Source: a virus. Taken from it: 64,000 nucleotides of DNA. The stretch covers positions 1 through 64,000 of IMG/VR virus record IMGVR_UViG_3300032214_000986, one strand, 5' to 3'. Under the pieces are notes generated by a model. It was not told the DNA's origin. It made no database searches and was given only the letters and a program-made list of their open reading frames with translations. Below, in pieces: positions 1-64,000 of the stretch (within the stretch, counting starts at the first letter, position 1; every line of letters begins with the position of its first letter). A program made the translations under genes and the position numbers.

Positions 1-189
1 GTTTTTACCTTTCAAGTCACCAACCCAAGCAAATGGGATGAATGTGTCAGGACGTAACATTTTTCCCTTAACAGGGTCCTGAATTACTTTATATATCTTT
101 GAGGATTTGTAATCGTATTCGAGTGATACGATATATTTTTCTTCGTCTTCGCCTAATAAAAAGCGTTCAATTTCTTCTTGAGGTACCAT
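1..189 (-). CDS. 5' end of unidentified gene (partial)
   Basis: Translating the minus strand from the ATG at 189 gives 63 codons with no stop before the window edge, so only the N-terminus is visible. It reads MVPQEEIERFLLGEDEEKYI and continues with a segment containing IYKVIQDPVKGK and FIPFAWVGDL. The alternation of charged beta-strand-like stretches with an aromatic PFxWV motif is weakly reminiscent of the N-terminal domain of phage family B DNA polymerases, but this is an impression and not an identification. A TATTTAT motif (251-259) lies 61 bases upstream on the same strand. Confidence 0.6.
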   Translation of the reverse strand, partial: MVPQEEIERFLLGEDEEKYIVSLEYDYKSSKIYKVIQDPVKGKMLRPDTFIPFAWVGDLKGKN

Positions 190-250
190 ATTTATATTTT
201 TTTAGTTTTGGGTCATTATACTCACAAACATGTTGTGATTTCCCTTGACT

Positions 251-259
251 AATAAATAC
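251..259 (-). promoter_or_regulatory. late-type TATTTAT motif
   Basis: GTATTTATT on the minus strand, 61 bases before the ATG at 189. It is the longest-spaced member of the motif set described under findings. Confidence 0.3.
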
Positions 260-277
260 GATTTATATGGTTAAATG

Positions 278-631
278 TCAAACGATATTGATATAAAGAT
301 TTTCTCTAATTGGTACAATTAGGTCCCCATTCTCTAAAATAATAGAGAATTCACCAACGTAACGACCAACCTTATTAGTGTCCTTAGCATTCCACTTGTA
401 GTATACATAATATTCTCTTGGGGAATCGGGGTTGGTTCTATACTTTTCAGTTAGGTACGCATCTTTCATAAAAATTTTTTGTATCCCGTTACTTTCTAAT
501 TTCATGGAAAACCTAATAGACGCATTATCTAAAATACTATAGAAATCTTTAGCGGCATCAGTTCTTCCGTCATAAACAACATCCATTTTTAAAATAGGTA
601 AAGTTGCGTTTTGTTTTATAAAAAATTCCAT
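278..631 (-). CDS. small structural protein, Ig-like/BppU-N-like
   Basis: 117 residues, no signal peptide. The opening MEFFIKQNATLPILKMDVVYDGRTDA, followed by a 'SIRFSMKLESNG' strand and a C-terminal 'GEFSIILENGDLIVPI' strand, resembles the beta-sandwich N-terminal module found in baseplate upper proteins and other phage tail components, where a 'sequence-independent' beta domain is built around a polarised payload such as D-G-x-x-x. It sits immediately downstream (13 bases) of the large adhesin gene in the same operon, so a role in attaching or folding that adhesin is plausible. The fold assignment is inference from strand pattern only. Confidence 0.6.
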   Translation of the reverse strand: MEFFIKQNATLPILKMDVVYDGRTDAAKDFYSILDNASIRFSMKLESNGIQKIFMKDAYLTEKYRTNPDSPREYYVYYKWNAKDTNKVGRYVGEFSIILENGDLIVPIRENLYINIV

Positions 632-643
632 ATAAATGTTATA

Positions 644-2935
644 TTAACAAGGGGGATTTAATAGGGTATATTCCGTAACTATACCACTAGCATTTATTAC
701 AACCCAATGTAACTCAGTAAAACGTGAGATAATACCATCAGCGGCAACTACAAAATGACCTTGTTGGTACGGGCTACTTGGGTCGTAATATTGACCAACA
801 AATGAACCAACATTTAAAGGCCCTGTTATAACTCCGGTTTGTCCCGCATATTGATAATTGTTGCATATAATAATTTGAGCAGCCTCTGGTGTAGCAACGT
901 AAGTAAACGAATCCCATGGTGCTAGGTCATTTTGTCTAAAACCATTCCAAAAAGTTGGTTGGGTATTAAGTGTAGGTGTAGGTGTTGGGGTTGGACTTAT
1001 AGTAGGTGTAGGTGTTGGGGTGCCCATTGTTGGTGTTGGGGTTGGTGTTGGGGTTGGTGGGATTAAACAATTGGGACACCAAAAATTAAATAATCGGTAT
1101 TGGCTCTCCAATAGTCTAAAATTATGTTGTATTGACGGAGATCCTAATGGTTCTGTATACATTCTAAATTGAGATATTCCTCCCATAAATGTCCCTCCAA
1201 AATTTTGTTCGACCAAGATATTTGTACTTAATCCACTATATGTTGTTGCAGATAAAATATTATTTGGGAATAATTCAGGGTCTTGTCTATATGGGCCATA
1301 CGGTGTTGTTGTTGACGAAAAAATTAAATGGTCATGTAAACCTTGTGACCCACCACCAAAAGATATATTAAAAGGTACCCCAATTTGTTTTTCTTTTTCG
1401 GTGTTTAATTCTCTTGGGATTATCTCCTCGAAGTTTTCAATCTCCATAAATTTATACCCATTAACGTATAACTTTAAAGTTCCCATCCTATAGAATGTAT
1501 CGTCAAACCATTTTTTATTAAAATTAACTTGATAAACTTTATTTTCTTTAGTTCCCCCGGAATGTGTTTCAGGCGGCATTATCAAATTATAAGACGTACC
1601 ATTTAATATCGATTGGTATGTAACTTTTCTAATATCATTTAATCCGCCTAAATTTAATAAGTCACAGTTTTCTATTGTTGTGTACCTCTCAAATACTGCA
1701 CTAATCATAACCCATCGGTCTTCAGTAATTGCGGTACAAACATATCCACAAACATCATAAATTGGTGGTGAACAAACTTCAGTAATTGTATAACCTGTTT
1801 GATAAGTTAAACCAGTTGTTAAACAACTTCCTGTCGTCACACAATCCCCGGTTATTTTAATGTACTTAACACACAGACTTGGATTTGCAGGACACCCGTT
1901 AAATCTTATTGACATACCGTTAGATAATACGTCAAATTTAGGGTCTAATGGTGGTACAGGAATTTGTTCCGTACAAGCACCACACCCACAACCAATATTG
2001 TGATATGCAGTTGTTGCACTTTTAGGGTAGACATTAATACAATTAGAATTAGTGGCTCCCGTATCGGAACACGCACATGTTGTTAATTCTGATAAACCTG
2101 AAGTAACTCTCGTATACCCACTATTCGACAATGGACTACCACTTGCGAAATGATAGTATTTATTCTCGGCTCTCGTACCAAAATAAAAAAACGTACCAGC
2201 GTTGTTATTATACACATCATTTAAGTATTGTTGGGTATTCGTATCCGCCGTGTAAATGTCACGAATTCTCGGTTTTAACATCATCTCAACAGTCCACCCT
2301 TTATTTACCCTTTCAGGGAATACTTCATAATCATAACCAAATAACTTATAAAACCCTTGGTAAAACCCCCCGTAAAGTTGTTGATAATAACCAATATAAG
2401 GGTCATAATCAGAAACAATATTGTATAATGTGTTTTTTGGTCTACCTGAAAAAACTTGATTGGGTGATAAAGTATAACCTGTAACCATATGAAGTTTCAT
2501 CCTCCTATCATAATAATGTGGGTGAAATTTATAATCGTTTCTAATACCCATTGAGTAGTACAAAGTGTTGCCTGACATACCGGTATATAAACCGTTATCT
2601 GTTGCAACTAAACCAACATCACAAGTACCTGTAAACGCAGAGTAACAACTTAAATCTAAATTATTTGGATTATAATAATTTTTAGAAACTATAGTTGCGC
2701 CTGAAATATATTGACCAAAACTAATACTATTTTGAGGGGAACAATCCGAACTCGTTATATCTATGTTAATTGGTAGTCTATTACCGTCATTTTCTGCAAT
2801 CAGATTAGTCGAGAAAACACTTTCTTGATTGTAATCCCCTTCATCTGCAGCTAAAGTTAAGTCAAAATATTGACCATATCTTAAATTAGATTTGTATTTT
2901 GGAAAATAATATGTATTTAGGTTCTGCGTCGGCAT
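644..2935 (-). CDS. tail adhesin with LamG-like domain and Pro-Thr linker
   Basis: 763 residues. The central part has features of a concanavalin A/laminin-G sandwich: WTVEMMLKPR (about residue 215), RWVMISAVFERY, GTLKLYVNGYKF, then FGGTFMGGISQFRMYTEPL, the usual terminal strand of phage LamG domains. A Cys-rich stretch lies between (about residues 285-400). Near residue 630 there is a (PT)n linker, followed by a C-terminal module of about 105 residues. Such architecture is typical of receptor-binding or decorative tail fibre proteins. A TATTTAT motif lies 10 bases upstream of the ATG, consistent with late expression. Which glycan or receptor it binds cannot be read from sequence. Confidence 0.75.
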   Translation of the reverse strand: MPTQNLNTYYFPKYKSNLRYGQYFDLTLAADEGDYNQESVFSTNLIAENDGNRLPINIDITSSDCSPQNSISFGQYISGATIVSKNYYNPNNLDLSCYSAFTGTCDVGLVATDNGLYTGMSGNTLYYSMGIRNDYKFHPHYYDRRMKLHMVTGYTLSPNQVFSGRPKNTLYNIVSDYDPYIGYYQQLYGGFYQGFYKLFGYDYEVFPERVNKGWTVEMMLKPRIRDIYTADTNTQQYLNDVYNNNAGTFFYFGTRAENKYYHFASGSPLSNSGYTRVTSGLSELTTCACSDTGATNSNCINVYPKSATTAYHNIGCGCGACTEQIPVPPLDPKFDVLSNGMSIRFNGCPANPSLCVKYIKITGDCVTTGSCLTTGLTYQTGYTITEVCSPPIYDVCGYVCTAITEDRWVMISAVFERYTTIENCDLLNLGGLNDIRKVTYQSILNGTSYNLIMPPETHSGGTKENKVYQVNFNKKWFDDTFYRMGTLKLYVNGYKFMEIENFEEIIPRELNTEKEKQIGVPFNISFGGGSQGLHDHLIFSSTTTPYGPYRQDPELFPNNILSATTYSGLSTNILVEQNFGGTFMGGISQFRMYTEPLGSPSIQHNFRLLESQYRLFNFWCPNCLIPPTPTPTPTPTMGTPTPTPTISPTPTPTPTLNTQPTFWNGFRQNDLAPWDSFTYVATPEAAQIIICNNYQYAGQTGVITGPLNVGSFVGQYYDPSSPYQQGHFVVAADGIISRFTELHWVVINASGIVTEYTLLNPPC
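975..1062 (-). repeat. Pro-Thr coding low-complexity repeat
   Basis: Short GGTGTTGGGGTT-type repeats on the plus strand encode alternating Pro-Thr in the adhesin, interrupted by MGT and IS. This is a flexible linker; such tracts can change length by slippage. Confidence 0.8.
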
Positions 2936-2945
2936 ACTTTTTTAT

Positions 2946-2954
2946 GATAAATAC
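2946..2954 (-). promoter_or_regulatory. late-type TATTTAT motif (adhesin gene)
   Basis: GTATTTATC on the minus strand, 10 bases before the adhesin ATG. The surrounding 16 bases (2946-2961) recur exactly at 57026-57041, upstream of the fibrinogen-domain fibre gene. Confidence 0.5.
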
Positions 2955-2964
2955 TTTGTTTGGA

Positions 2965-2973
2965 GTATTTATA
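2965..2973 (+). promoter_or_regulatory. late-type TATTTAT motif
   Basis: GTATTTATA, 13 bases upstream of the ATG at 2987. It forms a divergent pair with the motif at 2946. Confidence 0.5.
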
Positions 2974-2986
2974 GGTAAAAGCCGGA

Positions 2987-3736
2987 ATGAAAAGTTATAA
3001 ATACTCAACAAAAGACAGAGCAGAAAGAGTTGCTAAAACTTTAGGGTGTACTGGATCTCATCATCATAATGAAAATGGTGAGAAAAAATTTATGCCGTGT
3101 AAGACTCACGAAATCTTTAAATCTAAACTAAAAAAAGATAAAAAAGATGAACAGGAAGTTACTGAACTTGTTGATACCGATGGTACTTGGTTATCATCAA
3201 GTATTGGTATTTTAGATCCGGCAAGTACAGGTATTGGGACAAAAACGACCGACCAAATAGTACAAGCAGCAAGAAATCCGAGAGACCCATTATTAAGAGG
3301 GTGGTACGGTTATTATGGTGAGGGCACAGTTAAAGAAGAAGACATGTCAAAAGCGTTCGGGTATGAGGACACAAAAGATTTAGACGCTAAAGATACGATT
3401 AAATATTTTGAAAAAAAATTAGGTGACGAGCAATCGGCAATAGAAAGAGCAGCATCATTCGGTAAAAAAGAAAAATTAGAAAAAAACGCACCTAAAAAAT
3501 TAAAAAGACTTAAAAACTTTATAGATAGATTAATCCTTAAAGAAAAAGAATTAGACGAATCTGAAGTACGTGAAGATAGAATAGTAGATAGAGATAAAAA
3601 AGATAATGATTTAACTAAAAAAAAATTAGAAGTATCTCCTCTTTTACTTAGAAATATTAGGTCAATAAAAAAAGCTGCTAAAGAAAATGGGATAACCTTT
3701 AAAGAGTTAGTACAAATAATGAAAGATGAACAGTAA
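2987..3736 (+). CDS. hypothetical protein with Cys/His cluster at N-terminus
   Basis: 249 residues. Residues 1-45 carry the pattern YSTKDRAERVAKTLGCTGSH, then HHNENGEKKFMPCKTH. The GCxGxH...MPCxxH arrangement recurs in many phage structural proteins and looks like a small metal-binding module (C21, H25-H27, C39, H42). The C-terminal 100 residues are highly charged and helical (KKEKLEKNAPKKLKRLKNF), ending in KELVQIMKDEQ. It overlaps the next gene by 11 bases. First gene of a plus-strand group of five small genes. Function unknown; a virion or head-assembly role is inferred from context only. Confidence 0.65.
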   Translation: MKSYKYSTKDRAERVAKTLGCTGSHHHNENGEKKFMPCKTHEIFKSKLKKDKKDEQEVTELVDTDGTWLSSSIGILDPASTGIGTKTTDQIVQAARNPRDPLLRGWYGYYGEGTVKEEDMSKAFGYEDTKDLDAKDTIKYFEKKLGDEQSAIERAASFGKKEKLEKNAPKKLKRLKNFIDRLILKEKELDESEVREDRIVDRDKKDNDLTKKKLEVSPLLLRNIRSIKKAAKENGITFKELVQIMKDEQ

Positions 3737-4175
3737 TTTATACGATAGACAAGCAAAGTTACCAGAATCATTAATAAAACATTTAAAACAATGTTTTAAT
3801 TCCACCAATGGTGACACTAATACTGAAGGTTATAAAAGAAATCAAGAACTAACTAAAAGTGGTTTAGTTACTTACCAACAAATCAAAAGAATAAAAAATT
3901 GGTTTGATAGTTATAATGGTAATAAAGAAGATGCGCCATTTATTTTAAATGGTGGTGATAGAATGAATAATTGGTGTGATGAGGTTTTAAAAAATTGGAG
4001 GGGTTCTGATGATTCATCTAAAAAAATAAAATCAGATACTGGCATGCAAAACCAATATTTAGATTCACACGAAAAGAATTCTTTCAATTTAAATGATAAA
4101 CACACAACAACCGCAGATAGTTTATCAGTAACTGAAGAAATAAAAAGAATAAATAAACTTATAAAAGATATTTGA
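3726..4175 (+). CDS. hypothetical protein
   Basis: 149 residues, not recognised. The N-terminal 100 residues look helical with a Trp-containing segment (IKNWFDSYNGN, NNWCDEVLKNWRGS); the C-terminus is a polar linker ending in a short amphipathic helix (EEIKRINKLIKDI). The start lies inside the end of the preceding gene, and the next ATG follows the stop by one base, which shows translational coupling within one operon. Confidence 0.6.
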   Translation: MNSNLYDRQAKLPESLIKHLKQCFNSTNGDTNTEGYKRNQELTKSGLVTYQQIKRIKNWFDSYNGNKEDAPFILNGGDRMNNWCDEVLKNWRGSDDSSKKIKSDTGMQNQYLDSHEKNSFNLNDKHTTTADSLSVTEEIKRINKLIKDI

Positions 4176-4176
4176 T

Positions 4177-4470
4177 ATGGCAATTCAATCAGATAAATTA
4201 GATTTTTCACAACCAAATAATGACCTATCTAAGATCGCCGAAGAGCAAAGAAAAAGACTTTTCCCAAGAAATGACTTCTCACCTGTTGACCAATATTCAT
4301 CGGTTCACCCTGACGCATTAGCAAATGGTGATAAGATTGGTAGAGGAACAGGAGTTGAGTTAGATATTTATAATAACAACATAGGTACAAGTACTGACGT
4401 TGCGGAAAGAAAAGACGACTTAAAGGTAAATAAATATTCACAAAACAACCCATATTATTCAGTACAATGA
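4177..4470 (+). CDS. hypothetical protein
   Basis: 97 residues, polar and proline-containing, without hydrophobic core segments; probably extended or partly disordered. Not recognised. It is bracketed by coupled genes: its ATG follows the previous stop by one base and its stop overlaps the next ATG (ATGA). Confidence 0.6.
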   Translation: MAIQSDKLDFSQPNNDLSKIAEEQRKRLFPRNDFSPVDQYSSVHPDALANGDKIGRGTGVELDIYNNNIGTSTDVAERKDDLKVNKYSQNNPYYSVQ

Positions 4471-4895
4471 AATTAATGAATAGTCTTAAAGGTTTAATTA
4501 CTGAGATTGCATCAATACAAGATATCCAGCACTCAATAAAAATGAAAAACGTTATGACAATAAATTATAACGGAAAAGAGTATGGTAGAGGGTATCGTGA
4601 TATCGAGCCAGTATGTTTTGGTGTTAGTAAATCAGGTAATTTTGTTTTAAGAGCTTGGGAAAGAGAGGGTTCGTCACACTCAAATAAAGTTGAAGGTAAC
4701 CCAATACCCGGATGGAGATTATTTAGAGTAGATAAAATATTGACTTACCAACTACAAGGAGATAAATTTACAGAGTCACGTCCATTGTATAACCCAAATG
4801 GTGATAAATCAATGTCTAGAGTTATTGTTAACGCAGTATTTGATAATCAGGGTAACGAGGAGGATAATATTAATAATTTAGAAAATTTAGCATAA
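4467..4895 (+). CDS. WYL-like domain protein, possible internal head protein
   Basis: 142 residues. After a short amphipathic N-terminus (MKLMNSLKGLITEIAS), the body has the strand pattern of WYL-type beta domains: NYNGKEYGRGYRDIEPVCFG, GNFVLRAWEREG, GWRLFRVDKI. Similar short WYL-like proteins occur in T4-like phages of marine bacteria. The N-terminus contains an I-T-E site (residues 11-13) followed by I-A-S, matching the (I/L)-x-E rule of T4-type prohead protease cleavage, so it may be packaged and trimmed. Both the domain and the cleavage call are inference from pattern. Confidence 0.6.
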   Translation: MKLMNSLKGLITEIASIQDIQHSIKMKNVMTINYNGKEYGRGYRDIEPVCFGVSKSGNFVLRAWEREGSSHSNKVEGNPIPGWRLFRVDKILTYQLQGDKFTESRPLYNPNGDKSMSRVIVNAVFDNQGNEEDNINNLENLA

Positions 4896-4896
4896 T

Positions 4897-5517
4897 ATGG
4901 GAGCAGCAGAAGAATTAATGCAGAGACTCGCAGTCTCAAAAAAAATAATGGATAAACATAATGACCTAAAAAGAGGTGAGGTAAGAAACACAAATATGCC
5001 AATGGTCGAGGAATTTCAACCAACAAACGCATCGTATAATTTACCGCAAGAGTTTTTATCCGAAAACGTATCACCGAAACAAACACACGACCCTAGTCAG
5101 CCGTTAGATATGGAAAAAATTAAAAATTCAAAATTACCTGAAGAAATTAAAAGGTTAATGATAGAACAACCAATCGTACAACCTTCAACAGTAACACCAA
5201 CAATTTCAAATGATATTATTGAGGGAGCACAAAGATTAATGAATATGAATTCAAACTCCACAACACCACAAGAATATGTATCTAAGGGGGTAACAACAAA
5301 ACAACCATCACCATCACCATCTAATTTTAATATGAGTGAAATGAAATCTATGATACGTGACGTAGTTAGAGACACGGTAAGAGATGTTGTTAGAGAAGAA
5401 CTAAAAGATGCTGGTATGTTAGTTGAGTCAACTCAGAATTCAAATGAAACAATACAATTTAAAGTGGGTAATCATTTGTTCATAGGTAAAGTCAACAAAG
5501 TGAAAAAACTAAGTTAA
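4897..5517 (+). CDS. hypothetical virion-associated protein
   Basis: 206 residues. The middle is a proline-, serine- and threonine-rich linker; residues 145-170 are a strongly charged helix with repeated 'RDVVRDTVRDVVREE' that is likely to form a coiled coil; the last 25 residues form a compact beta module (IQFKVGNHLFIGKVNKVKK). Organisation of coiled coil plus small C-terminal domain suggests an oligomeric structural or assembly protein. Last gene before the terminator at 5521. Confidence 0.6.
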   Translation: MGAAEELMQRLAVSKKIMDKHNDLKRGEVRNTNMPMVEEFQPTNASYNLPQEFLSENVSPKQTHDPSQPLDMEKIKNSKLPEEIKRLMIEQPIVQPSTVTPTISNDIIEGAQRLMNMNSNSTTPQEYVSKGVTTKQPSPSPSNFNMSEMKSMIRDVVRDTVRDVVREELKDAGMLVESTQNSNETIQFKVGNHLFIGKVNKVKKLS

Positions 5518-5520
5518 TCA

Positions 5521-5547
5521 AATCCACCTTAAGGGTGGATTTTTTGT
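5521..5547 (+). terminator. intrinsic terminator
   Basis: AATCCACC and GGTGGATT form an 8-bp stem around a TTAAG loop, directly followed by a T run (5540-5545). It separates the small structural operon from the sugar gene cluster. Confidence 0.85.
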
Positions 5548-5584
5548 TTTAAATATATTATTTTTTACTTAAATAATTTTTTAT

Positions 5585-6793
5585 ATGAGTAAAATAAGAG
5601 TATTAGTATTACCATCAGATAAGACAGGTGTTGGTAAATTTAGAAGTTTAGACCCACACATTTGTTTACAAAATAACCATTCAGATGAATTTCATGTTGA
5701 TATTGATTATGAACCAAGAGTTAATGATTTAAACTATTGGAAACAGTACGATATCGTTCATTTCCATAGAACAATCGGTCATGAGTATGAAAATTCTGTA
5801 GAATTAATAAAAAAAATTAATTCATTAGGTATTGTAACAATAGCCGACATCGACGACTATTGGTTGCCAACGAAAGAACACCCTGTACATAGTTTAGTAA
5901 TGGAACACCGTTTACATGAAAAAATTATGAACAATTTAAAAGTGGCTCAACATGTGACAACGACAACATCAGTTTTTGCAAAAGAAATATCCAAATTAAA
6001 TAAAAGTGTTCATATATTACCTAACGCGATAAACCCTAACGAACCACAATTTAAATATGAAACGGAACCTTCAGATAAGTTAAGATTTGGATGGTTAGGG
6101 GGGTCATCTCACCTTTACGATTTAAAATTATTAGATGGCACAATAAATAAATTAAAACCACAACAAGATAAATTTGAAATGTATCTATGTGGGTTCGATA
6201 CAAGAGGTACCGTTACTGAAATTAATCAGCAAACTAGAGAACAAAAACAAAGACCTATCACACCACAAGAGACTGTTTGGGCAAGGTATGAAGAAATTTT
6301 TACAAATAATTATTCTTTTGTTGACGACCAACACAAAGAATATTTAATGAGATTTGAGGATGTTCCATATGATGGTAAAACATTCTATAATAGAATTTGG
6401 ACAAAACCTGTGACTTCTTACGCATCTAATTATAGGTTATTTGACGTATCTTTAGCACCTATCAAAAATCACATTTTTAATAGAGTTAAGTCACAACTTA
6501 AAGTTATTGAGGCTGGGTTCTATAAAAAGGCAATTATCGCATCAAACATAGGTCCATATACAATAGATTTAAAACACGCACTTAAAAATGGTGAATTTAC
6601 TGATGGTAACGCACTTTTGGTTGATGAGGTTAGGAATCATAGTGATTGGTCAAAATACATGAAAAAATTAATTGATAACCCTAATTGGGCTTACGATTTA
6701 GGTCAAAGGTTATATGAAACCGTAAAAGACACTTACGACTTAAATAAAGTCACAAGAGATAGGGCGGAATTATATAAATCATTAATTAAATAA
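5585..6793 (+). CDS. GT-B fold glycosyltransferase (GT4-like)
   Basis: 402 residues. N-terminal Rossmann-like half with VRVLVLPS-type first strand (IRVLVLPS), YDIVHFHRTIG (about 55) and ADIDDYW (about 88); C-terminal half with LRFGWLGGSSHLYDL (about 160), and IEAGFYKKAIIASNIGPY (about 310), the region that in GT4 enzymes binds the nucleotide-sugar phosphates. Length is normal for the family. First gene of the 20-kb sugar cluster, 38 bases after the terminator's T run; a loose TTGTTT-N16-TACTTA element (5544-5571) may be its promoter. Donor and acceptor unknown. Confidence 0.8.
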   Translation: MSKIRVLVLPSDKTGVGKFRSLDPHICLQNNHSDEFHVDIDYEPRVNDLNYWKQYDIVHFHRTIGHEYENSVELIKKINSLGIVTIADIDDYWLPTKEHPVHSLVMEHRLHEKIMNNLKVAQHVTTTTSVFAKEISKLNKSVHILPNAINPNEPQFKYETEPSDKLRFGWLGGSSHLYDLKLLDGTINKLKPQQDKFEMYLCGFDTRGTVTEINQQTREQKQRPITPQETVWARYEEIFTNNYSFVDDQHKEYLMRFEDVPYDGKTFYNRIWTKPVTSYASNYRLFDVSLAPIKNHIFNRVKSQLKVIEAGFYKKAIIASNIGPYTIDLKHALKNGEFTDGNALLVDEVRNHSDWSKYMKKLIDNPNWAYDLGQRLYETVKDTYDLNKVTRDRAELYKSLIK

Positions 6794-6795
6794 TT

Positions 6796-7251
6796 ATGGA
6801 CCAAAAAAAAGGAAAAATAGGATTCACCGCAGGTAATTTTGATTTACTCCATCCAGGATATATCTATACGTTCGAAACTGCTAAAGAAAATTGTGATTAT
6901 TTTATAGTATTCCTACAAAGAGACCCATCAGAGACAAGGTTTACTAAATATAAACCAGTCGTTCCTTTATATGAAAGATATAAAACATTGATGTCTATTA
7001 AATACGTAGATGAAGTTATTTGTTATGACGATGAAGAAGACTTACTTAGGTTAATAGAATTTTATAAACCTGATTTAAGAATTTTAGGTGATGATTATAT
7101 CGGTAAAAGATTTACAGGAGACCACCTCTCAATTGAAGTTCTTTACACGACAAGGTCACATAATTGGTCAACAACAAAAATAAAAGACCTAATAACAATA
7201 CAAACTTTAAAACAAAATCCAGAAATAATTAAAAAATTAAAAGATGATTAA
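6796..7251 (+). CDS. cytidylyltransferase-like protein with altered HxGH motif
   Basis: 151 residues, the size of glycerol-3-phosphate cytidylyltransferase (TagD) and RfaE-C-type nucleotidyltransferases. It begins with GFTAGNFDLLHPGYI; the family signature HxGH (residues 19-22) is HPGY here, so the second catalytic histidine is tyrosine. The end HNWSTTKIKDL corresponds to the STTxLR motif. A paralogue at 21871 has an intact HAGH. These enzymes activate phosphorylated sugars or polyols as CDP- or ADP-derivatives; with the altered motif activity is uncertain. The gene lies between a glycosyltransferase and an exonuclease, overlapping the latter by 8 bases. Confidence 0.8.
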   Translation: MDQKKGKIGFTAGNFDLLHPGYIYTFETAKENCDYFIVFLQRDPSETRFTKYKPVVPLYERYKTLMSIKYVDEVICYDDEEDLLRLIEFYKPDLRILGDDYIGKRFTGDHLSIEVLYTTRSHNWSTTKIKDLITIQTLKQNPEIIKKLKDD

Positions 7252-7972
7252 TATACCTATAACAAAAATTTTATTTTTAGACATTGAAACCGTTGGTTTA
7301 TGTCGTAATTGGGAGGGGTGTAAAGAAAACCACCCTAATATTGCCGAACAATTTGTAAAATATTATGATTGGTTTTTAAAACGATTTCCTGAAGATAATG
7401 TGGAAGTAAGTGGTTTAGAAGAAGAACTACAAAAGATGAATGACGTTTATGAGAAAAGATCAGCACTTGTTCCTGAATTTGCAAAGATTGTTTGTGTGTC
7501 TATGGCATTCGTAACTAACGAAGGTATTAAACAACAAACGTTTTCCAATCACGATGAAAAACAATTGTTAATTGATGTTAGAAACTTATTGGACCGTTGT
7601 CATAAATTAGATTTTTATCTTTGTGGTCACAACCTTAAAAACTTCGATATCCCGATGTTAGCCAAACGAATGATTATCAATGGGATTATGCCATCAAAAA
7701 TGCTACCTTCATATGATACAAAACCTTGGGAAGTTAGAGCTATTGATACGAAGGAAATTTGGCAATATGGGTCATACACATCAATTGGTTCATTAGATTT
7801 GGTTTGTTCTACTATGGGTATCGAAACACCAAAGGATGGTCCTATCCACGGAGGAAATGTACATGAAGTATATTGGAACAATCAAAGTAGATTAAATGAA
7901 ATATCAGAATACTGTGAAAAGGATGTTAAAGTGTTGGTTGATTTTATAACAAAATTAAAAGAATTGAAATAA
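7244..7972 (+). CDS. DEDDy 3'-5' exonuclease, PolB-exonuclease-like
   Basis: 242 residues. DEDD-superfamily motifs are complete: ExoI FLDIET (D13, E15), ExoII GHNLKNFD (D135), ExoIII YCEKDV with Y223 and D227, which makes it the DEDDy subclass used by DNA polymerase proofreading domains. No polymerase domain is attached. It resembles stand-alone 'PolB-like 3'-5' exonucleases' common in Bacteroidota phages. Expected to degrade single-stranded DNA during replication or repair. Its position among sugar genes, coupled to dUTPase by a one-base overlap, suggests inserted nucleic-acid-metabolism genes rather than a glycan role. Confidence 0.88.
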   Translation: MINIPITKILFLDIETVGLCRNWEGCKENHPNIAEQFVKYYDWFLKRFPEDNVEVSGLEEELQKMNDVYEKRSALVPEFAKIVCVSMAFVTNEGIKQQTFSNHDEKQLLIDVRNLLDRCHKLDFYLCGHNLKNFDIPMLAKRMIINGIMPSKMLPSYDTKPWEVRAIDTKEIWQYGSYTSIGSLDLVCSTMGIETPKDGPIHGGNVHEVYWNNQSRLNEISEYCEKDVKVLVDFITKLKELK

Positions 7973-8571
7973 TGTTTGAGAGATTAAAAGAAATGAAAGA
8001 AGGTATGAAAATGGTTAAAGACCTTCAATCAAAATTCGGAAATTTAAATATGGAAAACCCAGAAGAAATGTTAAAATCTATGGGTATCACATCGGAAGAC
8101 TTAGAGTCTCATTTTACGGAGGCTATGATTAATAAAGTTCAGATGAAATACACTAACGATAGTGATAATAAAGAACCTGAATATGCTTATCAATCTGATT
8201 CTGGTTTCGATTTAAGATCGGTGGAAGACATTTGGGTTCAGGCAAATGATAGAAAATTAATACCAACAGGTTTAAGATTTGATATTCCTGATGGTTTTGA
8301 AATACAAGTAAGGTCTAAAAGTGGTTTAGCCCTAAATCAAGGTTTAATGGTTTTAAATTCGCCAGGTACTGTGGATAGTGGTTACCAAGGTGAGATTAAA
8401 GTAATAATGTTTAATACTACAAATCAAAAAATAAAAATAGAAAAGGGTCAAAAAATTGCACAAGCGGTTGTGTGTCCCGTAGTAAATGGAAGATGGATAG
8501 ATTTAATAAAAGTAGAACAACTTTCAGAAAAAGACAGAAACGATAAAGGATTTGGGAGTACAGGACTATGA
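7972..8571 (+). CDS. dut: dUTP diphosphatase with N-terminal extension
   Basis: 199 residues. All five trimeric dUTPase motifs are visible: DSGFDLRS (77-83), RSKSGLA (114-120), NSPGTVDSGYQGEI (129-142), EKGQKIAQ (157-164) and DKGFGSTG (191-198). It hydrolyses dUTP to dUMP, preventing uracil incorporation and feeding dTMP synthesis. About 55 residues precede the core, mostly helical (MFERLKEMKEGMKMVKDL), which ordinary 140-150-residue dUTPases lack. Start overlaps the exonuclease stop by one base (TAATG); stop overlaps the next ATG (ATGA). Confidence 0.93.
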   Translation: MFERLKEMKEGMKMVKDLQSKFGNLNMENPEEMLKSMGITSEDLESHFTEAMINKVQMKYTNDSDNKEPEYAYQSDSGFDLRSVEDIWVQANDRKLIPTGLRFDIPDGFEIQVRSKSGLALNQGLMVLNSPGTVDSGYQGEIKVIMFNTTNQKIKIEKGQKIAQAVVCPVVNGRWIDLIKVEQLSEKDRNDKGFGSTGL

Positions 8572-9662
8572 TAACTATTGGATTTTCCACAAGAAATATT
8601 GATAAGTCTTTTATTGAGATGTTAAAGAAAACCTCCGGTGTTAGTAATACGGAGGTTATTCCTATTGAAAATAATGGGGAATATTCTTTAACTGAGGCGT
8701 ATAATAAGATACTTTCACAATCTAAAAATGATATTGTCATATTATGCCACGATGACATTTACTTCGATAGTAAAAATTGGGGTCAAAAAATCTTAAAGCA
8801 TTTTAAAAGAAATAATGATTATGGAATTTTAGGTGTTGCTGGCTCAGTTAGTTTACCAAAATCGGCAAAATGGTGGGAAGATTTCTCTAAGATGAGAGGA
8901 ATTGTAAACCACGAACATGAAGGCAAAAAGTGGGAGTCCAAGTATTCACCAAGTTTGGGGAATCAAATTGATGATGTGGTCTTAGTTGATGGTCTTTTTA
9001 TAGGGTTAAATAAAAATAACATTAAAAATAATTTTAACCCAGATGTAAAAGGATTCCATTTTTACGATGTCGATTTTTCTTTTAGAAATTATATCGAGGG
9101 AGTAAATATAGGGGTGATTTATGATGTTAGAATAACACATAAATCAATAGGTCAAACAAATGACCAATGGGAAAAGAATAGAGAACTGTTTGCCGAAAAC
9201 AATAAAAATCTATTACCAATTAAAATTAAAAAAGAGGTAAATAAAAACTCAAACTTAAAAATTTTAGTTTTCGAGAATGATTTTTATAAATGTGAGAATT
9301 TACTATCAACCCTAAAAAAAATAAAATTCACCCCATCTTTTTGTGGTATGATATACGATGAAAAGATAATTAAAAAATTAAAACTTAATAATGTAAAAAG
9401 TTTTAATATTAATGAACCTTGTGGATATAAACTTGGTGATGGGAAGTGGGGATTTAATAGTCCTAATGGATTTGTTCCTGCAGAGGCAAATAAATTATAT
9501 AAAATATCTGAAGTTAATTTTGATATCGTCCATGTTATGGATGACAACATATTACCAATTGTTAAATCACTTTACCCTAACTCCGATATTTTTTTACAAA
9601 ATAAATCATATAACTCGGAAGACGAATTAATAAACGATTATAATAATTTTTTAAATGGTTAA
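8568..9662 (+). CDS. GT2-type glycosyltransferase with C-terminal extension
   Basis: 364 residues. GT-A fold: ITIGFSTRN first strand, IVILCHDDIYF with the metal-binding DD at 62-63, VDGLFIGLNK (about 145) and HFYDVDFSFRN (about 165). Residues 1-220 form the transferase; the following 140 residues contain a second alpha/beta unit (LKILVFENDFYKCENLLSTL, FDIVHVMDDNILPIV) of unknown role, possibly a reduced GT-B-like or nucleotide-binding module. Overlaps the next gene by 8 bases. Confidence 0.8.
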   Translation: MITIGFSTRNIDKSFIEMLKKTSGVSNTEVIPIENNGEYSLTEAYNKILSQSKNDIVILCHDDIYFDSKNWGQKILKHFKRNNDYGILGVAGSVSLPKSAKWWEDFSKMRGIVNHEHEGKKWESKYSPSLGNQIDDVVLVDGLFIGLNKNNIKNNFNPDVKGFHFYDVDFSFRNYIEGVNIGVIYDVRITHKSIGQTNDQWEKNRELFAENNKNLLPIKIKKEVNKNSNLKILVFENDFYKCENLLSTLKKIKFTPSFCGMIYDEKIIKKLKLNNVKSFNINEPCGYKLGDGKWGFNSPNGFVPAEANKLYKISEVNFDIVHVMDDNILPIVKSLYPNSDIFLQNKSYNSEDELINDYNNFLNG

Positions 9663-10446
9663 AATATTATCAGGATGGAGTAATAAAGGGGGGTCTACTT
9701 TCGCCTTTATAAATTTAACAAACGAATTAAACAAAAACGGAATAGATGCCACATTCTATGGTCCTCACAATTGGCATTTAGATAAATGTAAATCAGGATT
9801 ATTGGATAATACTTTTACACTCGATAAGGAAGATACAATAATTGTACATTTTTTAAATTTAGGTGTTAGACCTGACGTAAAAAGAGTTATCCTATCTTGC
9901 CATGAAAAGAATTTATTTGAGGTCGGAGATATGAAACCTTTTTGGGACGAAGCGGTCTTTATCAATAATAAACATAGAAACTATCATGAGAGATATACAG
10001 GACCATTTAACATTATTCCTAATTTAAGGGAACCATTAGTTAAAAATGAAAAGAGTGAAGATGTTATTGGCGTTGCAGGAGTTGTGGGTTCGATAGATGA
10101 AAATAAACAAACCCATATCTCAATTCAAAGAGCATTAAGTGATGGTAACAAAAAAGTCTATCTTTTTGGTAATGTTACAGACACCAATTACTATAACACA
10201 CAAGTCAAACCATTAATTGACGGAGATATTGTTGTTGAATATGGTTACGTATCCGACAAACAAAAAATGTACGATATGGTTAGTTCAGTTTATCTTTCGT
10301 CTAAAAGTGAAGTGGCATCCTTAGTTAAGGATGAATGTGAAAGTACCGGTACAAATTTTAAAGGTAATTATGCAACAAATAATGACTCTGAATTTTTAAC
10401 AAATGAAGAAATCATTAATAAATGGAAAAACATTTTAAAACTATGA
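9655..10446 (+). CDS. GT-B-like glycosyltransferase
   Basis: 263 residues. Begins VKILSGWSNKGGSTFAFINL, a glycine-rich first loop as in GT4-type enzymes that act on polysaccharides, followed by IIVHFLNLGVRPDVKRVILS. The second half has GVAGVVGSIDENKQTHI, KVYLFGNVTD and a 'SVYLSSKSEVASL' segment that occupies the place of the GT4 donor-site E-x-x-x-x-x-x-E region. Shorter than typical GT4 enzymes (about 350-400), so it is a minimal or divergent member. Stop overlaps the next start in ATGA. Confidence 0.6.
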   Translation: MVKILSGWSNKGGSTFAFINLTNELNKNGIDATFYGPHNWHLDKCKSGLLDNTFTLDKEDTIIVHFLNLGVRPDVKRVILSCHEKNLFEVGDMKPFWDEAVFINNKHRNYHERYTGPFNIIPNLREPLVKNEKSEDVIGVAGVVGSIDENKQTHISIQRALSDGNKKVYLFGNVTDTNYYNTQVKPLIDGDIVVEYGYVSDKQKMYDMVSSVYLSSKSEVASLVKDECESTGTNFKGNYATNNDSEFLTNEEIINKWKNILKL

Positions 10447-11156
10447 TAATCGTCACTACATTATATAATGCGGAAAATTATGTTGAAAGATGTATTGGTT
10501 CATTAATGGGTCAAACATATAAAGATTTCACATGTTACATCACAGATGATTTGTCGACAGACAGAAGTGTTGATTTGGTTAAAAAAATGATATTAGGTGA
10601 CAATAGATTTATTTTAATTGAGAATCAAATTAAAATGTACCAACCCGGAAATTACGACCAGGTCATACGTAATAACCCAAATATTGGGGATAGCGAGATT
10701 ATCGTTGAGGTTGATGGTGATGATTGGTTACCTGATTCAAACACCCTTAAAAGAATACATAATACGTATGAGGATGAGAATGTTTGGATAGCGAACGGTA
10801 GTTTTAAATACTCTACAGGGGCCATGGGATTTTCTTCTAAACAAACAAATTTTGAAAATTTAAGGAACTCCAGATTTACGGCATCCCATATTAGGACTTG
10901 GAGGGCGTTTTTATGGAGAAAAATAAAAGAGGAAGATTTAAAGGATGAAAATGGAACGTATTGGAAAGTAACGGGAGATTTATCGTTTATGTTCCCAATG
11001 TTAGAAATGGCCGGTGAAAAAAGATACAAATTTATGGAAGATGTGAACTATGTTTATAACGAATTAAACCCAATCAATGACCATAAAGTGGATTTAACAT
11101 TAGTTAATGTTGTTGCCGACAAAATTAGAAAAATGAAACCGTACGAGATATTATGA
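10443..11156 (+). CDS. GT2 family glycosyltransferase
   Basis: 237 residues from the ATG at 10443, chosen because it makes the ATGA overlap seen throughout this operon and starts right at the first strand (MIIVTTLYN); an upstream in-frame ATG at 10422 would add only seven residues. Typical GT2 features: ENYVERCIGSLMGQTYKDFT, ITDDLSTD (35-41) and the DxD-like EVDGDDW (89-95). Catalyses transfer from a nucleotide sugar with inversion; substrate not predictable. Confidence 0.87.
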   Translation: MIIVTTLYNAENYVERCIGSLMGQTYKDFTCYITDDLSTDRSVDLVKKMILGDNRFILIENQIKMYQPGNYDQVIRNNPNIGDSEIIVEVDGDDWLPDSNTLKRIHNTYEDENVWIANGSFKYSTGAMGFSSKQTNFENLRNSRFTASHIRTWRAFLWRKIKEEDLKDENGTYWKVTGDLSFMFPMLEMAGEKRYKFMEDVNYVYNELNPINDHKVDLTLVNVVADKIRKMKPYEIL

Positions 11157-11932
11157 TAAGTTGTTTTTTACAGGGAGGATTAGGTAACCAATTATTTCAA
11201 ATATCAGCAACAGTATCACTATCATTAAAGAATAATATTACGTATGGTATTAATATGGATTTATGTCATACCCCAAACCAAGGGTTTACTGCGAACAAAT
11301 ACAATGAAACATTATTTAAAAACATAAATAAAATAGGTAACTACCCTTTTAAATTTATATATGACGAACCTAAATTTAGTTTCACCGAAATCCCTTTCAA
11401 AGACGAAATGATAATTAGAGGTTATTTTCAAAGTGAAAAATATTTTTTAGAAAACAAAAAAGAAATAATAGATTTATTCCACATACCTGAAGAATCAAAA
11501 ACAAAAGTTTTAGATTTTTTTAAACAAAAAAAAGTTTCAGGGACAACGACATGTGTACATGTAAGAAGAGGTGATTATTTAAAATTTGACGATTTTCATT
11601 CAGTATGTAATGAAAATTATTATAACCAAGCAATAGATTTAATCGGAGACTCAACATTTATATTTATTTCGGATGATATGGAATGGGTTAATAAAACCTT
11701 TAATTCTGAAAATTTTATAATGTCAGAATTTAATAATGAGATTGACGATTTTACGCTAATGACTATGTGTGATAATGTGATAACATCAAATAGTTCGTTT
11801 AGTTGGTGGGGTTCTTACCTAAATAAAAATAATAATAAAAAGGTGATAACACCAAACAGATGGTTTGGTCCTTCAGGTCATAAAGATATTGAAGATGTAT
11901 ATCCTAAAGATTGGATCAGACTTGATTTTTAA
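11153..11932 (+). CDS. GT11 alpha-1,2-fucosyltransferase-like
   Basis: 259 residues. GT11 signatures: N-terminal LQGGLGNQLFQ (7-17), GYFQSEKYF (90-98), the donor-binding HVRRGDY (136-142), FIFISDDMEW, and SNSSFSWWGSYL (about 215) followed by VITPNRWFG. Length is slightly under the usual 280-300. The family transfers L-fucose from GDP-fucose; the phage encodes a complete route from GDP-mannose to GDP-fucose (gmd and fcl at 19994-21878), which strengthens the assignment. Acceptor sugar unknown. Confidence 0.88.
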   Translation: MISCFLQGGLGNQLFQISATVSLSLKNNITYGINMDLCHTPNQGFTANKYNETLFKNINKIGNYPFKFIYDEPKFSFTEIPFKDEMIIRGYFQSEKYFLENKKEIIDLFHIPEESKTKVLDFFKQKKVSGTTTCVHVRRGDYLKFDDFHSVCNENYYNQAIDLIGDSTFIFISDDMEWVNKTFNSENFIMSEFNNEIDDFTLMTMCDNVITSNSSFSWWGSYLNKNNNKKVITPNRWFGPSGHKDIEDVYPKDWIRLDF

Positions 11933-11967
11933 TTAACCAATAACTATTTTTTTCTAAAAAAGATATT

Positions 11968-13269
11968 ATGAAAGAAATAGAAGAAATATTTTCAGACTTA
12001 ACTAATTACCTAAAAGAAAAAAAACCAAAATACCTTTACAATAAATCATTTGTTCCTGGTAAAAGTCAGGTTTTATATTCAGGACCTTATTGGGATGAAG
12101 AAGAGATAATGGCAGCAATCAAAACATTTATCACAGGTAAGTGGGTAGTTGCGGGTGAAAACGTACATAAGTTTGAAAGTGAGTTTTCTAAACTATTCGG
12201 AGTTAAATATGCACATATGGTTAACTCAGGTAGTTCCGCCAATTTAGTATTAATTGCCGCTTTAAAAAAGTTTTTTGGGTGGAATGATGGTGATGAAGTT
12301 ATAGTTTCCCCTGTTGGTTTCCCGACAACTATTTCAGTTTTAGTTCAAAATAATTTAAAACCTGTATTCATTGATATCGAATATGATACATTAAATTTTG
12401 ATGTCACAAAAATAGAAGAGAAAATAACACCTAAAACTAAAGCAATTTTTGTTTCTCCTGTATTAGGTAACGCCCCCGATATGGATTATTTAAAAAATCT
12501 TTGCGATAAATACAATCTAAAATTAGTTGGTGATAGTTGTGACTCTATTGGTTCTAAATGGGACGGAAAACATCTAAGCTCTTATTATGTTGCATGGTCT
12601 ACATCATTCTATCCCGCACACCACATATCAACAGGTGAAGGTGGTATGGTTTGTACTGATATTGCAGAATTAAAAAAACTATTTGTGAGTTTTTCATGGT
12701 GGGGTAGAGATTGTCATTGCGTTGGTTCAGCAAATCTACTTTCATGTGGGACTTGTGGTAACAGATTCGATAAATGGTTGGAGTCTTATGATGGAATTAT
12801 AGACCATAAATACGTCTTTACTAATATGGGATATAACCTTAAACCTATGGATTTACAAGGTTCGATTGGGTTAGTTCAAATTAAAAGATTCGAGGAAATA
12901 GATTTAAATAGAAAAAACAGTAAAAAAAATATTGAGTCAATCTTACTAAAACACGTAGAAGGTTTAAAAGGTGTTGGTTCATTAAGTAAGTCCGACCCGT
13001 GTTGGTTTGGTACACCTTTCATATGTGAATCAAAAACGTTAAAAGATAAATTAGTTTCGTTTTTAGAAGAAAACAAAATACAAACTAGAAATTATTTTGC
13101 TGGAAATATATTGTTACATCCGGCTTATTCACATTTGGATGAGGTAGAATTATACCCTAACTCAAACCAAGTATTAGATAAAGTTTTCTTTTTGGGGGCA
13201 TCTCCACATTACACTGATGAGGTTTTTAATTATATTAATTCCGTGTTTGAAAATAAATGGAAAAATTAA
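11968..13269 (+). CDS. RfbH/E1-type 4-keto-6-deoxyhexose 3-dehydrase (PLP/PMP, [2Fe-2S])
   Basis: 433 residues, the length of RfbH. It is a DegT/DnrJ-fold protein in which the Schiff-base lysine is replaced: SFYPAHHISTGEGG has His 218/219 where aminotransferases have Lys, exactly as in CDP-6-deoxy-hexulose-3-dehydrase (E1/RfbH) and in ColD. It also has an E1-like cysteine set: C191, C249, C251 and C260 (C-X57-C-X1-C-X8-C; the E1 pattern has X7), with C263 as a further candidate. Family members remove the C3 hydroxyl on the way to 3,6-dideoxysugars. An electron-supplying E3 reductase was not seen in the window. Whether the substrate is CDP- or GDP-linked is open; gmd nearby makes a GDP-linked 4-keto-6-deoxy sugar. 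Confidence 0.87.
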   Translation: MKEIEEIFSDLTNYLKEKKPKYLYNKSFVPGKSQVLYSGPYWDEEEIMAAIKTFITGKWVVAGENVHKFESEFSKLFGVKYAHMVNSGSSANLVLIAALKKFFGWNDGDEVIVSPVGFPTTISVLVQNNLKPVFIDIEYDTLNFDVTKIEEKITPKTKAIFVSPVLGNAPDMDYLKNLCDKYNLKLVGDSCDSIGSKWDGKHLSSYYVAWSTSFYPAHHISTGEGGMVCTDIAELKKLFVSFSWWGRDCHCVGSANLLSCGTCGNRFDKWLESYDGIIDHKYVFTNMGYNLKPMDLQGSIGLVQIKRFEEIDLNRKNSKKNIESILLKHVEGLKGVGSLSKSDPCWFGTPFICESKTLKDKLVSFLEENKIQTRNYFAGNILLHPAYSHLDEVELYPNSNQVLDKVFFLGASPHYTDEVFNYINSVFENKWKN

Positions 13270-13278
13270 TCGGAAAAA

Positions 13279-14646
13279 ATGAAAACGTTAATATTAGGTG
13301 ACGGATTATTAGGTTCGGAAATACATAATCAAACTAAGTGGGACTTTATTTCCAGAAAAAAAGATGGTATTGATATCACAGATTTTGATTCTTGGTCAGA
13401 TAAGATGAATCAATATGATATCATTATCAATTGTATAGCAAATACAAATACATATTCCACATTAAAAAAGGAACATTGGGACATAAATTATAAATTTATA
13501 TTGGATCTTATTAACTATTCTAACGAAAAAGGAAAAAAATTAGTACATATATCTACAGATTATATTTATACAGGGTCAATTGAAAATGCATCTGAAAACG
13601 ATGTTCCTGTACATTGTAATAATTGGTATGGGTACACAAAACTTTTGGGTGATGGGTTAATGCAGTTAATGTCCAAAAATTATTTATTATGTAGATGTAC
13701 ACATAAACCAAACCCGTTTCCTTACGAATCGGCATGGATTGACCAAATAGGTAATTTTGATTATGTCGATAAGATATCTTCAATAATTATTAAATTAATA
13801 AATGAAGATAGGTTTGGGGTTTATAATGTAGGTACCGAAACTAAAAATATGTACGAATTGGCTAAACAAACAAAAGAAGTTACCCCAATAAATTCCCCAA
13901 GACATGTGCCAAAAAACACATCTATGTCATTGGATAAACTTAAAAGGCCATTTTTTTCTATAACAATCCCGACATATGGGTATAATGGGAAAGGGTCGGA
14001 ATTTTTAGAACATAGTTTAAAAATTATAAGTAACCAAACATTTAAAGACTATGAGGTTATAATATCTGACCATAGTATTGACGATACGATATTAAATGTC
14101 GTAAAATCTTGGGAATCGGTTATCGATATAAAGTATTTAAAAAATGAAAATGGTAGGGGTATCATATCTCCGAACATTAATAACGCAATGAAACACAGTA
14201 ACGGTGTTTGGATTAAAGTTTTATTTCAAGATGATTTTTTATATGATAATCAATCACTGGAAAACCAATATAAATTCATAATTAAAAATACTAGTATGAA
14301 ATGGTTTATGACTAGATTTTTTCATAGTAATGATGGTAAAACATATTATAGATTATATCATCCGGTGTGGAATGACCATGTATGGGCAGGTAATAATACT
14401 ATGGGATGCCCAAGTGGATTAACCTTATTGAATGATGATTTAATATATTTTGACGAAGGATTAAATTGGTTAATGGATTGCGACTACTACCAAAGATTAT
14501 TTATAAAATATGGTGAACCTAAAATTTTGGATGGGATAACCACAGTTAACAGAACGTGGGGATCAAGACTAACCGACACAATACCTCAGAGTTTAAAAGA
14601 TAAAGAATTTAATATATTAAAATTAAAATATGATAGAACTACCTAA
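13279..14646 (+). CDS. fusion: RmlD-like sugar reductase + GT2 glycosyltransferase
   Basis: 455 residues. Residues 1-222 are a short-chain (extended) NAD(P)-dependent reductase like dTDP-4-dehydrorhamnose reductase: LILGDGLLGSE at the N-terminus, ISTDYIYTG (91-99), YxxxK catalytic pair Y117/K121, and a C-terminal MSLDKLKR. Residues 224-455 are a GT2 transferase: FFSITIPTYGYNGKG, QTFKDYEVIISDHSIDDT, VLFQDDFLYD and LMDCDYYQRLF. Joining sugar reduction to sugar transfer in one chain suggests that the reduced nucleotide sugar is handed directly to the transferase. Directly follows the 3-dehydrase gene, whose product would need a 4-keto reductase. Confidence 0.85.
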   Translation: MKTLILGDGLLGSEIHNQTKWDFISRKKDGIDITDFDSWSDKMNQYDIIINCIANTNTYSTLKKEHWDINYKFILDLINYSNEKGKKLVHISTDYIYTGSIENASENDVPVHCNNWYGYTKLLGDGLMQLMSKNYLLCRCTHKPNPFPYESAWIDQIGNFDYVDKISSIIIKLINEDRFGVYNVGTETKNMYELAKQTKEVTPINSPRHVPKNTSMSLDKLKRPFFSITIPTYGYNGKGSEFLEHSLKIISNQTFKDYEVIISDHSIDDTILNVVKSWESVIDIKYLKNENGRGIISPNINNAMKHSNGVWIKVLFQDDFLYDNQSLENQYKFIIKNTSMKWFMTRFFHSNDGKTYYRLYHPVWNDHVWAGNNTMGCPSGLTLLNDDLIYFDEGLNWLMDCDYYQRLFIKYGEPKILDGITTVNRTWGSRLTDTIPQSLKDKEFNILKLKYDRTT

Positions 14647-15289
14647 TATAACGTTAATCGCTTTAACAAGTGTTAGAATCCCTGAAACAATTAAAGCTTT
14701 AGAGTATAGTTGTAGAGGGGTAAAATTTGGTAAGGTAAAAATAGCATCAGATATTAAACCTGATAATTTACCAGATTTTATCACACACGAATTTACTGAA
14801 AAAAGTTCAAATATTGATGAGTGGAATTATAATATAATTTATAATTTATCAAAACACATTGATACCGAATTTGCATTATTAATTCACGATAATGGATTTG
14901 TTGTGAATCCTGAATCATGGAGAGATGAATTTTTAAATTATGACTATATTGGTGCACCTTGGCCATTACCAGTTGATGATTTTTCATATAGAGACATTAA
15001 CGGAAATATAATTAGACAAGGTAATAGTGTTTCATTACGAAGTAAAAGATTATTAGATGTCCCAATCAAATTAAATTTGGAATGGAAACCGTTTCATGGT
15101 TTTACTAATGAAGATGGGTTTATATGTGTAAACTACAGACACAAATATCTTGAAGAAGGATGTAAATTTGCTGAGATTGATGTTGCAAAATATTTCTCAC
15201 ATGAAAGTATGATACCTGAAATACAGGGAATTAAACCTTTTGTCTTCCATAATTATTTGGGAACAAATAACCAATACCCAAGATTTTAA
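14630..15289 (+). CDS. DUF5672-like glycan-associated protein
   Basis: 219 residues. Contains LALTSVR-type start (LIALTSVR), FALLIHDNGFVVNPESW (about 83-99), YDYIGAPWP (105-113), GNSVSLRSKRLLD (about 130) and EDGFICVNYRHKYLE, the usual pattern of the DUF5672 family, which is found beside or fused to glycosyltransferases and is thought to be GT-A-like. IHDNG occupies the place of the DxD motif. Overlaps the fusion gene by 17 bases. Confidence 0.75.
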   Translation: MIELPNITLIALTSVRIPETIKALEYSCRGVKFGKVKIASDIKPDNLPDFITHEFTEKSSNIDEWNYNIIYNLSKHIDTEFALLIHDNGFVVNPESWRDEFLNYDYIGAPWPLPVDDFSYRDINGNIIRQGNSVSLRSKRLLDVPIKLNLEWKPFHGFTNEDGFICVNYRHKYLEEGCKFAEIDVAKYFSHESMIPEIQGIKPFVFHNYLGTNNQYPRF

Positions 15290-15292
15290 AAA

Positions 15293-16012
15293 ATGAATAA
15301 AATAATAACATCAGGGGCATTTTTAGTAGTAACCGACTTTGGGTTTTTACCTAAAAATTTAAGTCAATCTTGGGTTGAGGAATATACTGATAATTATCTA
15401 ATTTATGACAGAGCTCATAGATTTGAGGAATCAGATAAAATTAAACATCAAGTAAACGTTGGAGCTAACATATACGATATATTTGATTTCATTGTAACAA
15501 ACTATGAAAATTTACCAGAAATAATTATTTTTTGTAAGGGTAATGTGATTCCAAGACATTGTGGATTTGAGAAGTTTAAGAACATTATTAATAACACTGA
15601 ATTTACAACAATTGAAAATTATATTAGAGACCACCGAAGATATCGTTCTGGGATATACTCATTTGTTGATGAAACTGACGCATATCATGAAAATTCTTTT
15701 GAGGTCAATAATACAGTTGCAAATATACATAAATCTAAATATATTTTTAGTTACCAAGAAATGTTAAACAGTATATTTGAAAATCCTATATTTGGCGAAT
15801 ACATTAGATTTGCCCCCGGAGGAAATCACATTATACCAAAAAAAGACATTTTAAAATATAATAAACATTTTTATGAAACTATGAGACATTATGTTTCTTG
15901 GGACGTACAACCAGGTGAGTCATATATTTTAGAAAGAGCAATGTTTACTTTATTTAATAACAAATTTACCATTAAAGAAAAATATAAAAATGAAATTAGG
16001 GGTCTCGTATAA
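15293..16012 (+). CDS. DUF3431-like glycan-associated protein
   Basis: 239 residues. VNVGANIYDIFDFIVTNYE and LPEIIIFCKGNVIPRHCG near residues 52-85, then FAPGGNHIIPKKDIL (about 175) and PGESYILERAMFTLFNN near the end agree with DUF3431-type proteins, a family that accompanies glycosyltransferases in polysaccharide clusters. Catalytic role not established. Overlaps the next gene by 23 bases. Confidence 0.6.
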   Translation: MNKIITSGAFLVVTDFGFLPKNLSQSWVEEYTDNYLIYDRAHRFEESDKIKHQVNVGANIYDIFDFIVTNYENLPEIIIFCKGNVIPRHCGFEKFKNIINNTEFTTIENYIRDHRRYRSGIYSFVDETDAYHENSFEVNNTVANIHKSKYIFSYQEMLNSIFENPIFGEYIRFAPGGNHIIPKKDILKYNKHFYETMRHYVSWDVQPGESYILERAMFTLFNNKFTIKEKYKNEIRGLV

Positions 16013-16778
16013 TTTATTTGATGGTGAGGAGCTATTAGAATATTCAATTAAATCGATTAGAAATAATACTGATTTTATTTCAGTCATATATCAAGAAATA
16101 TCGTATCATGGTATAAAATGTTCTGATGGTATGTTACATTTTTTGTTAAATTTAAAAGATAAAGGTCTAATTGATGAAATTGTGTTGTTTGAACCCGATA
16201 TCACAGATACCAGTGGTGAAAACGCATCATTAAATGAAACTAAAAAAAGAAATCTTGGATTAGAAATATCAATAAAAAATGGTTGCACTCACCATATGTC
16301 AATGGATGTTGATGAATTTTATACAGAAGACCAATTTATATATATGAAAAATACTATAGAAGATGGTGATTTTAATTGTGCTGCAGTTAAACATTGTCAA
16401 TATTATAAAGATTCTATATATATTCTTAAAAATAAAGAAGAAGAATATGTTACAACTATAGAAAAAATAACTCCTGAGACAAAATATGTTTACATGGAGG
16501 ACTATCCTGTACCCGTCGACCCAACAAGAAAAACAAATAACAAAAATTGTAGAGTTTTTGATAGAAGTGAAATTGAAATGCATCACATGTCTTTTGTCAG
16601 AAAAGATATTAAGAAAAAATTAAACAATAGTGCAAGTAGAAGACATTTTAGTGATAAAACAATTAACAAAGTGGATGAATATTATAAAAATTGGAGTTTC
16701 CCAAATCCTGCTATGTGGGCTGGTGGAAATTTATTGGATGTGATTGAAGTCCCAAGATTATTTAAAATATATAATTAA
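15990..16778 (+). CDS. GT-A fold glycosyltransferase (divergent)
   Basis: 262 residues. LGVSYNLFDGEELLEYSIKS is an acceptor-type GT-A start; MSMDVDEFY carries the DxD (D106, D108) that binds Mn and the nucleotide diphosphate. EMHHMSFVRKDIKKKL near residue 195 resembles the last conserved block of GT92/GT2-like transferases from marine phages. Substrate unknown. The start lies inside the previous gene. Confidence 0.72.
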   Translation: MKLGVSYNLFDGEELLEYSIKSIRNNTDFISVIYQEISYHGIKCSDGMLHFLLNLKDKGLIDEIVLFEPDITDTSGENASLNETKKRNLGLEISIKNGCTHHMSMDVDEFYTEDQFIYMKNTIEDGDFNCAAVKHCQYYKDSIYILKNKEEEYVTTIEKITPETKYVYMEDYPVPVDPTRKTNNKNCRVFDRSEIEMHHMSFVRKDIKKKLNNSASRRHFSDKTINKVDEYYKNWSFPNPAMWAGGNLLDVIEVPRLFKIYN

Positions 16779-16785
16779 AAAAAAT

Positions 16786-17418
16786 ATGAATTATTTAGGT
16801 GATTTGTCTAAACAAGACTACGAAGTATTAAAAGATTTATCGTTAAATTCTAAAAATATATTAGAATTTGGCATTGGGGGTAGTACACAAATACTACGAA
16901 ATTTTAGTGATGGTAATCTAACGTCAGTTGAAACCTCCCAATTTTGGATAGACATAACAAAAAGAAATTTACAATTTTTGAAAATTGAGAAGGATGTTAC
17001 TTTTTTATTATATGATGAGTTTAACCCAAAAGTAGAACAATATGATTTAATTTTTAACGATGGGATTGATTCACTAAGAAACGAATTTGGGATTAAATTT
17101 TGGCAAAACTTAAAAGTGGGTGGTACAATTGCGTATCACGACACCAGAAGAATACAAGATATTCAAAACGTCATTAACTTAGTTAATAATTTTAAAGACG
17201 AAGTTGAATCAATTATTTTTAATAAGGACAACTCTAATATAACACTAATTAAGAAGAAAAATAAAGATGGTGTTATTTTTAATAATACCATCGATGTAAA
17301 TAAAATTTTATCAGAATCTCCATATTACGATTGGAATGATTCTGAAATGAAAATTAGGTTAAAATACGGAATCTCAGTAAATAAAGGAAACGACATACCT
17401 GATTATTTAATTGATTAA
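16786..17418 (+). CDS. class I SAM-dependent methyltransferase
   Basis: 210 residues from the ATG at 16786 (MNYLGDLSKQD), preferred over an in-frame ATG at 16744 because the latter lies well inside the previous gene and adds a Lys-rich tail. The SAM loop is ILEFGIGGST (25-34), followed by SVETSQFW (motif II), YDLIFNDGID (motif IV) and LKVGGTIAYHDTRR (post-motif), matching Methyltransf_24-like enzymes. Likely methylates a sugar in the glycan made by this cluster; a different acceptor cannot be excluded. Confidence 0.8.
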   Translation: MNYLGDLSKQDYEVLKDLSLNSKNILEFGIGGSTQILRNFSDGNLTSVETSQFWIDITKRNLQFLKIEKDVTFLLYDEFNPKVEQYDLIFNDGIDSLRNEFGIKFWQNLKVGGTIAYHDTRRIQDIQNVINLVNNFKDEVESIIFNKDNSNITLIKKKNKDGVIFNNTIDVNKILSESPYYDWNDSEMKIRLKYGISVNKGNDIPDYLID

Positions 17419-17421
17419 TAT

Positions 17422-18324
17422 ATGATAACAACAAATTTAACAGGAAATTTAGGAAATCATATGTGGCAATATGCAGTATGTAGAACTGTTGCCGAAAAAT
17501 TAAAATATGAATGGGGGATTAATTCTTCACCAACCCATGACTATCACAATGGGATGAATCAAATGTATTTTATGGATATTGATTTTGGAAAACCTATTGA
17601 AAATATTCAAAATACATTTAACGAAACTTGGACCCATTATCAAGGAATTAATATAACCATGGTAGACAATAATATTTGGAATATACCTGATAATACAAAA
17701 ATATTTGGTCATAATGGAGCATTAGGTGCTAATTTACAAAGTGAAAAATATTTTGAAAATTATGAGGATAATGTTAAGAGTTGGTTTAAAATTAATGAGG
17801 AGTATGAAAATAAATATGAAAAAAAATTAAATGAGTTAGGAATTATATTAGACGAAAACACTTGTGTAATTAATTTTAGAGGAGGTGAATATAGAAGCAT
17901 ACCTCATGTTGTTTGTCGTAAAGAATATTGGAGAGACTCAATTAATCATATGTTAAGTATAAATCCAAATATGAAATTTGTAGTTATAACTGATGATCCG
18001 GAATTCGCAAATTCTTATATGCCATTTCAGATACCTTGTTATCACGATGAAATTGGATTTGATTTTTACGTAATAAATAAATCTAAATGGGTGATTTTAT
18101 CTAATTCAACATTTGGGTGGTGGGCAGCGTGGTTAAATAATAATGCAAAATTAATTTTAGCCCCAAAATATTGGGCAGCACACAATAATAGTAATGGGTA
18201 TTGGTGTGTTGGAGAATGTTATACTAAGTCTTTTCACTATGTTAATAGAAATGGGGAAATTAATGACTATGAAACCTGTAAAAAAGAATCATTAGAATTT
18301 TATAAATTAAATAATATAATATAA
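17422..18324 (+). CDS. second GT11-like fucosyltransferase, altered donor motif
   Basis: 300 residues. LTGNLGNHMWQYAVCR at the N-terminus, LQSEKYFENYED in the middle and LSNSTFGWWAAWLN with LILAPKYW at the end align with GT11. The donor motif, HxRRGDY in the paralogue at 11153, is NFRGGEY here: the first Arg and the Gly are kept but His is Asn, the second Arg is Gly and Asp is Glu. It may use another sugar donor or be weakened. The two copies are not close duplicates. Confidence 0.75.
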   Translation: MITTNLTGNLGNHMWQYAVCRTVAEKLKYEWGINSSPTHDYHNGMNQMYFMDIDFGKPIENIQNTFNETWTHYQGINITMVDNNIWNIPDNTKIFGHNGALGANLQSEKYFENYEDNVKSWFKINEEYENKYEKKLNELGIILDENTCVINFRGGEYRSIPHVVCRKEYWRDSINHMLSINPNMKFVVITDDPEFANSYMPFQIPCYHDEIGFDFYVINKSKWVILSNSTFGWWAAWLNNNAKLILAPKYWAAHNNSNGYWCVGECYTKSFHYVNRNGEINDYETCKKESLEFYKLNNII

Positions 18325-18327
18325 AAC

Positions 18328-19251
18328 ATGAAATTATTAGAGTATGAAGAATTACAAAGAATGGTTGACTATTCATTTGGAGACCATTCGGGAGTTTTAG
18401 GAAAGTGTCCTAATGCGTATATGAAAAAGGCTAACATTAATAATATAGAATTTATTGATAAGTTAAAAAACCATAAAAGTGACATTATGACGCTTTTTAT
18501 TGATAATATAAGATTATATAGAAGACAAATTGATTATTGTGATTGGGAAAAATTAAAACCTATTAGTCAAAATGATAGGGATTGGTTAAATCAATTCAAT
18601 GATGAGGATTTATTAGAATTATGTTCTAATTTTCCTGAAAAAAAATTTATAATTTTTACGGCATTTGAAGACACTCCTTTAGATGAATTTATTGAGGGTA
18701 AAATCCCTGATAACGTTATTTCCATTAATGCAACAAATGCGGTTTATTTAAATAAAAAAATTAACCCGATGCCCCACGGAATTGAACGAAAAATGCACAT
18801 GGGTTATAACCATCACGAAATTTTAATAAATAATATAAAAAATAATACTCCCGCCCAAAAATTATTATACGTAAATCATAGAGAAGATACGGGGACAAGA
18901 AAAAGTTTAAGAGAAATGTTTAGTGGATGGGCGACAATATCCCCTAAAGTTGATTACTCAACGTTTTTAACAGGAATTAGAGAACATAAATTTGTTCTTT
19001 GCCCTAGTGGTAATGGGATTGGGTCTGCCAGAAATTGGGAGACACTTTATTTAAAAAGAGTACCCGTATTAGAATGGCACCCATATAAAGAAAAAGTTTT
19101 TAAAGGGTTTCCAGTATTATTTGTAAATAATTATTCAGAAATCACAAAAGAATTATTAGAAAATAATATTCATTTATATGAGGAGGCTCAGAATATTAAT
19201 ATGGATAAATTAGATTTAGAAATTATCTTTAATGAAAGAACAAAAATATGA
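18328..19251 (+). CDS. exostosin-like / GT-B glycosyltransferase
   Basis: 307 residues. The end of the second half has HKFVLCPSGNGIGSARNWE, then LYLKRVPVLEWHPYKE and FPVLFVNNYSEI, the nucleotide-sugar site of exostosin-like (GT47-type) and related bacterial transferases. LYVNHREDTGTRKSL (about 190) is the typical preceding strand. The N-terminal 120 residues are divergent. Substrate unknown. Stop overlaps the next gene (ATGA). Confidence 0.72.
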   Translation: MKLLEYEELQRMVDYSFGDHSGVLGKCPNAYMKKANINNIEFIDKLKNHKSDIMTLFIDNIRLYRRQIDYCDWEKLKPISQNDRDWLNQFNDEDLLELCSNFPEKKFIIFTAFEDTPLDEFIEGKIPDNVISINATNAVYLNKKINPMPHGIERKMHMGYNHHEILINNIKNNTPAQKLLYVNHREDTGTRKSLREMFSGWATISPKVDYSTFLTGIREHKFVLCPSGNGIGSARNWETLYLKRVPVLEWHPYKEKVFKGFPVLFVNNYSEITKELLENNIHLYEEAQNINMDKLDLEIIFNERTKI

Positions 19252-19994
19252 TATACGATTGCTTTACATTTTTTAATGAATTAGATTTATTAGAAATAAG
19301 ATTAAATATACTTGACGAATATACTGATTATTTTGTTATTGGAGAATCATATGAAACATTTAGCGGATTAAAAAAACCTCTTTATTATTATGAAAATAGA
19401 GAAAGATTTGAAAAGTGGAATGACAAAATTATCCATATAATTCATCCTGATTTTGAAACTAAAAATTCATTTGAAAGAGCTAGCTTTCAAAAAGAAAATC
19501 TAAAATTGGGTTTAAAAAATGCATCAGACGAGGATATTATTTATTTTGGGGATACTGATGAAATTTGGAAACCAAAAGTTATTGATGATAAAGTTTATAA
19601 CCTAAAACAAAAAAATTATTCATATTATTTAAATAATCGTTCAAGCGAACAATGGGTTGGTACTATTGTTTCAAAATATAAAAATATTAAAAACGGTAGT
19701 TTAAATTATTTTAGAGCTAACCATACTAATGAATTGGATGATGGTGGGTGGCATTTCACAAATATGGGAGGATATGAACAAGTAATAAAAAAACTTGAAT
19801 CTTATGACCACCAAGAATTTAATAACGACTACATAAAATCTCAAATAAAACATAAAATTGACAATAATTTAGATTACGTAGGTAGAAGATTTGACTGGTT
19901 AGGAAACCCATTTCAATTTAAAATTGACGAATCGGGACTCCCTGAATTTATATTAAATAATAAATTAAGATATAAACACATGATAAAATCATAA
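19248..19994 (+). CDS. GT17 family glycosyltransferase
   Basis: 248 residues. Very clear GT17 pattern: MIYDCFTFFNELDLLEIRLN, YFVIGESYETFSG, KPLYYYENRERFEKW, KIIHI, RASFQKENLKLGL, and IIYFGDTDEIW with D102 and D104 as the DxD. The eukaryotic member is beta-1,4-N-acetylglucosaminyltransferase; bacterial and phage members transfer GlcNAc or other hexoses, so the exact sugar is not certain. Adjacent to gmd by a one-base stop/start overlap. Confidence 0.9.
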   Translation: MIYDCFTFFNELDLLEIRLNILDEYTDYFVIGESYETFSGLKKPLYYYENRERFEKWNDKIIHIIHPDFETKNSFERASFQKENLKLGLKNASDEDIIYFGDTDEIWKPKVIDDKVYNLKQKNYSYYLNNRSSEQWVGTIVSKYKNIKNGSLNYFRANHTNELDDGGWHFTNMGGYEQVIKKLESYDHQEFNNDYIKSQIKHKIDNNLDYVGRRFDWLGNPFQFKIDESGLPEFILNNKLRYKHMIKS

Positions 19995-20971
19995 TGAAAA
20001 GGGCTTTAATTACAGGAATTAATGGTCAAGATGGATCATATCTTGCTGAATTACTTTTAGAAAAAGGTTATGAGGTGTGGGGAACAGTAAAAAGAAATTC
20101 TGTTTCTGAAACACAGTCTTCAAGAATTGAAAACCTAAGGGACAGTAATTTAATTCATCTTGAGTATGCAGATTTAACTGATATGTCATCTTTAGTAAGA
20201 GTACTTTCAATATCCCAACCAGATGAGGTTTATAATTTAGCTGCCCAATCACATGTTAGAATTAGTTTTGACCAACCGGTATATACGGCAAATGTTACAG
20301 GTGTCGGTACATTAAATCTATTAGAGTCTGTAAGATTAGTTTCACCACATTCAAAAATTTACCAAGCATCTTCTTCTGAAATGTTCGGGAACACAATCGA
20401 TGAAGATGGATATCAAAGAGAAACAACCCCAATGAATCCGGTATCACCATACGGTTGTGCAAAGGTATTTTCATATAATATTTGTAGGAACTACAGAAAT
20501 TCATACGGAATGAAAATTTGGAATGGTATCCTATTCAACCACGAATCACCAAGAAGAGGAACTAATTTTGTCACGAATAAAGTTGTTAAAGCTGCAGTCA
20601 GAATAAGTTTAGGTTTACAGGATAAATTGCACATAGGTAATTTGTCAGCAACAAGAGATTGGGGACATGCAAAAGATTACGTTTATGCTATGTGGTTAAT
20701 GTTACAATCCGACAAACCGGAAGATTATGTATGTTCAACCGGGGTCTCACATTCAGTACAAGATTTATGTAGTTATGTGTTTAGTTCATTGGGTTTAGAT
20801 TATCAAAAATACATTGTTGTCGATGAAAAACATTTTAGACCTGAAGAACTTGAGAATCTGAAAGGGGACTCATCAAAATTGAGAAAAGAATTGATGTGGC
20901 AACCCGAATATACATTCGAAAGTATGTTAGATGAAATGATAAATTATTGGTTAGAATATTATGGAAAATAA
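19994..20971 (+). CDS. gmd: GDP-mannose 4,6-dehydratase
   Basis: 325 residues, close to the 340-370 of bacterial Gmd. NADP-binding GINGQDGSYLAE (8-19), VYNLAAQSHV (79-88), catalytic SSSEMFG (126-132) and SPYGCAK with Y153/K157, plus LFNHESPRRGTNFVT, a substrate-site block distinctive for Gmd. Converts GDP-D-mannose into GDP-4-keto-6-deoxy-D-mannose, the shared precursor of GDP-L-fucose and other deoxysugars. The small C-terminus is shorter than in E. coli. Overlaps fcl by 11 bases. Confidence 0.95.
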   Translation: MKRALITGINGQDGSYLAELLLEKGYEVWGTVKRNSVSETQSSRIENLRDSNLIHLEYADLTDMSSLVRVLSISQPDEVYNLAAQSHVRISFDQPVYTANVTGVGTLNLLESVRLVSPHSKIYQASSSEMFGNTIDEDGYQRETTPMNPVSPYGCAKVFSYNICRNYRNSYGMKIWNGILFNHESPRRGTNFVTNKVVKAAVRISLGLQDKLHIGNLSATRDWGHAKDYVYAMWLMLQSDKPEDYVCSTGVSHSVQDLCSYVFSSLGLDYQKYIVVDEKHFRPEELENLKGDSSKLRKELMWQPEYTFESMLDEMINYWLEYYGK

Positions 20972-21878
20972 TATATTAGTTACCGGTGGTAATGGGTTAG
21001 TTGGTTCTGAATTCGTGGGGGACCATTATTTTAAACCTTCGTCAAAGGTTTACGATTTACGTAGAACGGAAGACACGAATAGATTGATGTTAAAGGGTTT
21101 TGATAGTATCATACATTGTGCAGCTAAAGTTGGTGGTGTAGGAGGTAACATGAACTTTAAGGGTGATTTTTTTTATGATAACATTATGATGAATACTAAT
21201 ATCATCGAAGGTGCCAGAATGTCGGGGGTAAAAAATTTAGTGGCATTTTTATCCACCTGTGTTTTTCCCGATAACGTAGAATACCCATTAACAGAATCAA
21301 AAATACATTTAGGCCCACCACACACATCAAATGATGCATATGCATATGCGAAAAGAATGACAGACATACAAATAAGAGCATATAGAGAACAATACGGTTT
21401 AAACTATAAGTCAGTAATACCTTGTAACATTTATGGTCCTAACGACAACTATGACATCGTAAATGGTCATGTTCTACCGTCTCTAATACATAAATGTTAT
21501 TTAGCAAGGGAGAATAAAACCCCTTTGTCAATTTGGGGGTCAGGAAAACCATTAAGAGAATTTATCTTTAGTAAAGATGTTGCTAAATTAACAGAATGGG
21601 TTCTCCATAATTATAATGAAAATGAACCAATTATATTATCCACATCTGAAGAAATTTCAATTATGGATATGGTTGACATAATTGTTGAGTTGATGAACTT
21701 TAAGGGGAATGTCATATTCGATTCGTCTAAACCTGACGGGCAATTTAGAAAACCATCGGATAATTCCAAAATAAAACATTATTTACCGGATTTTAAATTC
21801 ACACCAATATATGAAGGTTTGAAAGAAACTATTGAGTATTTTGAAAATCATTATAATGTTATAAGAAAAAATGGATAA
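20961..21878 (+). CDS. fcl: GDP-L-fucose synthase
   Basis: 305 residues, normal length. ILVTGGNGLVGSEF (5-18), IHCAAKVGGVGGN (51-63), LSTCVFPD (97-104), Y127/K131 in AYAYAKRM, and CNIYGPNDNYD typical of Fcl/WcaG. It epimerises and reduces GDP-4-keto-6-deoxymannose to GDP-L-fucose using NADPH. With gmd just upstream it completes the pathway; GT11 proteins at 11153 and 17422 are the likely users. Overlaps the next gene by 8 bases. Confidence 0.95.
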   Translation: MENNILVTGGNGLVGSEFVGDHYFKPSSKVYDLRRTEDTNRLMLKGFDSIIHCAAKVGGVGGNMNFKGDFFYDNIMMNTNIIEGARMSGVKNLVAFLSTCVFPDNVEYPLTESKIHLGPPHTSNDAYAYAKRMTDIQIRAYREQYGLNYKSVIPCNIYGPNDNYDIVNGHVLPSLIHKCYLARENKTPLSIWGSGKPLREFIFSKDVAKLTEWVLHNYNENEPIILSTSEEISIMDMVDIIVELMNFKGNVIFDSSKPDGQFRKPSDNSKIKHYLPDFKFTPIYEGLKETIEYFENHYNVIRKNG

Positions 21879-22317
21879 ACAAAAAAGAACTATAGGTATT
21901 ACTTGCTCGACTTTTGATCTTTTACACGCAGGCCACATTATAATGTTAGAAGAGTGTAAAAAATATTGCGATTACCTAATTTGTGGGCTTCAGGTGGACC
22001 CAACCATCGATAGACCTGAAAAAAATAAACCAATTCAAACTTTAGTAGAAAGATATATACAACTTGATTCCGTAGAATATGTGGATAAAATCATTCCTTA
22101 TTGTACTGAAGAGGAGTTGATTACAATTTTTTCTTCTTTGGATTTAGATGTAAGAATAATAGGTGAGGAGTATAAGGATAGTAACTTCACAGGAAAAGAT
22201 GTTTGTTTGAAAAGAAATATCAAATTAATTTATAATAAAAGAGACCACGACTTTTCAACAACCAGTTTAAGACAAAGGATTTACACACAAGAATCCAATA
22301 AAAGATTTGTAAAATAA
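21871..22317 (+). CDS. cytidylyltransferase-like protein, intact HxGH
   Basis: 148 residues. GITCSTFDLLHAGHIIML contains the full HxGH (H19, H22). CGLQVDPTID, RYIQLDSVEYVDKIIPY and the C-terminal HDFSTTSLRQRI complete the nucleotidyltransferase fold of TagD/RfaE-C proteins. Expected to make a CDP- or ADP-activated alcohol or sugar from the phosphate. Paralogue of the gene at 6796 with the same gap structure and about the same length; only this copy keeps both histidines. Confidence 0.87.
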   Translation: MDKQKRTIGITCSTFDLLHAGHIIMLEECKKYCDYLICGLQVDPTIDRPEKNKPIQTLVERYIQLDSVEYVDKIIPYCTEEELITIFSSLDLDVRIIGEEYKDSNFTGKDVCLKRNIKLIYNKRDHDFSTTSLRQRIYTQESNKRFVK

Positions 22318-22320
22318 AAT

Positions 22321-23064
22321 ATGACGACAAGAAGAAAGACAACCACAGTGCAGGAAGACCAGTCAGCACCAAAAACATTTTCAAAAAAAGACTTAATTAA
22401 CTCGGTAATAAAGAAAAAACAAAAGAGCAAATTTTTGTCAGACAACCAAAAAGAATATTATGATATGTTGATTGATAATCAAATAACCATATGTTCAGGA
22501 CCGGCGGGTGTAGGTAAGAGTTATATTTCGATGAAAGCTGCGGTGGACTTACTAATGGACCCTAATAATGCGTATGAGAAAATTATTATTGTTAGACCTG
22601 CTGTTGAAGCTGAAGAAAAATTAGGTTCTTTACCAGGAAACTTAGAGGAAAAATTAGACCCATATATTTTCCCATCGTATTATCTACTAAATAAAATTAT
22701 AGGTAAAGACGCTAGAGAAAAATTAAAAAGTCACGAAATTATAGAAGTTTTCGCATTGGCCTATATGAGGGGTATGAATATCGATAATTCAATACTAATA
22801 TTTGAAGAAGCACAAAATGCAACACCTAATCAAATGAAATTACTATTGACAAGGATAGGGTTTAATAGTAAATTCTTTATATCGGGAGATTTAGAACAAA
22901 CTGACAGATATAAAGATAAAAAACATTCAGGTTTATACGACGCATTACAAAGATTTAACGGGATATCCGATATTGGTGTTTATGATTTTAAAAACGCCAA
23001 AAACGTTAGAAACCCATTAATCAGTAAAATTTTAGTGAAATACGATGAAGAGAATAGGGATTGA
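22321..23064 (+). CDS. phoH: PhoH-like P-loop ATPase
   Basis: 247 residues. Walker A SGPAGVGKS (59-67), then IIVRPAVEAEEKLGSLPGNL, the most distinctive PhoH block, LIFEEAQNATPNQMK (Walker B with E-E instead of D-E) and FFISGDLEQTD. The N-terminal 40 residues are a basic tail. PhoH homologues are frequent in marine and freshwater myophages; the biochemical role (RNA-associated helicase-like ATPase) is not settled. Its 3' end overlaps the next gene by 20 bases. Confidence 0.92.
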   Translation: MTTRRKTTTVQEDQSAPKTFSKKDLINSVIKKKQKSKFLSDNQKEYYDMLIDNQITICSGPAGVGKSYISMKAAVDLLMDPNNAYEKIIIVRPAVEAEEKLGSLPGNLEEKLDPYIFPSYYLLNKIIGKDAREKLKSHEIIEVFALAYMRGMNIDNSILIFEEAQNATPNQMKLLLTRIGFNSKFFISGDLEQTDRYKDKKHSGLYDALQRFNGISDIGVYDFKNAKNVRNPLISKILVKYDEENRD

Positions 23065-23701
23065 GATTAACGGAGTTTTAAGGGATACCATAGGTAAGTT
23101 CACTCAAATTTATGAACACAATATGTTGAGTGATGATGAAACTGATTCCGTAGATAAAACTTATGAACTTAAGTTTTCAGGTGGTCCTGAAGATATTACA
23201 GAAAATACCGAGATTAATAATTTTAAATATGAATTATTAAGTGAGGTTGAGTCTTTAAATCTTAGGTCTCATTTCGCATTCAAAGACGAAGATGAGTTAT
23301 ATTCTTTTATGTATGAGGATTTCGTAATGCAGATATTTGGACATGCTGGATCAACCGAAACTTTTACTTTTAACGATTTAAATGAGATATATTTAAATCA
23401 TAGAGACAATAAAGAATTATTAATAGTTTCTGATGAAATTGGTAAATCTAAACCGGCATCATTATTCTTTTTATCAAAATTTGGTTGTCTATTAGAGAAA
23501 GTAAAATTTTATTCAAACACTACAATTAATACACTATGGGATGAGGTGGATGTGTTATTAACGGCCAATCCTGATTTAATCATTAATCACCCAAAAGATA
23601 AAGTTGTCGTAAAATTTTTAACGGCATATAATAAAAATGTTGATTCTGAATATGAAATTAAATCATTAAAAGAATTTGACGAAATAATAGAAAAATTATG
23701 A
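23045..23701 (+). CDS. degenerate HAD-like protein
   Basis: 218 residues. The start MKRIGIEINGVLRDTIGKF mirrors the HAD-phosphatase opening DxDGVLxD, but the nucleophile and acid positions read E-I-N instead of D-x-D. LLIVSDEIGKSKPASLFFLSKFG sits where the motif II/III region and Lys would be, and VDVLLTANPDLI where the motif IV acidic patch would be. This suggests a non-catalytic HAD-fold protein; the fold call rests on motif placement only. Coupled to PhoH upstream and to the next gene (ATGA). Confidence 0.65.
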   Translation: MKRIGIEINGVLRDTIGKFTQIYEHNMLSDDETDSVDKTYELKFSGGPEDITENTEINNFKYELLSEVESLNLRSHFAFKDEDELYSFMYEDFVMQIFGHAGSTETFTFNDLNEIYLNHRDNKELLIVSDEIGKSKPASLFFLSKFGCLLEKVKFYSNTTINTLWDEVDVLLTANPDLIINHPKDKVVVKFLTAYNKNVDSEYEIKSLKEFDEIIEKL

Positions 23702-23988
23702 GTTTGTTAAAATTTTTAGGAGAAAATTATTACATAGACGTTGATGAGTTAGAGGAACAAGTGAGTATGTTTAACTCAAAATTACCTCTTATTTCGGGGG
23801 AAACCGAAAACGAACAACAAATTAGTGTGACGAGATATGAAACGTTTAAAAATCTAATCGAAGTCATATTAACAGAAAGGGAAGAACTAGATGATACTTT
23901 AGGGATACACGGAGCAAAAGATTTATCAATACCGTTTAAAATATCATTTAATACACTATTAATAAATAAAATAATAAAAACACTTTAA
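23698..23988 (+). CDS. hypothetical protein
   Basis: 96 residues, acidic N-terminal half and helical C-terminal half (FKNLIEVILTEREELDDTLG). Not recognised. Tightly coupled: ATGA with the gene before and one base before the next ATG. Confidence 0.6.
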   Translation: MSLLKFLGENYYIDVDELEEQVSMFNSKLPLISGETENEQQISVTRYETFKNLIEVILTEREELDDTLGIHGAKDLSIPFKISFNTLLINKIIKTL

Positions 23989-23989
23989 A

Positions 23990-25054
23990 ATGGAGTTAGA
24001 AAAAATTCAAAAGATTGAGTCTTCGGTGGAAACCTTAAGATCAAAAAAATCCAGGATTTATTTTTTGGTACAAGACACAAAAGGTAACCCTAAAGCGTCT
24101 GTTAGACATATCTATGACATCGCATTAACGTTATTTAATAATGGGTTTAACCCAACAATTATTCACGAAACCAATGATTATAAAGGAGTATCAGAATGGT
24201 TAGGTGACCAATATGAGGTATTACCTCACCAATCAATCGATGGTCAAAATTTAGCAATATCCCCTGAAGATTTTATTATTATTCCGGAGATTTATGCACA
24301 TGTAATGGAACAAATTAAAAATTTCCCTTGTGCTAAAATAGTACTTTGTCAAGCATATGACCACATGTTAGAGACTTTACCTCCTGGTGTTAGTTGGTCA
24401 CAGTATGGGTTTACTAAATGTATAACTACTTCAGAATTTCAAAAGAAATATGTTTCAGAAATTATGAGAAGTGGTTCATTCGACGTATTGTTACCTAATA
24501 TCCCAACCACCTTTACTAAGAAAGATAAACCATCTAAACCTATTATTGCTATTCACACTAGAGACCCTAGAGACACCGCAAAAGTAATTAAAAGTTTTTA
24601 TTTAAAATACCCACAATTTAGATGGATTACTTTTAGAGATATGAGAGGTATTAAACAAGATGACTTCGCTAAATTTTTAAGTGAATCGTTTGTTTCAGTT
24701 TGGGTTGACATTGAGTCTGGTTTCGGTACATTCCCGATTGAATCTATGATTTGTGGTACACCGGTTATTGGAAAGATTCCTAATCTAAAACCAGAGTGGA
24801 TGCAAGAATCAAATGGTTTGTGGATTAACCAAACTAACGAGTTGATTGATGTCATTGCCAATTTTACTCAAAATTGGTTGGAGGATAATATCGCAGACTC
24901 ATTATATGAGAATATGGATATTACAGGTAAAGAATACCAAAACGAAGAAAACTTCAGAAATTCTGTACTTAATTTGTTTAACGAATATTTTGACACAAGA
25001 AGACAAACATTTGAAGACCAATTAGAAAAAATAAAAGAATCAGTAGAAAAATAA
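23990..25054 (+). CDS. GT-B glycosyltransferase (GT4-like)
   Basis: 354 residues. RIYFLVQDTKGNPKASVRHI at the start, CITTSEFQKKYV (about 140), PIIAIHTRDPRDTAKVI (about 185) and GFGTFPIESMICGTPVIG (about 243), which is the E-x7-G donor-binding block of GT4. The last 50 residues are a helical tail (RRQTFEDQLEKIKESVEK). It follows a small hypothetical gene and is followed after 7 bases by a GT2 gene. Confidence 0.83.
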   Translation: MELEKIQKIESSVETLRSKKSRIYFLVQDTKGNPKASVRHIYDIALTLFNNGFNPTIIHETNDYKGVSEWLGDQYEVLPHQSIDGQNLAISPEDFIIIPEIYAHVMEQIKNFPCAKIVLCQAYDHMLETLPPGVSWSQYGFTKCITTSEFQKKYVSEIMRSGSFDVLLPNIPTTFTKKDKPSKPIIAIHTRDPRDTAKVIKSFYLKYPQFRWITFRDMRGIKQDDFAKFLSESFVSVWVDIESGFGTFPIESMICGTPVIGKIPNLKPEWMQESNGLWINQTNELIDVIANFTQNWLEDNIADSLYENMDITGKEYQNEENFRNSVLNLFNEYFDTRRQTFEDQLEKIKESVEK

Positions 25055-25061
25055 TATTATT

Positions 25062-25874
25062 ATGGAAGTAAAAAACAATTTTAACGTATCTGTGATTTTA
25101 CCTTTAAGTTCATCACTTGTAAAATCATTTGAAGATTTATTAGAAAAAGCAATTAAATCTTTAGAAAACCAAGTAATTGGTATAAATGAACTTGTCATTG
25201 TACATTCAAAAGAGGAGTCATTAAAAAACTCATTATCTAAGATTAATTTTGGGGAATTAAATGTAAAGATGGTGGAAAACGAAGGTTCTACCGATTTCGC
25301 ATCTCAAGTTAATTTAGGAGTTAAAGAAGCGAGTAGTAAGTGGATTTCTATTTTAGAATTCGATGATGAATACGCATCTATATGGTTCAAAAATGTTGAC
25401 CGTTTTGTTAAGGCATATTCTGATGTTGATGCTTTTTTACCTTTAGTTGTTGACATTGACGATAAGGGAGTATTTGCAGGATTCACCAATGAAGCAACTT
25501 TCGCTGTTAGTTTAAACTCTGAGATGGGTTATTTAACTAACGATGTTTTACAGGCTTACCAAAATTTCCAATCAAGTGGGATGGTAATTAAAAAAGACAC
25601 ATTTTTAGAAAATGGAGGATTAAAACCGTCCATTAAACTAACATTTGTTTATGAGATGTTTTTAAGACTTACGTATAATTCCGTAAAAATTATGACAATC
25701 CCAAGAATTGGTTACAAACACATGAACATGAGAGAAGGTTCTATTTTTTGGAATTACAAATTTGGTGAAGAAAAATTAGGAGATAAGGAAGTTTTATTTT
25801 GGCTGGAGTCCGCAAAAAAAGAACATTTCTTTACTTCTGACAGAGACATAAAATTTGTACCAGAAACTATTTAA
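25062..25874 (+). CDS. GT2 family glycosyltransferase
   Basis: 270 residues. FNVSVILPLSSSLVKSFEDL, LEKAIKSLENQ, NELVIVHSK, NEGSTDFASQVNLGVKEA and ISILEFDDEY (DxD-like, about 105) define a GT-A transferase of the GT2 type. The end of the fold contains MIPRIGYKHMNMREG-like sequence. Last glycosyltransferase before the sigma factor gene, with which it shares a TAATG overlap. Confidence 0.82.
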   Translation: MEVKNNFNVSVILPLSSSLVKSFEDLLEKAIKSLENQVIGINELVIVHSKEESLKNSLSKINFGELNVKMVENEGSTDFASQVNLGVKEASSKWISILEFDDEYASIWFKNVDRFVKAYSDVDAFLPLVVDIDDKGVFAGFTNEATFAVSLNSEMGYLTNDVLQAYQNFQSSGMVIKKDTFLENGGLKPSIKLTFVYEMFLRLTYNSVKIMTIPRIGYKHMNMREGSIFWNYKFGEEKLGDKEVLFWLESAKKEHFFTSDRDIKFVPETI

Positions 25875-26617
25875 TGTTATTAAATCTCGAAAATGAAAAA
25901 TCAGTAGAGGAAACGCAAAAGACGAACGCAAAAAGTAAAAATTATTTTGATGTTCGTGAGGAACAAGCAGTTAGAGATTATATAGTTGCGGAAAATTATG
26001 AAGATAGGGAAAGAATTTATAATACTTACTTAAGGGAACCATTAGATAAAATGATTGAGTCCATTATAAGAAGGTATAAATTGTATCGAAAAGATATGGA
26101 CTACAACGATGTTCATAGTGATACCCATTCTTTTTTAATGACTAAAGTTGAGAAGTTTAAGCCGGCTAAAAATAAGAAGGCTTATTCTTATTTTGGTACT
26201 ATATGTAAGAACTACTTAATGGGTCAAATTTTAAAAGACCAAAAAGATATGAATCGAAAAATATCGTATGAGGACATTTCAGCAACACTAGAAAACAGAC
26301 CGGATATGGTTTATTATTTAGAATTTGAAAAGATAGATGCTGAAAAAATTATAGATGTGTTTTTAAAAGATTTAAAAAATTACATTTCAAAAAACATAGA
26401 TAATGAAAATGAATTAAAGTTAGGTTACGCGTTAGTTGAGTTATTCGATAATTACGGTAATATATTCATAGGTAACGATAATAATAAGTTTAATAAAAAC
26501 ATTGTATTACTATCACTTAGAGAAATGACTAATTTAAATACTAAAGAAATTAGGATTTATCTAAAAAAATATAAAGTACTTTATTTGGAAACACTTAAGA
26601 AGATACATAACGAATAA
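25874..26617 (+). CDS. phage late sigma factor, gp55-like
   Basis: 247 residues. A sigma-70 region-2-like helical block lies at about 50-125: KMIESIIRRYKLYRKDMDYND, FLMTKVEKFKPAKNKKAYSYF, then FGTICKNYLMGQILKDQKDM, which matches the pattern of T4 gp55 (yielding FDETKYKNPHAYITQ-type sequence there). No region 4 is evident, as in gp55. It would direct host RNA polymerase to late promoters. The next gene starts after the TATTTAT motif at 26629, the proposed target element. Identification is by pattern, without an alignment. Confidence 0.75.
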   Translation: MLLNLENEKSVEETQKTNAKSKNYFDVREEQAVRDYIVAENYEDRERIYNTYLREPLDKMIESIIRRYKLYRKDMDYNDVHSDTHSFLMTKVEKFKPAKNKKAYSYFGTICKNYLMGQILKDQKDMNRKISYEDISATLENRPDMVYYLEFEKIDAEKIIDVFLKDLKNYISKNIDNENELKLGYALVELFDNYGNIFIGNDNNKFNKNIVLLSLREMTNLNTKEIRIYLKKYKVLYLETLKKIHNE

Positions 26618-26628
26618 TAATCTTTTTA

Positions 26629-26637
26629 ATATTTATA
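26629..26637 (+). promoter_or_regulatory. late-type TATTTAT motif
   Basis: ATATTTATA, only 3 bases before the ATG at 26641 and 12 bases after the sigma factor stop. Confidence 0.45.
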
Positions 26638-26640
26638 GTT

Positions 26641-27006
26641 ATGAACAGAACTAGAAAAAAAGAAATATCCTTAAATAAGGATTCGGTATTAGGTCTCATG
26701 CAAGAAATTTATAATGAGTTGGTTGAACAAAGAGCAACCGCAATTAGAATTCAAAATAAAATGCTTGGGATGTTGAAGGACCCTGAAGATATGACTTTAA
26801 TAGGTCCCGTAATCAAGGAACAACAAAAAATCGTTAACGACACCATAGAAAAGAAATTAACTCTTTCAAAACTACAATCAACAATATGGGAGAAGTCCAA
26901 TAACAATAAAGAAGAGAATTTCTCATTATCTGATATGGATGAGGACGTTCTTCAAAATTTAATCAAAAAAGATGTGGATAACACAACTAGTGGTTATAAA
27001 ATGTAA
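26641..27006 (+). CDS. hypothetical coiled-coil protein
   Basis: 121 residues, almost entirely helical (VLGLMQEIYNELVEQRATAI, IKEQQKIVNDTIEKKLTLSK), with an acidic C-terminal tail. No family recognised. First gene of the tail/baseplate group, one base and two base spacing to its follower, so probably a structural or assembly factor. Confidence 0.6.
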   Translation: MNRTRKKEISLNKDSVLGLMQEIYNELVEQRATAIRIQNKMLGMLKDPEDMTLIGPVIKEQQKIVNDTIEKKLTLSKLQSTIWEKSNNNKEENFSLSDMDEDVLQNLIKKDVDNTTSGYKM

Positions 27007-27008
27007 TT

Positions 27009-28949
27009 ATGGGTTTAGATAACGATAAAGATAAGGAAACGATAAAAAGTAAGATTGCGGCTTACAAAACTCTTAATGCCGAAAAGAAAAAAGAGGCCGA
27101 GGAAAAGAGGAAAGCTAATAAGAATGAGAGAGAACAGAAAAAATCTGAACTCGTTCAGCAGATTGCAGAAAAGAAAGAAAAATTAAAACAAGCCAAAGAC
27201 CAATACTCCAATCAATTAAAAGACCTTTTAGAAATCTATAAGGAAATTTTACCTAAAAATACAGGAGGTAATTCTTTAGGCGTTTTAAGTACATTATTTT
27301 TGGAGGCTGCAGAAAATACCAAATCAAGAATAGTACAAATCCTTGTCGATGAGATGTTATCAACTTTAGGGTGTTCAGAGGAACAAACATATAATAGTTT
27401 TATAAATGTGCCAATTTATATTGATGTAAAAACAGTGGACCTTTATAAAATTTTAAAGAAAGATCCTTCAGACCCATCAGTTAAATTCTTTTATGAGCAA
27501 TCGGAAACACCTAATGGTACAGTACCATATTCAATGAATTTACAATTGTATAAAAGATTACAATCAAACGTAAGTTTTTCTCAAGAGTACGGTAACAAAT
27601 ATATTGGAGCATCGGGACAACAGTTATTTGATTTACAATACGTAACATCTTACGTTAATTCATCACAACAAACAATAACGGGAGACTTTTTTAAAGTAAC
27701 ATTACAGGCACAACAAAACGCAAACCTCACTGTTAGTCAATTTTTATTTGATTATTTCACAAGTATTGAAATTTTCAATATGGACACTTTAACGGCCAAC
27801 ATAATGAATTTTTTAACTGGTGCGTTTGACATTGGTAACTCTAATGAGGACCAAACAGAAAGAATGAAATTCATTACTTTTATGTTAAGAATTATGGGTA
27901 TTTGTACTGACCCTAATAAAAAAATAGATGTTTCAGGTGTTGCTAAAATACCCGAATTAGATCTAATTGACGATGATTTTTTTACTATTAGTAATTTAGA
28001 AAAAAGAACCATTGAAAACCAAGTTAATTTAAAAACTAATGGATTAGTGGAATTTGAAAGTTGTGGCAATATAAAACTCCCAACAAACCCAACTGCGGTT
28101 GATAATGTCCTTACGGATATTATTTCTGCAAATACCACTAAAGATAAAATCGATAGTTTACTAAAAGGTATCAATGACATTAGTAATGACCCTAACTGGC
28201 AAAATTCGGGAGGGTTATCCATTAATATTAATGGTGAAATGTTGGTTAACGTTATCTTAAATTTACCTTTAATTTTATTACAAAGTATTTTAACACCTAA
28301 AGTGATGTTAGGGTTTATGATAATGATTAAGTCTATTTTATATAACGTAGACGTATCATTTAACAACCTAACAGAATTCTGTCTTAAATTTAAAAAGATA
28401 GTGGTTAACCTACAAAGAAAATTGTTTTCAATTTTTGTGGAGGAATTATTTAATGTAATTAAAAAAGAAATTAAAAAGTTAGTCGAGGGGTTATTATTAG
28501 ACATCGTCAACGAGGCAAAGAATAAACAAATTGCTATGTACTCAACTATTATTTATGTATTACTCCAATTGGCTAACGCGATAATAGATTATGGTAACTG
28601 TAAAAGTGTGATAGATGAGGTTTTGAAACTTCTTAACTTAGGTTTATCTCAATTAAATTTAGGGTTACCTATGTTTGCCTTAGCTGCGGCAAATTTATTA
28701 GGTGGGATATCCGACACTAGAGCATATTCTAACGTTATTGAAGGTTTACAAAAAGCGGGAATACCGACAGATGATAATGGAGACGGGACACCTAATTTAA
28801 TGAATGCATCATTCAAAGGAATGATAACAGGAATGAATAAAGAACAGGCGGAAAATGGTAAAACTGAAATATTTATACCACCATTAACAGTGGTTTCTTT
28901 AGGTGCCGGAATAACAAAACCAGCAAAAGGTTATGGTAAATCTTATTAA
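27009..28949 (+). CDS. large structural protein, probable baseplate/tail component
   Basis: 646 residues. Residues 1-80 are a long charged coiled coil rich in KKK/EEK; the middle is a mixed alpha/beta region; residues 405-560 include hydrophobic helices (LVNVILNLPLILLQSIL, MLGFMIMIKSIL, YVLLQLANAIIDYG) that could be buried or membrane-interacting. The C-terminus is Gly-rich (SLGAGITKPAKGYGKSY). Not assigned to a named T4 protein. Its place directly before the gp5-like gene supports a baseplate or hub role. Confidence 0.6.
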   Translation: MGLDNDKDKETIKSKIAAYKTLNAEKKKEAEEKRKANKNEREQKKSELVQQIAEKKEKLKQAKDQYSNQLKDLLEIYKEILPKNTGGNSLGVLSTLFLEAAENTKSRIVQILVDEMLSTLGCSEEQTYNSFINVPIYIDVKTVDLYKILKKDPSDPSVKFFYEQSETPNGTVPYSMNLQLYKRLQSNVSFSQEYGNKYIGASGQQLFDLQYVTSYVNSSQQTITGDFFKVTLQAQQNANLTVSQFLFDYFTSIEIFNMDTLTANIMNFLTGAFDIGNSNEDQTERMKFITFMLRIMGICTDPNKKIDVSGVAKIPELDLIDDDFFTISNLEKRTIENQVNLKTNGLVEFESCGNIKLPTNPTAVDNVLTDIISANTTKDKIDSLLKGINDISNDPNWQNSGGLSININGEMLVNVILNLPLILLQSILTPKVMLGFMIMIKSILYNVDVSFNNLTEFCLKFKKIVVNLQRKLFSIFVEELFNVIKKEIKKLVEGLLLDIVNEAKNKQIAMYSTIIYVLLQLANAIIDYGNCKSVIDEVLKLLNLGLSQLNLGLPMFALAAANLLGGISDTRAYSNVIEGLQKAGIPTDDNGDGTPNLMNASFKGMITGMNKEQAENGKTEIFIPPLTVVSLGAGITKPAKGYGKSY

Positions 28950-28951
28950 TT

Positions 28952-29158
28952 ATGAAATCAGAAGAAGCATTAGAATTACTTAAAGATTATAAAAATAAAT
29001 CAAATAAGGAATTAACAGACCTGTTAGATTTCCTACAAGAAGATTTTGAAAAAACTAAGGACTTACTAGTTAAGTTAACTTACCATTTAGATACTACAGA
29101 AAAAAGTTATAATAAAATTTTAGAAGAATACAAGAAACGTTCTACACATAATGGATAA
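28952..29158 (+). CDS. small coiled-coil protein
   Basis: 68 residues forming one continuous heptad-like helix (ELTDLLDFLQEDFEKTKDLL). Overlaps the gp5-like gene by 8 bases. May be a chaperone or small baseplate part; no family recognised. Confidence 0.55.
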   Translation: MKSEEALELLKDYKNKSNKELTDLLDFLQEDFEKTKDLLVKLTYHLDTTEKSYNKILEEYKKRSTHNG

Positions 29159-30722
29159 TGTAAAACCAACAACAGACCAGTTTAGTCTTGACATGACCCA
29201 AAATATTTTTTGGGGTGAGTGTATAAGTTCGGACGACCCTTTAATGTTAGGTCGAGTTAGAGTTGCACCATTAAACGAAAACTTCGGTCAAAGGGAGGGT
29301 TCAGCAAAAGATTATGACCCGTTTGGTTCCCCAAATAAAAATGGACCATGGTCAGATAAAGACCCGTTCATATTTTTACCATACTTACCTTTCTTCATTA
29401 ATCAAATACCACAACCTAAAGAAAGGGTTATGTTATTTTATTTTGATAGAAGAAAAAGAAGCGGTAGAAATAAATTTTACATGATAGCACCTTATTCGTC
29501 TCCACTAACTATTGGTTTTGAAGATAGTAAATCATCGAGAACAAATTTAGATGACGGGTATTCGAATTCTAAACAAAGTTACCCAACAATAAAAGATGCT
29601 GATGGTAAGTATAAAAATCCAGAACAAAATTCAGGGTTATTCTCAGAACCATTAGACATATCAATTAATGGTAGAGATAGTGCGGACATGATACTTAAAA
29701 AAAATGAAGTATTATTAAGAGCCGGTAAACACCAACCATTTGAAAAGGGTCAAATCCCCATCATCAATAATAAGAGAGCATTTTTACAACTTTCTAATTT
29801 TGATAAAAAGACTACTTTTGGTCCTGAAGAGCAATATGAAAAAATAACACAAAGAAAAGAACAGATTAAATTCATTATCGAATATTATTGTGTTACAACA
29901 AATACTCAAGTTGATTCATTCACAGGAGGAGTAAATATTTATCAAATACCCGAAGGTGATATTAAATACGAATTACAAGTCGGTGTTTTTGATGTCGGTA
30001 CAAATTATACAGGTGAGACCAATCTTATTTATAACAAACAGATAATAGGTAAACCTATCGATGAGTTTTCAAATATAATTAATCAAGTCATTATTGATTT
30101 TAAGGATAGACCTGAATCATTAGTTTCGGTTTCGGATGGTGAACAATTTACTTATTATTATAGACCTGATTCTACAATACGTTCAATTGTTAGTGACTTT
30201 ACAGGGACAATTGATGTTGTGTCGGTAACTAACATGACTAATTTGGTTTCCAAAATTAGGGTTTCATCTGCAGATATAATCACGGGGTACGGTTTAGTAA
30301 TTAACAAAAACTTAGATAAAAACTTACCTATCGATAAAATCACAGAAACAATTTCACCGGCAACTACTGAAAAAATTAATAACACTACAGGTATAGTTGG
30401 GGCGGATTCATTGTATTTTATATCACATGAAACAAAAATAGAAGGTAAAGAAAGGGTTAATATTGATAATACAGTTTACGGTATTGATGTAGATACGGTG
30501 ATTAATAATATAGAACCGAATACCTCCCCTATGGTTAGAGGAGATGAACTGATGGAGTTACTACAACTAATAGTAGAGTTTTTAGTTACCCATGACCACC
30601 CATACCCAATGTTACCACCAACACCGATTTCTAAATCCTCTCAAATTTCAACACAATCAGTGTTAGCTAAAATGCAAGAGGCTTACGATAAAGTATTAAA
30701 TAAAAAAATTCGAATTAATTAA
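29151..30722 (+). CDS. baseplate central spike protein, gp5-like OB-fold
   Basis: 523 residues. The N-terminal segment FWGECISSDDPLMLGRVRV (about 20-39) matches the opening of the T4 gp5/VgrG OB-fold, where gp5 has 'DPLKLGRVRV'. PKERVMLFYFDRR and NKFYMIAPYSS continue that domain. There is no T4-lysozyme-like catalytic domain; instead beta-rich repeats follow, including an acidic segment and MELLQLIVEFLVTHDHPYP near the C-terminus, a block also seen at the end of many phage spike proteins. Probably the hub/spike that initiates baseplate assembly. Confidence 0.8.
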   Translation: MDNVKPTTDQFSLDMTQNIFWGECISSDDPLMLGRVRVAPLNENFGQREGSAKDYDPFGSPNKNGPWSDKDPFIFLPYLPFFINQIPQPKERVMLFYFDRRKRSGRNKFYMIAPYSSPLTIGFEDSKSSRTNLDDGYSNSKQSYPTIKDADGKYKNPEQNSGLFSEPLDISINGRDSADMILKKNEVLLRAGKHQPFEKGQIPIINNKRAFLQLSNFDKKTTFGPEEQYEKITQRKEQIKFIIEYYCVTTNTQVDSFTGGVNIYQIPEGDIKYELQVGVFDVGTNYTGETNLIYNKQIIGKPIDEFSNIINQVIIDFKDRPESLVSVSDGEQFTYYYRPDSTIRSIVSDFTGTIDVVSVTNMTNLVSKIRVSSADIITGYGLVINKNLDKNLPIDKITETISPATTEKINNTTGIVGADSLYFISHETKIEGKERVNIDNTVYGIDVDTVINNIEPNTSPMVRGDELMELLQLIVEFLVTHDHPYPMLPPTPISKSSQISTQSVLAKMQEAYDKVLNKKIRIN

Positions 30723-30731
30723 GTATTTATA
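30723..30731 (+). promoter_or_regulatory. late-type TATTTAT motif
   Basis: GTATTTATA overlapping the end of the spike gene stop region, 14 bases before the ATG at 30746. Confidence 0.5.
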
Positions 30732-30745
30732 GATAAAACAAAAAA

Positions 30746-32224
30746 ATGTCTATTTATAAATCTTATTTCGATAAATCGAATACAATAATCTATAATTCTT
30801 ACACCAACACTGGTAGAAACCCCATTGTTGAATTATTCTATGGTAGAGTAGATAATATTGCGGTCCCTAAAGGGTATAGTAGATATATTTTTGATTTAGA
30901 TTTAACTAATTTAACATCACAAATACGATCAGGAGTCATATCGACAGGTTGTACGTCAGCAATGACACACACTCTAAGAATGACAAATACTTCATTTTTT
31001 GATAATGAATTACTTAATACAAAAACATCTCAAGGTAGAAGAAGAGCAACATCATTTGATTTGGTTTTATTTAGAATACCTAAAGTTTCAGGTTCAACAG
31101 GATCCCCTCAAGTGTGGGATAGTGGTGTTGGTTACGATTACTATGACTTTGGGGTTACGAACTTAAACGATAGGGCATTTTCACAAAGAGCATCTAATTG
31201 GTTTGAAACAACAACTCTTTCAGGTTGGTCACATAATGGTATATACGACAACACAAATTCATTAACCGGATTAACAGGTTTAAATTTTTCAGCACTAACT
31301 ATTGTCGATGTTCAACATTTTGAATTTGGAAATGAAGATGTCGAGTTTGATATGTCAAGAGAGATAAACGGAATCATACATGGTACGATTACTGGTACGA
31401 CCGGATGGGGAATCGCATATTACCCACAACTTGAAAATATTACGGGTTTAACTGAAAACTATTCAGTTGGGTTCTTCTCACCTCACACACAAACATTTTA
31501 CGAACCTTATTTAGAGACATCATATAATGATTTGATTTTAGATAATAGATCCAATTTCTATGCGGGTAACGATAATAATCTTTATTTATATGCGTACAGT
31601 AATGGTAACTACATTAACTTCGATACAAATCCTCGTGTTAATATCATAGATTCGACTGGTGAGTATGTATCAGGTTTTACGGGACTTTCTACATGTTTAG
31701 TAACAAAAGGTGTTTACAAGGTAAATATTACAGGATTAACAGCCAATACTGTACCATGTCTTTACACAGATGAATGGAGTGGTTTGACTGTTAATGGTGT
31801 GAAATTAGATAATGTTGAGAATGAGTTTGTTTTACTACCTAAAAATGGTAATTTTAAAATAGGTACAACAACAGAAACCCCATCACTTTATGGGTTTGAT
31901 TTTGATGGTATTAAACAAAATGAAAAGATATTAAATACGGATGTTAGGAAGGTTAACGTCACAATTAAAAAAGCATATACCGCTAGTCAACCATTAGATA
32001 ATGTTGAGGCATATTATAGAATATATGTTAGAGAAGGTGCGAATACTGAAGTACAGGTGCAAGATTGGACCAGAATTAATAAAACGTTTGACGGTTATTA
32101 TTTTATGTTTGACACTACAGATAAAATACCTAATGAATATTTTATAGACATTAAAGTAAATTCAGATAGAAATATCGACACATATAAAAAGGAATTACAA
32201 TTCCAAATAGTAAATAAAAAGTAA
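30746..32224 (+). CDS. tail/baseplate structural protein
   Basis: 492 residues, beta-rich, with many Gly-Thr-Asn turns and no signal peptide or transmembrane helix. STGCTSAMTHTLRMTNTSFF and FDLVLFRIPKVSG near the N-terminus and VYKVNITGLTANT in the middle look like beta-sandwich repeats of virion proteins. The last 130 residues (RKVNVTIKKAYTAS, YYRIYVREGANTEVQVQDW) form an additional beta domain. No T4 equivalent identified. Placed right after the spike gene with its own TATTTAT motif. Confidence 0.6.
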   Translation: MSIYKSYFDKSNTIIYNSYTNTGRNPIVELFYGRVDNIAVPKGYSRYIFDLDLTNLTSQIRSGVISTGCTSAMTHTLRMTNTSFFDNELLNTKTSQGRRRATSFDLVLFRIPKVSGSTGSPQVWDSGVGYDYYDFGVTNLNDRAFSQRASNWFETTTLSGWSHNGIYDNTNSLTGLTGLNFSALTIVDVQHFEFGNEDVEFDMSREINGIIHGTITGTTGWGIAYYPQLENITGLTENYSVGFFSPHTQTFYEPYLETSYNDLILDNRSNFYAGNDNNLYLYAYSNGNYINFDTNPRVNIIDSTGEYVSGFTGLSTCLVTKGVYKVNITGLTANTVPCLYTDEWSGLTVNGVKLDNVENEFVLLPKNGNFKIGTTTETPSLYGFDFDGIKQNEKILNTDVRKVNVTIKKAYTASQPLDNVEAYYRIYVREGANTEVQVQDWTRINKTFDGYYFMFDTTDKIPNEYFIDIKVNSDRNIDTYKKELQFQIVNKK

Positions 32225-32226
32225 TC

Positions 32227-32688
32227 ATGGATAATTTAAGTTTAATCATTAGAAAAGTATTAAAAGAAGAACATATGGAGATGAAGAGATATATGTTCTT
32301 TTCAAATTTACAACAAATAAGAAGACAGGCAGACCTTTTATTAGACCTTGACCATTCACAAATTGAAGAAATATTGGAAAAGGGTCATGATTGGGCTGAT
32401 GACCACATTACCGTTTCTAAAGAAAATTTAGACCAAGTTTTTGATTTTTTAATGAATGAAACAAAAAAAGAAGGTATGGAACTTTCTATGAATATCGATG
32501 ATAAAGATATGATGGAGGAAGGTCGTAAAAAATCAGGTACAAAATTATGTGCTAGAGGTAAGGCCGCCGCTAAATCAAAATTTGATGTATACCCAAGCGC
32601 ATATGCTAATGGTTACGCAGTACAAGTTTGTAAAGGCACAAAACCTGGTTTAGATGGTAAGAAACATTGTTCAGGTGCCTATTGTTAA
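32227..32688 (+). CDS. basic Cys-containing protein, possible packaged head protein
   Basis: 153 residues. N-terminal amphipathic helix LSLIIRKVLKEEHME with L-K-E at residues 12-14, then a helical body, and a basic C-terminal tail GTKLCARGKAAAKSKF with CKGTKPGLDGKKHCSGAYC. Small Lys/Cys-rich tails like this recur in T4-like phages of Bacteroidota. The protein and the convergent gene at 32685 end in the same kind of module, and their stop codons overlap. DNA-binding or condensation inside the capsid is an inference. Confidence 0.6.
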   Translation: MDNLSLIIRKVLKEEHMEMKRYMFFSNLQQIRRQADLLLDLDHSQIEEILEKGHDWADDHITVSKENLDQVFDFLMNETKKEGMELSMNIDDKDMMEEGRKKSGTKLCARGKAAAKSKFDVYPSAYANGYAVQVCKGTKPGLDGKKHCSGAYC

Positions 32689-33410
32689 AGACTTTTTAAA
32701 ATATTTTTAATTACAATTTCTAAGGACTCTTTTTGGGTCCTTTTGTTTTTTGGTTTGTATGATGTCATAATTGGTTTTTGTCCTTTACCTGTCTGAGTAT
32801 CTTTTTTTTCTGCGTTTCTTTTTTGTTGACATGCTGATTTTTTTTCCGAATCAGACATTTTAGATGCAACCCCTACCGCTCTACATTTTGGGTATCCCTT
32901 ACTATCAGCATCAGGCCTTCCACATGGAGGATGTTTACCATCAACTTTTCTACAAATATTAACCCATGGGCCTTTTGGTTGTTTAGACCCCTTAGGTTTC
33001 TTTTTAGTACCAAACCAAACCCCTAAATCCTCATTTAGATTTATCTTATCTAAGTCTACCCACTCTTTAATGGGTACTATCTTAGAATTTTTACCAGGGT
33101 AACGGTTTATGGGGTTCCCATCTCCGTCACTAGAAGTTGCGTTAGGGTGATTTTTAATGTAATTATATATTTTTTTGGCTTTTTTTTCTTCTTTATCTAT
33201 TTGTTTTTTACTTCTTTCCATTTTACCGTCGTAAGAATCATACGCTAAATCAGGACTTTTGTATTTTGAGTCTTCAACCGTAAATGGTGCTAATACGTTT
33301 TTTTCAAAATATCTTTCACCAGGAAGTAAAGGTGCGATATAACTACCTCTCGACCCTGTGCTTGTTGATGTCACCTCATTTAATACTTTTTTTATAATGT
33401 CCTCTATCAT
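32685..33410 (-). CDS. DUF5872-like basic protein, possible packaged head protein
   Basis: 241 residues. The N-terminus MIEDIIKKVLNEVTSTSTGS contains L-N-E (10-12), a possible prohead protease site. A Lys-rich middle leads to PWVNICRKVDGKHPPCGR, SKGYPKCRAVGVASKM and KKSACQQKRNAEKK, the Cys pattern of a DUF5872-type module. Basic and Cys-rich, so DNA or RNA binding is plausible. It is the last minus-strand gene of the head operon, after the capsid terminator, with its own TATTTAT motif. Confidence 0.65.
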   Translation of the reverse strand: MIEDIIKKVLNEVTSTSTGSRGSYIAPLLPGERYFEKNVLAPFTVEDSKYKSPDLAYDSYDGKMERSKKQIDKEEKKAKKIYNYIKNHPNATSSDGDGNPINRYPGKNSKIVPIKEWVDLDKINLNEDLGVWFGTKKKPKGSKQPKGPWVNICRKVDGKHPPCGRPDADSKGYPKCRAVGVASKMSDSEKKSACQQKRNAEKKDTQTGKGQKPIMTSYKPKNKRTQKESLEIVIKNILKSL

Positions 33411-33413
33411 ACT

Positions 33414-33422
33414 AATAAATAT
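33414..33422 (-). promoter_or_regulatory. late-type TATTTAT motif
   Basis: ATATTTATT on the minus strand, 3 bases before the ATG at 33410, and between that gene and the capsid terminator. Confidence 0.45.
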
Positions 33423-33431
33423 ATGGAAAAT

Positions 33432-33460
33432 AAAAAAGGAGACATTTCTGTCTCCTTTTT
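33432..33460 (-). terminator. intrinsic terminator after major capsid gene
   Basis: AAAAAGGAGACA and TGTCTCCTTTTT form a 12-bp stem with a TTTC loop. On the minus strand it ends in a T run; being symmetrical it could also act on the plus strand. It isolates the abundant capsid transcript from the downstream gene. Confidence 0.85.
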
Positions 33461-33480
33461 CTTATTCAGTTTAGAATAGA

Positions 33481-35307
33481 TTATCTCAATTCTCTCAAGT
33501 CAAACGTACGAACTCCATCGACAGTGATTTTACCATAGAAACGGTTGTTAACCATTTTCTTAGCGTATCTTGTCATAATACCTTTGATAGGTGTGAAGTT
33601 GAACGGGTTGTACATTGTAGGTGTTAATTGTAGAGGAACGTACGGTGCGTAAACATATCCTGTATCAAGTAAAGATGTCCCTTTGTGTCCTAACAATACT
33701 GTGTTTGGTGGGAAGTAAGGGTCACGGTATACTTGGTAACGTCCAGCTAATGTACCAACTCTTTCAATACCCATATTGTACTGATCTTGCTCAGGAGACG
33801 CGTTAGATACGTGGAAGTATTCTAAATCATCAAAAATTGCAGAAATCTCAGAAGAAACAACGATCCAGTTAGCTCCACCTCTTAATGTAGATTTGTGGAT
33901 TTGTGCTGAAATTTGGTTGATTGCCGTAATCAACGTTTGGTTCCAATCTTTTTGAGTATACTGAGTTAATGGGTTAGCAGATGTACCTCTTTTCCATCCG
34001 TTGTAATCCCAACGTAATGACCAAGCCGCACCTTTACGTAAGTCACGTAAAATTTCACGGTCGATTTCAGCAGCCACTTGTTCAGATAATAAAGCTGTTA
34101 ATTCAGCCTCAGCATCGATGTTATGGAATGCAGAAACGTCTTGTGCCAATTCAGGAGACCATTGTGCTCTTAATTTTCTTTCAGTAACAGATACTGTAAC
34201 TGACTCAAGGTCGAAAGATACTTCACCGATTTCATCTTCGAATTCCATTTCTTTGTATCTTTTGAAAGTACATGTAAATGCACCACCAGCAGAAGCAAGA
34301 CCTGTGATAGGTAAAGTGAATCCTGAATAACCATCTAAAGAGTTAGCTCCGATAGAAGCAGGTACTTGACAGTCAACTTCTAAATAGATGATACCGTCTT
34401 GAGAACATAAGTTGTCATAAGCTCCACCGTTACCTGTTGAAGACCATGTTGTACTTGTTTGTGTTCCGTACTGTACGATACCTTTACCATATTTTTGAGT
34501 CACAACTCTAAATAATAAGTCACTTGCACCTAAACCTGAGAAACCGTTAGCTCCAGCTTGTACTGCGTTTACTTGTAAATCAGATAAGAACGCCTCGTTG
34601 TCCATTTCTTGACCATCAGGTCCGATTAATTTACCAGCACCTGCGTTAGAGAATCCGGACATACCGATTAATACTTTTCTGTATTCACCAGCTGTGTACG
34701 CTGAAGAAACTAATGCCCCGTTAGACCACGCAACAGTACCTACTGCAGAAGTTGTGATTGCAGTGTAAGCACCTTTAGAGTAATCAAATAAACCAGCTGG
34801 ATCCAATGTAGGCTCATTACCTTCATAGAATAAATCATACAAGTTAGTGTTACCATAAGTAGAAGTACTACCGTAACCTTGTCCTTGTGTAGCTGTAGCA
34901 TCACCAACTAAGTTAGTTGGAGAACCAACTGGTGGGTAATGTTGTACTTGGTTAGCAGCCGCTGCTTGATAACCTTGGATTTTAGGTACGAAGTAGAACA
35001 ATTTACCGATAGGTAAGTTCATAGCTTGTACAGAAACTAAGTCGTTAGCTAATAATTTAGAGAACACACGTCTTACGATAGGGAAAACTACAGTTTCGAA
35101 AGAACCTGAACTATCAGAAGATGCTGCCTCGTTAATCAAATGCGACGCTTGGTTTTCATACAATTGCGCCATATTTTCTTTAATGTGTCCTTTAAGACCA
35201 TCTAGGAACCCTAATTTGTCCCATTTGTTAATTGTGTCTTCTTTGATAACTTTAAGGTGTTTCAACCCGATGTTACCTACAAGACCTGATTCTAATAATG
35301 CTCCCAT
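33481..35307 (-). CDS. major capsid protein, gp23-like
   Basis: 608 residues. N-terminal helical propeptide-like segment (1-60) ending LYENQASHLINE then AASSDSSG; I-N-E at 58-60 fits the T4 gp21 cleavage rule, as T4 gp23 is cut near residue 65. FPIVRRVFSKLLANDLVSVQ (about 76-95) and MNLPIGKLFYFVPKI follow, the HK97-fold start of gp23. LDLESVTVSVTERKLRAQWSPE-like sequence and HKSTLRGGANWIVVSSEI are further gp23 blocks. Order 17-20-21-22-23 agrees with T4. The base composition of this gene is richer in GC third positions than its neighbours, as often for highly expressed genes. Confidence 0.95.
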   Translation of the reverse strand: MGALLESGLVGNIGLKHLKVIKEDTINKWDKLGFLDGLKGHIKENMAQLYENQASHLINEAASSDSSGSFETVVFPIVRRVFSKLLANDLVSVQAMNLPIGKLFYFVPKIQGYQAAAANQVQHYPPVGSPTNLVGDATATQGQGYGSTSTYGNTNLYDLFYEGNEPTLDPAGLFDYSKGAYTAITTSAVGTVAWSNGALVSSAYTAGEYRKVLIGMSGFSNAGAGKLIGPDGQEMDNEAFLSDLQVNAVQAGANGFSGLGASDLLFRVVTQKYGKGIVQYGTQTSTTWSSTGNGGAYDNLCSQDGIIYLEVDCQVPASIGANSLDGYSGFTLPITGLASAGGAFTCTFKRYKEMEFEDEIGEVSFDLESVTVSVTERKLRAQWSPELAQDVSAFHNIDAEAELTALLSEQVAAEIDREILRDLRKGAAWSLRWDYNGWKRGTSANPLTQYTQKDWNQTLITAINQISAQIHKSTLRGGANWIVVSSEISAIFDDLEYFHVSNASPEQDQYNMGIERVGTLAGRYQVYRDPYFPPNTVLLGHKGTSLLDTGYVYAPYVPLQLTPTMYNPFNFTPIKGIMTRYAKKMVNNRFYGKITVDGVRTFDLRELR

Positions 35308-35343
35308 TTTATTTTTTTTAATTTGAGTTTATTTATTGTTTAT

Positions 35344-36915
35344 TTATTTAATTTTTGTCATCAAATCTCTCATTCTCATGAATTGAGGATTTTCATACGT
35401 TTTACTTTCAATCAAATTAGCGGCAGAACCGTTAGCTGGTGTTCTGTTAACTTTTGTCTGTACAGACTCAGTAACCACCTCACTTGATTTACCATCTATT
35501 TCATTTTTGATTGATTTGTAAAGATTTTTAGATTCCTTGATAGATTCAACTCCGTCGAATCTTCTTAGTATATTTATCTTTTCTTGTTTTGTTGTTGAAT
35601 GTTCAGTGAATAATCTAGTAGCGTAAGCCAAATTTGAATTAAATACTGCAACTTCATTTAATTTAGTTCTAAAGAAATTTAAAGCTTTTTTGTATTCTTC
35701 ATTTTTCTCTTGTAATAAATTCAATTCGTTATTTACAGATTCTTTTCTTAATTGACTTGGTGCAGCAACTCTATCTCTTTCAGCTCTACGTTTGTACGTC
35801 ATAGTTCTTGACGCTTCAGTAGTTTCAGGTTCCATCATTCCTTCAGTAGTTTCAATATCAACCATATCAACATCTTCTTCCATGTCCCATCCTTCGAATG
35901 TTTCTTCCATTTCAGTTTCAGTTACTCCATGTTTAATTTTACCATAATTGAATTTAGGACCTTTACCTTTCTTTTCAGATTTTGTTCCGTCAGCCATATC
36001 TTCTTTAAACCCTTTGTTGTTTACAGTAGATTTAGCAAAACCGTTACCAACTTTACCCATTCCAATTCCAATTGCTTTAAATGCTTCTACGACTGATTCT
36101 AATTCTTGTTGGTCAATTTCATAAACTTGTTCAGTTTCTTCACCACCAAAATTATCAACTTCGATAGAGTCTAAATCAAAAAAGTCTGAATCTTCTTCCA
36201 ATTCATAATCTTTATAATGTCCGTCTACATCTCCAATTTTGTGACCGTCATGTCTTTTATAGTCATGCTCATCTCCACCCCATTCTTCGTTGTTTTCGTA
36301 ACCCTCTTCGATTTCTTCATCTACATTCATCTCCAATTCGTAAATAACACCTTCTTCTAAGTCTGCCATTGGTTCTTCCATGTTATCGTCAACGCCATTC
36401 ATTTGGATAAGATATTCTTCATCGTTTTCAGTATCAGATAAGTGGATATAATCATCCTCTTTTTTTACAATGATACCGTCTTCGTCACCCATAGCTTTGA
36501 AAACTTTCAAAATTTCTTCTGGGCTTGCGGATGTCATATCCAATGGAGGCATCTCCATTTCATTATCACCATCGAACTCAAAGTCATCCATTTCAACTTC
36601 GTTGTCATCAACGTCGTCAACAGATACTTCAGCCTCTGGCTCTTCTTCACCTTCAAAATCACCCATTTCATCTTCTACGCCAACTTCCTCAGGATTTTCA
36701 TCCTCAGGTGCGTCTTGTTCAAAAAGTGTTTTTTTAGATTGTTTCGAACCCACAATAGATTCTTTTATTAATTCACTGATTTCTTCCTTCATCGTCGAAG
36801 CAAGTATTCCTTTTGCATTTTCACTAATAGCGTTTTCAACGGCTTTAATTTGTAATAAAGCGTTTTCAACTATTGATCCTGTTTTTTCTATACTCATTTG
36901 TTTTGTAAAAAGCAA
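35344..36915 (-). CDS. prohead scaffold/core protein, gp22-like
   Basis: 523 residues. Very acidic middle (residues 65-300, long runs such as DEMGDFEGEEEPEAEVSVDD) with helical ends, SEYKKALNFFRTKLNEV-type coiled coil near the C-terminus, and KTYENPQFMRMRDLMTKIK at the end. It lies between the protease and capsid genes, the place of gp22 in T4. LIKES near residue 52 is a possible internal protease site. Start at 36915 or, as likely, at the ATG 21 bases downstream (MSIEKTGSIV). Identification rests on position, charge and helix content. Confidence 0.72.
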   Translation of the reverse strand: MLFTKQMSIEKTGSIVENALLQIKAVENAISENAKGILASTMKEEISELIKESIVGSKQSKKTLFEQDAPEDENPEEVGVEDEMGDFEGEEEPEAEVSVDDVDDNEVEMDDFEFDGDNEMEMPPLDMTSASPEEILKVFKAMGDEDGIIVKKEDDYIHLSDTENDEEYLIQMNGVDDNMEEPMADLEEGVIYELEMNVDEEIEEGYENNEEWGGDEHDYKRHDGHKIGDVDGHYKDYELEEDSDFFDLDSIEVDNFGGEETEQVYEIDQQELESVVEAFKAIGIGMGKVGNGFAKSTVNNKGFKEDMADGTKSEKKGKGPKFNYGKIKHGVTETEMEETFEGWDMEEDVDMVDIETTEGMMEPETTEASRTMTYKRRAERDRVAAPSQLRKESVNNELNLLQEKNEEYKKALNFFRTKLNEVAVFNSNLAYATRLFTEHSTTKQEKINILRRFDGVESIKESKNLYKSIKNEIDGKSSEVVTESVQTKVNRTPANGSAANLIESKTYENPQFMRMRDLMTKIK

Positions 36916-36937
36916 TGCGTTATGCGTTTATTTTACA

Positions 36938-36946
36938 GATAAATAT
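36938..36946 (-). promoter_or_regulatory. late-type TATTTAT motif (scaffold gene)
   Basis: ATATTTATC on the minus strand, 22 bases before the first possible ATG of the scaffold gene. Confidence 0.5.
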
Positions 36947-37002
36947 ATACGTTTTTAAAAAAAATCCTTTTTTGGGACAATTAACAGAAAAAAACTTGTA
37001 TA

Positions 37003-37035
37003 AATAAAAAAAGGGACACCTTTGGTATCCCTTTT
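37003..37035 (-). terminator. intrinsic terminator
   Basis: AAAAAGGGACACC and GGTATCCCTTTTT pair around a TTT loop; the minus strand ends in a T-rich run. It follows the stop of the gene at 37054. Confidence 0.8.
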
Positions 37036-37053
37036 TATTAGTATGTTATGTAA

Positions 37054-37263
37054 TTACTCAATAACCTCATCAATCTTACTTTCAACGATTGCAGTGATTC
37101 TCCAATCCATTGTGTAACTTTCATACACTTTAGTAACTTTAGCTTCGACATCGGTTGGTGAAAACCCTCTTACTAATTTTTCTTCTTTAATTTTTTTAAT
37201 TTTTCCTGTGTTCTCGTCAGCCATATCAGTAGTGATTTTAGCTATAAAATATTTTTCATCCAT
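37054..37263 (-). CDS. small DUF4494-like protein
   Basis: 69 residues. MDEKYFIAKITTDMADENTG, KIKKIKEEKLVRGFSPTDVEAKVTKV: strand-strand-'xPTDxEAKV' layout as in DUF4494 proteins of Bacteroidota and their phages, which have FTEAEARI at the same place. Function unknown. Placed between protease (12 bases away) and scaffold. Confidence 0.6.
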   Translation of the reverse strand: MDEKYFIAKITTDMADENTGKIKKIKEEKLVRGFSPTDVEAKVTKVYESYTMDWRITAIVESKIDEVIE

Positions 37264-37275
37264 AATTTAAAGTTT

Positions 37276-37983
37276 TTATTTTAAATAATCGGATAATCTT
37301 TTCATTAAGTCAACTGATTTTTCCAATCCACCACCATTAAAAGTGTTTGTGTCATGTTCTGCCAATTTTTCTTCGTACTTAGGTCTGTCCTCTTTATTTA
37401 AATAAAGATACGCACCAGGGGTGGATGGGGAAGAAACCAAATCAAAACAAATTAATTCAAAATCTTCTTGTACTTCATTTTGTTCTCCTCTTTTAACTAA
37501 GGAACCAACACCTCTAGATGATACACCCATAGTAACACCTTGTCTCATTAGATTAGCCGCAACATCACCTTTAGATGAAACCACACCTCTCTCATGGAAA
37601 CCTGGTGTAGTTAACAATTTAATCTTACCCATTAAAACGTTACCTTCCCACCATATATCAGTAATTAAATGTGAAACCCTATCTAAATCTATCAGAGATG
37701 ATTCAGGGTGATTTAATTCTGAAATAGCCATACCACGATTAATAACTTCTTTGTATTTGTCGGCTTCTCTTTTTAATATTTTTTCAGGATATACTCGTCC
37801 GTTTCTATTTGGTACCCCATATTTTTGTAAAGTAGCATAAAACACAAACGGTTTAGAGTGTTCTAATTGACCATATGATTCTTTTATCACGTCGGTGTTT
37901 CTCATATCGTTTGGGTTAATATACCCAGCATCCCATTCTACTAAAATGCCCTTACCACTATCACTTGGTCCTAATATTCTCAT
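37276..37983 (-). CDS. prohead protease, gp21-like
   Basis: 235 residues. Phage prohead serine protease of the T4 gp21 type: PNRNGRVYPEKIL (58-70), MAISELNHPES with catalytic H92, DRVSHLITDIWWEGN (101-115), GFHERGVVSSKGD and MGVSSRGVG with the likely nucleophile S155 or S156. It cuts scaffold, capsid and internal proteins after (I/L)-x-E during head maturation. Proteins in this window with such sites are listed in the findings. Confidence 0.92.
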   Translation of the reverse strand: MRILGPSDSGKGILVEWDAGYINPNDMRNTDVIKESYGQLEHSKPFVFYATLQKYGVPNRNGRVYPEKILKREADKYKEVINRGMAISELNHPESSLIDLDRVSHLITDIWWEGNVLMGKIKLLTTPGFHERGVVSSKGDVAANLMRQGVTMGVSSRGVGSLVKRGEQNEVQEDFELICFDLVSSPSTPGAYLYLNKEDRPKYEEKLAEHDTNTFNGGGLEKSVDLMKRLSDYLK

Positions 37984-37996
37984 AATTGTTTTTTAG

Positions 37997-38005
37997 AATA
38001 AATAT
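37997..38005 (-). promoter_or_regulatory. late-type TATTTAT motif (protease gene)
   Basis: ATATTTATT on the minus strand, 13 bases before the protease ATG; touches the stop codon of the preceding gene. Confidence 0.5.
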
Positions 38006-38454
38006 TAGCAACTTATCGTTTCTTTAACTTTTGTTTTACTTAGCGTGAAAAACTTAGAATTTTTTAAGTCGTCAAGATATATGGATTTTAAAATGTTTTT
38101 AATTTTTTCTCTTAAAATTAGTGATTTAAAATTGAGATTTTGATTATGAACAAATAAGGTTATTTCTAAATTCATAAAACTTTTTTTGTTCTTTTGAATC
38201 CCACTTGTTCGTAAATCTAAATCGACTATTTGTTTTTTCTCAAAAGAGGTATGGTCGGACACCTCTAAAAGAGTGTGTTGTATTTGTCTTTTTATATGTC
38301 CTGTAATTTTATTCCAATTATCAAAGTCATCTAAAGGTTCGACCCATGTTTGTAATACTATGTATATTGATTTTAAATTTTTAGAGTCGACTGTACCGTA
38401 GTGACATTTTGCATCATCAAAAATGTTTAATTTTGATGTTTTTCCTTTTTTCAT
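38005..38454 (-). CDS. hypothetical protein in head operon
   Basis: 149 residues, mixed alpha/beta with an N-terminal basic tail (MKKGKTSKLNIFDD) and strands IYIVLQTWVEPLD, FMNLEITLFVHNQ. Not recognised; it sits between portal-side and protease genes, near where T4 has gp67/gp68, but shows no similarity that I can see. Unlike most genes here it has an AAGGA sequence 8 bases before the ATG and a near-consensus TTGACA-N17-TATACT promoter, so it may be expressed early. Confidence 0.6.
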   Translation of the reverse strand: MKKGKTSKLNIFDDAKCHYGTVDSKNLKSIYIVLQTWVEPLDDFDNWNKITGHIKRQIQHTLLEVSDHTSFEKKQIVDLDLRTSGIQKNKKSFMNLEITLFVHNQNLNFKSLILREKIKNILKSIYLDDLKNSKFFTLSKTKVKETISC

Positions 38455-38487
38455 TTTTCATTCCTTAAAAGTTTATTCGTTTACCAA

Positions 38488-38516
38488 AGTATAGTTAAAA
38501 ATAAACTTGTTGTCAA
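38488..38516 (-). promoter_or_regulatory. sigma-70-like promoter, minus strand
   Basis: TTGACA (38516-38511), 17-base spacer, TATACT (38493-38488); the expected start lies about 27 bases before the ATG at 38454. The -10 continues as TATACTTTG, also compatible with a Bacteroidota element. Confidence 0.7.
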
Positions 38517-38540
38517 AATTTAAAAAATTCCTTATATTTA
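38509..38540 (+). promoter_or_regulatory. rpsU promoter, Bacteroidota-like
   Basis: GTTG, 20 bases, TATATTTA (38533-38540), close to TTTG-N19-TAnnTTTG; equally readable as TTGTCA-N17-TATATT. It shares its upstream region with the opposite promoter at 38488-38516. Confidence 0.55.
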
Positions 38541-38561
38541 TATGTAAAAAAAGAAAAAATT

Positions 38562-38750
38562 ATGATTATAGTCCCAGTTAAAAATCCAAGTTCGATTGAG
38601 CAAGCACTCAAACAATATAAATTTAAAATTTATAAAACAAAACAACTTGAGAAATTAAGGGACCGACAAGAATTTACAAAAAATTCAGTTAAAAAAAGGG
38701 AACAACATAAAAAGGCGGTTTACCTACAAAAAAAGAAATCAGAATTATAA
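38562..38750 (+). CDS. rpsU: ribosomal protein bS21
   Basis: 62 residues, normal bS21 length. MIIVPVKNPSSIEQALKQYK, then KTKQLEKLRDRQEFTK and KREQHKKAVYLQKKK follow the Bacteroidota bS21 pattern (I-I-P-V-K, A-L-K-x-Y-K, L-R-x-R-Q-x-F, K-R-x-Q-x-x-K-A-x-Y). bS21 binds the 30S platform next to the 3' end of 16S rRNA and affects initiation. A plus-strand gene isolated among minus-strand head genes, with its own promoter. The 21 bases before the ATG contain only A, T and one G, so no Shine-Dalgarno is present. Its stop overlaps the end of the convergent gene. Confidence 0.92.
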   Translation: MIIVPVKNPSSIEQALKQYKFKIYKTKQLEKLRDRQEFTKNSVKKREQHKKAVYLQKKKSEL

Positions 38751-39473
38751 TCCACCATTTAATTTTCTCAACTTATATAAGTTATAATGGTCAATTTTTG
38801 CATTATTAACTTTATTAATCGTATTTTCAATAGCCAAAGATAATTCTTTATCTGTAGATTCGTTAAGATTTGTTTTTAAGTTGTTTAAGATACTTTCCTT
38901 CAAAGACTCAATTTCAGTTTTAACATCTTCAATATTAATTGATAGTAATGACGTTAATTCTTTTCTGTCAGACTCATCTAAGGATTCGATATTTTTAGTT
39001 ATAGAATCATTAGCAGCTCGAACCACTGATGATAACGGTAAATTAAAATTAGCAACTTCTGTTTTAACTTCTTCACTGATTAAGGTATTTTTAATATTTT
39101 TTTTAGATTCTAATACAACTTCTAAATTTCTAATAGAACGATTATAAATAGTTGTATCAATATCAGAATAGTCGTTCTTATGTTCCATAACTACAGAATC
39201 AATCCAATTACTTACTCGACCTAAAGAGTTTTGATTACTCTCGATTAACACTTGGCTGTATTCTACAGATTCATTTAAATAGTCATCGGCGATTGATTTA
39301 TCTAAACCTTTTTTAGATGATAAATCATCGTATATATAATAAAGTTCCGCAACGTCCTTGTTTTCTAAAACCATAGATTTAAATTGTTTCATAAATGATT
39401 TAAATTCTGGTTTTCCATAAAGGTTTACCGTAGCATATTCTATTTTTGTTTTAATTGTACCAAAAGTATTCAT
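38745..39473 (-). CDS. hypothetical helical protein, possible prohead core
   Basis: 242 residues, almost entirely helical and acidic/polar (KPEFKSFMKQFKSMVLENKD, LTSLLSINIEDVKTEIESLK). No enzyme motif. Its place between portal and protease genes corresponds to T4 gp67/gp68, which are prohead core components, but no sequence similarity can be claimed. Confidence 0.6.
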   Translation of the reverse strand: MNTFGTIKTKIEYATVNLYGKPEFKSFMKQFKSMVLENKDVAELYYIYDDLSSKKGLDKSIADDYLNESVEYSQVLIESNQNSLGRVSNWIDSVVMEHKNDYSDIDTTIYNRSIRNLEVVLESKKNIKNTLISEEVKTEVANFNLPLSSVVRAANDSITKNIESLDESDRKELTSLLSINIEDVKTEIESLKESILNNLKTNLNESTDKELSLAIENTINKVNNAKIDHYNLYKLRKLNGGL

Positions 39474-39485
39474 AGTGTTTTATAT

Positions 39486-39494
39486 TATAAATAT
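39486..39494 (-). promoter_or_regulatory. late-type TATTTAT motif
   Basis: ATATTTATA on the minus strand, 12 bases before the ATG at 39473; its upstream end touches the portal stop codon. Confidence 0.45.
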
Positions 39495-41326
39495 TACTTA
39501 TCTAATAAAGATTTCAACTTATCGTCTATTTCAACCAAAGAGTTACTACCTTTAGAAAAATCTAACGTATCAGAAGAGTTAAACAACCTATCCTCAACTA
39601 AAAGGTCTAATCCTTTAATATTAAAGTTTTCAGGTGTTACTCCACCCCCTTCAGGTGCCGGTGGTGGTGTTTCCGCCCCTCCACCCATTGGTGCTTCTCC
39701 ACCTGGTGGTGGACCCATTGACTCTCCACCCATCGGTGCTTCACCACCTGCATCTCCACCTTCAGCTGCCGGTTCGCCTTCTTTTTTACCGTACAACAGG
39801 TCAATATTATCAAATAAACCTGTTTTAGTAATAACTTCAGCAGTTTTAGCTAATTCGGCAGAAACGGCTCTTTCTACTCTTTGTTGTTGAATGTCTAATC
39901 TAATCTCTTCATCAGAAAACCCTAATATGTGTTTCTTAGCCCAAGAAGCGGATACAGGTGCAACACTATTAGCTATCTCAGCAACAGCATCTTTATAAAG
40001 TAAAATCTTTTCTTTCCAAAGTTCAATAGAAAGTAATTCTGATTGTTTGGAAGGATTGTGTAAACCTAATGTAAAGTTTGTTAATTCGTCTTCAAAACCT
40101 AAAAGGAATAAATGAACGATTGCTATTTTATTAAGTTCCGCAATCATAGATTTTTGAATTCTATTGATTGTTCGAGCAAAACGAATATCTAATAAAGACA
40201 AATTTTTACCATCACCCACAGCCTCTTCAAATCCCAAATATGCTTTAGGTATTCTTAATGCCGTTACCAATTTCTTTTGGATATATTCAATATCGGCAAT
40301 TTCGGCCAAGTTTGTCCCACCCGGTAATGTTTCTATTGGGTTTGTTGCTGCCGCGTCTCTAACAGGGATAAAGTAATCTTGGTCTACCGCCATTTGATTA
40401 TATCTCATATCAACATTACCTGTTGATGGATCGGCAATTTGGTCTCTTTTAAATTTATTAGCAACTCTTTGTACGTATGGGTCAACATCCTTGTCATCCA
40501 TGTTACCAACAAATACTTTAAATACTCTTCTTTCAGGTGCTCTTGATACTCGATATATTAACATCGCATCTTCAGATAGTAAAAGTTGTTTCCATATACG
40601 ACGTGCTTTCTCTAACATGGATGTACCGTAAGGTAGTTTTCTATCGTCCCCTAATATTCTAAAGTGAGCAATCTCCCATGTGTTAAATTCCATGTTTTTT
40701 TCTTTCCATGTGAACTTCAACGCATCGTTTTCCATTTCTTGTGAATACTTGTCAGGTTGGAATCTCATTCCTTTTTCTAAACGTTCTATTTGAATGTTAG
40801 GTAACTGTTGACAACCTACGATACCTTTTTCAGGGTCTAACTTTAAGTAAACAAAATTATCACCAAATTTACATGTGTTTCTTGTCCACATAGGTAAATT
40901 AGTATTGATGTCTAACTTATTAACAAATAAATCAATTAAAACAGATTTTATCCTTTTTGATTCAGAATAAACTTTTAATATTAAACCGTCTTGGTCAGGT
41001 GTCGTGGATTCTTCAGAATAAATGTCTAATGCTGCCGATATTTCAGGAGTGTACTCCATAGATTCATAATCATAATATGAAGCCATTCTCGTTGGTTCAT
41101 AATAAACCGCCTGTTGGTATAGGTTACTCTCAACCTTTTGCCATTGTTTACCAATGTACATTGTTTGTTGAGCTTGTAATTTTTCTTTTTCAAATTCAGA
41201 CTTATCTGTTGTTTTTAGAAGTTCTTTCTTATCAAATTTGAAAACCGGCGATTGTTGGTCTAATGTGGCATTTGGCCCAAAAGTCCTACTCAATCTTTGC
41301 CATACGGTTAGTTTTTGTTCTGACAT
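39494..41326 (-). CDS. portal vertex protein, gp20-like
   Basis: 610 residues. Blocks shared with T4 gp20: YTPEISAALDIYSEESTTPD, MWTRNTCKFGDNFVYLKLD, WEIAHFRILGDDRKLPYGTS, LLSEDAMLIYRVSRAPERRV, FIPVRDAAATNPIETLPGG, then LVTALRIPKAYLGFE. T4 gp20 has 524 residues; here an extra C-terminal Gly/Pro/Ala-rich section of about 90 residues (GGDAGGEAPMGGESMGPPPG) precedes a short terminal helix. Forms the dodecameric channel at the packaging vertex. Confidence 0.94.
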   Translation of the reverse strand: MSEQKLTVWQRLSRTFGPNATLDQQSPVFKFDKKELLKTTDKSEFEKEKLQAQQTMYIGKQWQKVESNLYQQAVYYEPTRMASYYDYESMEYTPEISAALDIYSEESTTPDQDGLILKVYSESKRIKSVLIDLFVNKLDINTNLPMWTRNTCKFGDNFVYLKLDPEKGIVGCQQLPNIQIERLEKGMRFQPDKYSQEMENDALKFTWKEKNMEFNTWEIAHFRILGDDRKLPYGTSMLEKARRIWKQLLLSEDAMLIYRVSRAPERRVFKVFVGNMDDKDVDPYVQRVANKFKRDQIADPSTGNVDMRYNQMAVDQDYFIPVRDAAATNPIETLPGGTNLAEIADIEYIQKKLVTALRIPKAYLGFEEAVGDGKNLSLLDIRFARTINRIQKSMIAELNKIAIVHLFLLGFEDELTNFTLGLHNPSKQSELLSIELWKEKILLYKDAVAEIANSVAPVSASWAKKHILGFSDEEIRLDIQQQRVERAVSAELAKTAEVITKTGLFDNIDLLYGKKEGEPAAEGGDAGGEAPMGGESMGPPPGGEAPMGGGAETPPPAPEGGGVTPENFNIKGLDLLVEDRLFNSSDTLDFSKGSNSLVEIDDKLKSLLDK

Positions 41327-41363
41327 GTGTTTTTATTTTAAAAATAATATGGTAAGCATTAAA

Positions 41364-43142
41364 TTAAACCCTTTTACCACTGAATAACCATAAATACTTT
41401 TGATAATCGCTTTTGGATACTGTATTTGGTTGATTACCATAACCATAATTTGGAGTAACAGGTAAACTTGGGTTAAAATTAGAATATGAATTTTGGTTTT
41501 CGTTTGATTGTACTGACCATGATTCTAACATGGCTTTTGTTTGTTCTGTTGCTTTTTCTAATTGTGCAAATGACGTTTCACCAACAAATATAGCCATAGC
41601 AAATGCCATTATTAAGTCATCGTGTTGACCTTTTTGGTGGTCAGGTCTACCATTGACATAAACAAAAGTGTTTAGTTCGTTAAATAACCTTTGGGACCTT
41701 AATGCAAAATCAAATCTTAATGCTTCCTCAAAGGCTTGAATAATTAAAACTCGTTTAGAATTGAAATTAATTCCCGGTATTTTATCTTGGGATTTTGGAT
41801 CCCATTTCCATTTATCCGCAGGATTAACCCCATCTATGTATAAATTTTTATATCCTAATTCTTGTAATTTTCTAGATGTTGACACACCCATACCCCCGGT
41901 AATATCGGTAACTATAAATGCATTATACATCGTGGCCCACTTATATGCGATTTCAGCCAAAACGTCAGGAGGGACTTTTCCGATATACTCTAAAACTTGT
42001 TCTCTACCATCAAAATCAATAATTGACATTGTACTGAAATCCTCACTATCTCCTCTTGAAACGTCAACACCCATAATATAACGGTGACCCTGCACAGGTT
42101 CTTTCCATTGCCAAACGGCGCCACCCATAAATTTATTCTCAGGTTCCCTTATGTGATTCTCTTTAATTTTTTTCATAGTTTCAGCGGGAATAACACTATC
42201 CCCCGAACCTAAAAAGTTACATTCAAGCTCTTGTGATATTTTTCTTTTATCAAACTTTAACTTTTTGGCCATTGCCTCAAACCAAGTACTATAAGGTTTA
42301 TATCCCTCATGTTCTACTTTCTTTTTAATGTCCTCAAAGTCCCTATCACTTACTTTGATATCTGAATAATCTATTGTAATTTCATCATCTTTATAATCCC
42401 CTCGATTTAACATGTAGTGAACGATATCGTTACATTTAATAAGTTTTAAATCTTTAGAGTAACGAGGGTCACGGAACCAATACATTTCAGTAATTTTAAA
42501 GTCATTCATTCCTTTAACCGCCTGACTATATATTGAATAGTAAATTGGGTCAAATCCATTTGGTGTTGAGATAACAATTACTTTACCTCCTGTAGATAGG
42601 GAGGCCATACATGCAGACCAAAAGTCCTCGTCGGCATTGATGTAAGCCGCCTCATCGAATATTAATATTGTTGGGGTATACCCACGTAAAGCATCTTTTG
42701 ATGTTGCTACTGCTTTAACTTCACACCCATTAGTTAACTTAAAGTGTCTTTGTGAGTTTTTTTCATTCGAGAAGGTAACCCCTAACCAAGAAGGCCATTG
42801 GTCAACAAAGGCACGGACCTTATTCCCCATTTCCATGGCGGTGTCCATTTTGTTAGCAATAATTAGGATTTTTTCTGGCTTTGATTTTTTGGCGAATACC
42901 AATCTTTTTGATGCCCAAGCGGATGTTACGGTAGATACACCAGCTTGTCTATACTTTAATGCGATATTTTCCTCACAAGTATCGTAATCCTTAACCAATG
43001 TAACTTGGTCATTAAATAACTCTAACGGTACGTATTGTGATTGTGTATTATCGTAAGTTTGTAAATATGTTTTTAACGCATACGGTGTGTCGTTTACGCA
43101 CTTAGCATATTCTAATAATATTTGTTCTTTTGATAGTGACAT
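41364..43142 (-). CDS. terminase large subunit, gp17-like
   Basis: 592 residues (T4 gp17: 610). ATPase: RQAGVST Walker A-like (65-71), LIFDEAAY Walker B (160-167) and VISTPNG coupling motif. Nuclease domain: GVDVSRGDSEDF (about 352), IVTDITGGMGVSTSR, HDDLIMAFAMA (about 540) providing RNase H-fold acidic residues. Cuts and pumps DNA into the prohead through the portal. Directly precedes the portal gene; no recognisable sheath and tube genes lie between, unlike T4. Confidence 0.95.
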   Translation of the reverse strand: MSLSKEQILLEYAKCVNDTPYALKTYLQTYDNTQSQYVPLELFNDQVTLVKDYDTCEENIALKYRQAGVSTVTSAWASKRLVFAKKSKPEKILIIANKMDTAMEMGNKVRAFVDQWPSWLGVTFSNEKNSQRHFKLTNGCEVKAVATSKDALRGYTPTILIFDEAAYINADEDFWSACMASLSTGGKVIVISTPNGFDPIYYSIYSQAVKGMNDFKITEMYWFRDPRYSKDLKLIKCNDIVHYMLNRGDYKDDEITIDYSDIKVSDRDFEDIKKKVEHEGYKPYSTWFEAMAKKLKFDKRKISQELECNFLGSGDSVIPAETMKKIKENHIREPENKFMGGAVWQWKEPVQGHRYIMGVDVSRGDSEDFSTMSIIDFDGREQVLEYIGKVPPDVLAEIAYKWATMYNAFIVTDITGGMGVSTSRKLQELGYKNLYIDGVNPADKWKWDPKSQDKIPGINFNSKRVLIIQAFEEALRFDFALRSQRLFNELNTFVYVNGRPDHQKGQHDDLIMAFAMAIFVGETSFAQLEKATEQTKAMLESWSVQSNENQNSYSNFNPSLPVTPNYGYGNQPNTVSKSDYQKYLWLFSGKRV

Positions 43143-43148
43143 TCATTA

Positions 43149-43697
43149 TTATTTTCTTCTTATTGTTTTAAGAAGTTCACCTTTAGTGGTATGAGGGGGT
43201 AAATGTTTTTCAATAATATTCAAAATACTTTCCTCAATATTTTTTACATCAACTTCATGTTCCTCATCCGTTTTTTCCTGTTCCATAGCATAAATCGGTA
43301 ACCCTTTGTGTTTTGTAGATGCAAAATCCTCGAGGTCTTTTTTTGACATATCTTTAGCCATGTCTTTAACTTTTTTAGATACTTTAGATTTTGGAGTATC
43401 ACCTTTTTTAACTGACAGAGCTAACCCCATTATTTTTTGTTGTTGTTTTGAGACGGATTTTTCATTAACATCTTCCTCTCCAAGTTCTTCCTCATATGTG
43501 ACAAAAGGTTTTTTTTCTGATTTAGCCTTCTCAATTGATGCCGTATCTGCTTTTGGTATGTTTAATGTACCTGTAGATTGCTCAGAAATTCTATTATAAA
43601 GTGCACTTAATTGTACATCATTTAATTTCTCAATAGTATTAATTGAAAATCCTTCATGAAGAAGTTTCGCTATTTTAGGATTCATGTGTTTCATCAA
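43149..43697 (-). CDS. DUF3008-like protein next to terminase
   Basis: 182 residues. The middle contains SKQQQKIMGLALSVKKG, KKVKDMAKDMSKKDLEDFAS and TKHKGLP, the QQxxxG...FASTKHKGLP arrangement of DUF3008-type proteins. The end is helical (ESILNIIEKHLPPHTTKGEL). Its position upstream of the terminase large subunit makes a small-terminase or packaging-factor role worth testing, but no HTH is clear. Start could also be Met5 (MNPKIAKLL) since the first residues overlap the previous gene. Confidence 0.65.
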   Translation of the reverse strand: MMKHMNPKIAKLLHEGFSINTIEKLNDVQLSALYNRISEQSTGTLNIPKADTASIEKAKSEKKPFVTYEEELGEEDVNEKSVSKQQQKIMGLALSVKKGDTPKSKVSKKVKDMAKDMSKKDLEDFASTKHKGLPIYAMEQEKTDEEHEVDVKNIEESILNIIEKHLPPHTTKGELLKTIRRK

Positions 43698-44094
43698 TTA
43701 CTAAATTTTTTTCCCATTTTAATACGATATCTCTCTCGTATAATTTATTTTCAATGTCCTCAACAGTTTCACCATATTGGAAGACAAGTCTTTTATGTTT
43801 TGATATAACTAAGTCATCGCTATCTGATTTTTCCCAAGCCAAACTTATTACACCATCAATAGCATCTACGACTCCGAAATAGTCAGATTCTTGTATTAAT
43901 TCTAATGATATATTAGAATTTTTTAAAACCCCTACTTTTTTTATGTAATGAATGTCAGGAGGTAATGGTTTACCAGATGCAGGTTCCGAACCCCAGTCCT
44001 CACCCCATACATCGTCCAAGTCAGAAAAGATGAATTCATAAATGTTATCACCTTTAAAGTTTGGTCCAAGTTCATTTACATAAACTAAAATCAT
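43675..44094 (-). CDS. hypothetical protein
   Basis: 139 residues, acidic. MILVYVNELGPNFKGDNIYE and DLDDVWGEDWGSEPASGKPL at the N-terminus recur in T4-like phages next to terminase genes as far as I recall, but no function is known. Overlaps the genes on both sides (4 bases upstream, about 23 downstream). Confidence 0.6.
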   Translation of the reverse strand: MILVYVNELGPNFKGDNIYEFIFSDLDDVWGEDWGSEPASGKPLPPDIHYIKKVGVLKNSNISLELIQESDYFGVVDAIDGVISLAWEKSDSDDLVISKHKRLVFQYGETVEDIENKLYERDIVLKWEKNLVIDETHES

Positions 44095-45368
44095 ATAATG
44101 TCACCTGTTGTGTTAACTTTTATATTTTTTCCGTTTAACGAAAAAACTAAATTTTGTTTATTAGTTTTACCAATGAATTTAGCATTCACATTCTCACTTA
44201 AAAATCTTTTTGCTGTATTCAGTTGTTTAACCGATTCACTCATTCTTTCAATTTCGTTTTTTACCTCGATACTAACTAATTTATTTTTAATAAAATTTTT
44301 CTTATTTTTTTCTTCGTGTAATTTTTTTTCTTCGTCAGTTACCACAAAATATTTAGATAAAACATCCTCAACAGATTCTTTAAAATTTTCTACAGGTGCA
44401 GGTTCTTCCATAGACGGTTCACCCATTTCAGGTTCTCCCATACCCATTTCAGGTTCTTCCATATCAAAATCACCCATATCGTCTTCACCTGACAAATCTA
44501 ATTCACCTTCACCTTCCATACCATACTCATCGGAATCTTCAAATTTTGATAGAATATCGTCTTTGTCATCCTCATCCAAATTATCTAAATCAATGGACGA
44601 TAGGATAGAATTAATAACGTATTTAATGTCTTGAGAATCCAATCCTTTATCTTTGTCAAATGCTCTTATTTTTTGACTTAATTTACCTGTTAATCTTTGG
44701 ATTGATTTTAAACCGGATGGTCCTTGTGGTTGTTCGTCATCCATTTCAGGTTCTTCCATACCCATTTCAGGTTCTTCCATACCCATTTCAGGTTCTTCCA
44801 TACCCATTTCAGGTTCTTCCATACCCATTTCAGGTCCACCTTCAGCAGATGGCATTCCCATATCTTCACCACCTTCTACAGGAGGCATTGCAGCATCACC
44901 TTCAGGTGCTGGTGCTTCGGGAGCCGGAGGTAACGCAGCTTCCGGTTCAGGTGCTGGTTCCTCTACAGGGGTTTTTGGTTTAGGTGTTTTTAAAATGAAT
45001 TTTTTTTTTACCTCTTGTTCACCAATAAGAGGGGTTTCGAATACATTACCTGTTACTCGATTAACTTCTGACGCAACTAAATTTAGTTTTTTCATTGCCT
45101 CAGAATATGATCTATAGTATTTTCTATTTTTCATCGGGTCAGAATAATCTAACTCAGATTCGTTAATACCTTTTTTAAGAATATAACCTGATTTTTCTTT
45201 AACTATACCATAAGTCATACCATCAGCCAATGTGATAGTATAATTAGTAGTTGAAGGTCCGTCAGTTTCGTTTTTAGATGTCTCATTATAACGAGCAATT
45301 TCCATAATTCTCTTTAACTTATCGATTCCTTGTAATTTTTCACTACCTAGTGGTTTGATATCTGCCAT
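44091..45368 (-). CDS. acidic repeat protein, possible scaffold-like
   Basis: 425 residues. Residues 1-120 are a conventional domain with NYTITLADGMTYGIVKEKSG; a Pro/Ala linker follows; then a very acidic part with tandem EPEMGME heptapeptides, a helical block (LKSIQRLTGKLSQKIRAFDK) and another acidic stretch; the C-terminus (FIGKTNKQNLVFSLNGKNIKV) is a small beta unit. Charge and helix content recall phage scaffolding or core proteins, similar in style to the gp22-like protein in the same operon. Function inferred only. Confidence 0.6.
   Translation of the reverse strand: MADIKPLGSEKLQGIDKLKRIMEIARYNETSKNETDGPSTTNYTITLADGMTYGIVKEKSGYILKKGINESELDYSDPMKNRKYYRSYSEAMKKLNLVASEVNRVTGNVFETPLIGEQEVKKKFILKTPKPKTPVEEPAPEPEAALPPAPEAPAPEGDAAMPPVEGGEDMGMPSAEGGPEMGMEEPEMGMEEPEMGMEEPEMGMEEPEMDDEQPQGPSGLKSIQRLTGKLSQKIRAFDKDKGLDSQDIKYVINSILSSIDLDNLDEDDKDDILSKFEDSDEYGMEGEGELDLSGEDDMGDFDMEEPEMGMGEPEMGEPSMEEPAPVENFKESVEDVLSKYFVVTDEEKKLHEEKNKKNFIKNKLVSIEVKNEIERMSESVKQLNTAKRFLSENVNAKFIGKTNKQNLVFSLNGKNIKVNTTGDII
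44741..44836 (-). repeat. 21-bp tandem repeats encoding EPEMGME
   Basis: About four and a half copies of a 21-base unit (CATTTCAGGTTCTTCCATAC plus one base on the plus strand) in near-perfect tandem; related copies at 44400-44465. The near identity of copies suggests recent expansion. Confidence 0.9.
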
Positions 45369-45382
45369 TTGTATTTTGTTTT

Positions 45383-45583
45383 TTAATTGTTTAGTCCATT
45401 AAATCCGCCCAAAGCAACCGAATTACATTGTAACGAAACTACGTCAGTTGCCTTAGAAACATTATCACTCCAAACTGGTTTTGGGGTTGTAAAAGTAACG
45501 ATGGTACCTGTGGTTGCTCCTGTACCAGGAACGTAACCCGTAACGACAGTCGTGTAATAAGATGTACATGCAGTTGTAGACAT
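45383..45583 (-). CDS. small Thr/Gly-rich protein
   Basis: 66 residues, beta-prone, with VPGTGATTGTIVTFTTPKPV. No family recognised. Stand-alone promoter-like motif upstream; a minor virion protein is plausible. Confidence 0.5.
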   Translation of the reverse strand: MSTTACTSYYTTVVTGYVPGTGATTGTIVTFTTPKPVWSDNVSKATDVVSLQCNSVALGGFNGLNN

Positions 45584-45597
45584 AATAATTTTTTCTA

Positions 45598-45606
45598 TAT
45601 AAATAT
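45598..45606 (-). promoter_or_regulatory. late-type TATTTAT motif
   Basis: ATATTTATA on the minus strand, 14 bases before the ATG at 45583. Confidence 0.5.
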
Positions 45607-45629
45607 ATTGTAACTTTAGAATTTACAAT

Positions 45630-46403
45630 TTATTCCGGTTTTTCTTGCTCTAATGATAATTTTTTATCTGCAAATTTATTTTTAAAGTCTTCTAATTTAG
45701 AAATATACCCATTTCTTCTTAGGTATTTGAACACTAAATTCTCATACGAAAACTCACCTTCTTTTTTAAGTCCGCAGGTTCTATACTTTCTTAATTTTTC
45801 TCTATACTTTTTTACTAAAGCAACCGCATCTTCTAAATTTTCATCCTGAGCGTTTTCAATTGCCCCATCAATAATATTCATCCATTGATTTGCCTTTTCT
45901 CTAATGATTTTTTCATCAACTTTAAAATTTTCCTTCTCAGGTATTTGTTCCCAATTATTATTCAATATTGAGTACATACCCGCACTAGCATTACTTTCGT
46001 TAATGTCCTCAACATACAGTTCAGTTTCATAACCTTTAATTCTGATGTCGTGAGCGGAATTAAATATTGTTTTCTTAAGTCTAAAAAGTTCTTTATACAA
46101 TTCTTCTTTATCTCCACCTTCTTTAAAATCCATTATTACATGAATATCAAAATCTGAAAATTCAGACCAATTATACCCAGCTAACGAACCGACAAGTAAA
46201 ATATCATGAACAAAAAAATCAACATCCAAATAATCTATGAATAACTCCGCAACCTTAAGTAACCTTTTTCTAATTTCCGGTTTTAATTTATAAAATTGAG
46301 CTTCGGTATCTCCCATGTATTTTTCATTTGGTAAGTACCACACATCGGGGTTTAATTCATCTTGAAGATAAAAACTACTAATAATTTTTTTATCGTTTGT
46401 CAT
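45630..46403 (-). CDS. nucleotidyltransferase-fold protein
   Basis: 257 residues. LLVGSLAGYNWSEFSDFDIHV carries the pol-beta superfamily signature: G72-S73 followed by D84-x-D86. The third carboxylate may be in ELYVEDINESN (about residue 130). C-terminal half is helical. Related nucleotidyltransferases occur in T4-like phages; the substrate (a nucleotide onto RNA, protein or small molecule) is unknown. Confidence 0.8.
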   Translation of the reverse strand: MTNDKKIISSFYLQDELNPDVWYLPNEKYMGDTEAQFYKLKPEIRKRLLKVAELFIDYLDVDFFVHDILLVGSLAGYNWSEFSDFDIHVIMDFKEGGDKEELYKELFRLKKTIFNSAHDIRIKGYETELYVEDINESNASAGMYSILNNNWEQIPEKENFKVDEKIIREKANQWMNIIDGAIENAQDENLEDAVALVKKYREKLRKYRTCGLKKEGEFSYENLVFKYLRRNGYISKLEDFKNKFADKKLSLEQEKPE

Positions 46404-46406
46404 AAC

Positions 46407-46415
46407 TATAAATAC
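46407..46415 (-). promoter_or_regulatory. late-type TATTTAT motif
   Basis: GTATTTATA on the minus strand, 3 bases before the ATG at 46403. Confidence 0.45.
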
Positions 46416-46425
46416 CTAAAAGATA

Positions 46426-46674
46426 TTAATTATCCAATTTTTTGTATTTGTAGGCTTTAGAAATTTGTGTGTTAAAGAATTTTCCTTGTGATTCGGATAA
46501 CCTAAATTGAGCATAAATATTATGAGGAACCTCCTCATATTCATATCTCATACCATTTTTAAATTGAGTTATTAATTTTTTAGTTTCAGAATCATATTCT
46601 GTTAAAATCAAATTACTTGATTCAATCTCACAAATAATTTTTGTTCCGTCTATTGTTGTTCTTTTAATCGCCAT
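46426..46674 (-). CDS. KTSC domain protein
   Basis: 82 residues. FKNGMRYEYEEVPHNIYAQF, then SESQGKFFNTQISKAYKYKK fit the KTSC domain, whose name comes from conserved Lys, Tyr, Ser, Cys-type positions and whose role is unclear (suspected RNA or protein binding). Overlaps the previous gene by 11 bases. Confidence 0.85.
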   Translation of the reverse strand: MAIKRTTIDGTKIICEIESSNLILTEYDSETKKLITQFKNGMRYEYEEVPHNIYAQFRLSESQGKFFNTQISKAYKYKKLDN

Positions 46675-46969
46675 TTGGTTTTCTTAATGGAGTTATGTCA
46701 TCTATATGACTAAGTTTATCCATAATGTAATAATGGACTTCGTTTCCGTCAACATTAAACCCATAATCTTTAATTGTTTGAAAAATCTCACGCATTTTTG
46801 GTTGAAATTTGGAGTGCAACACTAATAAGTCTTGAGGAAAATAACTTGGACTTAATAAAACTTCCTCCGACCATTCCTCTCTTTGGAATATTTTTCTCAT
46901 GTCAAAATAATCTTGTTCTAAATCTTTTGTCAATTCCAAAGCGTCTACAAATTTTCTCCATGAATCCAT
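46664..46969 (-). CDS. hypothetical protein, first gene of head operon
   Basis: 101 residues, helical, with FQPKMREIFQTIKDYGFNVD and EVHYYIMDKLSHIDDITPL. Not recognised. It is the most upstream minus-strand gene of the head block, beginning 73 bases from the divergent Clp ATPase gene. Confidence 0.6.
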   Translation of the reverse strand: MDSWRKFVDALELTKDLEQDYFDMRKIFQREEWSEEVLLSPSYFPQDLLVLHSKFQPKMREIFQTIKDYGFNVDGNEVHYYIMDKLSHIDDITPLRKPNGD

Positions 46970-46972
46970 ATC

Positions 46973-46981
46973 AATAAATAC
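46973..46981 (-). promoter_or_regulatory. late-type TATTTAT motif (start of head operon)
   Basis: GTATTTATT on the minus strand, 3 bases before the ATG at 46969; the likely entry point for transcription of the head block. Confidence 0.45.
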
Positions 46982-46998
46982 TATAATTCGTCAAACAA

Positions 46999-47027
46999 TT
47001 GATTATTTGGTTCAATATTACTAATTT
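46999..47027 (+). promoter_or_regulatory. possible promoter of Clp ATPase gene
   Basis: TTGATT, 17-base spacer, TAATTT, 16 bases before the ATG at 47043. Weak match. Confidence 0.3.
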
Positions 47028-47042
47028 TTAAAAAAACAACAT

Positions 47043-49085
47043 ATGAACGATACTTTAGACAATAACGAAAAATCAAAAAACAAAAATCAAGACGGGTCAT
47101 CAAGAACCCCCGTATTAGATAATTTTTCAAGGGATTTAATTAAACAAGCACAAGAAGGTAAACTTGATCCTGTTATTGGTCGCGATGACGAAATTAATAG
47201 AATTGCTCAAATCCTATCAAGACGTAAAAAAAATAATCCTATCATTTTAGGTGAACCTGGTTGTGGTAAAACGGCAATAGTTGAGGGTTTAGCTAAAAAA
47301 ATATTTGAGGGTGATTGTCCACAAAATTTATCAAGTAAACGAATAGTGTCTTTAGATATGACATCAATTGTTGCAGGAACAAAATACCGTGGTCAATTCG
47401 AGGAAAGAATGAAAGTTATTATTGAAGAACTTTATGCTAACCCTGATATTATTATCTTTATTGATGAAATTCACACAATGATTGGTGCTGGTAACGCTTC
47501 GGGCTCAATGGACGCATCCAACATATTTAAACCCGCTCTTTCTCGTGGTGAGTTACAATGTATTGGAGCGACAACATTAGAAGAATATAGAAAAAATATT
47601 GAGAAGGATGGGGCGTTAGAAAGACGTTTCCAAAAGGTAATGGTTGACCCAGCAACTAAAGAAGAAACTTTAGAAATTTTACAACAATCAAAAGACAGAT
47701 ATGAAAATCACCACAAAGTATCTTACAGTGATGATATCTTAAAACTATGTGTTGATTTAGCAGACCGTTACATCACTGACCGTGAATTTCCAGATAAAGC
47801 ATTCGATATCATCGATGAGGTTGGTGCTCGATCACAAGTGGAAATCAAACTTCCTGAAATTATTGAAGAATTAAAACTACAAGTTCAAAAAATAAAAGAA
47901 GAGAAGTTAGATGTTATTAATAAACAAAAGTACGAGGAGGCTGCAAATCTTAGAGATAAAGAACGAAAAATATTAGCCGACTTAGCAAGAGAAAAAGAGG
48001 ATTTTGAAAAAAACAGAGACCAAAACAAACGAGTGGTTACTGAAGATGTTGTATATGATGTTGTTTCATTAATGACTAAAATTCCAATCAATAAAATTAC
48101 AACTGACGAAACACAACAACTTATTTCTTTAAGAGAAACATTATCAAGTAAAGTAATTGGTCAAGATGATGCGGTAGCAAAGATTTCAAGAGCTATCCAA
48201 AGAAATAAAGTGGGATTAAGTGACCCTAAAAAACCAATCTTTAGTGGTTTATTAATTGGTAATTCAGGTGTTGGTAAAACTGAATTGGCTAAACAATTGG
48301 CTAAACATATGTTCGGTAGTGAAGATGCACTTATCAGATTAGATATGAGTGAATTTTCAGATAAGATTGCAACGTCAAAATTAACAGGCACATCTCCAGG
48401 TTATGTTGGGTATGAGGATGGGTCACCATTCTTAAATAAAATTAAAAACAAACCTTATTCTGTTATTCTTTTAGATGAAATAGAAAAAGCACATCCTGAA
48501 ATCTTTAACGTATTTTTACAAATGTTAGATGAAGGGTTTTTAACCGACGGACATGGAAGAAAAATCAACTTTAAAAATTGTATAATCTTAATGACATCTA
48601 ACGTTGGTACTCGTGTCGTACAGGAATTTGGTACAGGTGTCGGGTTTTCAACAAACACAAAAACTGAAAGAGCTGACGATGAGGTTAAATCAATTTTAGA
48701 AAAAGAATTATTTAAGAAGTTCGCACCTGAGTTTATTAATCGTTTTGATGACATCGTTTATTTTAAAGATTTAAATAAAGATGATTTATTGAAGATTGTT
48801 GAATTAGAATTAAATAAGTTTTATGAGAGAATCGGACAACTTGAATTTTTAGTACAGGTGGAAGATAGTCTAAAAAACCATTTGATTGAGGTTGGTACTG
48901 ATACAAGGTTTGGAGCACGTATACTAAAACGTACTGTACAAAAATGGGTAGATGATGCAATTACAGAAAAGATTTTAACGGATAATCCAGAAAAAGGATC
49001 AACATTTGTTTTAACGTATAATGAAAAGGATAAAAAAACTGACGTTAAAATAAAAAAACCAACAAAAAGAAAAACAAAACAGTAA
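47043..49085 (+). CDS. ClpC/ClpA-type AAA+ unfoldase without N-domain
   Basis: 680 residues. Two AAA+ modules: D1 with Walker A GEPGCGKT (70-77), Walker [10 protein letters not shown]; a UVR-like linker [16 protein letters not shown] (coiled-coil middle, as in ClpC); D2 with [25 protein letters not shown], and sensor LMTSNVGTR. After it, [10 protein letters not shown] occupies the ClpP-binding loop position; VGF is close to the LGF/IGF tripeptides of ClpC and ClpA, so docking to host ClpP is plausible. The usual 150-residue N-domain that binds adaptors is missing, leaving a 40-residue polar tail. Probably unfolds proteins for degradation or remodelling. Neighbours: a metallopeptidase and the tmRNA. 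Confidence 0.9.
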
Positions 49086-49113
49086 AAAGTTTTTTAATTG
49101 TTAAAAAGTTTCT

Positions 49114-49121
49114 TACATTTG
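49114..49121 (+). promoter_or_regulatory. possible promoter -7 element
   Basis: TACATTTG matches the Bacteroidota TAnnTTTG element and lies 14 bases before the ATG at 49136, but no good -33 TTTG at the right distance is visible. Confidence 0.35.
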
Positions 49122-49135
49122 TAGAAACATATATT

Positions 49136-50182
49136 ATGAATATAGATAAATTTAAAGAACTTCTTTCAGTACCGTCAAAAACATATCAAGAAGAAGATAT
49201 GGTTGGGTTCATTTGTGATGAATTAGAGTCCATTGAGGGGGTTACCTTTTATCGTGATGATATGATGAATATCTACGCAACTAAAGGTGTGTTAGAAGAA
49301 GGTGAATTTTATCCTATGTTCGTTGCTCATACCGATACCGTACACACAAAGATTGATAAAATCATTGTTAAAGAGGAAAAACTTAAACGACCAAATACGT
49401 TTGGTAAAACGTTTGACGATACATTAGTAGATGTATTGAAGGCATATGACGAAGAAGGTAATCCTACAGGTATCGGTGGTGATGATAAATGTGGAATTTT
49501 CATTTGTTTAGAATTACTTAAACAATTAGATAAAGTAAAAGTTGGTTTATTCGTATCTGAAGAAACCGGTTGCCACGGGTCTTCAAAATGTGACGTTTCA
49601 TTTTTAGAAGATGTTGGTTATATCACGCAATACGATGCTCCTGGTAATCACTTAATTACCGAGATTTGCTCGGGGGTTCGTTTGTTTGAACGTGATAGTG
49701 AATTCTTTGAAAAAAGTATTTCAGTTATTGAAAATGCTTTTGGAAATGAAATGTTGGTTCAATCTCACCCTTATACTGACGTTTCACAATTAAAGAAAAA
49801 GGTTGACGTTTCTTGTATTAACATGTCTTGTGGTTACTACAACATGCACACAAAAGAAGAATTTATTTCTATTGATGATGTAGAACGTGCTATCGAGGCT
49901 GGTAAAAATATGGTATTCATCTTGGGATTAAATAAATACCAATACGAATACAAACCTATCGTTTACACAAAAAACACAATTTTTAACACTCTTTTTGATG
50001 ATGAAGTCGAAGAAGACGAAGATGATGTGTTTTTTCACCAGTTGGAGACTCTTGACGTTGAGGAAAATAAAGACGGAATAACAATTATGGATCCGTTTGA
50101 CAATAATGTCATGTTTATAAATGACGACGATTTAGTTTACTTATATGAAATAATTAAAGAAAGATTACTTAAAAAATATTAA
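49136..50182 (+). CDS. M20/peptidase-T-like zinc metallopeptidase
   Basis: 348 residues. Co-catalytic zinc ligands are recognisable: AHTDTVH (H65, D67), GIGGDDKCG (D116/D117 bridging), SEETGCHGS (E142 general base, E143), QYDAPG (D167) and NMHTKEEF (H238). Size and motif order fit M20-family exopeptidases such as peptidase T or M42-like aminopeptidases, and SCGYYNMHT is typical of this group. It would trim small peptides, possibly those released by Clp proteolysis. A roughly 50-residue acidic insertion precedes the C-terminus (DDEVEEDEDDVFF). Confidence 0.85.
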   Translation: MNIDKFKELLSVPSKTYQEEDMVGFICDELESIEGVTFYRDDMMNIYATKGVLEEGEFYPMFVAHTDTVHTKIDKIIVKEEKLKRPNTFGKTFDDTLVDVLKAYDEEGNPTGIGGDDKCGIFICLELLKQLDKVKVGLFVSEETGCHGSSKCDVSFLEDVGYITQYDAPGNHLITEICSGVRLFERDSEFFEKSISVIENAFGNEMLVQSHPYTDVSQLKKKVDVSCINMSCGYYNMHTKEEFISIDDVERAIEAGKNMVFILGLNKYQYEYKPIVYTKNTIFNTLFDDEVEEDEDDVFFHQLETLDVEENKDGITIMDPFDNNVMFINDDDLVYLYEIIKERLLKKY

Positions 50183-51315
50183 TTTTTTCTATAATCCATT
50201 GGGTTAAATAAACTTTCGTTGTAAACCATATTTAGGATATCGTCAGTATAAGACTCTCCGTATTTGGTAATATATGTTTTTCTGTTAGTAAGTGCGTATT
50301 TCACTTTTAGGGTTTCTTTATCAACACTTTTAACCATTAGTGTAACATCACTATTTGGTATTTTAACATACTGGTCAAATCCGATTGTTGAGTTAATTTT
50401 ATCAATTATCGAAAAATATTTTTTCATAGTCTCATCATTAGCATCCTCAAGTACTCTGTCTCTAAAGTTTTCTAAATCGTTATCGGCGTTGTGGATAAAC
50501 GAAGCATCAAACTCTTCATTATTCCAAATATTATATTGTATTTCATAATATTCAGGTAAGTGGGATATGGGTTCTTTTTCAATTGCCATAAATAATAAAT
50601 CAAGAAGATTGTCTTCTTCAGTACCAAAACGAGGATATAACATAATCGCATCTCCCCAATGTAATTTATATTTCCAAAAACAATACTTTTCAGAATACCT
50701 TTCAATACCAACAGGGGTTAAACAATTACAATAAGTATCCTCAATATATTTTCCAACTTCACCATCAACCGCAGCAACACTAGCATCTACCCAAGTACCC
50801 GTTAAATCATCAGATATTCTATTATCCACCTGTTCTAAAAATGAGCACACATTTTCAGGGTTATTTATTTTTAATTTTTTATCATTACCCACATCAAAAG
50901 ATTTTAAAAGACCTGGTTGAATAATTTTTGCAACATCGTAAATAATTTGTAAATGGTCTGAGTTTAAAGCTTCAACAATAATACCCTCTCTCCAGTCATC
51001 ATAAGATCTATCATCAAAATCCCAAGTCCAATTTCCACGGTACATAGAATCGTAATAACCCGCTTCATAATATCCATCAGTATTTTCTTCAGAATAATAA
51101 TCAGGAAAAAAGAATCTTAAATACTCCTCTAACCCATCAAAAGTAAACATTAAACCGTCTTGTTCTACAGTGATTATATTGCTAAAATCGTTACCTTCAG
51201 AATTATAAAACTCAACTTCACTAGGGCTTATTTTTCTTTTATTAAGTGCAAGAATTTTTTGAAAGTCGTTTAACTCTTCTTCTTCTTGTTCAAAAATCCT
51301 TAAAATTTTTTTCAT
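50179..51315 (-). CDS. hypothetical protein
   Basis: 378 residues, start placed at the ATG at 51315 (MKKILRIFEQEEEELNDFQ). The reading frame continues upstream to 51492, but that part is antisense to the tmRNA, and a TATTTAT motif lies 5 bases before 51315. Acidic protein with many aromatic residues (DGYYEAGYYDSMYRGNWTWD). No family recognised. The N-terminus contains I-F-E (7-9), a possible prohead protease site. Convergent with the peptidase gene; their stop codons overlap by 4 bases. Confidence 0.6.
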   Translation of the reverse strand: MKKILRIFEQEEEELNDFQKILALNKRKISPSEVEFYNSEGNDFSNIITVEQDGLMFTFDGLEEYLRFFFPDYYSEENTDGYYEAGYYDSMYRGNWTWDFDDRSYDDWREGIIVEALNSDHLQIIYDVAKIIQPGLLKSFDVGNDKKLKINNPENVCSFLEQVDNRISDDLTGTWVDASVAAVDGEVGKYIEDTYCNCLTPVGIERYSEKYCFWKYKLHWGDAIMLYPRFGTEEDNLLDLLFMAIEKEPISHLPEYYEIQYNIWNNEEFDASFIHNADNDLENFRDRVLEDANDETMKKYFSIIDKINSTIGFDQYVKIPNSDVTLMVKSVDKETLKVKYALTNRKTYITKYGESYTDDILNMVYNESLFNPMDYRKN

Positions 51316-51320
51316 ATATT

Positions 51321-51329
51321 TATAAATAT
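51321..51329 (-). promoter_or_regulatory. late-type TATTTAT motif
   Basis: ATATTTATA on the minus strand, 5 bases before the ATG at 51315; supports that start. Confidence 0.45.
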
Positions 51330-51330
51330 A

Positions 51331-51361
51331 TTGTTTAATATAAAGTTTTATACTATCTTTA
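51331..51361 (+). promoter_or_regulatory. tmRNA promoter
   Basis: TTG (51331-51333), 20 bases, TATCTTTA (51354-51361); also readable as TTGTTT-N17-TATCTT. The mature 5' end lies 20 bases downstream. Confidence 0.55.
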
Positions 51362-51381
51362 CAATAGTTCTTTGAAAGTAT

Positions 51382-51779
51382 GGGGGTGTTTTTGGATTTG
51401 ACAGGTATTGGCTGAGGAATAAGGGCACGTGGGGACTGAACTAATCTCCTTAAAAACTGGTTTATTTTTTTAGACGGCAACGTTTTGAACAACCTTGAGA
51501 CTTTGGGACTTATCTCAACTCAAGAAGTTACTGTAGCTTAATTTAAGTACGGCAACGGGGGGTCGGTGGACACATAACCTAGCAACAGAAGTCTTTAAGG
51601 TGTGGTTTCTACCCAAAAAGAAACAAAAACGGGTGTGGTTCCCCGTAAGAACTACCACCGTCGCTGAGCGGTGTGAAAACTCAGATATTTCGGAAGGTAT
51701 GACAAACCTTGACCTAAACGTGTAGTCCTTATCTGACAGGATAGGCTGGACCGGGGTTCGAGTCCCCGCACCTCCACCA
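51382..51779 (+). ncRNA. ssrA: tmRNA (transfer-messenger RNA)
   Basis: 398 bases. The 5' end GGGGGTGTTTTTGGATTTGA pairs with the 3' CACCTCC-A-CCA to make a seven-bp acceptor stem with G3-U70, the alanine identity pair; CCA is encoded. The T-arm is CGGGG-TTCGAGT-CCCCG (about 51752-51768). TAGAC precedes the probable resume codon GGC at 51476; the frame then encodes GNVLNNLETLGLISTQEVTV plus a final Ala and a TAA stop at 51539-51541. At 21 residues the tag is longer than usual (about 8-15) and ends TVA, not ALAA. Rescues stalled ribosomes and tags their products for proteolysis. Followed at once by a terminator. Confidence 0.93.
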
Positions 51780-51782
51780 ATT

Positions 51783-51817
51783 TTAAACCTCATCTTCGGA
51801 TGGGGTTTTATTTTTTT
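51783..51817 (+). terminator. intrinsic terminator of tmRNA
   Basis: AAACCTCATC and GATGGGGTTT form a 10-bp stem closed by a TTCG tetraloop, followed by a T run. Confidence 0.88.
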
Positions 51818-51846
51818 AAAAAAAAACAAATATATTTTTAAAAACC

Positions 51847-51877
51847 TTTGGAAATCTAAATAAAAACAATATCTTTG
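51847..51877 (+). promoter_or_regulatory. consensus Bacteroidota promoter
   Basis: TTTG (51847-51850), exactly 19 bases, TATCTTTG (51870-51877): an exact match to the housekeeping Bacteroidota promoter TTTG-N19-TAnnTTTG, 38 bases before the ATG at 51916. Confidence 0.85.
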
Positions 51878-51915
51878 TAGTGTAATCATTTATAAACCCT
51901 TTAAAAAAAAAGTAT

Positions 51916-52359
51916 ATGAAAAATTTAATCGTTGCAACATTCGTCTTTTTATTCTCACTTTCATTAAATGCACAAAAACAATACAACTTTTTTAGTGTAT
52001 ACGGGTTTGACTACTACGACATTACAGGTAAAAACATGAAGTCTGAAGATGTGTTAAAAGGTAAAAATCTTGGTACTACCTTTTCTTCAAACGGTTTCAA
52101 TCACTACACCATTAATTTGGAAACTAAAACTTTCACACACAACTACGTATCTTTGGAGAACGGAACTGAAGACCGTAAAGAAGATGTGAGTACAATCACA
52201 AACTTAGTTGAAACACCAAAGTTCATCAAATTCGATGTTAATACTGAGGACTTTGGTAAAATGACTTTGGTTATCAATAAAGTTACCACAACAGATGTTG
52301 ATTTGGTAGTTGTCTTTAAAGAGTCTAATAAGACATACGCAGCAGTCTTTAACAAATAG
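51916..52359 (+). CDS. small secreted protein of unknown function
   Basis: 147 residues. MKNLIVATFVFLFSLSLNAQ is a textbook Sec signal peptide, with cleavage expected after Ala 19 (SLNA-Q), typical of Bacteroidota. The mature part is beta-rich with paired strands (HYTINLETKTFTHNYVSLEN, KFIKFDVNTEDFGKMTLVI), resembling small periplasmic beta-barrel-like or lipocalin-like proteins, but no family is certain. It has its own host-type promoter and terminator, i.e. an independently expressed cassette that may alter the host envelope. Confidence 0.8.
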   Translation: MKNLIVATFVFLFSLSLNAQKQYNFFSVYGFDYYDITGKNMKSEDVLKGKNLGTTFSSNGFNHYTINLETKTFTHNYVSLENGTEDRKEDVSTITNLVETPKFIKFDVNTEDFGKMTLVINKVTTTDVDLVVVFKESNKTYAAVFNK

Positions 52360-52362
52360 AAA

Positions 52363-52394
52363 TAAAAAAACCCTCTTATGGAGGGTTTTTTTAT
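52363..52394. terminator. bidirectional intrinsic terminator
   Basis: AAAAAAACCCTC pairs with GAGGGTTTTTTT around a TTATG loop. It lies between the convergent genes ending at 52359 and 52412 and has T runs on both strands. Confidence 0.85.
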
Positions 52395-52411
52395 TTATTT
52401 AAAATTTTAAC

Positions 52412-52900
52412 TTATTTTACTAAAGCCATTGCTTCTTTTGCTCCAGCAACAACATTCATAGGTGATCCTGCAGATGGAGAACTTGGTTGTCCTTTTGAAT
52501 CACAGTACGCTCTTACCGCTTTATCAATAGCACCACCTTTTGAGAATACGTATGTACTACCACCTTCAAAAAGGTCAGCAGAACTTCTTGGGCTTAAGTT
52601 AGCAGGGTTTTGACTTACACCATCAATCTCTTTTCCACATCCAGCGTAAAGTACGATACCACCTTTAACTACAACTTCACCATTATTTTTAATTCTCATA
52701 CCGTTGAATTTAACTTGTGCTGTAGCAACACCTCTGTGTCCAGAACCAGGAGCTACTGTTGGTTGTGATAACGCAATAGCGTAACCTTGCATGTCTCGGC
52801 TATATCCAGCATCAACGATAGGTTGTGTTTTTTGTTCTTCGATAACTCGTTTAACGATTCTTGTTAAATCTGATTCCGTTAGTCTAATAATTTTTTTCAT
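52412..52900 (-). CDS. hypothetical, possible internal head protein
   Basis: 162 residues. The first 23 residues, MKKIIRLTESDLTRIVKRVI then EEQ, form an amphipathic helix with I-E-E (20-22), followed by TQPIVDAGYSRDMQGYAIAL and a Gly-rich beta region (KFNGMRIKNNGEVVVKGGIV). The 'RLTESDLxRIVKRVIEE' opening is common to small proteins of Bacteroidota phages and may be a capsid-targeting leader. Function of the mature part unknown. Confidence 0.6.
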   Translation of the reverse strand: MKKIIRLTESDLTRIVKRVIEEQKTQPIVDAGYSRDMQGYAIALSQPTVAPGSGHRGVATAQVKFNGMRIKNNGEVVVKGGIVLYAGCGKEIDGVSQNPANLSPRSSADLFEGGSTYVFSKGGAIDKAVRAYCDSKGQPSSPSAGSPMNVVAGAKEAMALVK

Positions 52901-52939
52901 AATTTAGTTTTATTTTTATTGTTTTTATTATCTTTTACA

Positions 52940-52948
52940 TATAAATAT
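52940..52948 (-). promoter_or_regulatory. late-type TATTTAT motif
   Basis: ATATTTATA on the minus strand, 39 bases before the ATG at 52900; more distant than most members of the set. Confidence 0.35.
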
Positions 52949-53008
52949 ACTATATGCTTAAAAAAATACATTCATTAATGAATTTCATATAAATATTTTA
53001 ATTTTAAA

Positions 53009-53284
53009 TTAACCCCCCATTGGTGGATTAGGGTCTGTCCATTCTGATGTTGCCAAAATAACCAATATTTCCTCATAAGTGTAAGGACCGTCTTTTGTAG
53101 TTAGATTAGATACACATTCCGGCATTACACCGTCCCACTTAACGAATGTTTTTGTTTCATCAACCGATTTTCTAACGGTCTCTTCAGATGTCTCCAATAC
53201 TTGTGCGAAGTCAATCTGTTCTAATTCCGATACGTTAAATATCATGAATTCTCTGTTTTCGTAATCTTGTAATTGTGTTTCCAT
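53009..53284 (-). CDS. small tail-fibre-associated protein
   Basis: 91 residues, acidic. EEILVILATSEWTDPNPPMG at the C-terminus and KTFVKWDGVMPECVSNLTTK in the middle. It directly follows the double-LamG fibre gene; a fibre chaperone or attachment factor is plausible but not shown. Confidence 0.6.
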   Translation of the reverse strand: METQLQDYENREFMIFNVSELEQIDFAQVLETSEETVRKSVDETKTFVKWDGVMPECVSNLTTKDGPYTYEEILVILATSEWTDPNPPMGG

Positions 53285-53288
53285 ATTT

Positions 53289-53297
53289 TATAAATAG
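53289..53297 (-). promoter_or_regulatory. late-type TATTTAT motif
   Basis: CTATTTATA on the minus strand, 4 bases before the ATG at 53284. Confidence 0.4.
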
Positions 53298-54986
53298 TTA
53301 TAATCCAAATCTTGATTTTTGAGCGTTATAGTTTTGTAGAACCTCATTACTACTTAGAGGTCGATTATAAATCTGAGTTAACGCAACATTACCACTCCAA
53401 TAGTTACTCACCGATGTGTTGTTAATTCTGCCAACACCTAAAACTCTTGCACTATCTCCTGTTGAAAAGGTACCAAAATTATTAGGGGTATCAAACGAAA
53501 TTCCATTTTTATAAAATTGACAATTCGTCCCATTCCCAACACAAGTAACAAGCACCCAATTATTATCAGTGAAAAAATTATTTTTAGTTTGATTAAGAGT
53601 AAATTGACCTGAAGTCCCATACGTTATTGACAACCACAATCTTCCAGAAGTGGCAGAATGACCTAAATAGAATCCTTTAGAACCGGCAGTTCCATCATTA
53701 TTACCCATAAAATATCTTGCGGTTGTTAAATCACTAAGTTTAACCCAGGCACTGATTGTAAAAATACCCGTATTTTGTATGAACGAAAATGTTGACGTAG
53801 TTCCTATGTTTGTGACATAATCATCAACTCCATCAAAAACTATAGACCCTCCGCCATCTGTACTATATGTTGGACCATTTGTTAATGTTCCGGTACCTCC
53901 GCTCACTCCACTAATGTTATTCCAAGTTGTACCTGTACCGGGATATGACACACCATATCCCGCATCCAAATAATTAACCAATCCATTTGTCACTATGTTT
54001 TCACCCAAGAATCTTGGGAATTGTGCTTGGTAGTTTTGTAAAACTTCCGTTGAGGATATTTCTCTATTGTAGATTTTGGTTGTTGAAATATTACCAATAA
54101 GGTCATCACCTATTTGTAAATTATAGGTATTAGTTGATAAATTACCAGAACCAACAGGATTACCCTGAGAAACCCCATTAATATAAAGTCTCCCTCCGTT
54201 AGAATATGTCCATACTACGTTACACCATTGATTTAATGGAATAACCCCACTATCAGGAGAAACAATTCCCCATACACCTCCTCTAGTTGCTAATACTCTT
54301 ATTATATTTGGGCTATATGTTCCTGCAAAGTATAATTGGAAATTACCGTCTAATGTTCCGTTATATTTCTTTAAAAAATTTATAGAGTAAGTATCTGTCC
54401 TATAACTGGTGGGATAAAACCAACAATCTACCGATATGTTGTTTGCAATATCTAATGAATTACTATCCGATACTGTAATTATATCATCAACACCATCAAA
54501 CACGATTGATCCACCTTTGGTTGGGTTATAAGTCGGTCCATTAGTTAGTGTACCATTATTTCCACTATAGGATAAATCATACAAGGTTGTTCCCGATCTC
54601 GAATATGATGGTGTAAATCCTGCGTCAAGATTTAACACCAACCCATTTGTGACTATAGATTCATAATCCTTATTTACACAAACATTATTTGTTTGCGTTG
54701 CATACCAATTCAAGCATTGGGTTATTCCCGTAAATGTTTGTCCCGCTAAATTATTTGTAAATGTTATCAATTCCGCATCGTTATTTGCCGAATAAAAACT
54801 TATATTACTTTCTTGACTTGCATTATATTGATATACAGTATACCCACTAACGACAGGACTAACCCCATTGTATGTTTTTGTAACATTTGATGGGCCTTTA
54901 CCGACATCACCAGTACCAATAAAGAAATTACCTTTCTTTAATGAAAATGTGTCTCCTGTTGTTGAATATTTTATTGTATTTGGCAT
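53298..54986 (-). CDS. tail fibre protein with two LamG domains
   Basis: 562 residues. N-terminal module of about 110 residues (STTGDTFSLKKGNFFIGTGD, VGKGPSN) shared with the fibre gene at 55241. Then LamG 1 (about 112-330: VTNGLVLNLDAGFTPSYS, GSIVFDGVDDIITV, RLYINGVSQG, IGNISTTKIYNREIS) and LamG 2 (about 338-560: GLVNYLDAGYGVSYPGTGTT, GSIVFDGVDDYVTN, VALTQIYNRPLSSNEVLQNY). The shared N-terminus is probably the attachment domain; LamG domains bind glycans. Each LamG ends in the same IYNRxLSSxEVLQNY helix. Confidence 0.85.
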   Translation of the reverse strand: MPNTIKYSTTGDTFSLKKGNFFIGTGDVGKGPSNVTKTYNGVSPVVSGYTVYQYNASQESNISFYSANNDAELITFTNNLAGQTFTGITQCLNWYATQTNNVCVNKDYESIVTNGLVLNLDAGFTPSYSRSGTTLYDLSYSGNNGTLTNGPTYNPTKGGSIVFDGVDDIITVSDSNSLDIANNISVDCWFYPTSYRTDTYSINFLKKYNGTLDGNFQLYFAGTYSPNIIRVLATRGGVWGIVSPDSGVIPLNQWCNVVWTYSNGGRLYINGVSQGNPVGSGNLSTNTYNLQIGDDLIGNISTTKIYNREISSTEVLQNYQAQFPRFLGENIVTNGLVNYLDAGYGVSYPGTGTTWNNISGVSGGTGTLTNGPTYSTDGGGSIVFDGVDDYVTNIGTTSTFSFIQNTGIFTISAWVKLSDLTTARYFMGNNDGTAGSKGFYLGHSATSGRLWLSITYGTSGQFTLNQTKNNFFTDNNWVLVTCVGNGTNCQFYKNGISFDTPNNFGTFSTGDSARVLGVGRINNTSVSNYWSGNVALTQIYNRPLSSNEVLQNYNAQKSRFGL

Positions 54987-54989
54987 ATA

Positions 54990-55244
54990 TTAATTATCGT
55001 ATCCGTATGTCTCATTATTATCAATTATTTTCCATATTGAATGGAAGTTACTTGTCGGTCTTTCAACCAATAATTCATCAACATAATCCCACCAAGAATT
55101 AAGTTGTTGTTCTGTCAATGTTGAAGAACATTGACCTCTATAAATTACACCATATGGTTGTTCTTGATTCAATTGTATAGTGCTAACGTTACTGTTGAAT
55201 TGAATTATTTGGTCATCTGTTGTTTTAAATTCTACCTGTCTCAT
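54990..55244 (-). CDS. small protein between fibre genes
   Basis: 84 residues. MRQVEFKTTDDQIIQFNSNV, then GVIYRGQCSSTLTEQQLNSW and DYVDELLVERPTSNF. Not recognised. It overlaps the upstream fibre gene by 4 bases and precedes the next one by 3, so it may be a fibre-specific chaperone, analogous in position to the 91-residue gene. Confidence 0.55.
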   Translation of the reverse strand: MRQVEFKTTDDQIIQFNSNVSTIQLNQEQPYGVIYRGQCSSTLTEQQLNSWWDYVDELLVERPTSNFHSIWKIIDNNETYGYDN

Positions 55245-57013
55245 TTTACCATTATCATATATTGATTTGTCCCACCATAAGTTAATCCGTTAGAAACGTA
55301 TGTTCCAAAATCATAAACACCTCCAGTATTTGTGGAACCACCACACCAAGGTCCCGAATAATAAAAGTTCGCACCGCAATATACGGTAGACATTGACGTT
55401 GGGGTACCTCCATAACCGGCAAACCCACAACAATCCCTCATATAATAAATATTATTATTAGTCGCCGTTGTTGTATATCCAATAGCTCCCTGCATTCCAG
55501 GAAAACTTGTTGTACCATAAACTGCGGTGTTGCTTTTTAATGTTGATGTTGAGTAAGATTGTTGAGTGTCTGACCCAAAAAAAGTTGAGTAGGTTACGTT
55601 ATATTTATATATGAATGGACCCCAAGTATTATCAAAATTTGTTCTTTGATTGCCGTAAATATAAGATGTAAAAGTTGTATTTCCGTCCCATATTTCACCC
55701 CAACCTAATTGATACGCTTGTGAGAAATCATTTATACTACCTATGGAACCACCTTTCCATCCCCAATTCTCACCATTATAATTTACGGTACTTGAGTGAC
55801 TTCTGGCAACTAACATCCATCCACCACCATCTGTGGTCATATCACAATAAACTTGATATGGAGATGAGTTTGACCCTCCGGGATAAACCCAATATAAACC
55901 ATCATATCCTGCGAGTTGTGGAAATGTGTCTATAATATCTTTACAAGTTTTACAATTTGTGAATGCTTTTTGACCACCATACCTAAAATTACTCAAAACT
56001 TCTGATGCAGATAACGATCTATTGTATATTGAAAATTGTGCAATGTTACCTTTTAATGGGTTTATAGTTGATGAGTAGTTAGATCTACCAATATTTAATG
56101 TTCTTGACGATGGCCCTGAATAATAATTTCCTTGATTTGCGTTACCGCTCCCACCCCCTCTTAATGTTGTTGTAGAAGCAACACCATTTATGTACCATTG
56201 ACCTACTTTATCCGGATTTTGACAAGTAAATGTACAATGTGTCCATTCGGTACCAATCGTATTATCGTTTGTTGACCCGGCAATTAGACGATAATTTAAA
56301 ATAGAGCCCGTAACTTGGAATCTTATACAATTATCCCCATATCCCGAAATACCATACTCAGCAATAATAAAAAACCCTTTTTCGGCGTTAGTTAAAGTAT
56401 TACCCGCAACTACATATCTGGTATTATTTGCAAATTTTTTAATCCAAAACGAAACTGAAAACGTTCCAGCTGAAAAAATATAGTTATAATCACTAGTCGT
56501 ACCAATATCATTAATATAATCATCGACACCATCAAATGCAATACTACCACCGTTTGTTGTACTAAATGTAGGGCTATTCGTTAAAGTTCCATTATTGGTT
56601 CTAGCGATATCATACCAAGTAGTGTTAGTCGTTGGGTATGACGGTGTAAATCCCGCATCCATTAATAAATCTAACCCCGATGTTTTAATAGCATCATAAT
56701 CAATATTTAAAACCATTTTATCAGTTTGTGTCATGAACCAACTTAGACATTCGGCAACCGTCGTATAATTTTGAGATGCAATTCTATTAGTAAGAATTAT
56801 AAGTTCAGAATCAGAATTAGCTGCGTAAATGGCAGGTCCATTAGTTGATTTATTAAGATACACTGCGTAACCACCTCTTACGGGTGAAAGTCCATGCCAA
56901 AAACCGGTAGTGCTCGTAGGACCTTTACCAACGTCATTTGTCCCGATCCAAAAGTTACCTTTTTTTAATGCCAATGTTTCTGTACTTGCGTTATATTTAA
57001 ACGTATTCGCCAT
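55241..57013 (-). CDS. tail fibre with LamG and fibrinogen-like C-terminal domain
   Basis: 590 residues. N-terminal attachment module as in the fibre at 53298 (STETLALKKGNFWIGTNDVG, KGPTS). LamG domain at about 115-345 (LDLLMDAGFTPSYPTTNTT, GSIAFDGVDDYIND, NRSLSASEVLSNF). The last 235 residues begin CKTCKDIIDTFPQLAGYDGL, YWVYPGG, PYQVYCDMTTDGGGWMLVAR, which is the start of fibrinogen-like/intelectin-like lectin domains (QVYCDMxTDGGGW), and continue with CCGFAGYGG and a terminal YDFGTYVSNGLTYG. These domains bind acetylated or other sugars in animals; here it is probably a receptor-binding tip. Confidence 0.88.
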   Translation of the reverse strand: MANTFKYNASTETLALKKGNFWIGTNDVGKGPTSTTGFWHGLSPVRGGYAVYLNKSTNGPAIYAANSDSELIILTNRIASQNYTTVAECLSWFMTQTDKMVLNIDYDAIKTSGLDLLMDAGFTPSYPTTNTTWYDIARTNNGTLTNSPTFSTTNGGSIAFDGVDDYINDIGTTSDYNYIFSAGTFSVSFWIKKFANNTRYVVAGNTLTNAEKGFFIIAEYGISGYGDNCIRFQVTGSILNYRLIAGSTNDNTIGTEWTHCTFTCQNPDKVGQWYINGVASTTTLRGGGSGNANQGNYYSGPSSRTLNIGRSNYSSTINPLKGNIAQFSIYNRSLSASEVLSNFRYGGQKAFTNCKTCKDIIDTFPQLAGYDGLYWVYPGGSNSSPYQVYCDMTTDGGGWMLVARSHSSTVNYNGENWGWKGGSIGSINDFSQAYQLGWGEIWDGNTTFTSYIYGNQRTNFDNTWGPFIYKYNVTYSTFFGSDTQQSYSTSTLKSNTAVYGTTSFPGMQGAIGYTTTATNNNIYYMRDCCGFAGYGGTPTSMSTVYCGANFYYSGPWCGGSTNTGGVYDFGTYVSNGLTYGGTNQYMIMVK

Positions 57014-57025
57014 TAATCTTTATTA

Positions 57026-57034
57026 GATAAATAC
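57026..57034 (-). promoter_or_regulatory. late-type TATTTAT motif (fibre gene)
   Basis: GTATTTATC on the minus strand, 12 bases before the fibre ATG at 57013; same 16-base context as at 2946. Confidence 0.5.
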
Positions 57035-57065
57035 TTTGTTTTTAAATAACAAATACCTATATTTT
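57035..57065 (+). promoter_or_regulatory. possible Bacteroidota-type promoter
   Basis: TTTG (57035-57038), 19 bases, TATATTTT (57058-57065). It lies so close to the ATG at 57070 that the transcript would be leaderless or nearly so, which lowers confidence. Confidence 0.3.
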
Positions 57066-57069
57066 TACT

Positions 57070-59670
57070 ATGGAAAAACTGCTTTTTATTGCCCCTCACT
57101 TATCAACAGGGGGGTTACCTCAAGTTTTGGTTAATAAAATTGAGTTATTAAAAAATGATTACATTATTAAATGTGTAGAATGGGATTGGACAGGCGATGC
57201 ATTTGTTATTCAAAAAAACAGAGTTAAAGAACATATTGGTCCTGAGAACCTTATAACTTTAGGTGAAGATAAAACAAAACTTTTTGATATTATTTCAGAT
57301 TTTAATCCTGACTTAATTTGTTTGGAGGAGTTTTGTGAACACTTCATACCTGAAGAAATTAATAAAAAACTATTTTCAAAAGATAGGTCATATAAATTAT
57401 TTGAAACGACTCACGATTCAAGCATTCCCGTAACAAACAAAAGATGGTTCCCTGATAAGTTTATTTTTGTCAGCCCATTCAATGCGTTTAGATACTCTAT
57501 GTTTGACGTTCCTTATGATATTATCGAATACCCAATAGATGCGGTGACACCAAATAAAGAATGGGCACAAGAACAATTAATGCTTGACCCCAATTTTAAA
57601 CATGTAGTCATTGTTGGTTTATTCACCGAAAGAAAAAACCAAGCATATGCATTTGAAATGGCAAGAAGAGTAATTGGTCAAAATATATTATTTCATTTCA
57701 TTGGGAATCAAGCCGATAATTTCGCACATTACTGGTTACCATTAATGGGTAATAAACCAGGTAACTGTATTGTATGGGGTGAACGAAATGACGTGGACAC
57801 TTTTTTACAGGCATCTGACTTATTTTTATTCCCGTCAAAAGGAGACAGAAATAATAAAGAATTAAACCCGATAGCAATAAAGGAAGCTATCAAATATGAA
57901 TTACCGATGATGATGTTCAATTTGGATGTTTATTGTGGTAAGTACAATAATAACCAAAAAATTAAATTTATGAGTGGAGACATCACCCAAGACACAAACA
58001 CATTATTAGGTATGTTAGGTAAAAATGATATTTTATCATTGTTTAGTTTATCGTACGAATCGAATGAAAATAAAATTAATATTCATTATAACCACACAGG
58101 GTCTAATGATATTAATGTTGTTGTAAAATGTATGACATCAAACGCACCGATGTATTGGTTCAACTTAAATTTTACAGAACCTTTAACTTATTTCGTTATT
58201 CCGATACCGACTAGCGTTATGAAATTTGAAGGTATGAAAAACTTTAGAGGTTTTTCAGTTGAGTTTTATAGTAATGGTGATAACACGTATTTGGGTAAAA
58301 AGGAAGTAGTTGTTAATAACGTATACCCTAATATACCAAGATTTAATTTTAAACCGTTCGATTGTAACTATGTAAATTATCACGAATTCTTTATCGATAA
58401 ATGTTTTAGTGGTTTAGGGTTGGAAAATTTGGACACTGTTATTGATATTGGTGCTAACGTAGGATTGTTCGCAAAATACATGTACTCAATAAATACCAAA
58501 AAAGTTATTTTGGTTGAAGCTAACCCTTATTTAAGAGAAAGTATAGAAACATTATTAGACACAGATAATGAAAAATCGGTAATATACATGAATCCTATTT
58601 ATGGCGAAAAGACAACTATTCCATTTAGATTCTCAATGGAAAACACTACTATCGGGTCTAATTATTTTGGTACTGACCACGATAGTTATAGTCAATTAAC
58701 AAATGTAATTGATTGTGAAACAATCACATTAGATGAGATTTTAAAAGATAATAATTATGAACGAATCTCATTATTAAAATGTGATATTGAGGGTGGTGAG
58801 TATCCTTTCTTTGAGTCCGTTACCGATGAACAAATCCAACTTGTTGATAGATTCATGATTGAGTTTCATGGTAATGTTAATCATGAAATTGACCCAATAT
58901 TAGAAAAACTTGAAAGAAATGATTATGAATATGAAATTATTTTATTCGAGATGGGTAGGCAAATCCGTTCACACAAGGGTATCGAACACGGAGTTATTTT
59001 TGCAAAACCAAAAAGTAAAAGAGATAAAAAACCAGGGTCAATTAATGGGTCGGTTTATCAAGTAACTAAAGATTTTGAACAAGCGCTTTGTGATTATACC
59101 GGTGCACCTTACGCAGTCACCGTGGATAACCAAAGTAACGCATTGTTTTTGGCATTAATGTATGAGAAGATTAAAGGGAAAACAATTAGAATCCCATCTA
59201 GAACATATCCTTCAGTACCTTGTGAAATTATACACGCAGGAGGCAAAGTAGAGTTTGAAGATTTTGGAGGTACAACGTTAAAAGGAGCATACCAACTACA
59301 ACCAACCAAAGTTTGGGATAGTGCGTTAAGATTTACTTCAGATATGTACATTCATAATTCACATATGTGTTTATCATTTACCGGACCTTATAAACATTTA
59401 AAACTTGGTAAGGGTGGTGCTATTCTTACGGATGATTACGAAGCATACAAATGGTTTAAACGAGCAAGATATTCAGGTAGAAACGAATGTTCTTACCATG
59501 AGGATGAATTAGATATGTTGGGTTGGAATTTTTATATGTTACCGGAATTGGCGTCTCGTGGACTTCTACTTATGAACCAATTCTATAAAGTTGACGGATC
59601 CCCTAAACATAATGAGGATTTGGAATTACCTTATCCTGACCTATCCAAATTTGACGTATACAAAAAATAA
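57070..59670 (+). CDS. triple fusion: GT4 glycosyltransferase + FkbM methyltransferase + DegT-like domain
   Basis: 866 residues. Residues 1-300: GT-B (LLFIAPHLSTGGLPQVLVNK, HVVIVGLFTERKNQAYAFEM, FLFPSKGDRNNKELNPIAIK). Residues 300-430: beta-rich spacer. Residues 435-640: FkbM-type SAM methyltransferase (VIDIGANVGLFAKYMY, LVEANPYLRESIETLL, LLKCDIEGGEYPFF). Residues 650-866: DegT-fold piece (YTGAPYAVTVDNQSNALFLA, IRIPSRTYPSVPCEI, FTGPYKHLKLGKGGAILTDD with the Lys that could hold PLP), about 215 residues against the usual 370, so it may be incomplete. First gene of the second sugar cluster, divergent from the fibre genes. Confidence 0.85.
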   Translation: MEKLLFIAPHLSTGGLPQVLVNKIELLKNDYIIKCVEWDWTGDAFVIQKNRVKEHIGPENLITLGEDKTKLFDIISDFNPDLICLEEFCEHFIPEEINKKLFSKDRSYKLFETTHDSSIPVTNKRWFPDKFIFVSPFNAFRYSMFDVPYDIIEYPIDAVTPNKEWAQEQLMLDPNFKHVVIVGLFTERKNQAYAFEMARRVIGQNILFHFIGNQADNFAHYWLPLMGNKPGNCIVWGERNDVDTFLQASDLFLFPSKGDRNNKELNPIAIKEAIKYELPMMMFNLDVYCGKYNNNQKIKFMSGDITQDTNTLLGMLGKNDILSLFSLSYESNENKINIHYNHTGSNDINVVVKCMTSNAPMYWFNLNFTEPLTYFVIPIPTSVMKFEGMKNFRGFSVEFYSNGDNTYLGKKEVVVNNVYPNIPRFNFKPFDCNYVNYHEFFIDKCFSGLGLENLDTVIDIGANVGLFAKYMYSINTKKVILVEANPYLRESIETLLDTDNEKSVIYMNPIYGEKTTIPFRFSMENTTIGSNYFGTDHDSYSQLTNVIDCETITLDEILKDNNYERISLLKCDIEGGEYPFFESVTDEQIQLVDRFMIEFHGNVNHEIDPILEKLERNDYEYEIILFEMGRQIRSHKGIEHGVIFAKPKSKRDKKPGSINGSVYQVTKDFEQALCDYTGAPYAVTVDNQSNALFLALMYEKIKGKTIRIPSRTYPSVPCEIIHAGGKVEFEDFGGTTLKGAYQLQPTKVWDSALRFTSDMYIHNSHMCLSFTGPYKHLKLGKGGAILTDDYEAYKWFKRARYSGRNECSYHEDELDMLGWNFYMLPELASRGLLLMNQFYKVDGSPKHNEDLELPYPDLSKFDVYKK

Positions 59671-59671
59671 T

Positions 59672-60466
59672 ATGTATAATAACAAAAAAATTTCATTAGC
59701 CATAACATCATCTAAAAGATTTGAGTTACTACAAATGACTATTCGTGGTTTTGTCACATTTTGTAATGATTTAGATATTATCGATAATATTATATTTTTT
59801 GATGATTCATCGTCAAATATTGATAAAATTAATATGGAACGACTATTACGAGACAAGTTTCCAAATAAAAATATAATAGTAACTCATTTTTATAAAAATT
59901 CTTTTGAGGATGGATACAGACATTCAAGAATTTTAAATGAAATGAGAAAAAAATTAATTGAGACTGAAACTGATTACTTTTTTATGTTGGAGGATGATTA
60001 TCTCTTTGTTAATCATTTTTACATAAAAGAAGCTATAGACATATTAGAAAACAATGAAGAATATGGGTATGTGGGGTTTTCACAATCTTATAAAAATTTT
60101 CCACCTGAAATCCAACCTAAAATTATTGGTGACTTCTGGGAATGGTATTACGATACCGAAAAACCTATAAACGAACATCTATTTTTAGATGAGGTTTCTG
60201 CCACCCAAACAATGATTCCAAATATTTGGATGATGTATACAAATTGGCCTAGTTTCTCACTTAGACCCGGTATTAACCACACAGAAAGATTTTTAAGTAT
60301 CGGTGAATTTTCGACAGACTACGATACAAATGAAATGAGAACCGAGTTGGAGTTTGCAATAAGATGGTCAAAAAAATATAAAAGTCTTTGTCATAAAAAC
60401 TTTCATATAATAAATTTAGCGTGGGACTCAACTAAAAGTTCATACAATTTAAATAATAGTAATTAA
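59672..60466 (+). CDS. GT-A glycosyltransferase
   Basis: 264 residues from the ATG at 59672, which follows the previous stop by one base; an in-frame ATG at 59591 lies inside the previous gene. KISLAITSSKRFELLQMTIR, NIIFFDDSSSN and FMLEDDYLF (E107, D108, D109) are GT2/GT-A features. NEEYGYVGFSQSYKNFP follows. Substrate unknown. Confidence 0.78.
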   Translation: MYNNKKISLAITSSKRFELLQMTIRGFVTFCNDLDIIDNIIFFDDSSSNIDKINMERLLRDKFPNKNIIVTHFYKNSFEDGYRHSRILNEMRKKLIETETDYFFMLEDDYLFVNHFYIKEAIDILENNEEYGYVGFSQSYKNFPPEIQPKIIGDFWEWYYDTEKPINEHLFLDEVSATQTMIPNIWMMYTNWPSFSLRPGINHTERFLSIGEFSTDYDTNEMRTELEFAIRWSKKYKSLCHKNFHIINLAWDSTKSSYNLNNSN

Positions 60467-61767
60467 TGGATTTTAATAATTTATGGGAAAAATGTTTAAG
60501 ATATAATATTGAACAAAAACCCGAGGAGTTTAAACAATTTTTAGAGGTTTTAGGTAACCAAAAGAATAAAAAATATGCACTAGAGATTGGGTCAAATTAT
60601 GGTGGGACTTCATACGCATTATGTCATATATATGATTATGTAATATCTTTAGATATCAAACATCATGAAAATTTTGATAAGATAAAGGAGGAGTTCCCAA
60701 ACTACAACTATATAATTTCAGACTCAACATTAAATGATACTGTTAAAATTATTAAAAATTTAGGTATTGTGTTTGATTTTATATTCATTGATGGCGACCA
60801 CTCATATGACGGTGTTAAAAACGATTATGATAAGTATAAACAATTTTTATCCCACGATGGGTTTTTAGGTTTTCATGACATCATACCAAGTGAAGAAACA
60901 GAAAAACATAATATTTTTGTACATAAGTTCTTTAAAGAATTAAAAGAAACTTACAACGAAGTGTATGAATTCGTCGCAACAGAAAAAAACCCAATTTATA
61001 GAAAAGATAATTTATTTCATAAAATATTAGAAAATCAACCGTACGACATTTGGGGGGGTATCGGGTTAATAAAAAATAATAAGGTTTCTATTTTCTCACA
61101 CAACTACCTAGACAACGATTGGTATAATATACTTAACAACCAACTTTTTAAATTAAAAAATAGTGGCCTTTATAAAAGATCTGACAAAATTTATTTAGGG
61201 GTTTATTCCACCCAAAAAAATAATATTAAAATTTTTAAAGATATTATTTTAGGATTCGATGAGGATTTAAAAATTGAGGTCGTGGTTTTTGATAATAATT
61301 TGTCAGAATATGGGACGTTAACCCTTTTACAAAATTATTGTAAAATTAACCCGAATTCTACTGTTTTATATTACCATACTAAAGGGTCGTCTAGAGAAAA
61401 AAATTATTATATAGATTCTTGGAGAGAGTGTTTAGAATATTTTTGTATAGAGGAGTGGTTACGGCCGTTAAAAGACATATTAAATAAAGAGTGTGACGTG
61501 TGCGGGTCACTATACGTTGAGTCATTTAAATTTCTTGATTATCATTTACAAAATTATTTTTCTGGTAATTTTTGGTGGTCATCTTCTAATCATATTAACA
61601 CCTTAGAACAAATCACAAAATTACATCACAATAGTAATGGTGAAAGAATTAATTCAGAACTATGGGTAGGTACTAAACCGCATTATTGGAAAAGTTACTA
61701 TAACGAGAATGTTTCGTCGTGGTATGAACATTATTTTGACCCAAAAAAATATAAAATAAATATATGA
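60466..61767 (+). CDS. fusion: SAM methyltransferase + GT-like domain
   Basis: 433 residues. N-terminal Methyltransf_24/CmcI-like domain: YALEIGSNYGGTSYALCH (37-54), VISLDIKHHENFD, FDFIFIDGDHSYDGVKNDYD (103-122), GFLGFHDI. The C-terminal 210 residues start KIYLGVYSTQKNNIKIFKDI and include VLYYHTKGSSREKNYYIDSW, LYVESFKFLDYHLQNYFSGN and FWWSS, like the sugar-transferring part of rhamnan-synthesis/GT-A proteins. Sugar O-methylation coupled to transfer is plausible. Overlaps neighbours by 1 and 4 bases. Confidence 0.78.
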   Translation: MDFNNLWEKCLRYNIEQKPEEFKQFLEVLGNQKNKKYALEIGSNYGGTSYALCHIYDYVISLDIKHHENFDKIKEEFPNYNYIISDSTLNDTVKIIKNLGIVFDFIFIDGDHSYDGVKNDYDKYKQFLSHDGFLGFHDIIPSEETEKHNIFVHKFFKELKETYNEVYEFVATEKNPIYRKDNLFHKILENQPYDIWGGIGLIKNNKVSIFSHNYLDNDWYNILNNQLFKLKNSGLYKRSDKIYLGVYSTQKNNIKIFKDIILGFDEDLKIEVVVFDNNLSEYGTLTLLQNYCKINPNSTVLYYHTKGSSREKNYYIDSWRECLEYFCIEEWLRPLKDILNKECDVCGSLYVESFKFLDYHLQNYFSGNFWWSSSNHINTLEQITKLHHNSNGERINSELWVGTKPHYWKSYYNENVSSWYEHYFDPKKYKINI

Positions 61768-62345
61768 AAAGGGCGATAATAGGTTATGGTGGACACGCAA
61801 GAGAGGTGATGTCCCAAATGGGTGAAAAAATACCTTGTTTTGTTGAGGATGAGTTTTATTTTCCACAAAATAATGTCTTTCCATTATCAGAATTCAATCA
61901 TAATGAATATGAAGTAATGGTTGCTATTGCGGATACAAACGTTAGAAAAAGAATCGTTGATAGATTACCAATTGACACTAAATTTTTTACTTTTATACAC
62001 CCAAATTCATTAATTGGTGAAAATGTGATAATAGGGGATGGTTCATTTATCGGGGCTTACTCAATATTAACAATTGATATAAAGATGGGTAATCACTCAA
62101 TACTTAATCGATTTAATCAGATAGGTCATGACTCGTTTATTGGTGATTATTTTAGTATGATGCCAGGAGCAATAATTTCAGGTAATGTAAAAATAGGGAA
62201 TAAGGTATATTTGGGTACCAACTCATCAATAAAGGAAAAAATCACCATAACCGATGATGTTATTATCGGATTAAATAGCGGTGTCGTTAAAGACATAACA
62301 GAAATGGGTACTTATGTTGGGGTACCAGTTAAAAAAATTAAATAA
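61764..62345 (+). CDS. PglD/NeuD-type sugar O- or N-acetyltransferase
   Basis: 193 residues, usual length about 200. MKRAIIGYGGHAREVMSQMG is the nucleotide-sugar-binding Rossmann start (GxGGHA), followed from residue 75 by left-handed beta-helix hexapeptide repeats (LIGENVIIGDGSFIGAYSIL, IGHDSFIGDYFSMMPGAIIS, VKIGNKVYLGTNSSI). The His in NQIGHDSFIG takes the position of the catalytic base. Uses acetyl-CoA to acylate an amino- or hydroxy-sugar before transfer. Next gene begins within its stop codon. Confidence 0.9.
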   Translation: MKRAIIGYGGHAREVMSQMGEKIPCFVEDEFYFPQNNVFPLSEFNHNEYEVMVAIADTNVRKRIVDRLPIDTKFFTFIHPNSLIGENVIIGDGSFIGAYSILTIDIKMGNHSILNRFNQIGHDSFIGDYFSMMPGAIISGNVKIGNKVYLGTNSSIKEKITITDDVIIGLNSGVVKDITEMGTYVGVPVKKIK

Positions 62346-64000
62346 TGAAAAAATTATCAGTATTGGTTCCAAGTTATAATTTTGGTGAATTTATAACCGA
62401 TTGTGTTGACTCGATATATAATCAAAAAACAAATTTTGATTTTGAAGTTATTGTTAGAGATGATAAATCTAATGATAACACAAATGAAAAATTAGAACTT
62501 TTAAAAGAAAAATACCCGAGTATCATCATACTTGATGGGTCGGTAAATTTAGGAGCATTTCATAATATAAAATTACTTTATGAAAGTGCAAACTCGGAGT
62601 ATGTTGCATATCTTGACGGTGACGATATGTTTGGTGACACGGACAAACTACAAAGACAGGTGGAATTTTTAGATACCCACCCGGAATATGTTATGCACTT
62701 TACAGGTACTCGATACTTGAAACAAGATGGTACTATTTTTCCAAACGATTCGAGATTAATATGTTCTGTTAAAGATATTATAACAATTTATGATTTATTA
62801 GAATCTAATTATGTTGGGTTTGGTAGAATGTTTAGAAAACTACCCAATATTTTTAAAGAAAAGTATTCCGATTTACCGTATGTTGATTGGCCAACAAGTT
62901 ATGAGTTAAGTAAGTACGGATCAATATTCTATGAAGATTTTTTTGGTGGTTTGTATAGGATATCAAGTACAGGTATATACTCAACATTAAGTGAAGAAGA
63001 AAAACAATCGGGAGCTAACTTAGTTCGTAAAGTGATTAATGATGATTACATGTTAGAAAATATGAAACCAATCACAATCATAGATTGTTTTATACACACA
63101 AACGAAGTTTTAAATAAACTACGTCTTTCGTTACATAATTTAAAAAAATACGGTAATAAAATACTATTAGTTACCAATACTACCCCACCACAGGATATAA
63201 TTGAAAGTGTTGATTTTTTGTTTTACAACACAGAAAATAAACTATTCGAGGAGGAATATGAAAACGTCGGGTTAGTTGATTTGTGGAAGGCATATGATAT
63301 GATAGTCATCCACGAAATCACTAAAGACATACAAAGACACGGGTTGTCAGTAATGTGTAACCTTTTTAATAGTTTGGATATTGCAAAATCCTTAGGTTTT
63401 ACACACTTCCAAAGAATTGAGGTTGATGACATGTTCACAGATGATGGTTACGATTATATGATGACAGTACCTAATAAATGTGTAGAACAAAATAAAAAAT
63501 CATTATTTTATATTAATGAGGGAAGAGATATATCATTTCATTATTTCTTCTCTGAAATTGACTTCTTTTTAAATAATGTGAATAGGGTTACTGATGAAAA
63601 ATCATATAGGGATTATGTTAGAAAAAACGGATACGGAAATGATTTTATAAATGTTGAAAAGTATGTTTATAACAACTTACTTAAAACAGGGTTATCAGAC
63701 ATACTTGTAAGGAACGGTGAGGATGACATGGATTCAGATTTTCCTAACACATTATGGAATAGCATTTCAACTCAATCTAATTTACCAACAAAATTTAATG
63801 GATGTTCGACTAAAATTTATAGGGTAGAGGGGTCAACGAATCTTTCAGTATTAAGTTTCAATTATAATGATTTTCAATCATTAAGGAAGATTGTTGTTTG
63901 TTTTGAAAATAATGAAATTACAATACACCACAGACTTGATTATGACGGAGCATGGATGTATAATATTTTTGAAGATGAGATTAAAAAAATAAAAGTATAT
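62345..64000 (+). CDS. GT2 glycosyltransferase with second transferase-like domain (3' end missing)
   Basis: Open frame of 552 codons from the ATG at 62345 (TAATG overlap with the acetyltransferase stop) to the window edge without a stop. Residues 1-210: GT2 (KKLSVLVPSYNFGEFITDCV, FEVIVRDDKSNDNT, YVAYLDGDDMF with D91-D93-D94). From about 240: KPITIIDCFIHTNEVLNKLR, ILLVTNTTPP and LGFTHFQRIEVDDMF, a second GT-A-like unit with its own D-D motif. Further downstream sequence is beta-rich. Probably a bifunctional polymerising or extending transferase. Confidence 0.83.
   Translation, partial: MKKLSVLVPSYNFGEFITDCVDSIYNQKTNFDFEVIVRDDKSNDNTNEKLELLKEKYPSIIILDGSVNLGAFHNIKLLYESANSEYVAYLDGDDMFGDTDKLQRQVEFLDTHPEYVMHFTGTRYLKQDGTIFPNDSRLICSVKDIITIYDLLESNYVGFGRMFRKLPNIFKEKYSDLPYVDWPTSYELSKYGSIFYEDFFGGLYRISSTGIYSTLSEEEKQSGANLVRKVINDDYMLENMKPITIIDCFIHTNEVLNKLRLSLHNLKKYGNKILLVTNTTPPQDIIESVDFLFYNTENKLFEEEYENVGLVDLWKAYDMIVIHEITKDIQRHGLSVMCNLFNSLDIAKSLGFTHFQRIEVDDMFTDDGYDYMMTVPNKCVEQNKKSLFYINEGRDISFHYFFSEIDFFLNNVNRVTDEKSYRDYVRKNGYGNDFINVEKYVYNNLLKTGLSDILVRNGEDDMDSDFPNTLWNSISTQSNLPTKFNGCSTKIYRVEGSTNLSVLSFNYNDFQSLRKIVVCFENNEITIHHRLDYDGAWMYNIFEDEIKKIKVY

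Follow-up and report, generated by a model that had tools for sequence, protein, structure and literature searches.

A phage-encoded tmRNA with a conserved 21-residue non-host tag and a neighbouring gene for a ClpC-type unfoldase

Introduction

Why would a phage carry its own tmRNA with a tag unlike those of its hosts, and to which protease would the tagged products go? tmRNA is brought to stalled ribosomes by SmpB, AlaRS and EF-Tu. The question is raised by a locus in a 120,084-bp viral record of IMG/VR, of which the first 64 kb were analysed (the window).

Phage tmRNAs occur in about 2% of phage genomes (402/18,146; PMC9004378). They are known in mycobacteriophages and phage G (PMC4131195), and huge phages carry them as well, some together with SmpB (PMC7162821). 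Their role is unsettled, and proposals range from keeping host translation going to marking host proteins for recycling (PMC9004378). The class of gene is thus already known; what is new at this locus is a conserved foreign tag and the neighbourhood of the gene. No description of the family or of its clpC-peptidase-tmRNA neighbourhood was found in the literature, subscription papers being mostly outside reach.

Results and Discussion

Identification and architecture of the tmRNA

An earlier note, made from the letters of the window alone, had called a tmRNA gene and proposed a covariance-model search as a check. In this search (cmscan) the Rfam model RF00023 matched exactly positions 51382-51779 of the plus strand and scored 100.4 bits, the cut-off being 47 (E 4.9e-38); this was the only Rfam tmRNA match in the whole viral record. 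The elements of the gene are the following.

51382..51779, plus strand: tmRNA (ssrA) gene of 398 nt, RF00023 model positions 1-374 complete
51382..51388, plus strand: 5' strand of acceptor stem P1, paired with 51769-51775, with a G3.U70 wobble
51431..51464, plus strand: PK1 pseudoknot that precedes the resume codon, made of stem 1 (51431-51435/51445-51449) and stem 2 (51437-51442/51459-51464)
51472, plus strand: A at position -4 relative to the resume codon, corresponding to A86 of E. coli; A in 129/129 homologues
51476..51541, plus strand: tag frame of 21 codons, GNVLNNLETLGLISTQEVTVA + TAA; resume codon GGC 51476-51478, stop codon TAA 51539-51541
51752..51779, plus strand: T-arm CGGGG-TTCGAGT-CCCCG, 3' strand of P1, discriminator A and encoded CCA

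Direct reading of the sequence gave P1 as GGGGGTG/CACCTCC. The G3-U70 pair, the encoded CCA and the T-arm that the earlier note had listed were all confirmed by this reading and by the RF00023 match. The same elements were maintained in homologues of the gene. After manual registration of the acceptor stem, G3.U70 was constant in 33/33 readable representatives and pairs 4-7 of P1 covaried, and a count over the alignment found G3.U70 in 36/36 sequences. In these 36 sequences PK1 showed compensatory changes in helices 4-6 with 87-92% of the cells paired, and the T-stem covaried with 93% paired cells. For P1, P2, PK1 and the T-arm together, 87% of the cells were paired and 25 of 33 pairs had double changes, in 36 representatives that share kinship and whose counts do not represent independent events. 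The observed structure score was matched by none of 500 shuffles. The structure count took in these four elements only; Rfam aligned the PK2-PK4 region at low confidence. By its RF00023 score, the alanine-type stem and T-arm, PK1 with the frame-setting A, and the conserved tag frame, the gene is a tmRNA. It is complete and probably functional.

ARAGORN, the tool used for the tmRNAs of huge phages (PMC7162821), made no tmRNA call at 51382-51779. It called 18 of 133 homologues, with the right tag in 5, as against 38 of 39 host controls, and its silence on the window is therefore ascribed to a limit of the tool. With only 18/133 of this family found, phage tmRNAs are probably under-counted, and surveys relying on ARAGORN will miss the family.

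Reading frame of the tag

The resume codon GGC at 51476 and the stop codon TAA at 51539, as placed in the earlier note, were correct: sequence reading, the A at position -4 and the conservation of frame 0 all agree. The E. coli counterpart of this A, A86, is essential and determines the frame, which opens 4 nt further downstream (PMC2481249). The peptide joined to the nascent chain has 22 residues, the tRNA-borne alanine followed by GNVLNNLETLGLISTQEVTVA.

A scan with the tag pattern gave matches in at least 119 viral stretches and none among 84,980 bacterial and archaeal genomes. Because such a scan preselects conserved residues, conservation was re-measured on loci that were fetched via the neighbouring ClpC gene and whose tmRNAs were located with 5' and 3' profiles excluding the tag, the profiles themselves having been built mostly from tag-found members. 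The frame statistics refer to 34 distinct tags, all from these ClpC-found loci. The pN/pS ratio was 0.64 in frame 0; the two other frames gave 0.82 and 1.26. The entropy at codon positions 1, 2 and 3 was 0.88, 0.58 and 1.17. Tag residues G1, G11 and L12 were invariant, position 7 was L or M, position 18 was mostly V, and position 21 was A in 32/34. By these comparisons frame 0 is conserved as protein and under coding constraint.

It is very improbable that the frame is incidental, with the region conserved as RNA or the true resume codon located elsewhere and followed by a short tag. Such a reading could appeal to the poor Rfam alignment of the tag region and to the other short frames that ARAGORN offers in some homologues, for example ATEQVTVA. 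However, frame 0 was open in all 34 tags while stops broke the other frames in 32 and 33 of them, third codon positions varied most, and the A at -4 was invariant. The short internal frames were rejected on the basis of the frame-0 conservation. Neither a relocated resume codon with a short ALAA-type tag nor a host ssrA sharing the phage tag was encountered.

A family of tmRNAs in uncultured phages

The search that made no use of the tag yielded 133 distinct homologues, all on contigs of uncultured phages. A tag of 21-22 residues was encoded by 132 of them, with the core GNx[LFI]x[KN][LM]xx[LIV]GL...VxxA. The tag was read automatically in 129 cases; three homologues start with GGA and not GGC or GGT and were read normally. 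The last one (L069, 16307-16519) is a tmRNA of 213 nt that lacks the end of the tag and the middle of the RNA owing to an internal deletion; it is either an artefact of assembly or a real reduced form. Five further homologues, found by Rfam only, also encode 21-22 residues. Deep tag variants in the family include GNTFAKLAALGLTREAAVVAA, GETFAKLSAIGLIREESVVAA, GNILNKMALVGLVRQDELVNVA and GNTFAKLAALGLTKEEAVVTI, and a distinct 21-residue tag was kept across a lineage in which ClpC identity falls to about 60%. The tmRNA is carried by family records of 270-305 kb, and family members are therefore jumbo phages. A DNA similarity search with the tmRNA among annotated phages gave no match, so no named phage record in that annotated set carries a tmRNA of the family. 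On one phage contig (L408) a GOLLD RNA (14426-14833, minus strand, 306 bits) lies a few kb from the family tmRNA.

The tags of 38 tmRNAs from Bacteroidota genomes were 9-10 residues long and all ended in [LM]AA. Set against these, the phage tag is about twice the usual length and its end is not ALAA, as the earlier note had stated, and its distinctness from host-type tags is further borne out by the empty scan of cellular genomes. In the family tags the usual Ala-Ala end of ssrA tags is mostly replaced by VA, TA, VS or TI; 4 of the 34 unbiased tags have a penultimate alanine, and a few tags end in AA. A canonical degron of the ClpX type is short and ends in [LM]AA, whereas the family tags have 21-22 residues with mostly a non-alanine residue before the last alanine.

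The phage origin of the gene, also claimed in the earlier note, was supported by T4-type head genes on the same contig, encoding terminase, portal, prohead protease and major head protein. Since tmRNA genes serve as phage attachment sites (PMC3029335), the gene could in principle be a host ssrA or an integration-site remnant that was acquired by the phage or joined to it by misassembly. This is exceedingly improbable: the gene is complete and has phage head genes within a few kb, it recurs in the records of 270-305 kb and in more than 100 contigs, and its tag is shared with no sampled host. A remnant or misassembly was rejected on the grounds of the same position in many phage contigs, the complete gene and the non-host tag. 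The window also contains, at 5585-14646 and 57070-61767, glycosyltransferase, aminotransferase, nucleotide-sugar epimerase and methyltransferase genes, which form a sugar-modification set.

Transcription signals and host

The tmRNA gene is flanked by two transcription signals.

51331..51361, plus strand: Bacteroidota-type promoter, TTG at 51331-51333, 20 nt, then TATCTTTA at 51354-51361
51785..51818, plus strand: intrinsic terminator, hairpin with UUCG loop and U-run, -12.8 kcal/mol, z -4.5

The promoter was evaluated with the Bacteroidota consensus TTG-N~19-TAnnTTTG, to which the window sequence is a near match in which A replaces the last G of TAnnTTTG. This element was present within 50 nt upstream in 116/133 family tmRNAs, against a background of 3% per 50 nt. 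With its own promoter and terminator, the gene looks like an independent transcription unit. The cellular proteins nearest to the phage ClpC were from Bacteroidota, with 53-55% identity. Both promoter type and nearest cellular ClpC indicate Bacteroidota as the host phylum; they do not establish a host among the Flavobacteriia, the group with which the earlier note had proposed to compare the gene.

Neighbouring genes

Three genes precede the tmRNA.

47043..49085, plus strand: ClpC-type double-AAA+ unfoldase of 680 aa without N-domain, homologous to S. aureus ClpC
49136..50182, plus strand: putative PepT/M42-like metallo-aminopeptidase (Pfam M42, PHROG 4191, metal motifs)
50179..51315, minus strand: orphan protein P0003, divergent from the tmRNA, its family present in 72/72 loci

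Residues 7-670 of the phage ClpC matched residues 144-807 of S. aureus ClpC (phmmer, E 1e-203). Because the homology starts only at residue 144, the N-domain is considered absent. Walker A motifs were found at 70 and 406, Walker B motifs at 137 and 474, and pore loops at 113 (TKYRG) and about 453 (GYVG). The sequence GVGF at 532 aligns with AGF of S. aureus ClpC and is the predicted ClpP-docking loop; a [VMIL]GF loop was present in 96/96 long ClpC homologues. In some relatives an intein-like element, which starts with CVLGDTW and ends with VVSHN before C, interrupts clpC at the P-loop, GEPGC^GKT (L077, 8094-11764; L078, L084 and L097, 10001-12475; L079, 10001-12486). The N part ends about 25 residues into the intein and the C part begins at a separate start, an atypically split intein layout; in L077 the halves are 1.7 kb apart.

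The peptidase scored 24.3 bits with Pfam M42 (cut-off 23.2), stayed below the M20 cut-off, and matched PHROG 4191 (peptidase) with E 2.5e-37. Its metal-binding motifs HTD (HxD), GGDDK (DD), SEE (EE) and SH (H) are present. The AlphaFold2 model of P0003 had a mean pLDDT of 90.6, and no PDB or viral-model match was obtained at E<=0.001. The P0003 family evolves fast and is kept beside the tmRNA in all 72 loci; the protein may be an adaptor or regulator.

Linkage was scored in the 124 loci whose upstream flank reached 6.5 kb or more, 33 found by the tag alone and 91 by ClpC. In 124/124 loci clpC was on the same strand, 1.7-5.6 kb upstream of the tmRNA, and the peptidase gene was present in all, inverted in about half of them with its position kept. 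A ClpC homologue was also found in 11/11 tmRNA-bearing records tested. In L093, which has a distant tag and a shorter flank and is not among the 124, the tmRNA is on the opposite strand. Some ClpC loci, such as L411, L428 and L431, had no tmRNA within their flank. Genes for a 257-aa and an 82-aa protein upstream of clpC were also kept in 69/72 loci, and genes downstream of the tmRNA were not conserved. Because the linkage sits in this syntenic block, the neighbourhood alone is weak evidence for a functional connection. Among distant huge phages with a related Clp, W01 and W02 had no clear tmRNA, and W03 had one about 360 kb off with another tag. Tag identity drops as ClpC identity drops, but this was not counted as proof of co-evolution since both genes are co-inherited and tag types were exchanged inside a ClpC clade (L021, L077). 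These swaps argue against tight co-adaptation of tag and ClpC.

Possible fate of tagged proteins

SmpB, Lon and ClpS were not found in the 11 phage records, and ClpP was encoded in one of them (G007:C1:7534-8061, minus strand, 190.9 bits). Without a phage SmpB, the SmpB, AlaRS, EF-Tu and ribosomes of the host must serve the phage tmRNA. During infection the phage tmRNA would divert ribosome rescue to a phage-specific tag. Ribosomes stalled on broken mRNAs would receive A-GNVLNNLETLGLISTQEVTVA in place of the host tag ending in [LM]AA, and phage-tagged products would carry C-terminal peptides containing NVLNNLETLGLISTQEVTVA. Quite possibly, these products go to phage ClpC together with host ClpP and not to host ClpX. 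We infer this destination because the Ala-Ala end read by ClpX is missing and the interior of the tag is conserved. The few tags that end in AA and the huge phages W01, W02 and W03 speak against it. The N-domain-less ClpC would take up the products while docked on host ClpP via its VGF loop, and the PepT-like peptidase would cut the resulting peptides down to amino acids that feed phage synthesis. Taken as a whole, such a private tag-and-destroy route, in which an adaptor-independent phage ClpC on host ClpP reads the 21-residue tag, the phage peptidase recycles the products and host ClpX is bypassed, is a tentative possibility. The suggestion of the earlier note that the tag could feed another protease gains circumstantial support from the neighbouring unfoldase gene.

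The missing Ala-Ala end can also be read differently. For E. coli ClpX the terminal Ala-Ala is the main determinant (PMC7652416), and its replacement in most family tags would be expected if the phage tmRNA serves only to release ribosomes that stall while mRNA is being broken down, with a tag selected so that host ClpXP does not destroy the products or does not become clogged by them. Growth of the hybrid phage lambda-immP22 in E. coli needs ribosome release and not destruction of the polypeptide (PMC2481249). The tags of two unrelated large phages likewise lack LAA: the tmRNA of Bacillus phage G (L440, 412060-412371) encodes AKLNITNNELQVA, and that of the huge phage LR756508 (L353, 92434-92880) encodes a 36-residue tag ending in ERKPAAV. 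Non-host tags may therefore be common in phage tmRNAs. Protease avoidance, however, needs only a short polar end and not 21 conserved residues with an invariant G1, G11 and L12 and L or M at position 7, and we regard rescue without dedicated proteolysis as somewhat unlikely.

Alternatively, ordinary host proteases (ClpXP, host ClpCP, FtsH or tail-specific protease) may degrade the tagged products, the odd sequence reflecting an unusual host or drift. A hydrophobic C-terminus ending in alanine could be weakly read, a few tags do retain the penultimate alanine, and substitutions of the last residues raise the KM of E. coli ClpXP with Vmax barely altered (PMC7652416). Against this stand the short tags ending in [LM]AA of all 38 Bacteroidota tmRNAs, the coding constraint on the tag interior and the lack of the tag pattern in any of the 84,980 genomes. 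Degradation by ordinary host proteases is thus considered unlikely.

A lineage that has retained a distinct tag close to a ClpP-docking unfoldase allows the role of phage tmRNAs to be tested directly, with no more than a short peptide, a single unfoldase and the ClpP of the host. Should the tag-ClpC pair work, it would provide a new orthogonal degron and unfoldase.

Comparison with known systems

The phage gene shares with the one-piece tmRNAs of Bacteroidota (RF00023) the alanine-type tRNA-like domain with G3.U70, PK1, the A at -4, an internal frame and the encoded CCA, and its resume region (GGC AAC) resembles host tags such as GNYDYALAA. It differs in being phage-borne, in its diverged central region and in a VTVA-like tag of 21-22 residues instead of 9-10 residues ending in [LM]AA. 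The phage ClpC resembles ClpC of S. aureus and B. subtilis in its two AAA+ domains, Walker and pore-loop motifs and ClpP loop, but lacks the adaptor-binding N-domain, and several relatives have the intein-like P-loop interruption. Like the known tmRNAs of mycobacteriophages (Bxz1 group), Bacillus phage G, Melnitz (a phage of OM43) and huge phages, the present tmRNA is a complete ssrA in a large phage. Those phages have other hosts and unrelated tags (Bxz1 and Catera were outside the tag comparison), and the Melnitz tmRNA is a two-piece RNA; the present family is distinguished by the deep conservation of its tag and by the constant presence of clpC and the peptidase gene nearby. A precedent for a non-standard tag with a dedicated AAA+ protease is found in Mesoplasma florum, where an unusual ssrA tag is read by the organism's own Lon (mf-Lon) and poorly by Lon of other bacteria (PMC8138137). 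That system is cellular and Lon-based with an unrelated tag, whereas the partner of the phage tag would be a ClpC-type unfoldase acting with host ClpP.
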